IMG/VR virus record: IMGVR_UViG_3300043409_001932
Location: 1-43,816 of that record
Reading direction: 5' to 3' (one strand)
Length of the DNA: 43,816 bases
Source of the DNA: a virus
In this document: positions 1-43,816 of the stretch, one piece after another
Position numbering within the stretch: the first letter of the stretch is position 1
How the letters are laid out: every line of letters starts with the position of its first letter
The notes under the pieces: model-generated
The model's input: only the letters and a program-made list of their open reading frames with translations
What the model was told of the DNA's origin: nothing
Database searches by the model: none
Program-made: the position numbers and the translations under genes

Positions 1-350
1 TCAACACCTAAACCATATTCTTCAGCATAAAATTCTGGTACGTATTTATCTGGAGATATTCTAAACCCAAAGTTGTAATATCTACTTACATTTAAATTTT
101 TAACGTAATCATGGGGATTGAATTTATATGGTTGACCACCCACATCAAAATTTGCTATACGAAAGTCACAATAAATAACATCCTCCGTAAATGGTTGCAG
201 CCTAATTAATGATTCTAATTGTTGTATAAATGGAAACCCTTTAGGGAAAATAAAAATTATTTTTTCGTTATATGTTTTATATAACCATGAACAAACTGGT
301 AAACATTGTCCAAAATCCCCAGCTTTTCCTGTGTGCGTAACTGCTATCAT
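1..350 (-). CDS. Glycosyltransferase-like protein, N-terminal part (cut by window edge)
   Basis: The minus strand is open from an ATG at 348-350 to the window edge, giving the first 116 residues; the C-terminus lies outside. The start reads MIAVTHTGKAGDFGQCLPVC, a Gly-rich beta1-loop-alpha1 as in GT-B (heptosyltransferase-type) Rossmann folds, followed by an IIFIFPKGFPF strand and a conserved-looking GGQPYKFNP segment. Its start codon overlaps the stop of the downstream glycosyltransferase gene (ATGA, 347-350), so the two are translationally coupled. A sugar-transfer or sugar-processing role is inferred from fold resemblance and this context; no catalytic residue can be assigned from the fragment. 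Confidence 0.6.
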   Translation of the reverse strand, partial: MIAVTHTGKAGDFGQCLPVCSWLYKTYNEKIIFIFPKGFPFIQQLESLIRLQPFTEDVIYCDFRIANFDVGGQPYKFNPHDYVKNLNVSRYYNFGFRISPDKYVPEFYAEEYGLGV

Positions 351-2317
351 TTTATAATTAATTCTCCGTTATTTTTAAGTTTATTATTAATATAATTTTG
401 ATCTATTGTTATAGATTTTTTAAGTAATCCGTTTTCGTGTAATTCTATTTGAAAAACATTTGCATTGTTATCAATCACCTCATAAAAAAATTGAGCTGTT
501 TTAACAGTTAATTCTTTAATATCCGTAATAACACCATCACGTGATACTTTAATACATACATTCCTATCATCGGTTTTATTTGACGTACTGTACCAAATAG
601 CGAATTGGTTATTCTTATCTTTAATAGGTAACACATTAAAATATTCAACCATAGAACAAATATCAATACTACATTTATTCAACATTTCATAAAAACCATC
701 ATCATTTAATATTTTTATTTGAGCTAATGAATTTTTTAATGTATGGTAAAACATATTTTCTAAGCCATTTGATTCAGAACCAACATCAATTTTCCATGTA
801 TTGTAATCATCCTCATTTAAAATTAAATTGAAATTTTCAGTAAAAAAATCAACTCTAGTTGCAAATAAAACAGTTCTTAAAGCATTACCTTCTGATGCCA
901 TAGTATGATTATATACGGCTTTATGATACTTTAAATCGTTAATTAATTTTGGTATAATTGTGGTATCGGTTATCACCATATCAAAATTAAAACATATAAC
1001 ATTATCATACCCTAAACTTTTAGCGTAATTAATACCGTTATAATAATTTGTATAAACAGCAGGCCCATGATAAATGTGATTACCTTCTGTTTTAATATTC
1101 ATAAACATTTTTACTTTATCATTTTCAGACCAAGAGGAACCGTAATAGTCGTGATAAGTTAAAATATTATTTGAATCAAATATAACATGATCAACTTCAC
1201 CTTGTAATATTTTTGGTACTGGTGCGTGTGATGTTAGTATAACATCATAACCTTGTTCTTTTACAGCTTTAATTGAATTTAGAGTGATATCAGTTATACC
1301 GTTATTTGTTGGGTGTGTTGAAATTACTAACACTGTTTTATTTTGTTTACCATAAAGAACATCACCTATTTTTTTAATGTTTTCATTTTGGTTATTGAAA
1401 TCTAAATAATTTATAGTATCATAAGTGTCAAAATAATTTTGATAAACTGGTAAGTTATATATTAATGTTGGTATTTTACAAGATATAGCCTCTCTAATTA
1501 CAAGTGGCATAGTTTCTTTATCTGTTATAGTGCCTTTGGATGTGAATAAAAATAAATCCATAGCCAAATAAAAATCCTCTACGTTTGATTTTTCACCATG
1601 ACATACAACATTAGATGGTTTATTTTCAATCAAAGGTTCCCAATATGGTCTAAAATTATCAGCCATATTACCCAATGAATGAAAAATTATTTTATCAGAT
1701 TCAAATTGTTTTGCATATTCAAAAAATTCTTTTTGATTTTTTCTTGGTGTAAATAAACCAACATGTAATACGTGTTTGTAATTAGGATCTAAACCTAATT
1801 TAATTAAAGCCTCATCTCTATCTGGTCTTTCTTTGTATTCTATAGGGTATTCAACAACCTCGGAAGGTATATTTAACTCTTTTAACATACCAACCTGGTA
1901 ATCAGATACTAAAATAAATTTATCTGGTTGAAATCTTTTTCTTTCACAATTGAATGATGAATCGTGTGAAGTTTCAAATATTTTATATTTTCTATCTGAT
2001 TTATAAATTTCTTTAGCAATAATATCAGACATAAAATATTCTGGCATTTCTTCTAAATGTATAATATCTGGTTTAATCCTATTAATTGAATCAATTAATA
2101 TTTGTTTATCCCCACCCCAAGGTATTGTAATTAAATTTTCCCCAAGTAAATCTTTAATTTTATTTTTCTGGATAACTAATACCCCACCAGTTACATCTTC
2201 ATATTCAATAACATAAATTTCGTAAACATCTTTAAGTAACTCAATTTTTTTTGTTAAATATTGTGGTAAACCTCCAGTTGATAAGTGAGGAGCAATGTAT
2301 ATAATCTTTTTCATCAA
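347..2317 (-). CDS. Two-domain glycosyltransferase (GT4-type GT-B + GT-A-like domain)
   Basis: A 656-residue protein predicted to transfer sugars from nucleotide-sugar donors. Residues 1-325 form a GT-B unit: N-terminal IIYIAPHLSTGGLPQY with the GGxxxY loop of GT4 enzymes, a KHVLHVGLFTPRKNQKEF strand-loop opening the donor domain (about 181-198), and an E-x7-E-type signature ETMPLVIREAI (268-278). Residues about 328-560 look like a second, GT-A-like domain (VLVISTHPTNNG, then VICFNFDMVI near 440-449, a possible metal-binding strand). The last 90 residues are a beta-rich extension of unknown role. Two consecutive ATGs (2317, 2314) begin the gene and no Shine-Dalgarno is visible. It lies just downstream of the giant fibre gene on the same strand, separated by a terminator. 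Target unknown; the Ser/Thr-rich fibre or a host glycan are candidates. Confidence 0.8.
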   Translation of the reverse strand: MMKKIIYIAPHLSTGGLPQYLTKKIELLKDVYEIYVIEYEDVTGGVLVIQKNKIKDLLGENLITIPWGGDKQILIDSINRIKPDIIHLEEMPEYFMSDIIAKEIYKSDRKYKIFETSHDSSFNCERKRFQPDKFILVSDYQVGMLKELNIPSEVVEYPIEYKERPDRDEALIKLGLDPNYKHVLHVGLFTPRKNQKEFFEYAKQFESDKIIFHSLGNMADNFRPYWEPLIENKPSNVVCHGEKSNVEDFYLAMDLFLFTSKGTITDKETMPLVIREAISCKIPTLIYNLPVYQNYFDTYDTINYLDFNNQNENIKKIGDVLYGKQNKTVLVISTHPTNNGITDITLNSIKAVKEQGYDVILTSHAPVPKILQGEVDHVIFDSNNILTYHDYYGSSWSENDKVKMFMNIKTEGNHIYHGPAVYTNYYNGINYAKSLGYDNVICFNFDMVITDTTIIPKLINDLKYHKAVYNHTMASEGNALRTVLFATRVDFFTENFNLILNEDDYNTWKIDVGSESNGLENMFYHTLKNSLAQIKILNDDGFYEMLNKCSIDICSMVEYFNVLPIKDKNNQFAIWYSTSNKTDDRNVCIKVSRDGVITDIKELTVKTAQFFYEVIDNNANVFQIELHENGLLKKSITIDQNYINNKLKNNGELIIK

Positions 2318-2362
2318 TTTAATATTTGATACAAAAATACTAAAAATAAACCAAAAGGAAAT

Positions 2363-2387
2363 AAAAAAGCCTAGAAAATTCTAGGCT
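2363..2387 (-). terminator. Rho-independent terminator of the giant fibre gene
   Basis: On the minus strand AGCCTAGAA...TTCTAGGCT forms a 9-bp hairpin (2368-2387) followed by a run of six T's (2363-2368). It lies 30 nt after the giant gene's stop codon and before the glycosyltransferase gene. Confidence 0.85.
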
Positions 2388-2417
2388 CTTTCACGTTTAA
2401 ATCCGATAACACGAATG

Positions 2418-5400
2418 TTACCTTTGCTTTAACCTTTCAACTTCAATAGTAAGTTCATTAATCGCAGCGATTAATAATGGTACTATTTTTTCATATTGAA
2501 CGGTTAAATAATTTTCACCAGATTTGCTATTTATAACCCCATTTTCATCAACATTTCTATCGAATGGAGCTAATTTAACAGCTTCTGGTAATACCTTTTC
2601 AACATCTTGAGCTATGACACCCACTTGTCTTTCAGGGTAAGTTCTATTCATTAATCCATCAGCCAATTCATTTTGATAATACGTTACACTTCTTAAAGAT
2701 TTAACCTTATCCAATGCATTTGTAATATCATTGAAATCTTTCTTTAATCTTTCATCAGAGTAGAATGCTATAATATTACCATCAGCCCAGAATTCACCAG
2801 TACCAAGACTATTTGTTTGCCATATGGCACCACTAGCATCTTGCTTCATTGAAGAGTCAGCAAAAGTACTACTATTGTTATATGGTATGTAAGGTGTAGT
2901 CGGGTTTGTACCACCGCCACCACCACTTGCACTTGTACCTGATGTACCAGCTGTTCCAGAAACGCCAGATGTTCCAGCAGTTCCAGCATTACCATTTATA
3001 CCACTTGTACCAGAAGTTCCAGCTCTACCAGAAGTTCCAGAACTACCAGAACTACCAGAGGCACCAGCAACACCACTTGTTCCTGATGTTCCAGCTGGTG
3101 ATGTACCTGTAAGACCAACAACTCCATTTGTATCACGAACTAAATAACTAACTGGTGTTACAACAGCACCATTAAATTTAGTTTGTTGAACCCCTTGATC
3201 CCAATAGAAATAACTACCAGTAGCACCACCGTAAGCAGCATTTGATGGGTCACCAAATTTACTATTATTGTTATCCCAAAAAGCTAATGGATATATTTGA
3301 GTTGTAGCAGATAAATTAGCTGTATCAACATTTATAGTTTGGTTTGTAGTTAATGTACCACCACCAGATAAACCAGAAACACCTGTAACACTAACATACG
3401 TACCTGAAGTACCTAAGTTACCAGATATACCAGAAGTACCTGACGTTCCAGCTGTACCATTAGTTCCTGAAGAACCAGATCCAGCACTTAAACCACTACT
3501 AGCAGCAACACCCGAAGTACCTGCGGTACCAGATCTACCACTTGTTCCTTGTGAACCTGATGTATTTGAATTACCTGAAGTACCAGCAGTCCCATTTATT
3601 CCTGATGTACCAGCTGTACCATTAGATCCACTAGTATTACTTATTCCTGAAGTACCTGAGGTACCAGCAACTCCACTTGTTCCTGACGTTCCTCTAGAAC
3701 CACTTGTTCCAGAAGTATCACTCAACCCTGAAGTACCAGCAGTTCCTTTAACACCTGACGTACCATTAGAACCAGAAGTTCCTGATGTATCACTTATTCC
3801 ACTTGTTCCCGCAGTACCTCTAATTCCTGAAGTACCATGAGTACCATTTGAACCAGATGTGTTTGAAATACCTGAAGTACCTGCTGTACCATTTATTCCA
3901 CTTGTTCCAGAAGTACCATTACTACCAGAAGTATTACTTAAACCTGATGTTCCAGCAGTTCCGCTCACACCTGAAGTTCCATTACTACCAGAAGTACTTG
4001 AAATTCCTGAGGTACCAGCAGTTCCTGATACTCCACTTGTACCTTGAGAACCTGATGTACCTGAAGTATTCGCAATACCACTTGTACCAGAAGTACCATT
4101 TATACCTGACGTTCCAGCAGTTCCTGATGAACCTGATGTATCACTTATTCCACTTGTTCCAGCAGTTCCTTTAACACCTGATGTTCCTGATGAACCACTT
4201 GTACCAGATGTATCACTTATTCCTGACGTACCAGCAGTTCCTCTAATACCTGATGTTCCTTGTGAACCAGAAGTTCCTGATGTATTTGAAATACCACTTG
4301 TACCAGCAGTACCTGAGATACCAGAAGTACCATTGCTACCTGATGTGTTTGAAATTCCTGAAGTACCAGCTGTACCATTAATACCCGATGTTCCGTTTGT
4401 TCCATTTGAACCCGAAGTTGAAGATATTCCTGATGTACCTGCGGTTCCTGATACGCCACTCGTACCATTTGAACCTGACGTATTGCTTACACCACTTGTA
4501 CCAGCAGTTCCATTAATACCTGATGTACCTTGAGAACCTGACGTACCAGAAGTGTTACTCAATCCAGAAGTACCAGCAGTTCCTGAGATACCTGATGTTC
4601 CATTAGAACCAGATGTGTTAGAAATACCTGATGTACCAGCAGTTCCACTTACACCTGAAGTGCCATTTGAACCAGAAGTTCCACTTGTATTTGAAATACC
4701 ACTTGTTCCAGCAGTACCATTTATTCCTGAAGTTCCAGAAGAACCGTTACTACCTGACGTATTACTTAAACCACTTGTTCCAGCGGTTCCATTAGTTCCA
4801 CTTACACCTGAAGTGCCATTTGAACCAGAAGTATTAGATATTCCTGAAGTACCTGCGGTTCCTGAGATACCACTTGTACCTTGAGAACCTGATGTACCTG
4901 ATGTATTAGATATTCCAGAAGTACCAGCTGTTCCTGAAACACCACTTGTTCCGTTTGAGCCACTTGTGTTTGAAATACCCGAAGTTCCAGCAGTTCCATT
5001 AATACCAGAAGTTCCTTGAGAACCATTACTACCCGAAGTTCCACTTATTCCTGAAGTACCTGCGGTACCGTTGATGCCAGAAGTTCCTTGAGAACCTGAA
5101 GTTCCACTTGTTGAAGAGTTTCCAGAAGTACCAGCTGTTCCTGAGATACCTGACGTACCTGAAGTTCCAAGAGATCCAGAAGAACCCGAAGTATTACTCA
5201 ATCCAGAAGTACCAGCAGTTCCGTTTATTCCACTTGTACCAGATGTACCATTACTACCTGATGTATCACTTACACCACTTGTTCCAGCAGTTCCGTTTTT
5301 ACCTGAAGTACCAGCTGAACCAGAGGTTCCTGATGTAGCTGAAACTGTTGAAGTTCCAGCAGCAGCTGCTGTTCCAGAAGAACCAGCTGAACCTGATGTT

Positions 5401-8400
5401 CCAGATGTGTTAGATAAACCACTTGTTCCAGCAGTTCCGTTTATTCCTGAAGTACCATTTGTACCGTTACTACCTGAAGTTCCAGAGATACCAGAAGTTC
5501 CAGAAGTTCCGTTAATACCTGATGTACCATTTGTTCCGTTAGAACCAGAAGTACCACTTATACCACTTGTACCACTTGTTGAAGAAACACCAGAAGTTCC
5601 GTGAGTTCCTGATGAACCCGCACTACCTGAAGTTCCACTTGTTGAAGAGTTTCCAGAAGTACCAGCAGTTCCTGAGATACCAGAGGTTCCGTTAGTTCCT
5701 GATGAACCATTTGTATTACTTATTCCACTTGTTCCAGCGGTACCAGAAATACCTGAAGTTCCATTAGAACCAGATGTACCTGATGTATTTGCAACACCAG
5801 AAGTTCCAGCTGTTCCATTAATCCCAGAAGTTCCAGAAGAACCGTTTGATCCGCTTGTTGAAGAATTACCTGACGTACCTGCTGTACCGTTAGTTCCAGA
5901 AACACCTGAAGTACCATTACTACCTGATGTATTACTTAAACCTGAAGTACCTGCGGTACCGTTTATTCCGCTTGTACCCTGAGATCCCGATGTACCAGAA
6001 GTATCACTTATTCCACTTGTTCCAGCAGTTCCAGTTTTACCTGAAGTACCAGCTGAACCAGAGGTTCCTGATGTAGCTGAAACTGTTGAAGTTCCAGCGG
6101 CTGCTGCTGTTCCAGAAGAACCAGCTGAACCAGAAGTTCCACTTGTTGATGAAAGACCTGATGTTCCAGATGTTCCATTTATACCTGAAGTACCTTGTGA
6201 ACCATTTGAACCTGAAGTTGCACTTAAACCTGATGTGCCAGCTGTTCCGTTTATTCCAGAAGTTCCTTGTGAACCAGATGTATTACTCAATCCAGAAGTT
6301 CCAGCTGTACCAGAAACACCAGAGGTTCCGTTAGTTCCAGAAGAACCAGCTGAACCAGAAGTACCAGATGTGTTAGATAAACCACTTGTACCAGCTGTAC
6401 CATTTATCCCTGAAGTTCCATTAGTTCCGTTAGAACCAGAAGTGTTACTCAATCCTGATGTACCAGCTGTACCATTTATTCCTGATGTACCTTGTGAACC
6501 AGATGTACCAGAAGTATTAGATAAACCACTTGTTCCAGCAGTTCCCGAAACACCACTTGTTCCATGAGTACCTGAGCTACCAGCAGAACCAGAAGTTCCA
6601 CTTGTTGATGAATTACCACTTGTTCCAGCAGTTCCAGAGATACCAGAAGTACCAGCTGAACCTGAAGTTCCTGAAGTACCAGATGAACCTGATGTATCAC
6701 TTATACCAGAAGTTCCAGCAATACCAGATCTACCAGAAGTACCATTACTACCAGAAGTTCCTGAAGTAGATGAAACTGTTGATGTTCCAGCCGTTGATGC
6801 TGTCCCTGATGAACCAGCTGAACCTGAAGTTCCACTTGTATTTGAAATACCTGATGTACCAGCAGTTCCTGAGATACCACTTGTTCCTTGAGAACCAGAT
6901 GTACCTGATGTATTAGACACACCCGAAGTACCAGCAGTTCCATTAATCCCTGAAGTTCCTTGAGAACCTGACGTACCAGATGTATCACTTATTCCACTTG
7001 TTCCAGCAGTTCCAGTTTTACCTGAAGTACCAGCTGAACCAGAGGTTCCTGATGTAGCTGAAACTGTTGAAGTTCCAGCGGCTGCTGCTGTTCCAGAAGA
7101 ACCAGCTGAACCAGAAGTACCTGAAGTACTACTCAATCCTGAAGTACCTGCGGTACCACTTATTCCACTTGTTCCTGATGTACCATTAGATCCACTTGTA
7201 TTACTTATACCTGAAGTTCCAGCGGTTCCGTTAACACCACTTGTACCTTGAGAGCCAGAAGTTCCTGATGTATTACTCAATCCAGAAGTTCCAGCAGTTC
7301 CTGAAATACCAGAAGTTCCATTAGAACCAGAAGTTGCACTTAAACCTGAAGTACCTGCGGTACCACTTATACCACTTGTACCATTAGTACCATTAGATCC
7401 ACTTGTATTACTCAATCCTGAAGTTCCAGCGGTTCCGTTAACACCACTTGTACCAGAAGTTCCGTTTGTTCCAGCAGAACCAGATGAACCAGAAGTTCCA
7501 CTTGTTGAAGAATTACCAGAAGTTCCAGCGGTTCCATTTATTCCTGAAGTTCCAGATGTACCATTTGAACCAGAAGTTGCACTTAATCCAGATGTACCAG
7601 CAGTTCCGTTTATACCAGAAGTTCCTGATGATCCGTTAGATCCGCTTGTGTTTGAAATTCCTGACGTACCAGCTGTTCCATTAACACCACTTGTTCCAGC
7701 AGTACCGTTAGACCCTGAAGTGTTTGAAATACCTGATGTACCAGCAGTTCCATTTGTACCACTTATACCACTTGTACCATTAGTACCAGAACTACCAGAA
7801 GAACCAGAAGTTCCACTTGTATTGGAAATACCTGATGTACCAGCAGTTCCATTTATTCCTGATGTTCCGTTGCTACCTGATGTTCCAGAAGTATTACTTA
7901 TACCTGAAGTTCCAGCGGTACCATTTGTTCCAGAAACACCACTTGTTCCGTTAGAACCAGATGTGTTTGAAATACCTGATGTACCTGCTGTACCAGCAAC
8001 TCCACTTGTACCTGAAGTACCACGAGAACCTGATGTACCAGAAGTATCACTCAATCCTGAGGTTCCAGCAGTTCCATTAACACCAGAAGTACCTGATGAA
8101 CCATTAGATCCAGACGTATTTGATAAACCTGATGTACCTGCGGTACCTGAGATACCACTTGTACCATTGGTTCCGTTAGAACCAGATGTGTTACTTACAC
8201 CACTTGTACCAGCGGTACCATTTATACCTGAAGTACCAGCGGTACCAGAAGAACCTGATGTGTTTGAAATTCCAGAAGTTCCAGCTGTACCAGCCGTACC
8301 AGCAACTCCACTTGTACCAGATGTTCCACGACTTCCTGATGTTCCTGATGTGTTAGAGATTCCACTTGTACCAGCAGTACCGTTAATACCACTAGTTCCA

Positions 8401-11400
8401 CTTGATCCGTTTGAACCAGAATTACCTGAGGTTCCGCTTGTTCCTGATGTACCACTTACACCACTTACACCATCAGCACCACTTATACCAGTAGTACCTG
8501 AAGTACCTGATGTACCTGAAGTTGATGAAATTCCAGCAGTTCCAGCAGTTCCAGATCTACCAGCAGTTCCTGAAGTACCAGCTGAACCTGAAGTGCCTGA
8601 TGTTCCTGATGTATTAGAGATTCCACTTGTTCCAGCAGTACCAGAAGATCCAGCGGAGCCAGATGTTCCACTTGTTGAAGATATTCCACTAGTACCTGCG
8701 GTTCCGTTAGAACCAGATGTGTTACTTACACCTGATGTCCCAGCTGTACCAGAGATACCTGAAGTACCTTGAGAACCTGATGTTCCAGAAGTATTTGAAA
8801 TACCAGAAGTTCCAGCAGTACCATTTATACCAGAAGTTCCTTGAGAACCTGATGTTCCTGAAGTATTAGATATTCCACTTGTACCTGCGGTACCTGAGAT
8901 ACCTGAAGTACCAGATGATCCATTACTACCTGACGTATTACTTAAACCAGAAGTACCTGCGGTACCGTTAGTACCACTTATACCAGAAGTTCCATTACTA
9001 CCAGAAGTATTACTCAATCCTGATGTACCTGCGGTACCACTTATTCCTGAAGTACCGTTTGTTCCTGAACTACCAGCAGAACCTGATGTTCCAGAAGTAT
9101 TAGATAAACCACTCGTTCCAGCAGTTCCATTAACACCACTTGTACCTTGAGAGCCTGAAGTTCCTGATGTGTTAGACACACCTGACGTTCCAGCTGTACC
9201 ACTTACACCAGAGGTACCATTAGATCCACTTGTGTTTGAAATTCCTGAAGTACCAGCAGTTCCGTTAACACCACTAGTCCCAGAAGTACCATTAGATCCG
9301 CTTGTATTTGAATTACCGCTTGTTCCAGCAGTCCCATTTATACCAGAAGTTCCAGCAGTTCCTGATGAACCAGCTGAACCAGAGGTTCCACTTGTTGAAG
9401 AATTTCCTGAGGTTCCAGCTGTTCCTGAGATACCTGAAGTACCATTACTACCAGATGTACCAGAAGTGTTAGATAAACCTGAAGTTCCAGCCGTACCAGA
9501 CACACCTGAAGTTCCAGAAGTTCCATTAGATCCAGAAGTGTTAGATATACCTGACGTTCCAGCGGTTCCGTTTGTACCACTTACTCCACTTGTACCGTTA
9601 GTTCCTGAACTACCAGCAGAACCAGAAGTTCCGCTTGTATTGGAATTACCTGAAGTACCTGCGGTACCATTAATACCAGAAGTACCATTGCTACCAGATG
9701 TTCCAGAAGTATTGCTTAATCCAGATGTACCAGCAGTTCCATTTATACCACTTGTTCCTTGAGAACCTGATGTTCCAGCAGTATTAGATATTCCACTTGT
9801 ACCTGCTGTCCCTGAGATACCTGAAGTACCATTGCTACCTGATGTGTTAGATATTCCTGAAGTACCTGCGGTGCCATTTATACCACTTGTACCATTTGTT
9901 CCGTTACTACCAGAAGTATTTGAAATACCACTTGTACCAGAAGTTCCTGATACACCACTTGTTCCGTTTGAACCACTTGTGTTTGAAATTCCAGATGTTC
10001 CAGCAGTACCAGAAATACCAGATGTACCATTAGTACCGTTTGAACCTGATGTATTAGATACACCACTTGTTCCAGCGGTACCAGAAATTCCAGAAGTTCC
10101 ATTACTACCAGAAGTGTTAGAAACCCCTGAAGTACCTGCGGTACCATTTGTGCCACTCACACCTGAAGTTCCGTTAGAACCAGAAGTGTTGCTCAATCCT
10201 GATGTACCAGCAGTACCATTAACACCTGAAGTTCCTTGAGACCCTGATGTACCACTTGTTGAAGAGTTTCCAGAAGTACCAGCTGTTCCTGAGATACCTG
10301 AAGTACCACTTGATCCGTTAGAACCAGAAGTATTAGATATTCCTGATGTACCAGCTGTACCATTTATTCCTGATGTACCACTTGATCCGTTAGACCCTGA
10401 AGTGTTACTCAATCCTGATGTACCAGCAGTACCATTTGTTCCACTTATACCTGAAGTTCCATTTGAACCACTTGTGTTTGAAATTCCAGATGTTCCAGCT
10501 GTTCCTGAAACACCACTTGTTCCTTGAGAACCTGATGTTCCAGCAGTATTTGAAATACCAGAAGTACCAGCTGTTCCTGAAATACCAGATGAACCTGAAC
10601 TACCCGATGTTCCTGAAGTTGATGAATTTCCTGATGTACCTGCGGTGCCATTTATACCTGAAGTTCCAGAAGTACCATTACTACCAGATGTATTACTCAA
10701 TCCTGATGTACCAGCAGTACCATTTGTTCCACTTATACCAGATGTACCAGCAGTTCCAGAAGATCCAGCGGAGCCAGATGTTCCACTTGTTGAAGAAGCA
10801 CCCGATGTTCCAGCAGTACCATTAACACCTGAAGTTCCTTGAGACCCTGATGTTCCCGATGTGTTAGACACTCCACTTGTACCAGCGGTACCAGAAATAC
10901 CACTTGTACCATTTGTTCCGTTAGAACCACTAGTATTACTTAACCCTGAAGTTCCAGCAGTTCCAGAGATACCTGAAGTTCCGTTTGTTCCTGAACTACC
11001 AGCAGAACCTGATGTTCCACTTGTTGATGAATTTCCTGAGGTTCCAGCAGTTCCATTTATTCCTGAAGTTCCTGATGTTCCATTACTACCAGATGTATTA
11101 CTTATTCCACTTGTTCCAGCAGTTCCGTTAGTTCCTGATACACCACTTGTTCCACTTGAACCAGATGTATTTGAATTACCAGAAGTTCCAGCAGTTCCAT
11201 TTATACCAGAGGTTCCTTGAGAACCAGAAGTTCCACTTGTATTTGAGATACCTGAAGTACCCGCTGTACCAGCAACTCCACTTGTGCCAGATGTACCATT
11301 AGATCCAGAAGTATTAGATAACCCTGAGGTTCCAGCTGTTCCACTTATACCAGAAGTACCATTTGTTCCGTTAGAACCACTTGTGTTAGATATTCCTGAT

Positions 11401-14400
11401 GTACCTGCGGTTCCATTAATACCACTTGTTCCTTGAGAACCTGATGTTCCAGAAGTATTAGATATTCCACTTGTACCTGCGGTACCTGAGATACCACTTG
11501 TACCATTACTACCTGAAGTGCCAGCAGAACCAGATGTTCCTGATGTATTAGATATTCCTGAAGTACCTGCGGTTCCTGAGATACCTGATGTACCATTAGA
11601 ACCAGAAGTATTAGATATTCCTGATGTACCAGCGGTTCCTGAGATTCCACTTGTTCCATTAGATCCAGATGTGTTAGATATTCCTGAAGTTCCAGCAGTT
11701 CCATTAGTACCACTTTCACCAGAAGTTCCGTTTGAACCAGATGTGTTAGATATTCCTGAAGTACCTGCGGTACCATTTATTCCTGATGTACCAGATGAAC
11801 CTGAAGTGCCTGATGTGTTACTTAATCCTGAAGTACCTGCGGTACCAGCAACTCCACTTGTGCCAGATGTACCATTAGATCCTGATGTATTTGATAAACC
11901 AGATGTACCAGCCGTTCCAGATTCACCACTTGTTCCGTTTGTACCATTAGTACCAGAAAGACCCGAAGTACCATTACTACCAGATGTATTACTCAATCCA
12001 GATGTACCAGAAGTACCTGTTGTTCCACTTTTGCCACTTGTACCTGACTCACCACTGGTTCCACTTTCACCGCTTGTTCCTGAAGTACCTGTTGTACCAG
12101 ACTCACCTGAAGTTCCTGATTCTCCACTTGTTCCATTAGTACCACTTGTTCCACTTTCTCCACTTGTGCCAGATTCACCTGATGTACCATTTGATCCAGA
12201 AGTACCACTCTCTCCACTTGTTCCTGATGTTCCAGTTGTTCCTGATTCACCAGAAGTACCATTAGTTCCAGTTGTACCAGATTCTCCTGAAGTTCCTTTT
12301 GTTCCAGAAGTTCCAGATATACCAGAAATTCCTGATATACCACTTACACCATTTAAACCATTTGTTCCAGATGTTCCGCTTTCACCGCTTGTTCCAGATT
12401 CACCGCTTGTACCAGATTCACCAGAAGTTCCAGATTCACCAGAAGTACCATTTGTTCCAGTTGTACCAGATTCACCAGAAGTTCCACTTGTACCTGACTC
12501 TCCGCTTGTTCCGTTTGTACCACTTTCACCTGACGTTCCTGATGTACCTGTAGTCCCAGATTCTCCACTCGTTCCACTTTCACCATATGTTCCACTTGTT
12601 CCTGTTGTTCCAGACTCACCAGATGTACCTGAAGTACCCAATTCACCTGACGTACCATTACTTCCAGTTGTACCAGACTCACCTGAGGTTCCAGCAACAC
12701 CACTTGTACCTGAAGTTCCATTTGTACCGCTTTTACCTGACGTACCAGACTCACCACTTGTTCCATAAGTACCGTTTGTCCCTGATTCACCTGATGTACC
12801 GTTTGTTCCTGAAGTTCCACTTTCACCACTTGTTCCTGATTCTCCAGATGTACCACTTTCACCACTAGTACCATTAGTTCCAGAAGTACCACTTTCACCT
12901 GAGGTTCCGTTAGAACCCGATGTACCTGATTCTCCTGAAGTCCCTGATTCTCCGCTTGTTCCTGAAGTACCTGATTCACCTGAAGTTCCACTTTCACCAC
13001 TTGTTCCAGCAGTTCCACTTGTACCAGATTCACCTGAAGTTCCAGATTCACCTGATGTACCATTTGATCCAGAAGTACCACTCTCTCCACTTGTTCCGTT
13101 TGTACCAGACTCACCTGATGTACCATTTGTTCCTGACGTACTTGATTCACCTGAAGTTCCACTTGTACCTGATTCACCAGATGTACCATTTGTTCCTGAC
13201 GTACTTGATTCACCTGAAGTACCACTTGAACCGCTTTCTCCACTTGAACCTGATGTTCCTGATGAACCACTTGAGCCAGAAGTTCCAGATATTCCAGAAA
13301 TTCCTGACACACCACTAACCCCATTTAAACCATTTGTTCCTGAAGTTCCTGATTCTCCACTTGTTCCAGATTCACCTGAAGTTCCAGATTCACCTGAAGT
13401 TCCAGATTCCCCTGTAGTACCAGATTCTCCGCTTGTACCTGAGGTTCCACTTGTACCTGACTCTCCGCTTGTTCCGTTTGTTCCAGACTCACCTGATGTC
13501 CCAGCAGTTCCTGAAGTTCCAGATTCTCCTGAGGTTCCTGATTCACCACTTGTACCCGATTCTCCTGAAGTACCTGTTGTTCCAGACTCACCACTCGTTC
13601 CACTTTCTCCTGAAGTTCCACTTTCACCTGAAGTTCCTGATTCTCCTGATGTGCCGTTTGTGCCAGAAGTTCCACTTTCACCTGACGTTCCAGTTGTACC
13701 TGATTCTCCTGATGTACCATTTGTACCACTTGTACCAGATTCTCCTGAAGTTCCAGATTCACCTGATGTACCAGATTCTCCGCTTGTTCCTGACTCTCCA
13801 GAAGTTCCACTTTCACCTGAAGTTCCGTTTGTACCTGATTCTCCTGAAGTACCATTTGTACCTGATTCTCCTGAGGTTCCAGACTCACCTGATGTTCCAT
13901 TAGTTCCAGTTGTCCCTGATTCACCACTTGTTCCGTTTGTACCCGATGTACCAGACTCACCTGATGTACCATTAGATCCACTTGTACCTGAAGTTCCTTT
14001 TGTTCCAGAAGTTCCAGATATACCAGAAATTCCTGACACACCACTAACCCCATTTAAACCATTTGTACCAGATGTTCCACTCTCACCACTTGTTCCAGAT
14101 TCACCTGATGTTCCACTCTCACCGCTTGTTCCAGATTCACCACTTGTTCCAGATTCACCTGAAGTTCCAGATTCACCTGAAGTTCCACTTTCACCTGATG
14201 TTCCATTTGTTCCTGATTCACCACTTGTACCGTTTGTACCTGATTCACCTGAGGTTCCTGATTCACCACTTGTACCTGATTCTCCTGATGTACCAGATTC
14301 TCCGCTTGTTCCTGACTCTCCAGCAGTTCCACTTTCACCTGATGTTCCAGACTCACCTGATGTACCATAAGTTCCTGAAGTTCCTGATTCTCCACTTGTT

Positions 14401-16301
14401 CCTGATGTTCCAGCAGTTCCACTTTCACCTGATGTTCCATTTGTTCCTGATTCACCACTTGTACCCGATGTACCTGTTGTTCCGCTTTCACCTGAAGTTC
14501 CGTTACTACCTGATTCTCCAGAAGTTCCTGATTCCCCTGAGGTACCTGATTCTCCTGAAGTTCCACTTGTACCTGACTCTCCGCTTGTTCCGTTTGTTCC
14601 AGACTCACCTGATGTCCCAGCAGTTCCTGAAGTTCCAGATTCTCCTGATGTACCAGACTCACCTGACGTACCAGATTCGCCATTTGTACCTGACTCACCA
14701 GATGTACCTGAAGTACCAGTTGTACCAGATTCCCCTGAAGTACCATTAGTACCTGAAGTGCTTGATTCACCACTTGTACCTGATGTTCCAGTTGTACTTG
14801 ATTCACCTGATGTTCCATTAGTTCCAGTTGTTCCAGATTCACCAGAAGTACCATTTGTACCTGAAGTGCCTGATATACCAGAAATACCTGATACACCACT
14901 TACACCATTTAAACCATTTGTACCAGAGGTACCAGATTCACCTGACGTACCACTCTCACCACTTGTACCAGATTCTCCTGAAGTTCCTGATTCACCAGAA
15001 GTTCCTGATTCACCACTTGTACCACTTTCACCAGAAGTTCCTGATTCACCACTTGTACCACTTTCACCTGAAGTTCCTGATTCACCACTTGTACCACTTT
15101 CACCTGAAGTTCCTGATTCACCACTTGTACCACTTTCACCTGAAGTTCCTGATTCACCACTTGTACCAGATTCTCCTGAAGTACCAGTAGTTCCTGATTC
15201 ACCACTTGTACCAGATTCTCCTGAAGTACCAGTAGTTCCTGATTCACCACTTGTACCAGATTCTCCTGAAGTACCAGTAGTTCCTGATTCACCACTTGTA
15301 CCACTTTCACCTGAAGTTCCTGATTCACCTGAAGTACCATTCGTACCAGTTGTTCCTGACTCACCAGATGTACCACTTGTTCCAGATTCACCTGATGTTC
15401 CGCTTTCCCCAGATGTACCACTTTCACCACTTGTTCCAGATTCACCTGAAGATCCGCTTTCACCACTTGTTCCAGCAGTTCCACTCTCACCAGAAGTTCC
15501 ACTCTCACCACTTGTTCCAGATTCTCCTGATGTACCTGATTCACCAGAAGTTCCTGATTCTCCAGAAGTTCCCGAAGTACCAGCAGTTCCTGATTCACCA
15601 GATGTTCCAGTTGTTCCAGATTCACCAGACGTTCCATTTGTTCCATAAGAACCAGATGTACCTGACATACCAGATGTCCCAGAAATTGCACCTAAAGCAA
15701 CTAAATTAAAATAAGAAGGGTTGTTATAAGGATCTTCCGATCCAGTTGTTGTTGTAGTTACAATATATGTGCTACCATCAAAATAAAATAATTCACCAAC
15801 GTTATAAATAATTGGCGCATAATCACCAGTCCAAGTATCAATAAAAGCACCATTTGCTCCAGAACTACCCGAAGTACCTGATTCCCCTGAAGTTCCGCTT
15901 TCTCCTGAAGTTCCAGAAGTACCTGATTCGCCTGAAGTTCCGCTTTCTCCTGATGTTCCTGAAGTACCCGATTCCCCTGAAGTACCAAAAGTCCCAGATT
16001 CACCACTTGTACCTGAAGTACCAGCAACAAAATCCGAATATGTAAATTGACCCGAAGTCGGATCATACGTTACTAAATACGTGGGTGTTACATTAAGGGT
16101 TAATTCTTGGTTTTCCCATTGGGATGTTGTACTGTTATAAACTAAAATATTACCACCAGTTACACCAGTGGTAATAATTACGTCTGATAAATCATTAAGA
16201 CCTAAATTTAGGATAGCTTGATTTAGATTATCAAAATTTGCATCTAACTCACCAAAGGTTAGAGGTCTCTGAAGAACACTTCTTAAATATATTACTGCCA
16301 T
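2418..16301 (-). CDS. Giant collagen-like tail fibre with C-terminal Peptidase_S74 chaperone
   Basis: A 4627-residue fibre protein. Residues 1-93 are a globular head with [15 protein letters not shown], a motif common at the start of phage tail-fibre proteins and likely the virion attachment end. Residues 94 to about 4300 are almost pure Gly-X-Y triplets ([12 protein letters not shown]), broken near DNA 15690-15850 by a carbohydrate-binding-like island. After [11 protein letters not shown] comes a short beta-rich domain, a second small triplet stretch, then [35 protein letters not shown] and [21 protein letters not shown], the hallmarks of the S74 intramolecular chaperone. In that family the domain trimerises the fibre and cleaves itself before the Ser of SDERLK (here about Ser4515). 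No stop or frame break occurs over 13.9 kb. A CTATTTAT box sits 24 nt before the ATG and a terminator follows. It probably acts in host recognition. Confidence 0.93.
15001..15144 (-). repeat. 36-bp tandem repeat, four copies
   Basis: Four head-to-tail 36-bp units beginning gttcctgattcacc on the plus strand. Copies 2-4 are identical and copy 1 differs by one base (15033). Each encodes 12 residues of GES/GTS. Exactness against the synonym-rich background points to recent slippage or unequal recombination. Confidence 0.9.
15145..15279 (-). repeat. 45-bp tandem repeat, three identical copies
   Basis: Three identical 45-bp units abut the 36-bp array. Each is a 36-bp-like block plus gtaccagta and encodes 15 residues containing [14 protein letters not shown]. 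The adjacency of two exact arrays marks 15.0-15.3 kb as the youngest expansion in the gene. Confidence 0.9.
15690..15850 (-). other. Non-repeat island in the fibre: carbohydrate-binding-like module
   Basis: About 53 residues interrupt the triplets near the fibre's N-terminal end: [20 protein letters not shown], then [17 protein letters not shown] and a [10 protein letters not shown] strand. The W-x-G-x-Y ... Y-x-x-G-x-x-x-Y-x-G-x-x-Y-x-x-x ... P-x-x-x-x-W/F pattern resembles CBM5/12-like modules that often sit between collagen-like segments of phage fibres. The resemblance was judged by eye. Confidence 0.5.
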
Positions 16302-16306
16302 TTATT

Positions 16307-16346
16307 ATCGGAATTTAAACTATAGATAAATAGTGTCAATTCCGAT
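16307..16346. repeat. 9-bp inverted repeat around the fibre promoter box
   Basis: ATCGGAATT (16307-16315) and AATTCCGAT (16338-16346) are exact reverse complements, with the CTATTTAT box between them. The pair lies between the ClpC stop and the fibre start codon. It could be an operator or a weak terminator for ClpC; there is no T-tract, so a classic terminator is unlikely. Confidence 0.5.
16326..16333 (-). promoter_or_regulatory. (A/C)TATTTAT box, putative late promoter of the giant fibre gene
   Basis: CTATTTAT on the minus strand, 24 nt before the fibre ATG. The same octamer recurs before many structural or tagged genes in this window. Confidence 0.45.
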
Positions 16347-16351
16347 TAAAG

Positions 16352-18808
16352 CTACAGCATCTTAACTATTATTTTCTCTTTTTTAATATCATAGTTAATA
16401 TTAAACGATCCTTCTTTAGGCATACCGTTCTTTAATAGCTCTTCCGACATTGGATCTTCTATATATTTTTGGATAGTCCTCTGTAACTCCCTGGCACCGT
16501 AATTCTTATCATATCCAAGCTCAGATAATTTTTCTTTTGCTGATTTTGTTATCTTAAAACTATAGTTAGATTCTTTTAATCTTTCAGCTAACTCATTCAT
16601 TTGCAAATCTATAATCTTAATTATTTCTTCTTTACCTAAATGATTAAAATAAATTAAATCATCCAAACGATTTAAAAATTCTGGTTTAAAAGTTTTCTTC
16701 AAGCTTTTTTCAATTATAGCTTGTGATGATTTTATTGTATCTTCATCAGTTGAGAAACCAATCTTAACACCGAAATCTTGAACATCTTTTAAACCAACAT
16801 TTGATGTCATAATAATAATAGTATTTTTAAAATTAATTTTTCTACCACTACCATCTGTTAAATGTCCCTCATCTAATAGTTGTAATAAAATATTAAATAA
16901 ATCTGGATGAGCTTTTTCAATTTCATCAAATAAAATGAGTGAGTATGGTTTATTTTTAACCTTTTCGGTTAATTGTCCACCTTCATTATAACCAACATAT
17001 CCTGGAGGAGCACCAATTAATTTAGAAATATTAAATTTTTCGGAATACTCTGACATATCAATACGGATCATAGCATCTTCACTACCAAATACTTTTTCAG
17101 CTAAAACTTTAGCTAATTCTGTTTTACCAACCCCAGTAGGCCCTATGAATAAGAATGAACCAATTGGTCTATTTTGTCTACGAATACCAGTTCTATTACG
17201 TTTAATAGCTGCTGAAACTTTACCAATAGCTTCATCTTGACCTATTACGGTATTTGACAATTCTTTATCAATGTCAATTAATTTTTTAATTTCGTTTTGT
17301 GAAATTTTACTAATAGGTATTCCAGTCATCATAGATACAACCTCACAAATCATTTCGTCCGTGACAATCATACGTTTATTATTCAAACCATCTTTCCAAA
17401 TTTTTGTTTCTTTATCAAGTTCACTTGTTGTTTTCTTTTCAAGATCTCTTAAATCAGCAGCCTTTTCATAATTTTGGCTTTTAACAACATCAGTTTTTAA
17501 TTTCTTAATTTCTTTAACTTTGTCCTCCAACTCCTTAATTTTTTGTGGTGGTTTAATACTAACCTGAGTTCTAGAACCAGCCTCATCTAAGATATCAATT
17601 GCTTTATCTGGAAATTCACGATTTGTTATATATCTGTCAGATAGTCTAATAATCTCATCAATAGCATCATCCGTATATTCCACTTTATGAAAATCCTGAT
17701 ATTTTTCACGAATATTCATAAGGATATCCTTTGTTTCAGCTAATGTTGGTGGGTTAACCATAACTTTTTGGAAACGTCTATCCAACGCACCATCTTTTTC
17801 AATATGCTCACGATATTCATCTAAAGTTGTAGCACCAATACACTGTACCTCACCACGAGCTAAAGCTGGTTTAAATACATTTGCAGCATCTAATGAACCA
17901 GAAGAATTACCAGCACCAACTAAGGTATGTAATTCATCTACAAATAAAATAATATTCGGGTTATCCCTAACTTCTTCCAATAAACCTTTAATTCTTTCTT
18001 CAAATTGACCACGGTATTTAGTACCAGCTACCATTGAAGTTAAATCTAAACTCATTAATCTTTTGCCTTGAAGTGGTCTAGGACATTCATTTTTAGCTAT
18101 TTTAATAGCCAAACCTTCAGCAATTGCTGTTTTACCAACACCAGGATCACCAATCAATACTGGATTATTTTTTTTCCTACGTGTTAAAATTTGTGCAACA
18201 CGCTCAACCTCAGCCTCTCTACCAATAATTGGATCTAATTTATCATCATTAGCTAAAGCAGTTAAATCACGACTGTAATTATCTAAAATAGGTGTTTTTG
18301 ATTTAACTTTACTTTGTTGGTTTTCGTTTGATGTATTTCTTTTATTACTATCTTCATCTGAAAAATATGTAGATGATACATTTAATTGTTTTAATTTTCT
18401 CTGTATAAATGTTTTAGATATACTGTAATCCTTTATTATTTTTATAATAGCCATATCTAAATCAAATGAAACCGTGAAGAATAGCTCAGCACTAATAAAT
18501 TCTTCTTTATTTTTTGCTTTTGAACATTGCTTAAGAACCTCTTGTAAAGGAACTTCAAATGTTAATATACTTTCATTATTTATCTCACTATCGTTATCGG
18601 ATTGTTTTTTTATAAAATTATCAACATCAGTTAGAAGTAAATCATAATCTGAAATTTTATCTTTTAGAATTTCACGAATAACATTATCTGACACCATGAT
18701 ACCATATAAAACGTGTTCTAACCTTAATTTACTATCTCTATATTGAAGAGCTGTTTCACGACCGACTGTAAAGGCTTGTCTTAGTTCATTTGACATTTTT
18801 TCTTTCAT
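16352..18808 (-). CDS. clpC: ClpC-type AAA+ unfoldase
   Basis: An 818-residue Hsp100/Clp ATPase, full length for ClpC. It has an N-terminal Clp_N-like domain ([13 protein letters not shown] onward, 1-150), AAA-1 with Walker A GDPGVGKT (220-227), Walker B ILFVDE and pore loop KYRGQF, and a short ClpC-type middle segment (about 421-470). AAA-2 has Walker A GPTGVGKT (556-563), Walker [13 protein letters not shown] and pore loop [19 protein letters not shown] (676-685) supplies the IGF tripeptide that docks Clp ATPases onto ClpP, so it may feed host ClpP. The text around it resembles Bacteroidetes ClpC, suggesting acquisition from a host. The ATG at 18808 is chosen because an in-frame TTG at 18856 is the -33 box of the gene's own promoter. 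It is the only gene between the fibre and that promoter. Confidence 0.93.
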
Positions 18809-18825
18809 ATTATATCTATTTTTGA

Positions 18826-18856
18826 CAAAGGTAACTAATGGATTGACATTTTCCAA
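18826..18856 (-). promoter_or_regulatory. Bacteroidetes-type promoter for clpC
   Basis: On the minus strand TTG (18856-18854), a 20-nt spacer, then TACCTTTG (18833-18826), matching the TTG / TAnnTTTG consensus. The clpC ATG begins 17 nt further on. It overlaps the divergent promoter at 18843-18873. Confidence 0.8.
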
Positions 18857-18873
18857 ATAATTTATTACTTTTG
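18843..18873 (+). promoter_or_regulatory. Bacteroidetes-type promoter for the 18894 gene
   Basis: TTG (18843-18845), a 20-nt spacer, then TACTTTTG (18866-18873); the start codon lies 20 nt downstream. Its -33 box sits inside the spacer of the opposing clpC promoter and the reverse is also true. Confidence 0.8.
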
Positions 18874-18893
18874 TTTTAAATAAATATACACAT

Positions 18894-19121
18894 ATGGAAA
18901 CAGTATTAATAAATTTAAAAAATGGTAAGGTTCAAACTTATGAAAATGTTCGAACAACGGTAATTAGTGGTAATTATTTAATTTTAGTTACCAAACAAGG
19001 TGAAATTAACCCTAATGATGAAACAGATGCTTATGTTTTAACGACAAATGAGATTATTGATTTAAATGAAGTGCGTAATTACACGGTAAAAACAAAAACA
19101 AAAAGTTATGGTAAAGAGTAA
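18894..19121 (+). CDS. Hypothetical small protein
   Basis: A 75-residue protein of no recognised family. It appears to be mostly beta (METVLINLKNGKVQTYENV, then ISGNYLILVTKQGE) with a Lys/Thr-rich tail KTKTKSYGKE; no signal peptide or membrane segment. It is the first gene after a strong host-type promoter, which suggests early expression. It overlaps the KTSC gene by 14 nt and so forms a two-gene transcript with it. Confidence 0.75.
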   Translation: METVLINLKNGKVQTYENVRTTVISGNYLILVTKQGEINPNDETDAYVLTTNEIIDLNEVRNYTVKTKTKSYGKE

Positions 19122-19347
19122 AAACTACAACGGAAACAAAATTATCTGCGAATATGATAGTTCTAATCTAAAAGGGGCTGAGTATGATACCATAACTAAA
19201 AAACTAAATGTTACGTTTGGTAATGGTATGAAGTACGAGTATGATGATGTTTCGCATGAAACATTTGCCGAATTAAATTTATCTGAAAGCCAAGGTAAAT
19301 ACTTTAACCAAAAAATAGCTAAAAATTTTACATACAGAAAAATATAA
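19108..19347 (+). CDS. KTSC domain protein
   Basis: 79 residues, almost entirely one KTSC domain (PF13619): SSNLKGAEYD, a strand pair LNVTFGNGMKYEYDDV, then the signature end GKYFNQKIAKNFTYRKI. The family's function is not firmly known; in phages and bacteria it occurs alone or fused to nucleic-acid enzymes. The start overlaps the preceding gene by 14 nt, so translational coupling is likely. No gene follows for 78 nt, where two CTATTTAT boxes lie. Confidence 0.85.
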   Translation: MVKSKNYNGNKIICEYDSSNLKGAEYDTITKKLNVTFGNGMKYEYDDVSHETFAELNLSESQGKYFNQKIAKNFTYRKI

Positions 19348-19360
19348 AGTATCGTTTTAT

Positions 19361-19368
19361 CTATTTAT
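19361..19368 (+). promoter_or_regulatory. CTATTTAT box (upstream copy)
   Basis: First of two CTATTTAT copies in the 78-nt gap before the short collagen-like gene, 42 bp upstream of the second. It is 57 nt from the start codon and may be a second start site or a chance match. Confidence 0.3.
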
Positions 19369-19402
19369 TATAAATTATGGTTAAACTAACCAAATAATAA
19401 AA

Positions 19403-19410
19403 CTATTTAT
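19403..19410 (+). promoter_or_regulatory. CTATTTAT box, putative late promoter of the fibre cluster
   Basis: CTATTTAT 15 nt before the ATG at 19426; likely drives the two fibre genes that follow. Confidence 0.45.
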
Positions 19411-19425
19411 CAATAAATAAAAACA

Positions 19426-20103
19426 ATGTCAAGTACAAAAATAGACCAACTTCCACTATTTCCTGGAACCGACACCTCAGGAGTATATCTTGTTGTAAAC
19501 GATAAAACCGAAACCACAACATATAAAATTAAAAAAGAAACGTTACTTGGTACATCAGGTAATTCTGGTAATTCAGGTACAAGTGGTGTAAATGGTATCT
19601 CAGGAACGTCTGGTATATCAGGTACAAGTGGTGTAAATGGTATCTCAGGAACGTCTGGTATATCAGGTACAAGTGGTGTAAATGGTTTATCTGGTACATC
19701 TGGTACAAGTGGTGTAAATGGTATCTCAGGAACGTCTGGTATGTCAGGTACAAGTGGTTTAAATGGTTCATCTGGGACATCTGGCGCTGATGGGGTTTCA
19801 TCTGACCAGTATCATTGGAGAAATGGGGATGAAATTATGATCTCATCAGGTCAAATTATAACAATTGGGTCGGATTACATGTTAATTGATAGTGCGTTAC
19901 TTACTGAAGCTGCAACTAACGATGGCTTTGGGTCATCAGTCACGATAGCAGGTAAAACATATAGTAGAGACGGTAAACTATCTGTTTTTGGTGACTTTGT
20001 TGTTTATGATTCAGACATCCTAAACAATGGTCAGATAAGAGTTGAGGGTGGTCTCATATTAGAAGGGGATACTAACATAATAGGAAATGGAATAATAATT
20101 TAA
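19426..20103 (+). CDS. Short collagen-like fibre/appendage protein
   Basis: 225 residues in three parts. Residues 1-42 ([20 protein letters not shown] and [16 protein letters not shown]) form a small beta-rich head. Residues 43 to about 125 are Gly-X-Y triplets (GTS, GVN, GIS), the same composition as the giant fibre but tiny. The rest is a beta-rich tip with repeating strands ([17 protein letters not shown], then [18 protein letters not shown] and NIIGNGIII) that looks like the start of a beta-helix. It has no S74 chaperone. It is 22 nt upstream of the beta-helical fibre gene and probably the partner of that virion appendage. Triplets continuous from about 43 suggest a trimer. Confidence 0.8.
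19576..19665 (+). repeat. 45-bp perfect tandem duplication in the triplet region
   Basis: Two identical 45-bp copies starting ggtacaagtggtgtaaatgg, followed by a partial third (19666 on). Each encodes 15 residues, [15 protein letters not shown]. Confidence 0.9.
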
Positions 20104-20125
20104 ATAAACAAATAAAACAAAAAAA

Positions 20126-22603
20126 ATGCAATACATTCAACTACAAGCACAAGCTACGGGAGCAACACCAACACCTGGAGATGGTAAGTATAACTTCTTT
20201 ATTGATGAGGCTGATGGTCAACCTAAAATAAAAGATGATAATGGTACTATTATCACTGTTAATGGTGTAACACAGACTTTAACATCGTTAACATATTTCG
20301 CTTTTACTGAGCTTATAACAAATAGTGAGTTAACAAAGGGTTATTTCTATGAAATAAACGATTATGAAACTTGCTACGATCAACCAGACTTTACAGCAAC
20401 CGATAGTGCGGTAACTACTGGTAATTATAAAACCTCTGGAGAGGTTCAACCAATAATCGTTTTTGCGACAGCAACAAACGAAATTTCGATAGACGCTTTC
20501 CAAGCGGCTTACCCAAAAGATAAGATAAAATATGATTGGACGTTTGGTACCACAGAAGTAACTAGTAACCCAGCTAAAGGTAGAATTATCGAAAGAATTG
20601 ATGAGTTCAATAATAGAACTGATTACGATCACAGAAATATTTTATTCAAAAGATACACCATGTATTACCCAAACCAAAAATTACCTGGTACATTAACTAT
20701 GGTTGATGGTGCGGTTACTGGTGTGGACACCGAATTTAACAGTTTATCTGTTGGTAATCGAATCCATATTACTGATTCTGATTTAGAATATATGATAACA
20801 GCAATTACTGGTGATACTACTATGACTGTAACTGGTATAACATATAATAACGTAAACGGTTCTTATTTTTCAACAACCAATTCAATAACTGGTTATAAGA
20901 GAAACAACACTAGTAACCCAACAGGTTTTACCGAACATTACACATTTGATTTAGATAATGATGATAATTATTATATTAATAATTATATCGGTAACTATGG
21001 TAATTTAAGAACCTGGGATGCTAACGATTTTTATTTAGCCAACAATGTGTTTATTGGTGGTGATTATATTAACAACAAAATTGGTGATAATTCATACAAT
21101 AACACATTTGACGATGATTGTGATAGTAATGTTATCGGTACTGGTTTTTATAATAACACAACTAACGATGATTTTGATGATAATGTTATTGGTGATAATT
21201 TTAATAACAATATAATAACAACCGATTTTGATGATAATCAAATAGGTAATAGTTTTTATAACAATATCATACTTTGTGATAATGATTTTGATGATAATCA
21301 AATAGGTAATAATTTTAATAACAATCTAATAAGTTGTGAAGATTTTTATAGAAACCAAATTGGTAATGATTTCAATGGTAATACTATAACTGGTAGCGAT
21401 GATTTCCAGAATAATGTTATTGGTAACCAATTTAACAATAATATCATTACACAAGAGTTCATTAAAAATAACATAGCCAATGGTTATAACCAAAATGAAA
21501 TCCTCGTTGATTTTATAGGTAATGTTGTGGGTAATGGATTTAATAACAATAACATTACTGGTGGTGAGTTTTATGATAATATCATTGGTCAGTACTTTCA
21601 AGACAACACAATAGCTGCTAATTTTAACAGAAACTCAATTGGTGGTAGTTTTTATAGCAATGATATTATTTACACTGGGTCTACAATTGATTTTATAGAC
21701 AATCAAATATTTTATGATTTTGAAAATAATACCATAACTGTAGATTTTGAAGCCAATAAAATAGGTGGTGATTGTAAAGGCAATATGTTTATCCGTGATG
21801 TAAATGACAATGGTTCTGTATCAGATAATAATATCGGATATTATATGACGGGGAATGAAATCTCAGGTGCTTTTGGAAATAATATTATCGGTAATTATTT
21901 CCGAAATAATGATATATTTGGTGCGTTTTATAAAAACCAAATAGGTGTTTGGTTTGAAAGTAATACAACCCAAGATGAATTTGCTTATAATGTTATTTTA
22001 AATTATTTTTATAATAACACCATAGGTGAATATTTTGGTTACGGTTATGATTCAGATCGTGGTAACGTAATTGGTAATACTTTTGAGGATAATACAATCA
22101 GAGATCATTTTTACGATAACAAAATTTCTGATGGTTTTAGTAATAACTTAACCCCAACCCATTTCCAATATAATGAAATTAAATACCCTGTTGATGGTGT
22201 TGACTTTGCTAGTAATAACAAAAATATCGATACTTTTAGCCGCAACTCACCAACTTCAACAGCATCTAATGGTAACATTGATGTTGGTGGTGGCACTTCA
22301 AGTGGCGATGGTCAAGGAGCTACATTCCAAGTTAATGTTTCTGGTGGTACAATTCAGAATGTGGTTCTTTTATCACCTGGATATGATTACGAAGTTAGTG
22401 ATACGATAACAATACCATCTAGTTCATTTAATGGATCTGGTGATTTAATAATAACAGTCACTGCTGTTACTCCTGAAGCTATGGTTGTCTCTGATTACAA
22501 TTGTAAAATAAGTAAATCGGTTGAAGGCGGTTTATTAATCTCTACCGAAACATTAAGTGGTCTTTATACTCAGTCTGACATAACAGAAATATTCCTAGAC
22601 TAA
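20126..22603 (+). CDS. Beta-helical fibre/spike protein with N/D-rich repeats
   Basis: An 825-residue structural protein. Residues 1-270 are a head domain (MQYIQLQAQATGATPTPGDG, then GKYNFFIDEADGQPKIKDD). About 275-690 is a long series of roughly 11-residue rungs of the form N-x-I-G-x-x-F-x-x-N-x-I (DDNVIGDNFNNNII, DDNQIGNSFYNNII, ENNTITVDFEANKIG), with stacked Asn, Ile and Phe, as expected for a parallel beta-helix with an asparagine ladder. A C-terminal beta domain follows a Gly-rich linker (NGNIDVGGGTSSGDGQGAT). It has no catalytic signature or S74 domain. It follows the short collagen-like gene by 22 nt. Likely a tail fibre or spike binding host polysaccharide; a depolymerase role cannot be shown. 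Confidence 0.8.
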   Translation: MQYIQLQAQATGATPTPGDGKYNFFIDEADGQPKIKDDNGTIITVNGVTQTLTSLTYFAFTELITNSELTKGYFYEINDYETCYDQPDFTATDSAVTTGNYKTSGEVQPIIVFATATNEISIDAFQAAYPKDKIKYDWTFGTTEVTSNPAKGRIIERIDEFNNRTDYDHRNILFKRYTMYYPNQKLPGTLTMVDGAVTGVDTEFNSLSVGNRIHITDSDLEYMITAITGDTTMTVTGITYNNVNGSYFSTTNSITGYKRNNTSNPTGFTEHYTFDLDNDDNYYINNYIGNYGNLRTWDANDFYLANNVFIGGDYINNKIGDNSYNNTFDDDCDSNVIGTGFYNNTTNDDFDDNVIGDNFNNNIITTDFDDNQIGNSFYNNIILCDNDFDDNQIGNNFNNNLISCEDFYRNQIGNDFNGNTITGSDDFQNNVIGNQFNNNIITQEFIKNNIANGYNQNEILVDFIGNVVGNGFNNNNITGGEFYDNIIGQYFQDNTIAANFNRNSIGGSFYSNDIIYTGSTIDFIDNQIFYDFENNTITVDFEANKIGGDCKGNMFIRDVNDNGSVSDNNIGYYMTGNEISGAFGNNIIGNYFRNNDIFGAFYKNQIGVWFESNTTQDEFAYNVILNYFYNNTIGEYFGYGYDSDRGNVIGNTFEDNTIRDHFYDNKISDGFSNNLTPTHFQYNEIKYPVDGVDFASNNKNIDTFSRNSPTSTASNGNIDVGGGTSSGDGQGATFQVNVSGGTIQNVVLLSPGYDYEVSDTITIPSSSFNGSGDLIITVTAVTPEAMVVSDYNCKISKSVEGGLLISTETLSGLYTQSDITEIFLD

Positions 22604-22633
22604 AACATAATTAAAAATTAAAAACTAAAAAAT

Positions 22634-22879
22634 ATGAGAATTAATATATTATGTGAAGACGCTAAAGTCGCACAAGCAAGAGAAAAATTTAATAGCAAGA
22701 ACATTCTAACAACCCCTTTATCGGAAACTGGTAATAAACCAGCTACGCATTGGTTTTGTTGTATGGCTGTCACAGAAGAAAAGGCTAATGAGTTAATGGC
22801 TAAAAAAGATTTAACCGAAATGGAGATATCTAAACCAAAAGAGTTTTTAGAAAAGTGGAACTTAAAAATCATAAAATAA
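22634..22879 (+). CDS. Hypothetical small protein
   Basis: 81 residues, no recognised family. It begins MRINILCEDAKVAQAREKFN and contains ATHWFCCMAVTEEKANELMA, then a Lys/Glu-rich helix to the end. Three Cys are present but not spaced as a zinc site. It overlaps the next gene by 25 nt and shares its strand, so it may be co-expressed with the oxygenase. Confidence 0.65.
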   Translation: MRINILCEDAKVAQAREKFNSKNILTTPLSETGNKPATHWFCCMAVTEEKANELMAKKDLTEMEISKPKEFLEKWNLKIIK

Positions 22880-23481
22880 TAAAAAATTTTATAAATAAAA
22901 ATGAGATTGACCCGATAATTGATTGGGTTAATTCCATTAAGCATATCCAAAAAACTGAGTATGTTCATATTCTTGAGATCGCCAAAGCGTTAAATGGTAA
23001 CTCACATATGTTTGACATATCAAAAAACGATTTAACTAAAAAAGTAACTACAATGCAATCTGGTAATGATGTTATGTCAGAGGGTGTACCAGAATTTATT
23101 ACAGAATTAATTGATAGAGTTGCTGAATCAGTTGGTGTGCCAACACAAAACGTTTTCATGCAAGTTGTTGATATGAATAAAGGTGGTAAAATAAAGGTAC
23201 ATTATGATATTGGTATAAATGGTTATATTGTATATAAATGTAATCTTAGTGTCTTATCTGAAGAATATCAGTTCATGGTTGGTGAAGATGTTATTGATGT
23301 TAATCAGGGTGACTTATATTCTTTCGAAGCATCGTTATATAAACACTGGACTGAAAATGAATTTAACTCACGAAGAGTATTACTTAGCTTTGGTTTTTTA
23401 TTACCTTACGAAACGTTAGGTAGAACTGAAAATGACCCAAGAGTTAGATTAAGTCATAGGATTGAGAAATATATCCAATAA
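22855..23481 (+). CDS. 2OG-Fe(II) oxygenase-like protein
   Basis: 208 residues with a double-stranded beta-helix signature of Fe(II)/2-oxoglutarate dioxygenases: metal ligands H116-x-D118 in VHYDIGINGYIVYKCN, distal His164 in SLYKHWTENEF and Arg173/174 in SRRVLLSFGF for 2-oxoglutarate. These enzymes hydroxylate proteins, nucleic acids or small molecules; phage versions are common near structural genes. The start is a GTG at 22855, inside the end of the previous gene, because the N-terminal helix (ELKNHKIIKNFI) is needed and no ATG lies before residue 52. Substrate unknown; virion-protein or sugar modification would fit the location. Confidence 0.75.
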   Translation: MELKNHKIIKNFINKNEIDPIIDWVNSIKHIQKTEYVHILEIAKALNGNSHMFDISKNDLTKKVTTMQSGNDVMSEGVPEFITELIDRVAESVGVPTQNVFMQVVDMNKGGKIKVHYDIGINGYIVYKCNLSVLSEEYQFMVGEDVIDVNQGDLYSFEASLYKHWTENEFNSRRVLLSFGFLLPYETLGRTENDPRVRLSHRIEKYIQ

Positions 23482-23485
23482 CAAG

Positions 23486-23493
23486 ATATTTAT
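23486..23493 (+). promoter_or_regulatory. ATATTTAT box before the nucleotidyltransferase
   Basis: ATATTTAT 20 nt before the start at 23514; a variant of the recurrent (A/C)TATTTAT octamer. Confidence 0.35.
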
Positions 23494-23513
23494 ATAATAC
23501 AACAAATTAAACC

Positions 23514-24257
23514 ATGGATTCAATTTTAAAAAGTTTTAAATTAAGAGATCATCTAAACTCAGAGGTTTGGGTTGAAACAGAAACTAATAACTTTAACAAA
23601 ATTAAGTTAAAACCAGAACTTAGAACAGCTTTATTAAAAATTGCTAAGGATTTTATTGATTCATTTAAAATTGAATCTTTAGAAATCGAAGATGTTTTAT
23701 TTATTGGTAGTTTAGCAAATTTTAATTGGTCTAATTTTTCTGACATTGATTTACATGTTGTTGTTGATAAAAGTAAAATAAATGATGATAAAATTGTTGT
23801 TGATGAATTATTTGATGCAAAAAAAGCTCTATTTAATTTAAAACATGATATTAAAGTTAAAGGTTATGACGTTGAATTGTATGGTCAAGATGTTAATGAA
23901 GAATTAGAATCTTCTAAAGGTATATACAGCGTATTATTCAATAAATGGGTAGACACACCAACAAAAGAAGATTTTAAATTAGATAAAAAAACGGTTATTA
24001 ATAAAGTTAATGAATTTATAAAAGCATTAGATAGGTTAACTAATATGGAAAATTCTAATGATAAGATAACAAAAATTGACGCTTTTAAAGAAAAAATTCG
24101 CAAATATAGAAAGAATGGTCTTAAACAAGGTGGTGAATTAAGTAACGAAAACTTGGTGTTTAAGTATCTTAGACGTTCTGGATTCATGGAAAAGTTATCA
24201 GATTTGGGAATAAATACAAAAGATTCTTTACTATCTGTCGAGAATGTTGAACTTTAA
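23514..24257 (+). CDS. Pol beta-type nucleotidyltransferase
   Basis: 247 residues with the minimal nucleotidyltransferase signature: VLFIGSLANFNW (G65-S66) followed by FSDIDLHVVVD (D77-x-D79), and a third acidic residue probably in KGYDVELYGQD (E121). The two aspartates bind the metal and nucleotide. A helical C-terminal half (about 150-247) is Lys-rich and may hold the substrate. Family members move NMP to tRNA, antibiotics or proteins; the target here is not evident. It is an isolated ATG-start gene with its own putative promoter box, between the oxygenase and the split gene. Confidence 0.8.
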   Translation: MDSILKSFKLRDHLNSEVWVETETNNFNKIKLKPELRTALLKIAKDFIDSFKIESLEIEDVLFIGSLANFNWSNFSDIDLHVVVDKSKINDDKIVVDELFDAKKALFNLKHDIKVKGYDVELYGQDVNEELESSKGIYSVLFNKWVDTPTKEDFKLDKKTVINKVNEFIKALDRLTNMENSNDKITKIDAFKEKIRKYRKNGLKQGGELSNENLVFKYLRRSGFMEKLSDLGINTKDSLLSVENVEL

Positions 24258-24268
24258 TGAAATAACAG

Positions 24269-24276
24269 ATATTTAT
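24269..24276 (+). promoter_or_regulatory. ATATTTAT box before the split gene
   Basis: ATATTTAT 34 nt before the ATG at 24311. The distance is longer than at other sites, so this is weaker. Confidence 0.3.
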
Positions 24277-24310
24277 ATTAAGAATAACTTTAACAAAAAT
24301 ATTTTAAACT

Positions 24311-24679
24311 ATGAGACCAATAGGTTCAGAAAAAATACAAGACACAGACAAAAAACTAGAAAGAATTCTAGAAATCGCTGGTATTAAAAAAGAGGTAATA
24401 AACGAGTCAGCTCAAACCATTGGTAAGTTGTCTAACCTTTTACACGAAGCTGTTGCAGCTGACGGTACAGAATATGCTATTGTTCAAGAAGAAAAACATA
24501 TTTATATTAAAACCAAAAATGGTGAAAATTATGTATATCTTTCTGGTGTACAAAATATCCACGAACACTCTTATAAATCATATGCTGACGCATTAAAACA
24601 CCTTAACTTCATGTTTAAACAAATCAACGAAAACGTTGGTCAAGTTGATAACATTGATATGTTAAAAAAAAAAGTTTAG
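24311..24679 (+). CDS. Tagged virion-internal protein candidate, 5' segment of a split gene
   Basis: 122 residues ending ...DMLKKKV at a TAG just after a run of ten A's (24664-24673). The N-terminus has a basic amphipathic helix and I-x-E site, KLERILEIAGIKKEVINESA, like the tags in other genes here. The middle is a small alpha/beta domain (EYAIVQEEKHIYIKTKNGEN, then a helix ALKHLNFMFKQI). Reading one base back within the A-run continues directly into the long frame to 25701, which lacks a convincing start of its own. The whole is probably one protein of about 460 residues, made by -1 frameshifting or split by a one-base homopolymer error. Confidence 0.7.
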   Translation: MRPIGSEKIQDTDKKLERILEIAGIKKEVINESAQTIGKLSNLLHEAVAADGTEYAIVQEEKHIYIKTKNGENYVYLSGVQNIHEHSYKSYADALKHLNFMFKQINENVGQVDNIDMLKKKV

Positions 24680-25701
24680 ATGAGAAATATGTCTTAAAAT
24701 TAAAAAAGACATCATCTGAACCAGCACCAGCTGCTACACAAGATTTTACTGATACAAATATTACTGAACCATCTGGAGAAACATCAGATGGTTCTTCTGC
24801 TTCTAACGATACAGCTGGTTTAGAGGCTGACTTATTAAGCGGAACTGATACAGCAACACCAACTGATGGTACTGAAGCTCCAGTTGATACAACAACCACA
24901 GATGGTACTGAGGTTCCAACGACTGACGCACAAACCGATGGTACTGAAGCCCCAGTTGATGCAACAACAGATGGGACTGAGACACAAGGTCAAGAAGAAG
25001 ATCCGTTAAAGGCTATTCAAAAACTTACAGGTAAATTATCACAAAAAATGCGTGATTTTGAAGAAAAACTTGCAGATAAAGATATCAAATACACTTTAAA
25101 TTCTATTATTTCAGCATCTGATATTAATAAATTGAGTGATGAAGATAAAAGCGACATCATTAAAAAGATTGAAGATAAAGATGAAGAACAATCAACAGAT
25201 AACACCGAATTAAGTGAGGTTGAAGGTGATGATGAAAATGATTCAAAATTTTATGATAAATTATTAAGCGATAAAACCGTTCAACATATCATTGACATGG
25301 CTGATTTGGGATTTGAAACTAAACACAACCCATCAGAAATTGCCTTTGATTTTTGTGAAGCGGCTTATGTTTTTATTCATGATTATAATGACAGTACTGA
25401 TTTTATTAATACATTAAAAACAATATTAAGTGACAACGCATTTAAGCCAAAACCAACTTTAAATTCTAAAGACGATTTAGAACTATTTGGTGACACAATT
25501 TATGATGCTTTAGTTAAACATGAAGCTATACACACAGAAAACAATGAAGTTTTACGTGAACTTGATTTTAACGTACCAGAAGACACCTCAAGATTTAATG
25601 CTAGCGGTGGTCAAACAGTTGGTGAAAACTCAATAAACGAAAGGTTAATGAAAATATTAGAACAAGCTAGAAATAATGTAAAAAATAATTTAAATAAATA
25701 A
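24658..25701 (+). CDS. 3' segment of the split gene (acidic, low-complexity linker plus helical domain)
   Basis: The -1 frame relative to the preceding segment is open from 24658; coding sense begins at AGT TTA GAT (24673, SLDEKYVLKLKKTSS). It encodes an Ala/Thr/Asp-rich linker with repeated TDGTEAPVD and TDGTEVPTTD, then a helical domain (KLSQKMRDFEEKLADKDIKY) and a C-terminal NSINERLMKILEQARNN helix. The first ATG in frame is at 25048, well after the linker; if translation starts there the product is 217 residues. The linker is of the kind seen between domains of phage structural proteins. It ends 5 nt before the 1065-residue gene. Confidence 0.7.
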   Translation, partial: YVKKKSLDEKYVLKLKKTSSEPAPAATQDFTDTNITEPSGETSDGSSASNDTAGLEADLLSGTDTATPTDGTEAPVDTTTTDGTEVPTTDAQTDGTEAPVDATTDGTETQGQEEDPLKAIQKLTGKLSQKMRDFEEKLADKDIKYTLNSIISASDINKLSDEDKSDIIKKIEDKDEEQSTDNTELSEVEGDDENDSKFYDKLLSDKTVQHIIDMADLGFETKHNPSEIAFDFCEAAYVFIHDYNDSTDFINTLKTILSDNAFKPKPTLNSKDDLELFGDTIYDALVKHEAIHTENNEVLRELDFNVPEDTSRFNASGGQTVGENSINERLMKILEQARNNVKNNLNK

Positions 25702-25706
25702 TTAAA

Positions 25707-28700
25707 ATGAGTGATAAAAAAACATCGGTTCTTAATGAACTAAATACAATGAGAAGACAAATGGGTCTTCCAGTTCTAAATGAAAATGAACTATTACATT
25801 TAGAATTAAATCAAATTGACTTAAATCCACTTAACGAAGGTTGGTGGGAAAATGCTAAATATACCTTATCAAAATTAGGTAGATATAAAGCTGGTGGGAA
25901 AATATTTGGTAAAAGCCAAACTGATGCTAAAGCAATCGCACAAATTACAGCTTTATTAGATAAGCAAGGTAATGAAGTTATTAAGAGTTTAGATAGGGCT
26001 ATCAAAGAAAAAAACCCAGAATTCCCAAACAATAAAAGTCAATTAGATTTTGTTAATACGGTAATTGAAATTGCAACTGTTTATGATTCATTGGTTGCAG
26101 CAACAAAATTAAAACCAGATACTAAAGGTTATTTACCTATTGACGCTGCTAACGCAATCATCGAAGATTTAAGAGTTTACTCACAAAAATATCTTGATGT
26201 TGATTTAACAGCAGCGTTTAGTGTATTTAACGAAGAAGAAGAAATTGAAGAAGTTATTGATGAAGCATCAAGTCCAGCACAACAAGCTGCAATTGCTATT
26301 AGTAAAAAAGAAAAAGGTATTGATGAGGCTGATACCAAATTAAATTTGGCAGCGGCTCAAGCGGCTGATAAATTTGCTGGTACAAAAGCAGCTATCAAAA
26401 AAGGTGAGATTGATTCTTTTGATACTGAAAGAATGAAGACATTAAAATCTTGGAGATTACCATTAACATTATTAGGAACTGCTGCATCATTTGGTGCATT
26501 AAGTTGGTTAATTGAATATTTGTTTTCACCAAAAGAAATTACAACAGTAACACAAGAGATTGCGCAAACAAAAGCTGAAGCTGCGTTGGCTAATATTAAT
26601 CCAGGTGAGGGTATGACTCAAGTACTGAATAGAGCTTTAGGTTTAAATTTAAGTACCACTTCTAATCCAAACGATGTCGTTGGTGCGTTATCTAAATTAG
26701 GTGGTGGCGATCCTTCAAAAGGAGTTGAAATTATAACACAACAAGGTGGTATATTCAAAGATCCAGCAGCGGCTAAAGCTACGTTAAGTGCAATTGTAGC
26801 AAACCCAACCGAACACGGAACAACATTAAAACAAGTATTCTCAGGAACATGGGCTGGTACTGGTAAAGCCGCTGGTGATACTTTAGTTACATTATCTGGT
26901 GGTACTTTAACGGGTATGGTTACAAAAGCTATTATGACTTGGGTAACTAAGAGAACTATTGTTGGTGGTAGTAAATTAATTATTGCAGCTCCAATACTTA
27001 AAGTATTAGGTATCGGTTTATTAGCTGGTGGTGTTGCCGCAGCATTAGCTAGATGGAAAGGAAGAAAATCATCTAGAGCTCAAGTATTAAATGATTTAAT
27101 TCAATACTTAAGACCAACCGAAGGCACAAAGGAAAACCCTCCTGTTATCGGTGATACTGGTGGTGGAGAAAAAAACCCAAAAGGCGGTGAACAAGATCCA
27201 AACAAACAAGATCCAAACAAACAAGGTAAATCTGGTGCAGACCAACAGTTATATATAAATCTTAAAAAATATTTCCAAGATTTATTTAATTTTAAAGGTC
27301 AAGTTAATACTAGCACATATGGTCAAGGCGGGTCTTCTAACCCAACAAAACAATACACTGGTAATCAAAAAGTAACTCAAAAAATTACTCAACCAAATGA
27401 TATTAACGATATTATTAAATTAATGGAAGAGGATAATAAGTTCTTAGAATTATTAGAAGGTTTAAATAGATTAATTGAAGCTGATGATAGTTTAGGTAGA
27501 TCAATCAACGCTAAAGGTCAAGCGGCTAATGCTGCTAATAGTAATGATAAAGGTTTAGGTGATGCTGGTTTGAGTTCTAACGAAGTAAAATTATTTAAAA
27601 CAAATGTTAATCGTTTATCTGGTATCATTAAAGCGATGAATAAATTTAGTAGCGGAGATAAAAATTTAAACAATTTAATTTCCCAAGCTAAATCAAATCC
27701 AATATCTAGTATTGATATTAATCAATTATTAGTTTCTGATGATAAAAGTTTAAAAATATTTGTTAGCAATTTCAATAAAGCTTTATATTCTATCCAATTT
27801 AAAAATGGTAATAGTATAATGGATCAATTAAAATTGGTTAACATTAATAAATTAAACGAAGCTGCTGAAAGAATGCCTAGTAAAGGTGATATTAATAAAA
27901 TTTATAATTTAAGAAAAGATTTTTTAAAGAATTTACCTAATTACGTAAAATCAATGTATGCTGTATTTTCATACTTAATTGATCAATCTAAAAAAGGAAC
28001 TTTAGGTCAAGCATCAGGTAAATCAAATACTGGTAATAAAACTAGCACTTTACAAACCCTTGGTGCAACACCACCAGCAGGTAAAGCAACGCCACCACCA
28101 GCACCTAGCACATCAGCAACACCTGAAGCTGGTAACACATCAACTCAACCCGCAACTGATGATAAAGATGCTAAAAAGGGTAAGGATGGTACATTCTATG
28201 ATATGAATGAAGATGTTCAGTTAATAGATTTAATTGAAACTCACAATAACTTAATGGATATCATATTGGAAAATATGGATATGTTAAAAGAGGTTGGTGC
28301 AACACCACCACCAGCACCTAGCACAGAAACAAATAAAAGAGATCCAAATCAAAACGCTATTGATAATGGTGATGGTGGTAGAATATTCACACAATTATCT
28401 ATTGTAGTACCTGAGATGAGTGGTAAAATCGCAAACGCATATAAACAACAATACGGTCAACAAATTAACAGAGTTAAATTAGCTAAGTTTTTACAAACGG
28501 TTTTAGGTTCATTTGCTAAAGTACCCCAACAAAAAATGGTTCAGTTAATTAATCGTGGTGATATGGATGTTACAGCTTATAAACGAATGTTGAAAGATAT
28601 TAAAAATTTAGAGGGTGATGCTGAAGCTGGTGCCGAAGATGCTGGCGCTGAACAAGCAAAACAACCAGGTTTACAATATAACCCTAGCAACCCAGAAAAA

Positions 28701-28904
28701 TTCTTACCAAATAAAGTAGGTAATTATGATTTAAGTAAAATTAGTCAAGCAGCTAGAATTGCATTGTCGCAAAAAGCTGCTGAAATTATCAGTAGATCAG
28801 AAAACAATGGCACAGAACAAAGTTCTGAAAATATGTTAACAGTCATCAAACAGTTAGTAGATGATATTAACAAAAATGGTCAAAGAACTATACCTACGGT
28901 ATAA
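25707..28904 (+). CDS. Large probable virion protein with two hydrophobic segments
   Basis: A 1065-residue protein of no recognised family. The N-terminus carries the window's tag pattern, LNELNTMRRQMGLPVLNENE, with an LNE site at 24-26. Two strongly hydrophobic stretches, about 251-272 (LPLTLLGTAASFGALSWLIE) and 423-449 (LIIAAPILKVLGIGLLAGGV), flank an Ala/Gly-rich region and are followed by a basic patch WKGRKSSR. Low-complexity linkers (about 470-505, 770-815, 850-880) rich in Pro, Gly, Asn and Gln separate helical domains. The size, tag and membrane-like segments would fit an ejected or tape-measure-like virion protein, but this is inference. It is the last gene before a strong terminator. 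Confidence 0.75.
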   Translation: MSDKKTSVLNELNTMRRQMGLPVLNENELLHLELNQIDLNPLNEGWWENAKYTLSKLGRYKAGGKIFGKSQTDAKAIAQITALLDKQGNEVIKSLDRAIKEKNPEFPNNKSQLDFVNTVIEIATVYDSLVAATKLKPDTKGYLPIDAANAIIEDLRVYSQKYLDVDLTAAFSVFNEEEEIEEVIDEASSPAQQAAIAISKKEKGIDEADTKLNLAAAQAADKFAGTKAAIKKGEIDSFDTERMKTLKSWRLPLTLLGTAASFGALSWLIEYLFSPKEITTVTQEIAQTKAEAALANINPGEGMTQVLNRALGLNLSTTSNPNDVVGALSKLGGGDPSKGVEIITQQGGIFKDPAAAKATLSAIVANPTEHGTTLKQVFSGTWAGTGKAAGDTLVTLSGGTLTGMVTKAIMTWVTKRTIVGGSKLIIAAPILKVLGIGLLAGGVAAALARWKGRKSSRAQVLNDLIQYLRPTEGTKENPPVIGDTGGGEKNPKGGEQDPNKQDPNKQGKSGADQQLYINLKKYFQDLFNFKGQVNTSTYGQGGSSNPTKQYTGNQKVTQKITQPNDINDIIKLMEEDNKFLELLEGLNRLIEADDSLGRSINAKGQAANAANSNDKGLGDAGLSSNEVKLFKTNVNRLSGIIKAMNKFSSGDKNLNNLISQAKSNPISSIDINQLLVSDDKSLKIFVSNFNKALYSIQFKNGNSIMDQLKLVNINKLNEAAERMPSKGDINKIYNLRKDFLKNLPNYVKSMYAVFSYLIDQSKKGTLGQASGKSNTGNKTSTLQTLGATPPAGKATPPPAPSTSATPEAGNTSTQPATDDKDAKKGKDGTFYDMNEDVQLIDLIETHNNLMDIILENMDMLKEVGATPPPAPSTETNKRDPNQNAIDNGDGGRIFTQLSIVVPEMSGKIANAYKQQYGQQINRVKLAKFLQTVLGSFAKVPQQKMVQLINRGDMDVTAYKRMLKDIKNLEGDAEAGAEDAGAEQAKQPGLQYNPSNPEKFLPNKVGNYDLSKISQAARIALSQKAAEIISRSENNGTEQSSENMLTVIKQLVDDINKNGQRTIPTV

Positions 28905-28927
28905 TTAACCAAAGCAACATGATATGA

Positions 28928-28953
28928 AAAGCCAGAAATTTCTGGCTTTTTTT
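28928..28953 (+). terminator. Rho-independent terminator
   Basis: AAAGCCAGAAA/TTTCTGGCTTT is a perfect 22-nt palindrome (28928-28949) ending in seven T's. It closes the structural block and separates it from the dNMP kinase promoter. Confidence 0.9.
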
Positions 28954-28955
28954 AT

Positions 28956-28986
28956 TTGGTATTGTCATAACTTTTTATTAGTTTTG
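28956..28986 (+). promoter_or_regulatory. Bacteroidetes-type promoter for dNMP kinase
   Basis: TTG (28956-28958), a 20-nt spacer, then TAGTTTTG (28979-28986); the ATG is 14 nt on. Spacer length is the same as at the promoters at 18.8 and 34.3 kb. Confidence 0.8.
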
Positions 28987-29000
28987 TAAAAAATAATACA

Positions 29001-29564
29001 ATGCTAATAGGAATTATAGGTAAAAAAAGATCAGGTAAAGATACATCGGGTGATTATCTAGTGTCTGAAAAGAATTTCACAAAATACAGTTTTGCAAACC
29101 CAATTAAGCGTGGCGCTATGGAGTTGTTCGGTTTTTCCGAAGAACAGGTTTTTGGTGACTTAAAAGATGTTGTTGACCCAACTTGGGGTATTACACCTAG
29201 ATTAGTTCTACAAATAATGGGAACTGAAATTTTCCAGTATGATATGCCAAAGCATATCCCAGAATTACAAGTGTTTGGTCGTGGTTTTTGGGTTAAACGT
29301 TTTGAGCAATGGTATGAACAAAATAAAAACTTAGATGTTGTTATTTGTGATGTTCGTTTCCAACATGAAGCTGACGCTATTTTAAAAATGGGTGGTCAAG
29401 TTTGGAAAGTTCAAAGACCTAGTTTAGTATCTGTTGACGAGCATGCGTCTGAAATGGAAATGGATTCAATCACTGGTGTTACTAATATACTTCAAAACGA
29501 TGGTACTCTAGAGAATCTTTATAATAAAATAGATTCTTTAGTTTTAGTTAATGAAATCGTTTGA
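29001..29564 (+). CDS. Deoxynucleoside monophosphate kinase
   Basis: 187 residues, similar in length and layout to phage dNMP kinases (T4 gp1 type), which phosphorylate dNMPs for phage DNA synthesis. The P-loop is GKKRSGKDT (7-15). It is followed by the family-like KYSFANPIKRGAMELFGFSE region, a VVDPTWGITPRLVLQIMGTE segment, a VVICDVRFQHEADAI strand-helix (Walker B-like), and a C-terminal LEN-type helix. It is cytoplasmic and belongs to nucleotide supply. The host-type promoter suggests early expression. It overlaps the next gene by 14 nt. Confidence 0.88.
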   Translation: MLIGIIGKKRSGKDTSGDYLVSEKNFTKYSFANPIKRGAMELFGFSEEQVFGDLKDVVDPTWGITPRLVLQIMGTEIFQYDMPKHIPELQVFGRGFWVKRFEQWYEQNKNLDVVICDVRFQHEADAILKMGGQVWKVQRPSLVSVDEHASEMEMDSITGVTNILQNDGTLENLYNKIDSLVLVNEIV

Positions 29565-29964
29565 TACAGCTGAAAGTATATTAAGTCTTTATGATCACAA
29601 ATTACCTTTTTCTGTAGCAGAGTATTTTTGCTTTGCTTTCAGGAAGCTTATTGTTTGTAATAAATCTTTAAATTATAAATTATTTAAAGATTTTATTGAG
29701 TATAAAGAAAACATAAGATACTGTTTTGGTAAAGTTGTTGGTAATGATGAATATACTTTCATCAAACTAGATGGGGTTGATATTTTAATACCAATTGGTG
29801 AAGAAGAAAGTTTTATGGATAAGTATTCTAACTGGGTATTCACATCAGCTGCTGATGTTGGTTTAGAATGGTATGAAGCTGATTACAATCAAGCAAATGT
29901 CTTAACACCTTTCCATGATTATGATATATTAAAATACGCTGGTAAATGTAAACTTACGTTTTAA
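29551..29964 (+). CDS. Hypothetical protein
   Basis: 137 residues, no family recognised. Aromatic-rich (KLPFSVAEYFCFAFRKLIVC, YSNWVFTSAADVGLEWYEA) and without signal peptide or obvious motif. It overlaps the dNMP kinase gene by 14 nt, so the two are coupled. Its TAA directly abuts the stop of the convergent minus-strand gene at 29965, with no intergenic base. Confidence 0.7.
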   Translation: MKSFDTAESILSLYDHKLPFSVAEYFCFAFRKLIVCNKSLNYKLFKDFIEYKENIRYCFGKVVGNDEYTFIKLDGVDILIPIGEEESFMDKYSNWVFTSAADVGLEWYEADYNQANVLTPFHDYDILKYAGKCKLTF

Positions 29965-30231
29965 TTACCATTTACCTGATAAGTAAGTTAGTAACTGACC
30001 AAATAACGGTATCTCAACTGTATCGTATTCACCTCTATTATATCTTGTAGACGTAACACCTTTTCCGACAACCATTTTAATAGCTCTCATTACGTTTACT
30101 AAAATTGGCTTTGGTAAAGCCCGTCTTCTGAATGACCCAATAAAAATATTGTCACCTTCATATTTTCCGTTAAAAGAATATTCACTCACGATTTCTTGTA
30201 TTTGTTGTTTTGTTAATGTGTAATTTTTCAT
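29965..30231 (-). CDS. Small tagged protein
   Basis: 88 residues starting MKNYTLTKQQIQEIVSEY, an N-terminal helix that matches tags of two other minus-strand genes here (Y-x-hydrophobic-T/S-x-x-Q-L/I). The rest (EGDNIFIGSFRRRALPKPIL, then MRAIKMVVGKGVTST) is basic and unassigned. The ATG at 30231 is chosen because it follows the upstream gene's stop (30233-30235) by 1 nt and because the longer in-frame alternative lies inside that gene. It is the end of an operon with 30233-30982 and may be capsid-packaged, judged from the tag only. Confidence 0.7.
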   Translation of the reverse strand: MKNYTLTKQQIQEIVSEYSFNGKYEGDNIFIGSFRRRALPKPILVNVMRAIKMVVGKGVTSTRYNRGEYDTVEIPLFGQLLTYLSGKW

Positions 30232-30232
30232 G

Positions 30233-30982
30233 TTATACCATTTTTGATACTGGTGTTGTTGACCATGTTTTGCAAGCCCAATATCTAGCTTTCCAGCGAG
30301 GGCCTGGGTTATCGCAATGATGTCTTGCTCTAAAATTTTTGCGTCTTCTTGGGTTATCTCTCTTGATTTCCATATTAGGGTCACCAAAATTTACTTTAAC
30401 CACGTTACCACTTGCGTTTTTAACGTGTACTTTATATTTTTTAACATCACCACGTGATATTTTACCCAATTGAACTTTTCTACCATGGTATTCAGCCTCA
30501 TTTAAGTTCTCAGTCATACTGTAATACTCGTTTATAGCCTCATTAACCATCTTTTCTAATACATCTGGTGTGATAACACCTTCGCATAGTTTATCTTTGC
30601 TTATAATCAAATCATCAATGATGTGATTACCTGTTTGCATGTTTACAATCTCATCAACTAATGAGAATAGGTTTTCATTAGTAAAACCTTCATGTTTAGA
30701 CGATCTAACTGCTTTATCCAATGCTTTTTTAGTTGGGTAATCTTTATCACCAGGTTTAGCTGGTTCCTCACCTCTAGCACGTTTAGCTGCTATATTAGCC
30801 CATAACCCCATCTTCTCAAGTAACTCACCTTTGGTTATAGTGATAGTCTCATTTTTTTTAAACTTAGCTAATTTTTCCACACCATATTTTTCAACGAATT
30901 CGTCATACGGTATATATTCAATTTCATTGTCATCAGCCCATAGAACCTCAACAAGATCAGCAGTTACATTTAATACTTTCAT
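30233..30982 (-). CDS. Phage protein with conserved C-terminal FRARHHC motif
   Basis: 249 residues. The N-terminal 55 residues are a small domain (KVLNVTADLVEVLWADDNEI, EYIPYDEFVEKYGVEKLAKF). A KAxDKAVRSSKHEG segment and a helix with LNEAEYHG follow. From about 170 it carries KVHVKNASGNVVKVNFGDPN, then RRRKNFRARHHCDNPGP and ARYWACKTW, a His/Cys-bearing block I recognise from many uncultured phage proteins, sometimes fused to assembly proteins; its function is unknown to me. Conserved His and Cys suggest a metal site. A CTATTTAT box lies 12 nt before the start. It is followed at 1 nt by the small tagged gene. Confidence 0.75.
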   Translation of the reverse strand: MKVLNVTADLVEVLWADDNEIEYIPYDEFVEKYGVEKLAKFKKNETITITKGELLEKMGLWANIAAKRARGEEPAKPGDKDYPTKKALDKAVRSSKHEGFTNENLFSLVDEIVNMQTGNHIIDDLIISKDKLCEGVITPDVLEKMVNEAINEYYSMTENLNEAEYHGRKVQLGKISRGDVKKYKVHVKNASGNVVKVNFGDPNMEIKRDNPRRRKNFRARHHCDNPGPRWKARYWACKTWSTTPVSKMV

Positions 30983-30994
30983 TACTTTTTTATT

Positions 30995-31002
30995 ATAAAT
31001 AG
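30995..31002 (-). promoter_or_regulatory. CTATTTAT box, putative late promoter
   Basis: CTATTTAT on the minus strand, 12 nt before the ATG of the FRARHHC-motif gene. Confidence 0.45.
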
Positions 31003-31009
31003 TTTATTA

Positions 31010-31042
31010 TTGGCATTTGTTCAATATTTATATTTAAATTTG
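31010..31042 (+). promoter_or_regulatory. Possible Bacteroidetes-type promoter
   Basis: TTG (31010-31012), a 22-nt spacer, then TAAATTTG (31035-31042), with the ATG only 4 nt on, so a transcript would be almost leaderless. The spacer departs from the 20 nt seen elsewhere. An ATATTTAT at 31024-31031 overlaps it. Confidence 0.45.
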
Positions 31043-31046
31043 TACT

Positions 31047-31445
31047 ATGAAAGTATTAGCAGTTGATAAATATAAATTACATTACCCAAATGAAGATGTT
31101 TTGGTTTTAGTTAATATTGATAAATTTTTAGAAAGATTTAAAAACGACTCACCAGAATACTTTGTTGGTGATGATACAACTCAACCATTTAGTATTAATA
31201 GAATAGAAAAATCAATAGATTATGTTACAAAATATGGTGACGATAATCGTTGGATTAATCCTAAAACTGGTAATAGAGATGAGTACGAAGTTATATTTGA
31301 ACCAACATTAGCTGGTATTTATGATGGTAAAATGGGTGTCACAGATGGTAGACATCGCATGGTTGCCTTAAAAAAATTAGGGTACACCCATGCTTACATA
31401 GAAGTACCCCAAGATCAAAAAAATTTATTTAGTAGTTTAGCTTAA
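31047..31445 (+). CDS. ParB/sulfiredoxin-fold protein
   Basis: 132 residues. The C-terminal half has the ParB N-domain-like signature VTDGRHRMVALKKLGYTHAY followed by an I-x-V-P strand, with an N-terminal KVLAVDKYKLHYPNEDV. Proteins with this small fold are nucleases, DNA binders or NTP-using enzymes; no HTH domain is present, so it is not a segregation ParB. It overlaps the tail-to-tail gene at 31437 by 9 nt. The role here is unknown; DNA processing is a guess. Confidence 0.7.
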   Translation: MKVLAVDKYKLHYPNEDVLVLVNIDKFLERFKNDSPEYFVGDDTTQPFSINRIEKSIDYVTKYGDDNRWINPKTGNRDEYEVIFEPTLAGIYDGKMGVTDGRHRMVALKKLGYTHAYIEVPQDQKNLFSSLA

Positions 31446-32024
31446 ACCCAATAATTTACTAGCGTCAGCTTTTAATTTCTCATCCATAACCTCACTAACA
31501 GATTCAGGTGTAACTAAAAGAAATTTACCATCCCCATCTTGCCATTTCTCACCATCAACAACATTAAGATCCTGACCTTTTTTTGATGTGTAGTTCATAT
31601 AACTAGCTAAAGCGTCCAAGATATTATTAGAATCAACATAATCTTTCCAATCAGAAGCGTTAGTCATATAGTAACCATCTTCATCAGCATCTTCTTCTTG
31701 TTCGATATCCAAATAATCAGATAACACATCTTTAATGTCTTCTGAATTACCATCACCGTAATTATCCCAAACATCATTAATTGTGTAATATATTTGATTT
31801 GTTTGTTTGTTTTTTAATAAATATTCACCACCATTAGAACTAACAATAATATAATCACCTGGAACATATTCACCTTCTTTATGCGTGTCTTTTTGATTCC
31901 ATGGTGCATCTGGTGTATCAGAACCTTCTGGATAGTTATAATTATCCATTTCAGACAATCTTTTTGTCTCAATATCTTCAAATATTTTTTGAAGTTGCGC
32001 TTCAGTTACTCTATATTTTGCCAT
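31437..32024 (-). CDS. Tagged hypothetical protein
   Basis: 195 residues. N-terminal tag MAKYRVTEAQLQKIFEDIET followed by an L-x-E site (KRLSEMDNY), then an acidic region with VPGDYIIVSSNGGEYLLKNK (small beta domain), an Asp/Glu-rich stretch (LDIEQEEDADEDGYYM), and a C-terminal helix ESVSEVMDEKLKADASKLL. There is no known domain. A CTATTTAT box lies 12 nt before the start, suggesting late expression with virion genes. The tag suggests a capsid-packaged protein. Confidence 0.75.
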   Translation of the reverse strand: MAKYRVTEAQLQKIFEDIETKRLSEMDNYNYPEGSDTPDAPWNQKDTHKEGEYVPGDYIIVSSNGGEYLLKNKQTNQIYYTINDVWDNYGDGNSEDIKDVLSDYLDIEQEEDADEDGYYMTNASDWKDYVDSNNILDALASYMNYTSKKGQDLNVVDGEKWQDGDGKFLLVTPESVSEVMDEKLKADASKLLGLS

Positions 32025-32036
32025 TGTTTTTTATTT

Positions 32037-32044
32037 ATAAATAG
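32037..32044 (-). promoter_or_regulatory. CTATTTAT box, putative late promoter
   Basis: CTATTTAT on the minus strand, 12 nt before the ATG at 32024. Confidence 0.45.
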
Positions 32045-32054
32045 TTTTAAAAAT

Positions 32055-32073
32055 AAATAAAGACCTCGTGTGG
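32055..32073. repeat. Inverted repeat arm downstream of the zinc-ribbon gene
   Basis: AAATAAAG-A-CCTCGTGTGG; the partner arm at 32906-32923 reads CCACACGAGG-CTTTATTT, giving 18 paired bases with one bulge. It begins 6 nt after the gene's stop codon. Confidence 0.6.
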
Positions 32074-32079
32074 TGTTTA

Positions 32080-32823
32080 TTATATTTCGTTACCGCAAGA
32101 AGGACAGAACTTCCAATTTGCTTTTTTTATTCTAACCCCACAACCAGAGCAGTAGTTTCTTAATTCTGAAACCTCAACTGGCTTTTGTGAGTTTGGTAAT
32201 ATTTTCCATGTTACCGAATGGTTCATATAATATGAATAATTACCGCTACCATTTTTTAGTTCGGTGTTTGATGTATTACCTCTTTCAATCCTACCAGTTT
32301 CAATTGATTTACTAGAAATACCTGATGTGTAAGTTTTACCAATGTCATTAGAAGAACAAGTAATTGTTGTAAAACTTGGGTTGTAATTTGGTTGAGTAAA
32401 GATTGGTTGATGGTAATAAGTACCACCCAATGATGGGTATACGGTATTTAAACCATATAAAATAGTTTCATCGTAAAACTCTATCTCAACCAAACCATTA
32501 TTTTGAATAGCGTCAATTGCAACTGAGTTCTCACCATCAACCTCATAGGTTGAAAATAAGAATTTCTTGGCTTCATCAATATGACGATCCAAATGAACTC
32601 TTTGACCTGGTTTTAATATTAAACCACGGTTTGAAAGATAGTTACCATTAATTTTAATTTTTGCTAATACCGAAATTGTTTTCGGATTGAATAACTCGAT
32701 CTCGAACTGATCGTTGTCATCTAGATAAACAGAATCATTAATCTGTTTTAATCTGTTTTTACCTTTTGTGATGTAGGCTTCAGGGTTCAACGTACTGTTG
32801 AACGTGTAATTTGTGTTGTACAT
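32080..32823 (-). CDS. Zinc-ribbon protein
   Basis: 247 residues. The N-terminal 140 residues form a beta-rich domain (FEIELFNPKTISVLAKIKIN, then NRGLILKPGQRVHLDRHID, DNGLVEIEFY-like strands) of a type I associate with large phages but cannot name. A Ser/Asn-rich linker follows. The C-terminus is a zinc ribbon, CSGCGVRIKKANWKFCPSCG (two CxxC pairs). Such ribbons bind protein or nucleic acid. The gene has an unusually long, GC-rich, hairpin-rich leader and is enclosed by an inverted repeat; no promoter of either class is evident close to it. Confidence 0.8.
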   Translation of the reverse strand: MYNTNYTFNSTLNPEAYITKGKNRLKQINDSVYLDDNDQFEIELFNPKTISVLAKIKINGNYLSNRGLILKPGQRVHLDRHIDEAKKFLFSTYEVDGENSVAIDAIQNNGLVEIEFYDETILYGLNTVYPSLGGTYYHQPIFTQPNYNPSFTTITCSSNDIGKTYTSGISSKSIETGRIERGNTSNTELKNGSGNYSYYMNHSVTWKILPNSQKPVEVSELRNYCSGCGVRIKKANWKFCPSCGNEI

Positions 32824-32851
32824 TTTTTCTCGTTTTATATTTTATTATACC

Positions 32852-32923
32852 AACCTTTTTGTCGCTCATCACGACTCAAGGGCAACAAGTACCCAAGGTT
32901 AATAGCCACACGAGGCTTTATTT
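32852..32923 (-). other. Structured leader or small RNA upstream of the zinc-ribbon gene
   Basis: In a 135-nt gap the base composition rises sharply and complementary arms cluster: AACCTT (32852-32857) with AAGGTT (32895-32900) enclose GTCG/CGAC (32861-32864, 32872-32875) and GGG/CCC (32880-32882, 32892-32894); GCC/GGC (32905-32907, 32913-32915) lies outside. This could fold as a three-way junction. It is not a tRNA: there is no T-loop and arm lengths do not fit. The role is unknown. Confidence 0.4.
32906..32923. repeat. Inverted repeat arm upstream of the zinc-ribbon gene
   Basis: CCACACGAGG-CTTTATTT, partner of 32055-32073. The two arms are about 830 bp apart and enclose the gene. Confidence 0.6.
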
Positions 32924-32958
32924 AATAATAAATATAGTAAAAGAAAAAATAATGTAAA

Positions 32959-33702
32959 TTAATATTGTAACTGAATAATCATGTTATCACCTTGTTGGTT
33001 AATCTCAACACTGGTAACATAAAAACTATCATATTCAGATGTTCTTTTAGAATCTAAAGATATGTTATTTGGTAAATTACCTAAATTAATTGAAGAACCA
33101 CCCATAACAAACTTACCAGAAAGAGTATTCATTTTTATACCAGAATTATCAACCTCAACTTCAAAATCTTTGCTATATTCACTAGTTTCACCAGTTAGTT
33201 CAATAGAACCTATAAAATATACGCTAGACGGTACTAAACCAATTGATTTAATTCCATATGATCTATATTCAATATCTAACTCATAGTTAGCGATAGCTTT
33301 GCTAACATTCATATAAACATCAAACTCTTCATTGTTTACAATTATTGTATTTTTAACACCTGGTTTTGCATATTCCTTAAATAAAGCATCTTGGTCAATA
33401 TAAAAATCAACATCAGAAATTTCTGCTCTAAAAATATTATCTTTAGTAGTAGCTTCTTCAGTAACACCCTCTTCAAACCCTCTTTCTCTACGAAATTGAG
33501 CATCATCAGAATCCATTTGATTTAATGTTTCACCATCCAACCAACCTTCTTGCCACGAAGCGTATTCTTTAGATCCTTTTTCATATGGATTTTTATCAAG
33601 ACCTTGTCTATTACCATGAGCCTCATTACCTTGTTTAATAATTTTTTGGTTTTTTAATACAACTTCAAGTTGCGATTCTGACATTCTGTATACTTTATTC
33701 AT
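32959..33702 (-). CDS. Tagged protein with RMF-like motif
   Basis: 247 residues. It starts NKVYRMSESQLEVVLKNQKI, the same N-terminal tag as two neighbours. Residues about 25-57 have EAHGNRQGLDKNPYEKGS then ASWQEGWLDGE, matching the compact NPY...AWxxGW pattern of ribosome modulation factor/CrpP-type domains. The remainder is beta-rich (FRAEISDVDFYID, TIIVNNEEFDVYMNVSKA, VNQQGDNMIIQLQY-type strands) and unassigned. If the motif works as in RMF, it could act on ribosomes or nucleic acid; that is only a family resemblance. A CTATTTAT box lies 18 nt before the start. Confidence 0.75.
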   Translation of the reverse strand: MNKVYRMSESQLEVVLKNQKIIKQGNEAHGNRQGLDKNPYEKGSKEYASWQEGWLDGETLNQMDSDDAQFRRERGFEEGVTEEATTKDNIFRAEISDVDFYIDQDALFKEYAKPGVKNTIIVNNEEFDVYMNVSKAIANYELDIEYRSYGIKSIGLVPSSVYFIGSIELTGETSEYSKDFEVEVDNSGIKMNTLSGKFVMGGSSINLGNLPNNISLDSKRTSEYDSFYVTSVEINQQGDNMIIQLQY

Positions 33703-33720
33703 AAAAATCTATGTTTACAT

Positions 33721-33728
33721 ATAAATAG
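33721..33728 (-). promoter_or_regulatory. CTATTTAT box, putative late promoter
   Basis: CTATTTAT on the minus strand, 18 nt before the ATG at 33702. Confidence 0.45.
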
Positions 33729-33734
33729 TTTATC

Positions 33735-34304
33735 TTATGCAATAATTTTTAAAAACTCTGATGTTGACGAGGATAATTGTTTTAATTGATCAAAACCATA
33801 AAAAGCGGCTTTACCAACCATCCTTAATCTATCTGAAATAACTAAATCAGATTTTGAATATCCGTTTATAATAGCAGGTGAACCTAACCCGCAAATGTAA
33901 TACTCCCTTTTTGATACCATACAAATGAATATTGTTTTACGATATGTTCTACCATAAACTAAAGGTAGGAATCCAAATGAGAAGGTACTAACATCAACAC
34001 TTCTACTACCTGTTATTTTATTGATGTGCGGAATTTTAATATCTGACACATTGTTGTAATCAACAAAATCAACACCTAAGAATTGCTCCATAACCGTTTC
34101 ACCAGCCACTTGCATAAAAGGTTTTCTGAAAAGATTAATCTTTTCATCATCAGTTAACTTTCGATTCAATTTAACTTCTTGTTTGTTAATTAATCTGATA
34201 ATTGAACTTGTCAATTTACCATAATGCTCATCATCCAGAGTTATTTTTTTAAACATAGGGATATGAGGGACGAATCCGTTTTGGAATGTTATTTTATTAT
34301 TCAT
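33735..34304 (-). CDS. Possible nuclease-like phage protein
   Basis: 189 residues. I see no named family, but the layout (GETVMEQFLGVDFVDY; a basic RSVDVSTFSFGFLPLVYGRT; strands KTIFICMVSKREYYICGLGS) resembles phage PD-(D/E)XK-fold proteins, with an early Glu, a D-V-S strand and a following strand pair. This is weak. A longer frame upstream of the ATG at 34304 (a Phe/Tyr-rich stretch) is rejected because a host-type promoter at 34309-34339 would lie inside it. The ATG comes 4 nt after the -7 box, so the mRNA may be leaderless. It is divergent from the helicase. Confidence 0.65.
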   Translation of the reverse strand: MNNKITFQNGFVPHIPMFKKITLDDEHYGKLTSSIIRLINKQEVKLNRKLTDDEKINLFRKPFMQVAGETVMEQFLGVDFVDYNNVSDIKIPHINKITGSRSVDVSTFSFGFLPLVYGRTYRKTIFICMVSKREYYICGLGSPAIINGYSKSDLVISDRLRMVGKAAFYGFDQLKQLSSSTSEFLKIIA

Positions 34305-34308
34305 GAGA

Positions 34309-34339
34309 CAAAAGTAAAAAATTATTTGGTAATAAACAA
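34309..34339 (-). promoter_or_regulatory. Bacteroidetes-type promoter (minus arm of a bidirectional pair)
   Basis: On the minus strand TTG (34339-34337), a 20-nt spacer, then TACTTTTG (34316-34309). The downstream ATG is 4 nt away. Confidence 0.8.
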
Positions 34340-34356
34340 AATATTTACTATTTTTG
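34326..34356 (+). promoter_or_regulatory. Bacteroidetes-type promoter for the helicase
   Basis: TTG (34326-34328, part of TTTG), a 20-nt spacer, then TATTTTTG (34349-34356); the ATG lies 24 nt downstream. Geometry relative to the opposing promoter is identical to that at 18826-18873. Confidence 0.8.
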
Positions 34357-34380
34357 TCAAAATAATCATAAAATAAATAA

Positions 34381-35766
34381 ATGAGTAAATACACAGACGA
34401 ACAATTAAACTTCATCAATTATAAGGGTGATAAGTCAATTATCCTATCAGCAACAGCTGGTTCAGGTAAAACTCACTCAACTGTTGGTAGGTTGAATGAA
34501 ATGATTGAAAATGGAGTAGACCCATCTAGAATAATTTTTTTTAGTTTCACAAATGATGCTGTTAATGAGTTAAGATCTAGAGTTAAACATGATGTTAAAA
34601 TAACTACAATACATAGTTTTACTAGTAGTTTACTTGGTAAGATGGGTTTATTCAAACCTATTGTCACATTTTATGATTTTACCAATTGGTATAAAGAAAA
34701 ATATAAACCACATATCAAAGATCCTCTTAAAATAAAACAAATATACGCCAAGAACGTAGATAAGTTTTACGAAGAGGGTAGCCAAATATCAGCAACATTT
34801 TCATCTTTTAAATTACAAAACGCTGATAATATAAAATCACCAAAACCACCATATTATGATGAATACTCTGCGTTTATTAGAGATGTTAAAGGTAGAGATT
34901 TTTCTGATATGTTAATTGATACTGAAAAATTTAGTAGACACCCAGAGTATAAAAAATATTTTGAGGGGTTATACGATTATATTTTTGTTGACGAATATCA
35001 AGACACTTCAACTCTCCAAATGAAAATATTACTATCAATTAAGGCTAAACAGTACCATCTAATTGGTGATAAAAATCAATCTATATACGGGTTTTCTGGC
35101 GCAAATTGCGAGGGTATTGAAAATTTATTAATAAATGGTTATGATACAATTACCGACATGACCCTAACCAAGAACTTTAGGTCTCATAAAAAAATTGTTG
35201 AAAATGCTAATAAATATAGCAATTTAGTTGCAATACCTCACCATGAGGATGATGGTTATATTCATGATAAATTGATAAGTGAGTTTGATATGTATGAGAT
35301 GATGAAAGATGGTAAACCATTAACTATTTTAGCTAGATCAAACAGTAGTATTAAAGATATTGAAAAGCATTGTTTAAAAGATAAAATTAAAATGAGGTAC
35401 TTCAATTTTATATCACCTCAAGATTTGGATAAAATAAAAGAGGGTAAAATTAACCCATCTTTAAAGAAGAAAATTGAATCTGTTGCACCATATCATGGTA
35501 ATACTTTTGGGTTGATTAAATTTATTGAGGATAACAAAAACTCAGATGTTTTTATAACCAGTATACATAAGAGTAAAGGTCGTGAATTCCCAAGATGTAT
35601 TATTGTTAATTCAATAGACCCTGAAATGTTATTAGAGAGTGAATTTGCTTCAGAGGAATATACTTACATTAAAGATGATGGTGATATTGATATTGAGGCT
35701 AGAAACATTCACTACGTGGCTGTAACCAGACCTAAAGAAGAATTATACTTCTTAGTATATGAATAA
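34381..35766 (+). CDS. UvrD/Rep-type SF1 DNA helicase
   Basis: A 461-residue ATP-dependent DNA helicase, compact for the family. Motifs in order: Q-like YTDEQLNFI (4-12); I SATAGSGKT (23-31); Ia FFSFTNDAVNELRSR; Ib TTIHSF (75-80); II IFVDEYQDTS (201-210); III HLIGDKNQSIYGFSGA (226-241); IV LTKNFRSHKKI (262-272); V VFITSIHKSKGREFP (390-404); VI YVAVTRPKEELYFL (445-458). All catalytic residues are present. It probably serves phage replication or recombination. It has a host-type promoter, and a bidirectional terminator follows 2 nt after the stop. Confidence 0.93.
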   Translation: MSKYTDEQLNFINYKGDKSIILSATAGSGKTHSTVGRLNEMIENGVDPSRIIFFSFTNDAVNELRSRVKHDVKITTIHSFTSSLLGKMGLFKPIVTFYDFTNWYKEKYKPHIKDPLKIKQIYAKNVDKFYEEGSQISATFSSFKLQNADNIKSPKPPYYDEYSAFIRDVKGRDFSDMLIDTEKFSRHPEYKKYFEGLYDYIFVDEYQDTSTLQMKILLSIKAKQYHLIGDKNQSIYGFSGANCEGIENLLINGYDTITDMTLTKNFRSHKKIVENANKYSNLVAIPHHEDDGYIHDKLISEFDMYEMMKDGKPLTILARSNSSIKDIEKHCLKDKIKMRYFNFISPQDLDKIKEGKINPSLKKKIESVAPYHGNTFGLIKFIEDNKNSDVFITSIHKSKGREFPRCIIVNSIDPEMLLESEFASEEYTYIKDDGDIDIEARNIHYVAVTRPKEELYFLVYE

Positions 35767-35767
35767 A

Positions 35768-35792
35768 AAAAGGGGCTAAATTAGCCCCTTTT
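35768..35792. terminator. Bidirectional terminator
   Basis: AAAAGGGGCTAA and TTAGCCCCTTTT pair around one base, with T-runs in both directions. It ends the helicase gene (plus) and the convergent 48-codon gene (minus). Confidence 0.9.
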
Positions 35793-35795
35793 ATA

Positions 35796-35942
35796 TTATC
35801 CTTGTCCTCTATTTTTTTTCTTGTAAAACTTACTATTTTTACTGTTGCTACTTTTTTTCTTTGAATGAATACCTGGTTTTTTCTTTTTTGGCTTACCAGT
35901 AAAAACTCTAGCTGAGTTCGTTGAGGTTGTTTTCTTTGCCAT
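35796..35942 (-). CDS. Small very basic protein
   Basis: 48 residues, starting MAKKTTSTNSARVFTGK and continuing KPKKKKPGIHSKKK, SNSKNSKFYKKKNRGQG; about one third Lys/Arg. The start ATG lies 6 nt after the stop of the coiled-coil gene upstream, so it is the end of that operon. The PKKKKPGxHxKxK...NYKK(x)GQG-like pattern is one I have met in uncultured marine phages. Strong basicity suggests nucleic-acid binding, possibly DNA condensation in the capsid (inference). Confidence 0.7.
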   Translation of the reverse strand: MAKKTTSTNSARVFTGKPKKKKPGIHSKKKSSNSKNSKFYKKKNRGQG

Positions 35943-35948
35943 AGGTCA

Positions 35949-37058
35949 TTAATACTTAAGAATTTGTTTAATTCTATTAACAGCTTCCTCTAACTTTTCG
36001 TTTTCAAAAACTTCACCTTCAGCACCCGCTCTAGTTTCCATCCAAGAACCTTCTTCCATTTCTTTATGCATGGTTTCTTCCATTCCTGGTTGTGTTGGTT
36101 CTTGACCTTTACCAACAGCTTTTTTAATTGCTGCAATAATTTTATCTTTAAATGATGCAACGCCTAACACACCAAATATAGTGATAACAGCACCTAAACC
36201 AAGTAATAATTCTTCTGTTGTAGGCATCTCATCTTCAACAACTACATCACGGTTAGTACCATCTGGATTTGTTGGAAAATTTGGTGGTGGAACTTCAGAA
36301 CCTAACATTTCTTGTGCTTTATCCATAGCATCTTTAGATGGGTTTTCCATTGCGCTAGCTAAATCATCAGCTAATGACATGCTACCAATACCTTGTGCAG
36401 ATAATAAAGCCATAATTTTTTCAGCCACTCTACTTTGTGTACCGTCACCTTCGCCTAATTCTTTGTTAATACCCTCATTTGTGTTTAAATCTTCTTCCAT
36501 AGTTGCTCCTGACTCTACGTCATCCATATTTTGTGTATATTTATTTTGTTGTTCTTCATCATAACCTTTAATCATAGCTTCAATTTCATCCACACCTTCT
36601 TGTGCTTTTGATGTAAAACCAGTGATTCTACCATAAGCCTTACTTAACCATTCTTTTACTTTACCGAACATATCATCCATACCTTCGTAAACCTTAGAAC
36701 CATCAATTTTCATTTGACCCTTTACTTTACCAGCAACTTTAGAATCTTCTAAAATTTGCTCTAACACCTTTCTTGTGTTCTCATTAACCTTAGTTAAAGC
36801 CGTTTCAAAAGCTTTTTGGTAAGATGTTGTTAATCTTTCAGATTCTTGTACAATCTCAACTAACATCCCTTCAATAGAGATTTTTAATTTTTCAGCACCT
36901 TCTGTTTGACCCTTAAACGCTTCCATTACTTCAGGTACTAATTCACCCTTGCTAGCTTCTAATTCTACAATTGACTCTTTATATGCGGTCAACGCTTGAT
37001 CCAATTGCTCTTGGGTTGATTTCAGTTCAGCAATTTTTTCTGTGATAATATTTTCCAT
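35949..37058 (-). CDS. Coiled-coil protein with one hydrophobic segment, likely virion-internal
   Basis: 369 residues. Residues 1-120 are a long Glu/Lys/Gln-rich coiled coil (ITEKIAELKSTQEQLDQALT). The middle is acidic with Met/Asp/Glu (DDVESGATMEEDLNTNEGIN). A hydrophobic stretch, EELLLGLGAVITIFGVLGVA (about 282-301), is followed by a basic FKDKIIAAIKKAVGKGQ. The C-terminus ends NEKLEEAVNRIKQILKY, a tag-like helix. No family is recognised. A CTATTTAT box lies 19 nt before the start, and a very basic 48-codon gene follows in the same operon. A role in the virion or at ejection is inferred. Confidence 0.75.
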   Translation of the reverse strand: MENIITEKIAELKSTQEQLDQALTAYKESIVELEASKGELVPEVMEAFKGQTEGAEKLKISIEGMLVEIVQESERLTTSYQKAFETALTKVNENTRKVLEQILEDSKVAGKVKGQMKIDGSKVYEGMDDMFGKVKEWLSKAYGRITGFTSKAQEGVDEIEAMIKGYDEEQQNKYTQNMDDVESGATMEEDLNTNEGINKELGEGDGTQSRVAEKIMALLSAQGIGSMSLADDLASAMENPSKDAMDKAQEMLGSEVPPPNFPTNPDGTNRDVVVEDEMPTTEELLLGLGAVITIFGVLGVASFKDKIIAAIKKAVGKGQEPTQPGMEETMHKEMEEGSWMETRAGAEGEVFENEKLEEAVNRIKQILKY

Positions 37059-37077
37059 GTTTTATTAAGTTATATCA

Positions 37078-37085
37078 ATAAATAG
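37078..37085 (-). promoter_or_regulatory. CTATTTAT box, putative late promoter
   Basis: CTATTTAT on the minus strand, 19 nt before the ATG at 37058. Confidence 0.45.
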
Positions 37086-37109
37086 TTTGTTTTTTAATAA
37101 AATTCACAT

Positions 37110-37117
37110 ATATTTAT
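37110..37117 (+). promoter_or_regulatory. ATATTTAT box before the 37138 gene
   Basis: ATATTTAT 20 nt before the ATG, in the same gap as, and divergent from, the 37078-37085 box. Confidence 0.35.
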
Positions 37118-37137
37118 AAAACACTAAGTAACAAGAT

Positions 37138-37290
37138 ATGCTATACTTTTATTCCAAAAATGATAAGTCCAAAGAACCTATCAAAAAAACGTTTCTAACC
37201 ACATCCAGATTAAACGCAGCAAAGTATTTTGCTGAAATTAAACAAATGAAACTAAAGGATTTTTTAAAGATATTCGGGGTATCTAGATAA
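37138..37290 (+). CDS. Small basic protein
   Basis: 50 residues: MLYFYSKNDKSKEPIKKTFL, TTSRLNAAKYFAEIKQMKLK, then DFLKIFGVSR. The amphipathic helix around AAKYFAEIKQMKL and the Lys/Arg content are clear; no family is known to me. It fills the gap between two minus-strand genes and its TAA directly abuts the stop codon of the convergent glycosyltransferase (37291), which supports it as a real gene. It has its own ATATTTAT box. Confidence 0.65.
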   Translation: MLYFYSKNDKSKEPIKKTFLTTSRLNAAKYFAEIKQMKLKDFLKIFGVSR

Positions 37291-38811
37291 TTATCTATAT
37301 ATGTTACCAACACGCCATAGGTGACCATAATGGTTTGTTCTAGTGTTACCAAAATATTCTGATTGTTCCACTCTGTATTCTGGGTAATTGTATAATAAAA
37401 ATTTATTATCTTTGTTGATTATCCCAACTACCCCAGCTTTATGGGTGAAATACAAATCAACGTCCGTTAGATTTAAAAAAATATTTTTTAGTAACATAGG
37501 CCCTGTTGGGCTTAAACATGAAGATCCATAAAAATTATTTTTAACATTATCAACAATATTTTCAATTGCTTTGAATAATCTTACATTACCTGGTTTACAA
37601 ACCATTAAACCATTGTATACACCATATTCGGATTCTGGTAAATCAAAAACAAAATGTTCATTTTCAGTTAATTCAATTAATCTAAAACCTTTAAATGGTT
37701 TATATTTTATATCCAAATAAATTCCACCGTGAACATACAATACACAATAGCGCCATAAATCAGCTTTAAAAGCTCCAGGTATTAATTTTCTATAAGCCAA
37801 TAAAACATCTAAATTAAAATGTTGTTCTATAAAATTATCACAATCAACATCATCGAATAGGTAATACTCAAATTCTGGATTGTTGGTTATTAACTCATCA
37901 ACGCATTCTCGCATTTTAGGTAATAAATTTTTTGTACCCCAAGTTTGAAATATTTTTAACGGTATTTTACTTTTATATGTTTTACCAGTATAACTAAAAT
38001 GTGGTTGGTGTATAAATGGGTTATAGTCAATATTTTCGTATGTAATTTTTGCTACCCTACGTTCAAAAATTTTTGTGAGCGGTTTTACACCATCACTAAA
38101 AAAACCTGTGACTTTTTTTTTATTTTTAACAATACCATAAAATTTTTCATCATTAATTTTAACACTATCATCAATTTTAACGATATTACAATTGTATGGT
38201 ATTGTAAATATTTCATTACCTGGTGTTGACCCCCATTTTTTTATATAAAATTGTTTATTTAAATCTATTTGGTTTAATGATGGGTTTTTGGCTATTGTTT
38301 GTGAATTATAATATGTTTGTGGGTTAAAAAAAACAGACCTGTTTATCACTAAACTTTCCAACATCATTCGATAATGATAGTCATTATCTTCATAATAAGC
38401 TGGGTAAAAATTCTCATCAAACCTACCAATTTTTTTCCAAGTTGTTAACGGTATTATAAATACGCACCAGGTACCTAAACCAATATAAAAATCACTTGAA
38501 TTTTTATCAATATAATCTTCAATATCTTCAGCACTTTTATCCCAAATTACATCATCATTTAATATGGCAACATGTGTGCAACCATTAGAAAATAACGTAT
38601 CACATATAAGATTCCAAGAACCACTAACACCTAAATTATTTTTTGTTTTTATTATGTGTTGATTTGGTGAATTTATTTCTATGTCTTGATTACCGTTATC
38701 AACAATACACACATCTCTATTAGACCACTTGCTTTTATACACCTCTAAAGCCTGATTAAGTAAATCAGCTCTATTTATTGTTGGTATACCTAACCCTATT
38801 TTTTTATACAT
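37291..38811 (-). CDS. GT2-GT32 fusion glycosyltransferase
   Basis: A 506-residue bifunctional glycosyltransferase. Residues 1-225 are a GT2-like GT-A domain: GLGIPTINRADLL at the N-terminus and HVAILNDDVIW with NDD (85-87) as nucleotide-sugar metal site, plus YPAYYEDNDYHYR. Residues about 280-480 are GT32-like: IPLKIFQTWG, FKADLWRYCVLYVHGGIYLD with the DxD-type loop LDIKYKP (366-372), and a final GHLWRVGN segment. GT32 enzymes include sugar transferases of capsule and O-glycan pathways. It is cytoplasmic, with no membrane segment. Together with the two glycosyltransferases at 1-2317 it suggests sugar modification of virion proteins or host surface. Confidence 0.85.
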   Translation of the reverse strand: MYKKIGLGIPTINRADLLNQALEVYKSKWSNRDVCIVDNGNQDIEINSPNQHIIKTKNNLGVSGSWNLICDTLFSNGCTHVAILNDDVIWDKSAEDIEDYIDKNSSDFYIGLGTWCVFIIPLTTWKKIGRFDENFYPAYYEDNDYHYRMMLESLVINRSVFFNPQTYYNSQTIAKNPSLNQIDLNKQFYIKKWGSTPGNEIFTIPYNCNIVKIDDSVKINDEKFYGIVKNKKKVTGFFSDGVKPLTKIFERRVAKITYENIDYNPFIHQPHFSYTGKTYKSKIPLKIFQTWGTKNLLPKMRECVDELITNNPEFEYYLFDDVDCDNFIEQHFNLDVLLAYRKLIPGAFKADLWRYCVLYVHGGIYLDIKYKPFKGFRLIELTENEHFVFDLPESEYGVYNGLMVCKPGNVRLFKAIENIVDNVKNNFYGSSCLSPTGPMLLKNIFLNLTDVDLYFTHKAGVVGIINKDNKFLLYNYPEYRVEQSEYFGNTRTNHYGHLWRVGNIYR

Positions 38812-38818
38812 TTACAAT

Positions 38819-38826
38819 CTATTTAT
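38819..38826 (+). promoter_or_regulatory. CTATTTAT box before the 38834 gene
   Basis: CTATTTAT 7 nt before the ATG at 38834; a start site at the usual distance would give an almost leaderless transcript. Confidence 0.35.
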
Positions 38827-38833
38827 ATTAAAT

Positions 38834-39049
38834 ATGAACAACTTACCTAAAGTAAACATTAGTCATTTAAAACAAATGGTCAACGAAGGTGGTATGGAAT
38901 TACTATACCATATGTTAAGACGTGAAGAATCATCTTATTTATTTGAAGATTTTAATTCAGTTTTAGTTTATCAAGAAGTTAAAAAGGGTGACACTAAAGA
39001 ACAGCATTTAGTTATTGAAATGCTTATATTCAATGAAAATGGGTTTTAA
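38834..39049 (+). CDS. Hypothetical small protein
   Basis: 71 residues, no family. MNNLPKVNISHLKQMVNEGG has a short basic helix and a V-N-E site loosely like the tag seen elsewhere; the rest (MELLYHMLRREESSYLFEDF, LVIEMLIFNENGF) is acidic/aromatic. It overlaps the next gene by 17 nt, indicating a coupled pair. Confidence 0.6.
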   Translation: MNNLPKVNISHLKQMVNEGGMELLYHMLRREESSYLFEDFNSVLVYQEVKKGDTKEQHLVIEMLIFNENGF

Positions 39050-39230
39050 TAAAAAATATATAAATAAAGGTCAAATTATTACTCAGGTAAAAGAATCTGG
39101 TGTTAAATCATTGGGTGATGTGTTTACTTTAAAAACAGACAGCTTCTTTTTTGAAGATAACTTTTCATCAATGATATTCGATTTATTTGCTGATAAGCAA
39201 TATCGTAAAATAGAGTGTCTTATTCGCTAA
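39033..39230 (+). CDS. Hypothetical small protein
   Basis: 65 residues from the ATG at 39033 (MKMGFNKKYINKGQ); a second ATG at 39039 is possible, and a TTG 18 nt upstream is less likely. Contains a VKESGVKSLGDVFTLKTD stretch and an aromatic FFFEDNFSSMIFDLF segment; no family is recognised. It runs 11 nt into the 3' end of the convergent YopX-like gene. Confidence 0.55.
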   Translation: MKMGFNKKYINKGQIITQVKESGVKSLGDVFTLKTDSFFFEDNFSSMIFDLFADKQYRKIECLIR

Positions 39231-39633
39231 GATTACTATTCCTATTCCCAATTACTTCACAACGTTCCCAGTTTGGCATCCATGCGTAGCCACCCTTATC
39301 ATCAATAATTGTGAATGACCCGTTTTCAAAAACTACAAAACCACACCAACCAGCTTCGTCCGTAAGTATGATATCATTTTCGAAAATAGTTTTACCGTTT
39401 TTATCCAAACAATTAACGCATTTTTCAATAACACAACTGTTAATACCATACCAATCAGTATAATCAATGACAGTGTAATCCCCACCCAATATATCACCTT
39501 CTTCATGATAGTATTTATTAATAACTTCATTTAATTTTTCATTACCTCTAAGAATTTGTATTGCACCATCTTGTGTAATTACAGCATCCTTAATGTATTT
39601 TTTTTGCTCTTTACACCAAATCCTATACACCAT
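39220..39633 (-). CDS. YopX-family protein
   Basis: 137 residues of a YopX-like protein (PF09643): an N-terminal YRIWCKEQKKYI, then the central CLDKNGKTIFENDIILTDEA that matches the family's LxDKNGKxIxExDI core, and a C-terminal WERCEVIGN. The family is common in phages and its function is unknown. It starts inside the last codons of the upstream membrane-protein gene (11-nt overlap), so the two are translationally linked. Confidence 0.85.
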   Translation of the reverse strand: MVYRIWCKEQKKYIKDAVITQDGAIQILRGNEKLNEVINKYYHEEGDILGGDYTVIDYTDWYGINSCVIEKCVNCLDKNGKTIFENDIILTDEAGWCGFVVFENGSFTIIDDKGGYAWMPNWERCEVIGNRNSNLSE

Positions 39634-39904
39634 CAGTTTTATTTTTATCTTTTAGTTCTCTTTTCTTTTTATATGCAATAGTAGCCCAAGTACCGACAAA
39701 AGCACCTAAAGCCGCTGCAAATATTAGACTCCTATCGTTAACGTAATTTGCTGTTACCGTAGCACCGCAAACAAATAAAGCAACAGCCCATAACCCAGCA
39801 CCAACAGCCCTTCTTTCATCAACCTTTATAAAATAGTACGCCCAGCATACATCAGTAATAGCCATAGCTAACATCACCCCTAAAAATTTTAATAAATAAA
39901 TCAT
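39623..39904 (-). CDS. Small membrane protein
   Basis: 93 residues with three hydrophobic helices: MIYLLKFLGVMLAMAITDV (1-19), AVGAGLWAVALFVCGATV and LIFAAALGAFVGTWATIAY, then a basic tail KKKRELKDKNKTDG. The ATG at 39904 is preferred over an upstream TTG. The host inner membrane is the likely site. It is coupled to the YopX-like gene. Superinfection exclusion or lysis functions are possible but not shown. Confidence 0.7.
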   Translation of the reverse strand: MIYLLKFLGVMLAMAITDVCWAYYFIKVDERRAVGAGLWAVALFVCGATVTANYVNDRSLIFAAALGAFVGTWATIAYKKKRELKDKNKTDGV

Positions 39905-39919
39905 TTCATATAGTTTTAG

Positions 39920-39927
39920 CAAATATA
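39920..39927 (-). promoter_or_regulatory. Weak Bacteroidetes-type -7 box
   Basis: TATATTTG on the minus strand 15 nt before the membrane-protein ATG; no TTG at the expected -33 distance. Confidence 0.3.
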
Positions 39928-39968
39928 GTAAATTAATCAGTAAAAGTAAACTTTTGCTTTATTTTTTT

Positions 39969-39976
39969 ATATTTAT
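39969..39976 (+). promoter_or_regulatory. ATATTTAT box before the 39997 gene
   Basis: ATATTTAT 20 nt before the ATG, followed by CGGGAAACG. Confidence 0.35.
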
Positions 39977-39996
39977 CGGGAAACGAATTATATATT

Positions 39997-40233
39997 ATGC
40001 ATCATAAAACACTTAAACAGCTTAACACTCTAAGAGACAATCTTAGTGAATTACATGAAAATAGCACTGATAAGTTAATTGAATCAACAAACTCAAATGA
40101 TTTACAAAACGAAATTCAAAGAAATGTTATCAATTATATAACAGAAACAATTGATCAAATTGACATCATAATGGAAAACATTGAAAACGGTGAGTACGAT
40201 GAGACCACCAACAATGATGAAGATTATGATTAA
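39997..40233 (+). CDS. Hypothetical acidic helical protein
   Basis: 78 residues, predicted mostly coiled-coil helix (LKQLNTLRDNLSELHENST, NVINYITETIDQIDIIMENI) with a very acidic tail (YDETTNNDEDYD). No family is recognised. It is followed by a 109-nt gap of hairpins, the last a terminator. Confidence 0.65.
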   Translation: MHHKTLKQLNTLRDNLSELHENSTDKLIESTNSNDLQNEIQRNVINYITETIDQIDIIMENIENGEYDETTNNDEDYD

Positions 40234-40239
40234 AACATT

Positions 40240-40283
40240 CCACCCGTAGAGGTGGTATTTTAGGATCGTTCATGGTTATGGAC
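40240..40283 (+). other. Hairpin pair in the 40234-40342 gap
   Basis: CCACC/GGTGG (40240-40244, 40251-40255) followed by TATTTT, and GTTCAT/ATGGAC (40268-40273, 40278-40283, one G-U). With the terminator just after, three hairpins lie within 75 nt of GC-richer sequence. The first could be a weak terminator; a small RNA is an alternative. Confidence 0.35.
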
Positions 40284-40288
40284 AAACT

Positions 40289-40317
40289 AGGTCGGAATTC
40301 GCTACTCCGACCTTTTT
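40289..40317 (+). terminator. Rho-independent terminator
   Basis: AGGTCGGA (40289-40296) and TCCGACCT (40306-40313) with a 9-nt loop and five T's; it ends the 39997 gene. Confidence 0.85.
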
Positions 40318-40342
40318 ATTGGTATTGGCTATATTTATTAAC

Positions 40343-40942
40343 ATGAAAAAACTATTATTTATTTTATTATTATTAATTAGCATTACAGTTAATGCTCAGT
40401 TAAGAGATTCGGTTTATATCAAAACTGATATTTACGAATGTGTTTACTCTGAGGTGTTAGAACAACCAAAATTTATTAGATATACTGTTCAGTGTCCAAA
40501 TGGTACAGCGCCTAGAGCTGGTATGGATTTCTATATTTCTGACAATTTAAAAACATCTGACGATAAAGACTACGCTCAAAATGTTTATGATAAGGGACAC
40601 ATGGCTCCAGCGGCAGATTTTAATTGCACTAAAGAAATGCTTTATAAGACATTTTCATATGTTAATTGTGCGTTACAACATAAAGATTTAAATCGTGTAA
40701 CCTGGAGGCTACTAGAAGCTAAGGAAAGGGTTTTAGCTGAGAAGTATACGGTGATTGTTGAAATAAGATTGGTGTTTGATAAAAAATGTGTTAAATTACC
40801 GACTGGTGCAACCATACCTAAAGCGTTTTATAAGACTATTTATATTAAAGAAACCAATCAAATTTTAAAGTACTATTTTATAAACCAAAAACCCACATCA
40901 TCAAACCCAGAAAATTACCTTATTAAGTTTTGTACTCAATAA
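40343..40942 (+). CDS. Secreted DNA/RNA non-specific endonuclease (NucA type)
   Basis: 199 residues. A clean signal peptide, MKKLLFILLLLISITVNA, precedes Gln-19. The beta-beta-alpha metal nuclease core follows: NVYDKGHMAPAADF (the DRGH motif as DKGH, catalytic His), then SYVNCALQHKDLNRVTWRLL, where the Asn and downstream Glu match the family's metal-binding N-x-x-x-W-x-x-L-E. The start is the ATG at 40343; an in-frame TTG upstream would put residues ahead of the signal peptide. Export implies action in the periplasm or outside, unusual for phage DNA metabolism. It lies 2 nt upstream of the fusion gene. The NAQ cleavage context resembles flavobacterial signals. Confidence 0.88.
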   Translation: MKKLLFILLLLISITVNAQLRDSVYIKTDIYECVYSEVLEQPKFIRYTVQCPNGTAPRAGMDFYISDNLKTSDDKDYAQNVYDKGHMAPAADFNCTKEMLYKTFSYVNCALQHKDLNRVTWRLLEAKERVLAEKYTVIVEIRLVFDKKCVKLPTGATIPKAFYKTIYIKETNQILKYYFINQKPTSSNPENYLIKFCTQ

Positions 40943-40944
40943 AA

Positions 40945-42216
40945 ATGAATATACCAGAAATACTAAAACAAAAATACCCAGACCCCAAAGAAATTAGATT
41001 TGATGTTTATCAAGATGATAAAAGAAAATCTATATTTCTATCTGGTTTTATTGTGAATCCTTTATCAAGAGGTAAAGGCGTTGGTTCTGGTTTTATGGAG
41101 GATTTAACCCAAATGGCTGATGAGATTGGTTATAAGATAACCTTAACTCCAGACAGTTCATATGGTGGTAATCTTAATCGCTTAAAAGACTTTTACCCAA
41201 GATTTGGTTTTGTTTTTAATAAAGGTGATAATCGTGACTTCTCACATAAAGAAGATATGTATCGTTTACCAAAGGAACAAGAAATTAATGAAGAGGGTGA
41301 ATCAACATCATCTGGCAGTTCAACTGGTAACGCAAAAGCAACTGGTAAAAAATGGGAAAGTGGTGTAGTACATGGTAAAGCAAACCCAATAGCCAACACA
41401 GGTCAATGGGAAAGTGGTGTAGTACATGGTAAAGCAAATCCAGTATCAACAAACGAAAATGTTAAATTAAACGAACAGATAATTAGAATGCGAGAGATGC
41501 TTAATCTTAATGAAAAAGCTATCCCACAAACCATACAAAAAAATGTGGGTAATGTTCTATTCGGTTCCAACCCTAAGATTGCTGATATTCAACAAAAGGA
41601 ACCAGAAGAAAATACACCTTTAGAAACACAACTATTAAAAAACTTAAAAGGTTGGACACAATCATCAACAGATAGTAGTGCATCAAAAGTTATATCAACC
41701 CTTGACGATTTATTAAAGTTAAAAAAATATTTTCCAGAAGTGTTGAACCCCCCTTATAGTGAAACAGCATACAGAGGAACATCAATCAACATTAGAGAAT
41801 TAAATAGGTGGATAAAAGAAAATCCGTCTTTTGATGTAATTGGTGGAGGTAATTATTTAAAATTTAGAAACCCATACCCATACAGACCAAGAAGAGATGT
41901 TAGCAGTTGGACAACTTCAATGTATTACTCAACTTCTTTTAGAGGTAGAGAGTTTGAAGATTTTAAAACAAATGTTGGTGTTGTATTTGAAACAAAAATT
42001 GATGATACCTTTATTATGAATCCTAGTGTTATGAATATTATTTTTAAACATACACAAGGTGATCTTGGTTATGAGCAAGAAGCTGTTCGTGAAGAAGATG
42101 AGGTTATTAAATTTTCACCAGATGGTGAATACTATATGGTTATGGATGCATGTACCTATAAAATATTTAACCCATCATATGAATATGATGGTTGTGACGA
42201 AGAAGACTATGAATAA
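40945..42216 (+). CDS. GNAT + ADP-ribosyltransferase-like fusion, candidate injected effector
   Basis: 423 residues. Residues 1-95 are GNAT-like, with acetyl-CoA loop LSRGKGVGSGF (40-50) and a C-terminal LKDFYPRFGFVF. A linker holds two copies of WESGVVHGKANP (137-148, 155-166). Residues 176-190, NEQIIRMREMLNLNE, form a tag helix ending in an L-x-E site. The C-terminal half has ADP-ribosyltransferase marks: AYRGTS (Arg277), a Ser-Thr-Ser motif SMYYSTSF (329-331), and EEDEVIKF (383-390) as the E-x-E loop. In T4, Alt is a packaged, injected ADP-ribosyltransferase cut at an (L/I)-x-E site; this protein has the same ingredients in a new order. The start is the ATG at 40945, 2 nt after the nuclease stop. 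The transferase call rests on motifs only. Confidence 0.7.
   Translation: MNIPEILKQKYPDPKEIRFDVYQDDKRKSIFLSGFIVNPLSRGKGVGSGFMEDLTQMADEIGYKITLTPDSSYGGNLNRLKDFYPRFGFVFNKGDNRDFSHKEDMYRLPKEQEINEEGESTSSGSSTGNAKATGKKWESGVVHGKANPIANTGQWESGVVHGKANPVSTNENVKLNEQIIRMREMLNLNEKAIPQTIQKNVGNVLFGSNPKIADIQQKEPEENTPLETQLLKNLKGWTQSSTDSSASKVISTLDDLLKLKKYFPEVLNPPYSETAYRGTSINIRELNRWIKENPSFDVIGGGNYLKFRNPYPYRPRRDVSSWTTSMYYSTSFRGREFEDFKTNVGVVFETKIDDTFIMNPSVMNIIFKHTQGDLGYEQEAVREEDEVIKFSPDGEYYMVMDACTYKIFNPSYEYDGCDEEDYE
41353..41442 (+). repeat. Duplicated 36-bp segment in the fusion gene
   Basis: Two 36-bp copies (41353-41388, 41407-41442; one mismatch) with 18 bp between, encoding WESGVVHGKANP twice. Confidence 0.9.
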
Positions 42217-42586
42217 TTTAACAGAACAACTTAACAGAATTAAAGAAATGATGATTATTCAGGAAGCTGAAGAAATCAAAGATGAGGTATTCGCTGAAAA
42301 AAGATTAAAAGGTGCGACTAAAATTGCAGATACTACCCTAAAAGCGGGTGGTTTATCATTATTAACTTACAAACACTATAAAGTTAAATTACCTTACTAT
42401 GAAAAAGCAGCTAAAGGTGAATTAGATACGGCTAATGCTAAAAAAGAATACAAAGAATTATTAGATAAGTTATATAAATCAACCAAAGGTGATATGAATA
42501 TCGAGCAAATTGATTTTCAAGAACTGGTTGGAAAAATAGAAGTCTTGGGTGAATTAATAATTAAAGAAAACGAAAAAGGAGCTTAA
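42209..42586 (+). CDS. Small tagged helical protein
   Basis: 125 residues. The N-terminus MNNLTEQLNRIKEMMIIQEA is the tag in its simplest form: a basic amphipathic helix ending in an I-x-E site (IQE). The rest is helical (FAEKRLKGATKIADTTLKAG, then YYEKAAKGELDTANAKKEYK). The ATG at 42209 overlaps the previous gene by 8 nt; a longer frame from 42059 is an out-of-frame shadow of the fusion gene. Coupling to the fusion gene suggests both are made together and perhaps packaged together. The stop lies in the loop of the following terminator. Confidence 0.75.
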   Translation: MNNLTEQLNRIKEMMIIQEAEEIKDEVFAEKRLKGATKIADTTLKAGGLSLLTYKHYKVKLPYYEKAAKGELDTANAKKEYKELLDKLYKSTKGDMNIEQIDFQELVGKIEVLGELIIKENEKGA

Positions 42587-42598
42587 AGGCTCCTTTTT
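42573..42598. terminator. Bidirectional terminator
   Basis: AAAAAGGAGC (42573-42582) and GCTCCTTTTT (42589-42598) around a 6-nt loop, with T-runs both ways; the stop codon of the 42209 gene is in the loop. It also serves the convergent structural gene at 42622. Confidence 0.9.
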
Positions 42599-42621
42599 TA
42601 TGTGTTAATAAATTTTAATTA

Positions 42622-43470
42622 TTATGCGTTTTGATCAACAAATCCAAAACAAACCGTACAATAGTATTCCGTAACAGTGTATATAAAACTTACTTCAGAC
42701 ACTGTACCATCTATACGAATAATATTAAACCCTTCCTGTCCAGTGAATTGAGTATATTGTGTTGCATTAACCGCACTTTGATAAGTTGTAGCTACTTCCC
42801 AAATTGGTGTGAATGGTAAAGTTGATATAACTGGGACTTGTAATCCAGGATTACCAACGCTAGCAAATGCAACCAAAGGATTTAAAACGGGTTGGCTAAA
42901 TGTTGCTGTAAATACACCAGTTGAGGTGTTTCGTATTTGATTTCCGCTAAGTGGTACACCATATTCTTCTGGGAAGGTTGTTGGGGCATACATACCATTT
43001 TCTATTTCCATACCACCGTTGCTTTGTGTAATCGAAACAGTAATACTATTTTGACCTATACCAGCTGCTGTTGTTGAGTTTATACTAGTCATTGTCATCC
43101 ATTGGAACCCTGAACTACCGAAACTTGACCAACTATTCCAATAACCGTTATCAGTTAACCACGTACTTGCGGCATTCCCGCTTATAAAAACTTGACCACT
43201 TATTCTGTTTGCTAAGTTAATAAACTGTGATTCCGTACTACCAGTTCCAAAAAAACAAACTGATGCTGTTACACCAGATATTGGTGTTGGTTGTGTGTTA
43301 TCTGGGACTGAGGCTGCAATAAAGTAACCTAAGTCCTCATTAGGCCCTTCCCAAAATTGTGGACTATCAGTGTACCCATCATCAGGTGTACCAACTGCTA
43401 AATCACCAACTTGCGTTGTACCATTTATATTTGAGCCTGTATTGTATGCGAAAGATCTTGTTGTTGCCAT
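42622..43470 (-). CDS. Structural (tail/appendage) protein
   Basis: 282 residues, beta-rich with many Thr, Ser and Gly. The N-terminus TTRSFAYNTGSNINGTTQVG and DSPQFWEGPNEDLGYFIAAS and the later STWLTDNGYWNSW are a pattern I associate with Bacteroidetes-phage tail or appendage proteins; I cannot name the family. No enzyme motif is seen. The ending YYCTVCFGFVDQNA has a Cys pair. It is convergent with the 42209 gene across the terminator, and follows the PA14-like gene by 17 nt, so the two form an operon. Confidence 0.7.
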   Translation of the reverse strand: MATTRSFAYNTGSNINGTTQVGDLAVGTPDDGYTDSPQFWEGPNEDLGYFIAASVPDNTQPTPISGVTASVCFFGTGSTESQFINLANRISGQVFISGNAASTWLTDNGYWNSWSSFGSSGFQWMTMTSINSTTAAGIGQNSITVSITQSNGGMEIENGMYAPTTFPEEYGVPLSGNQIRNTSTGVFTATFSQPVLNPLVAFASVGNPGLQVPVISTLPFTPIWEVATTYQSAVNATQYTQFTGQEGFNIIRIDGTVSEVSFIYTVTEYYCTVCFGFVDQNA

Positions 43471-43487
43471 TTTTTTTATATATTTAA

Positions 43488-43816
43488 TTAAAAGTTATTT
43501 GTTGTTGTGTTATAAAATACCAAACCAGTTACGGTTGTTGTTTTTGTTATGGTTGGTGTTGAGTAGTTAAATGTTAACACATCTCCACCACCAGCTTCAC
43601 CAAATTGTATTCTTATTGGATAATAAGTACCAGCAGTTAATGCTATGGAGCCGAATTTTTCCATTACACCATGTGCACCTCCGTTATTAACGGTTGCGTT
43701 TACTGTCGTAAAACCACTTTGGGCATCTGCTCCAATCCACATATATGATGCATCATCTGATGCTGTGTAAAATGTATACGTTTCTGTTGTCAATGGTTTA
43801 AAATAACCCAACCATT
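43488..43816 (-). CDS. PA14-like domain protein, C-terminal part (cut by window edge)
   Basis: The frame is open to the window end; 109 residues are visible. They show a PA14-type sugar-binding domain: WLGYFKPLTTETYTFYTASD, DASYMWIGADAQSGF, then IALTAGTYYPIRIQFGEAGG and a final LTFNYSTPT strand. The order GxFxP...YTFYxxxDDAS.xWIG.....L.AGxYYPIRI is diagnostic. PA14 domains bind glycans in many secreted and phage adhesion proteins. A TTG at 43809-43811 is an internal Leu codon, not a start. It is probably part of a larger fibre or adhesin whose head is outside. Confidence 0.8.
   Translation of the reverse strand, partial: WLGYFKPLTTETYTFYTASDDASYMWIGADAQSGFTTVNATVNNGGAHGVMEKFGSIALTAGTYYPIRIQFGEAGGGDVLTFNYSTPTITKTTTVTGLVFYNTTTNNF

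Follow-up and report, generated by a model that had tools for sequence, protein, structure and literature searches.

The question raised by this locus is what kind of structure could be encoded by a single viral gene whose product, 4,627 aa long, consists almost entirely of collagen-like triplets without proline. The window, i.e., the whole stretch of DNA that was analysed, is a 43,816-bp IMG/VR virus record, in which the open reading frame at positions 2418–16301 of the minus strand is intact and begins with an ATG start codon. A first-pass annotation of this DNA had described a fibre of ∼4627 residues that was ∼90% collagen-like, and this was confirmed, as 4,209 of the 4,627 residues (91%) lie within collagen-like triplet frames; a triplet count likewise confirmed GTS, GES, and GTA as the commonest triplets, and the near-absence of Pro and Lys held as well, with zero Pro and nine Lys in the arrays. 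The Pfam Collagen profile (PF01391) matched the protein in 19 stretches with 1,430.7 bits, against a curated cut-off of 27.2. The gene and its parts, ordered from the N-terminus to the C-terminus, are as follows:

2418–16301, minus strand: giant collagen-like fibre gene, 4,627 aa, defined by the open reading frame and Pfam matches
16023–16301, minus strand: N-terminal domain (MAVIYLR...), residues 1–93, presumed virion-side anchor, kept in relatives
15843–16022, minus strand: short collagen stretch no. 1, residues 94–153, 20 intact triplets
15681–15842, minus strand: small non-collagen insert, residues 154–207, 54 residues
11991–15680, minus strand: zone A, residues 208–1437, 410 triplets, 406 of them with Gly, GTS/GES, no Pro
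3504–11990, minus strand: zone B, residues 1438–4266, 943 triplets in the same register as zone A, 120 Gly replacements
3093–3395, minus strand: distal non-collagen domain, residues 4303–4403, about 51% identical in gene 2 of contig G006
2931–3092, minus strand: final collagen stretch, residues 4404–4457, 18 intact triplets
2421–2930, minus strand: C-terminal region with Peptidase_S74, Pfam match at residues 4515–4576

The Peptidase_S74 (PF13884) match at the C-terminus had an E-value of 1.4e-14 in the whole-protein search and spans the entire model (E 4e-16), and the distal end of the protein also matched tail fibres among the PHROGs (E down to 5e-30). In known S74 fibres, the S74 domain cuts itself off. 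The sequence SDERLKK occurs in the present protein. At the other end, the N-terminal domain matched solely PHROGs of unknown function; it is 71–77% identical in contigs G001 and G017, and about 38% identical in loci L084 and L086. A search for relatives of the insert at residues 154–207 found none. The contigs of the relatives carry genes for a T4-type major capsid protein and a tail sheath.

From residue 208 to residue 4302, the protein keeps a single unbroken register through 1,365 triplets; 1,239 of these have Gly in first position and 126 lack it. The first-pass description of about 1,400 consecutive Gly-X-Y triplets therefore did not hold: the longest intact runs were 172, 127, and 98 triplets, all inside residues 208–1437, and Gly at strictly every third position is nearly realised only in zone A. 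The two zones also differ in charge and composition. Zone A, made mostly of GTS and GES triplets, contains 131 D/E vs. 4 K/R, so that charge pairing, previously suggested as a stabiliser, is unsupported; zone B is nearly uncharged, with 12 acidic and 13 basic residues, has Gly in 823 of its 943 triplets, and carries I/L/V at the X position. Past residue 1437, i.e., along two thirds of the shaft, one Gly is replaced per 7–8 triplets, the replacing residues in zone B being Asn (79), Ser (19), Asp (9), Ala (9), and Thr (4). The spacing between replacements in zone B was exactly 8 triplets in 71 of 119 cases, whereas 20,000 random placements never gave more than 16. Unit lengths of 7, 8, 10, and 11 triplets coexist.

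Comparison of the 8-triplet units of zone B with each other gave a dS of about 1.1 and a dN of about 0.28; all differences at the unit's seven canonical Gly positions were synonymous. Because the Gly codons vary synonymously only, the Gly pattern is maintained by selection; and with units that have diverged from each other in DNA yet remained constant in protein, the array must be old. That short-read assembly collapsed or expanded the repeat is unlikely, since the longest exact direct repeat in the fibre gene is 137 nt and the same layout was seen again in an independent contig, G006 (71,718 bp). G006 contains two adjoining fibre genes. The first encodes 3,852 aa and shares the N-terminal domain, and its 585 intact acidic triplets lead into a Ser/Asn-replaced zone; the second, of 3,594 aa (stop to stop), combines a replaced array with S74 and the distal domain of the present fibre. 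As an independent assembly with both zones, G006 demonstrates that the two-zone layout recurs. The length of the fibre is not unique either; a gene of 5,316 aa in G001 (298,833 bp) combines the N-terminal domain of the present fibre with 1,524 triplets and an unrelated terminal domain, and arrays of 800–1,250 triplets occur in several contigs of uncultured phages. G017 (IMGVR_UViG_3300009419_002279; 17,518 bp) breaks off where the fibre gene starts; one set of genes is found at its two ends in inverted orientation, and it is apparently a palindromic assembly.

Arrays were surveyed more widely with two queries: survey 1 comprised open reading frames found with zone B, and survey 2 used the intact zone A and was less biased. 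In survey 1, 852 of ∼1,870 pooled replacement spacings were exactly 8 triplets, and the replacing residues were Ala (797), Asn (374), Ser (307), Arg (179), Asp (93), and Lys (67), compared with Val (7), Ile (2), and Leu (0); V/I/L occupied about 10% of X positions in this survey, yet were almost never found at the replaced Gly position. The X residue preceding a replaced position was I/L/V in 53.5% of cases, vs. 10.4% overall in the surveyed arrays, and the two residues that follow a replaced position were usually Thr, then Ser. Among the 31 arrays of at least 200 triplets in survey 2, 14 had <1% replacement and 10 had 5% or more; the median spacing was 8 in seven arrays, 4 in four, and 6 in two, so a period of 8 is the commonest but not the sole one, and intact arrays form a second class. 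In 26 of 31 arrays, and in 25 of 30 with the independent query of survey 2, the proximal half was the richer in acidic residues, and the distal half had more replacements in 21 of 24 and 14 of 16 arrays, respectively; the contigs are partly related, and formal p-values therefore overstate this evidence. The replaced-array design is common to many uncultured phages. A search of named-phage proteins with the array as query gave no matches, probably because of low-complexity masking by BLAST, and the array matched collagens in the PDB by composition. One match, to an Erwinia jumbo phage, was rejected as compositional because no collagen-like open reading frame lies at the matched site. In Furfurilactobacillus genomes (L093, L094), encoded stretches about 56% identical to zone B were observed.

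The best explanation of the gene, to which we assign a probability of roughly 55%, is that a large, uncultured tailed phage adsorbs by its product, a trimeric collagen-like fibre nucleated by S74, stiff proximally, and periodically jointed distally. A long S74-ended collagen-like phage fibre, as proposed in the first-pass annotation, is thus still the best reading, but the regular Gly replacement and the two-zone layout had been missed. The N-terminal domain would be attached to the virion, three chains would join at the C-terminal S74 domain, acting as a trimerisation chaperone, and the shaft would zip into a triple helix without proline, at most about 1.2 μm long (1,365 × 3 × 0.286 nm), a length that applies only if the whole shaft is triple-helical. 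Zone A, intact, strongly negative, and near the virion, could serve as a stiff, self-repelling spacer. In zone B, about one Gly per ∼8 triplets (roughly 7 nm) gives way to a small or polar residue, usually with I/L/V just before it, and such in-register replacements would be expected to loosen the helix locally with the chain register unbroken, in which case zone B would be a tether, segmented and either flexible or sticky along its sides, for presenting the distant tip. The avoidance of bulky residues at the replaced position, together with their acceptance at X, fits a position that still faces inward.

Stability is an argument against a triple helix. Gly replacement normally destabilises the helix, and host-guest scales rank Thr at X, and Ser or Asn at Y, among the less favourable triplet residues, so a proline-free shaft with poor triplet residues and Gly replacements may fail to fold by itself. 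AlphaFold2 predicted a 96-residue piece of the array, as a single chain, with a pLDDT of 40, and the C-terminal 325 aa, as a single chain without relatives, with a pLDDT of 33. The lack of a confidently predicted fold, the composition of Gly, Ser, Thr, and Asn without proline, and the dense Gly replacements are all consistent with intrinsic disorder. The array would then be a hydrophilic Gly/Ser/Thr linker or brush, possibly carrying sugars, with no role but to hold the tip away from the virion, and its triplet rhythm would be a relic of repeat expansion. We consider such disorder unlikely, however, as the canonical Gly positions remain unchanged in protein with synonymous sites near saturation, and bulky residues are avoided at the Gly position only; both indicate a structural constraint at every third residue.

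A further alternative, somewhat less probable than disorder, is that zone B adopts another repeat fold, such as a β-solenoid or a polyglycine-II helix bundle, in which each turn or layer would hold one 24-residue unit and the replaced and I/L/V positions would form the turns or core. Each 24-residue unit does have two hydrophobic positions, the AlphaFold2 model of the array places short strands at a 24-residue period, and known phage adhesins, e.g., gp38 of Salmonella phage S16, use polyglycine-II. The model is of low confidence, however, and AlphaFold2 is known for drawing β-solenoids on repeats. Moreover, turns of this kind usually tolerate insertions, whereas the units of four different lengths follow each other with no slip of register in 1,365 triplets; polyglycine-II would consist of short GXX tracts with register-shifting turns, and a single register was found instead. 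The same genes also run on into fully intact Gly-X-Y arrays.

If zone B is instead a loosened collagen helix, its period invites a geometric reading. A triple helix with a twist between the 7/2 and 10/3 forms makes about one turn per 8 triplets, and the replacements could therefore fall on one face; against this, the replacement spacing drifts, and a global phase-locking, suggested by some arrays, is absent from others. That large environmental phages have a separate kind of collagen-like shaft, in which regular Gly replacement (usually at 8-triplet intervals, with several small or polar residues serving equally) is a selected design, setting joints or contact sites on proline-free, charge-zoned fibres of ∼1 μm, is offered as a tentative proposal, slightly more likely to fail than to hold.

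The genes on either side of the fibre bear on its assembly and possible modification:

16352–18856, minus strand: ClpB-like two-AAA ATPase, directly upstream of the fibre gene with a 50-bp gap, order conserved
347–2317, minus strand: glycosyltransferase (Glycos_transf_1), directly downstream of the fibre gene, order conserved in several phages

The adjacency of the ClpB-like ATPase and a fibre gene was found in many contigs, with gaps of 57–103 bp and identities down to about 60%, and the best named matches of the ATPase were to 635–642 kb uncultured phages; this ATPase might help to fold or assemble the fibre. Homologues of the glycosyltransferase follow arrays in several contigs (42–51% identity). 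Such a neighbour was present at 7 of 16 replaced arrays vs. 1 of 34 intact ones (Fisher p = 0.0007, which overstates the independence of related contigs), and was absent from the other 9 of the 16 replaced arrays with enough flanking sequence. In contig G014 (320,934 bp), the ATPase and glycosyltransferase genes stand side by side and no giant fibre gene separates them, so the link of this pair to the fibre is not exclusive. Glycosylation of the shaft by the adjacent glycosyltransferase is possible from the gene order, and the enzyme may add sugars to the Ser/Thr-rich shaft and so stabilise it. It is improbable, though, that the replaced positions themselves are the sugar attachment sites, with NTS as an N-X-S/T sequon for the neighbouring enzyme, since, although 76 replaced triplets in the fibre gene read NTS and the glycosyltransferase gene is commoner beside replaced than intact arrays, G001 has Ala at 157 of 158 replaced positions with the glycosyltransferase still present, other arrays use Arg or Lys, and the Asn-X-S/T sequence is found at many sites outside the replaced positions as well, 169 of them at Y. 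The Ala or Arg of relatives was also the reason to reject NTS as a general code for glycosylation. Separately, the window encodes, at 37291–38811 on the minus strand, a protein of 506 aa in which two glycosyltransferase domains were matched (galactosyltransferase PHROG, Gly_transf_sug).

Several known systems resemble the fibre in part. It shares a C-terminal S74 domain with the S74 intramolecular-chaperone fibres (PF13884), but, unlike in other S74 fibres, the shaft ahead of this domain is collagen-like along almost its whole length. Type IV, non-fibrillar collagen has natural Gly-X-Y interruptions in a long helix, whereas the phage replacements are regular (mode 8 triplets) and in register, and no relationship is claimed. 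The collagen-like side tail fibres EPclA-D of E. coli prophages are also phage fibres with a Gly-X-Y shaft between globular ends, and are trimeric, with a rise of about 2.9 Å per residue measured by electron microscopy for an E. coli phage collagen fibre (PMC3368898). Their collagen domains, the longest reported for E. coli prophages, reach at most 322 aa (PMC3368898), which bears out the earlier impression of an array far longer than usual; they are also rich in Pro and charged residues (GPK, GPQ, GER), whereas the present shaft lacks Pro, is >12 times longer, is charge-zoned, and has periodic Gly replacement. LR756501, a 735-kb uncultured phage and one example of the huge phages with such sequences, has GTS-rich arrays, one of 425 triplets, with about 63% DNA identity over 3.8 kb, but its arrays are uninterrupted, without Gly replacement, and are joined to other end domains; collagen is unmentioned in the paper on huge phages that includes it (PMC7162821). 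The glycosylated bacterial collagens of the BclA type also have a Thr-bearing collagen-like array, as does the present fibre, which is adjoined by a glycosyltransferase gene; however, BclA is a spore-surface protein (PMC8968730), and glycosylation of the fibre is putative. In landfill megaphages, viral CRISPR spacers matched the collagen-repeat and tail-fibre genes of other viruses (PMC12607003).

A literature search, mostly outside subscription journals, found no report of long or periodically Gly-replaced phage collagens. The fibre would work like the known phage collagen fibres but departs from strict Gly at every third position, and its regular in-register Gly replacement is a feature for which no earlier description was found. 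Replacement of a single Gly in the collagens of animals can lead to disease, and a natural shaft replaced at every ∼8th triplet therefore tests what a triple helix truly needs. Across many phages, the arrays vary the replacing residue, the period, and the charge, and so constitute a natural experiment on the stability of proline-free collagen. If rod-like, the fibres would be about the length of a bacterial cell and would alter the reach of large phages at their first contact with the host.

Elsewhere in the window, positions 19426–20103 of the plus strand encode a second, small collagen-like protein of 225 aa with a pure Gly-X-Y stretch, followed by an 825-aa protein, and both have relatives in locus L112. 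A 428-aa protein (40930–42216, plus strand) has a weak acetyltransferase match at its start and, by eye, an ADP-ribosyltransferase-like pattern near its end. Very long antisense open reading frames also lie within arrays, namely at 6593–13999 on the minus strand of L102 (2,468 aa) and at 11518–12768 on the plus strand of the window (416 aa); the triplet codon pattern is the most likely reason for them.

Follow-up and report, generated by a model that had tools for sequence, protein, structure and literature searches.

The window analysed in this work is a viral record of 43,816 bases, from a large virus infecting Bacteroidota, nearly one third of which is taken up by a single minus-strand ORF of 4627 amino acids (2418-16301). 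The minus strand also carries the gene of an 818-aa ClpC-type AAA+ protein (16352-18808; Pfam AAA_2 and ClpB_D2-small, phrog_4871). Facing away from clpC, on the plus strand, are a 75-aa ORF (18894-19121), which family searches assigned to no family, and the gene of a 79-aa KTSC-domain protein (19108-19347; PF13619). A tail-fibre-like protein with collagen-like repeats and, apart from it, an array of diverged repeats of 54-60 nt were also noticed (window positions 19519-19784 and 21080-22153). The DNA between clpC and the plus-strand genes contains the first of two 48-bp modules (18826-18873), in which two predicted promoters overlap back to back. The clpC promoter, on the minus strand, has its -7 box (TACCTTTG) at 18826-18833 and its -33 box (TTG) at 18854-18856, and the rightward, plus-strand promoter has its -33 box (TTG) at 18843-18845 and its -7 box (TACTTTTG) at 18866-18873. 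The initial annotation had placed this module between clpC and the KTSC gene. The clpC side of this assignment was correct, but on the other side the KTSC gene is not directly adjacent: the 75-aa ORF comes first and the KTSC gene second.

The second module (34309-34356) lies between the minus-strand gene of a 189-aa protein (33735-34304) and the plus-strand gene of a 461-aa UvrD/Rep-type helicase (34381-35766; PF00580, phrog_1967). The leftward promoter has its -7 box (TACTTTTG) at 34309-34316 and its -33 box (TTG) at 34337-34339 on the minus strand, whereas the helicase promoter has its -33 box (TTG) at 34326-34328 and its -7 box (TATTTTTG) at 34349-34356 on the plus strand. Protein alignment showed that the 189-aa protein is conserved beside the helicase. 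Its structure was modelled with a pLDDT of 92.5; comparison of the model with PDB structures by Foldseek gave no match below an E value of 0.001, and a second structural comparison returned mostly restriction-endonuclease-like folds with Z scores up to 6.4. This resemblance of the model must be regarded as weak, the Z scores being below the level that would count.

At both sites the 48-bp pattern described in the initial annotation was found exactly where it had been reported, and with the reported offsets: counted from the first base of the module, the minus-strand -7 box (CAAAnnTA) occupies positions 0-7, the plus-strand TTG 17-19, the minus-strand -33 box (CAA) 28-30 and the plus-strand TAnnTTTG 40-47. 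The -33 boxes of each module thus sit inside the spacer of the opposite promoter. From centre to centre the two boxes are separated by 11 bp, which is about one helical turn; that this spacing is relevant is speculation. The pattern matched twice in the window and not at all in 100 dinucleotide shuffles.

The housekeeping promoters of Bacteroidota are characterized by the elements TAnnTTTG (-7) and TTTG (-33) (PMC7366714). All four arms of the two modules fit TAnnTTTG with TTG or TTTG about 20 nt upstream, and each arm is located 4-24 nt before an ATG. Judged from these boxes, each module consists of two putative Bacteroidota sigma-A-type promoters (TTTG-N20-TAnnTTTG) placed back to back. The single-promoter pattern TTG-N20-TAnnTTTG had six matches in the window compared to 1.5 expected, a number that none of 100 shuffles reached. 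Four of the six are the arms of the two modules. The fifth (28956-28986, plus strand; TTTGGT...TATTAGTTTTG) is a one-way promoter of this class; it precedes a dNMP kinase gene, lies 3' of a terminator-like hairpin, and can be considered the single-arm counterpart of the modules. The sixth match, at 26346, is inside a coding region and is probably a chance match.

The same pattern was frequent in two large relatives, G001 and G015 (298,833 and 320,934 bases), which had 100 and 84 TTG-N20-TAnnTTTG sites, respectively. Directly before ORFs there were 71 such sites in G001 and 50 in G015, as opposed to 0-14 at any other spacer length, and on these counts TTG-N20-TAnnTTTG would be the phage group's own promoter class. 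In the region of G001 around 204-218 kb many near-identical promoters (TTTGCACATTAAATTTATTnCACTTATCTTTG) stand on the plus strand before successive small genes, and there is a second array on the minus strand; by their sequence, the TTTGCACATTAAATTTATTnCACTTATCTTTG promoters look like one co-expressed phage promoter family.

Transcription start sites were predicted by placing the -7 box at -12 to -5, as found for Flavobacterium psychrophilum (PMC9723704). The predicted start sites are 18821 (clpC) and 18878 (rightward) in module 1 and 34304 (leftward) and 34361 (helicase) in module 2, i.e. they are 57 bp apart in each. The predicted leaders are 13 nt for clpC, 16 nt for the 75-aa ORF and 20 nt for the helicase gene, whereas the start site of the 189-aa protein gene coincides with the first base of its ATG, and its transcript would be leaderless. 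In most orthologs of this gene the predicted leader is likewise 0-2 nt, which lends independent support to the leftward box of module 2 being a real promoter element. A class of putatively leaderless genes was also observed in G001, where the ATG follows the -7 box by exactly 4 nt, at the predicted +1, in 13 of the 71 promoters before ORFs, compared with a reported share of about 5.5% leaderless mRNAs in F. psychrophilum (PMC9723704).

Relatives of the clpC and helicase loci were collected by protein sequence alone, with no use of the promoter pattern. Upstream of clpC the 48-bp outer distance was kept in all of ten loci (L001-L010), in which the identity of the protein was 66-81%; in seven further loci (L011-L016 and L018) the clpC-side -7 box was present and there was no scorable pair at the threshold used. 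Upstream of the helicase gene the distance was exactly 48 bp in L081-L085 and L089, and L086 had the same distance with degenerate boxes. Compared with the window modules, box positions were 94-100% identical in the relatives, while non-box or spacer positions were 43-67% identical. Thus, the pattern is retained in related phages at both loci. An alignment of 15 helicase loci, several of which had been picked by the pattern, contained no indel within the module. The lack of indels is due in part to the overlap itself, because an insertion or deletion anywhere within the module disrupts the spacer of one promoter or of both. Another cluster of strict divergent promoter pairs in L001-L089, 14 in number, had distances of 63-64 bp and possibly represents one orthologous locus. 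Among the phage records searched, the best helicase match was 27% identical, the 189-aa protein had no match, and no cultured relative with a published transcriptome was found.

We scanned 2.9 million viral contigs with the 18 fixed bases of the two promoters held constant and only their mutual offset varied. The numbers of matches were 1, 4, 84, 54, 17 and 6 at distances of 46, 47, 48, 49, 50 and 52 bp, respectively. The 84 matches at 48 bp cannot be taken as a virus-wide 48-bp class, as a single orthologous helicase locus accounted for 59 of the 80 loci listed at this distance, and grouping of the loci by flanking protein gave nearly equal numbers at 48, 49 and 50 bp (12, 13 and 9, with 3 at 47 bp). 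These context counts indicate that overlapping viral promoters favour a frame of about 48-50 bp, in which 48 bp is not unique. G015 had seven divergent pairs with distances from 34 to 64 bp, and every one of them fell at 46-50 bp, several with imperfect boxes. From the spread across viruses, with raw counts used as context counts at 46 and 52 bp, two sites of a phage would be expected to have equal distances in about 23% of cases, and the equal spacing of the two window modules is therefore not remarkable by itself. A parallel set of modules in a 49-bp frame was noticed in L178-L231, for example TTTGAAACTACCAAA cores upstream of a gene coding for about 1140 aa, together with a set upstream of a gene coding for about 685 aa; each of these sets is conserved within its own phage group.

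A much sharper preference for 48 bp was found in bacteria. The bacterial genomes are MAG-based, and strict consensus patterns of the kind used here miss degenerate modules. Among the matches listed in the bacterial genome scan most were from Paludibacteraceae or from Bacteroidales without further classification. Individual genomes had several different loci, and the core of these matches was TTTGCATATATGCAAA, often a perfect palindrome. In 16 genomes of one Paludibacteraceae genus of gut bacteria there were 145 modules at 48 bp, distributed over 14 genomes, as against 2, 11, 0 and 2 at 47, 49, 50 and 56 bp; in the window both modules are at exactly 48 bp. We tentatively refer to this genus as Candidatus Colicola-like, since a module of the seed genome (G132) is identical to one in Candidatus Colicola equi (L281). 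The 48-bp class is frequent in this genus, and most of the family nearly lacks it: in 51 family genomes we counted 44 modules at 48 bp (three genomes contributed 42 of these), none at 47 bp and 5 at 49 bp, and 60 genomes of the order yielded only the seed and two single matches.

The preference was also seen when all divergent gene pairs were considered. Of the 59 divergent gene pairs in 659 kb from one bacterial genome, 7 were exactly at 48 bp and none at any other distance between 41 and 57 bp, and in 140 kb of a second genome 6 of 12 pairs were at 48 bp. Among strict bacterial divergent pairs within 400 bp, 12 of 45 had exactly this distance (p about 1e-18 relative to a uniform spread), and a separate 617-kb bacterial set, with the focal matches masked, had its sole peak at 48 bp. 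A Flavobacterium contig, which had only three strict promoter pairs within 400 bp, showed no enrichment. The genes flanking the bacterial modules include those for TsaD (tRNA modification), chorismate synthase, dehydroquinate synthase, thioredoxin, an RNB-domain ribonuclease, a class I tRNA synthetase, a uridine-kinase-family protein, a Kdo transferase and a folate enzyme. Since most genes beside the modules that we inspected in detail are housekeeping genes unrelated to one another, the arrangement looks like a general promoter architecture and not like a regulon. The recurrence of the 48-bp layout in the genus suggests that it is a standard, apparently undescribed way of starting two genes from one spot. 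The phage and the bacterial genus share the frame, and the genus is not a known host of the phage. Taken with the conservation in relatives and the leader lengths, including the conserved leaderless start, the recurrence of the exact layout among phages as well as in the bacterial genus supports the proposal of the initial annotation that the sites are divergent promoters of repeated fixed geometry.

Part of the preference for 48 bp can be traced to the sequence of the promoters. The one-way bacterial promoters read AaatATTTGcatATnTcaAAAAAAagtaGTAcCTTTGCA, with the half-site TTTGcATAT, which means that the bidirectional core corresponds to two -33 half-sites placed head to head with the central ATAT in common. 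To quantify self-compatibility, the one-way matrix was superposed on its own reverse complement and the loss was computed for each distance. For the bacterial matrix the loss was smallest at 48 bp among distances from 34 to 55 bp. With the matrix of phage G015 the minimum among distances below 63 bp was at 47-48 bp, and the one-way consensus of phage G001 had no optimum at 48 bp. Economy of sequence can thus account for 48 bp being better than 46, 47, 49 and 50 bp, but it does not explain why the promoters overlap so tightly. As a complete explanation self-compatibility was rejected, because in the bacteria it picks 56 bp equally, a distance that is hardly used (the two modules in 16 genomes mentioned above).

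We think it probable that the module is a compact bidirectional promoter with a shared core, to which RNA polymerase is bound either way, one molecule at a time. In this model two housekeeping-sigma (sigma-A / sigma-ABfr-type) promoters would have merged their -33 elements into a palindrome-like core, TTTG-N8-CAAA, leaving the -7 boxes outermost and the predicted start sites 57 bp apart. The host RNA polymerase would bind the shared core facing one gene or the other, never both ways at once, and two neighbouring genes could be served from a single site. Occupancy by one polymerase at a time would follow from the geometry, because each polymerase would cover the -33 box of the other promoter. 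The overlap would also lock the geometry, since no indel could occur without disrupting the spacer of one promoter or of both. The model needs no programmed switch from one gene to the other. A more far-reaching version of the model, to which we give an even chance, is that the modules form a distinct class of bidirectional promoters with a shared -33 core and an invariant 48-bp frame, which is standard genome-wide in one Bacteroidota genus or more and is also employed by large phages of Bacteroidota. The frame would then be functionally selected, for instance through mutually exclusive binding on a single helix face, and would couple divergent genes.

It is instructive to compare the modules with the bidirectional promoters described by Warman, Grainger and coworkers in E. 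coli, Salmonella and other prokaryotes. In both cases a short pseudo-symmetric stretch of DNA serves RNA polymerase in both directions and exclusive binding is expected (PMC12825309, PMC10268837). However, the Warman/Grainger promoters share a pseudo-symmetric -10 element and their start sites are separated by 7-25 bp, 18 bp being the commonest distance (PMC10268837), whereas the modules share the -33 region, have their -7 boxes outermost and have start sites predicted to be 57 bp apart. As they differ in both defining features, the modules fall outside the Warman/Grainger class, although they may work alike, and a definition based on 7-25 bp would miss them. Both arms carry the consensus boxes of sigma-ABfr-type promoters, as in B. 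fragilis and B. thetaiotaomicron, and the -7 box is also that of flavobacteria (PMC7366714, PMC9723704), but those papers describe single promoters and the term 'bidirectional' was not found in their text. Two divergent promoters overlap also in plasmid pLS20, where they are described as a single regulated switch with DNA looping (PMC4207663), unlike the repeated fixed geometry of the modules, for which no regulator was identified. We found no description of Bacteroidota bidirectional promoters of this arrangement in the literature searched, of which the coverage was limited and included few subscription journals. If the model is true, bidirectionality evolved in Bacteroidota around a different promoter element (-33 instead of -10), and start-site surveys limited to 7-25 bp overlook the shared -33 class.

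The initial annotation went further and suggested a built-in balance or switch, meaning that the overlap was selected for alternate expression of clpC and the KTSC genes, and of the helicase and the 189-aa protein. The geometry does imply exclusive binding and both modules are conserved in relatives, but bacterial modules of the same geometry stand before mostly unrelated housekeeping pairs, and neither a regulator nor opposing functions of the genes could be recognized. Moreover, the basal activity of five bidirectional E. coli promoters was too low for polymerases to compete, and competition set in only when one direction was strongly activated (PMC12825309). A switch is therefore conceivable but not indicated, and we consider it unlikely.

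Slightly less probable still is that the TTTG-N8-CAAA core serves mainly as the operator of a dimeric regulator and overlies both -33 boxes by chance. The frequent perfect palindromes of the bacterial core would fit such a site. On the other hand, the half-site belongs to the one-way consensus and occurs alone in one-way promoters, where CAA is present at the symmetric place in only about 10%, the flanking genes, mostly unrelated housekeeping genes, form no regulon, and the phage core is different (TTTGGT...ACCAAA). For these reasons we rejected an operator or a regulon as the explanation of the bacterial core.

We regard it as similarly doubtful that crowding is responsible, i.e. that small divergent intergenic regions force the promoters to overlap and the 48 bp is incidental. 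In the phages the intergenic regions are short, and by gene context 48, 49 and 50 bp are used about equally, as crowding would predict. The bacterial modules, however, occupy intergenic regions of 41 to 420 bp, so space is not limiting there, and yet the 145 modules at 48 bp outnumber those at 47, 49, 50 and 56 bp to the extent given above. For the bacteria crowding is strongly disfavoured.

The initial annotation had noted that the sequences between the boxes differ, which is a fair description: of the 30 non-box positions, 14 are identical when both modules are read the same way and 16 when one of them is flipped (shuffle p 0.04). That the modules arose as copies of each other by inverted duplication, which alone would explain their equal spacing, is very improbable and was rejected because the similarity is too weak: there is a 55-nt inverted match at 75%, and one arm is common to both modules when flipped (20 of 21 nt identical, CCAAATAATTTWTTACTTTTG), but the flipped non-box identity is hardly above the unflipped one, and about 1% of the promoter-arm pairs in related phages match equally well.
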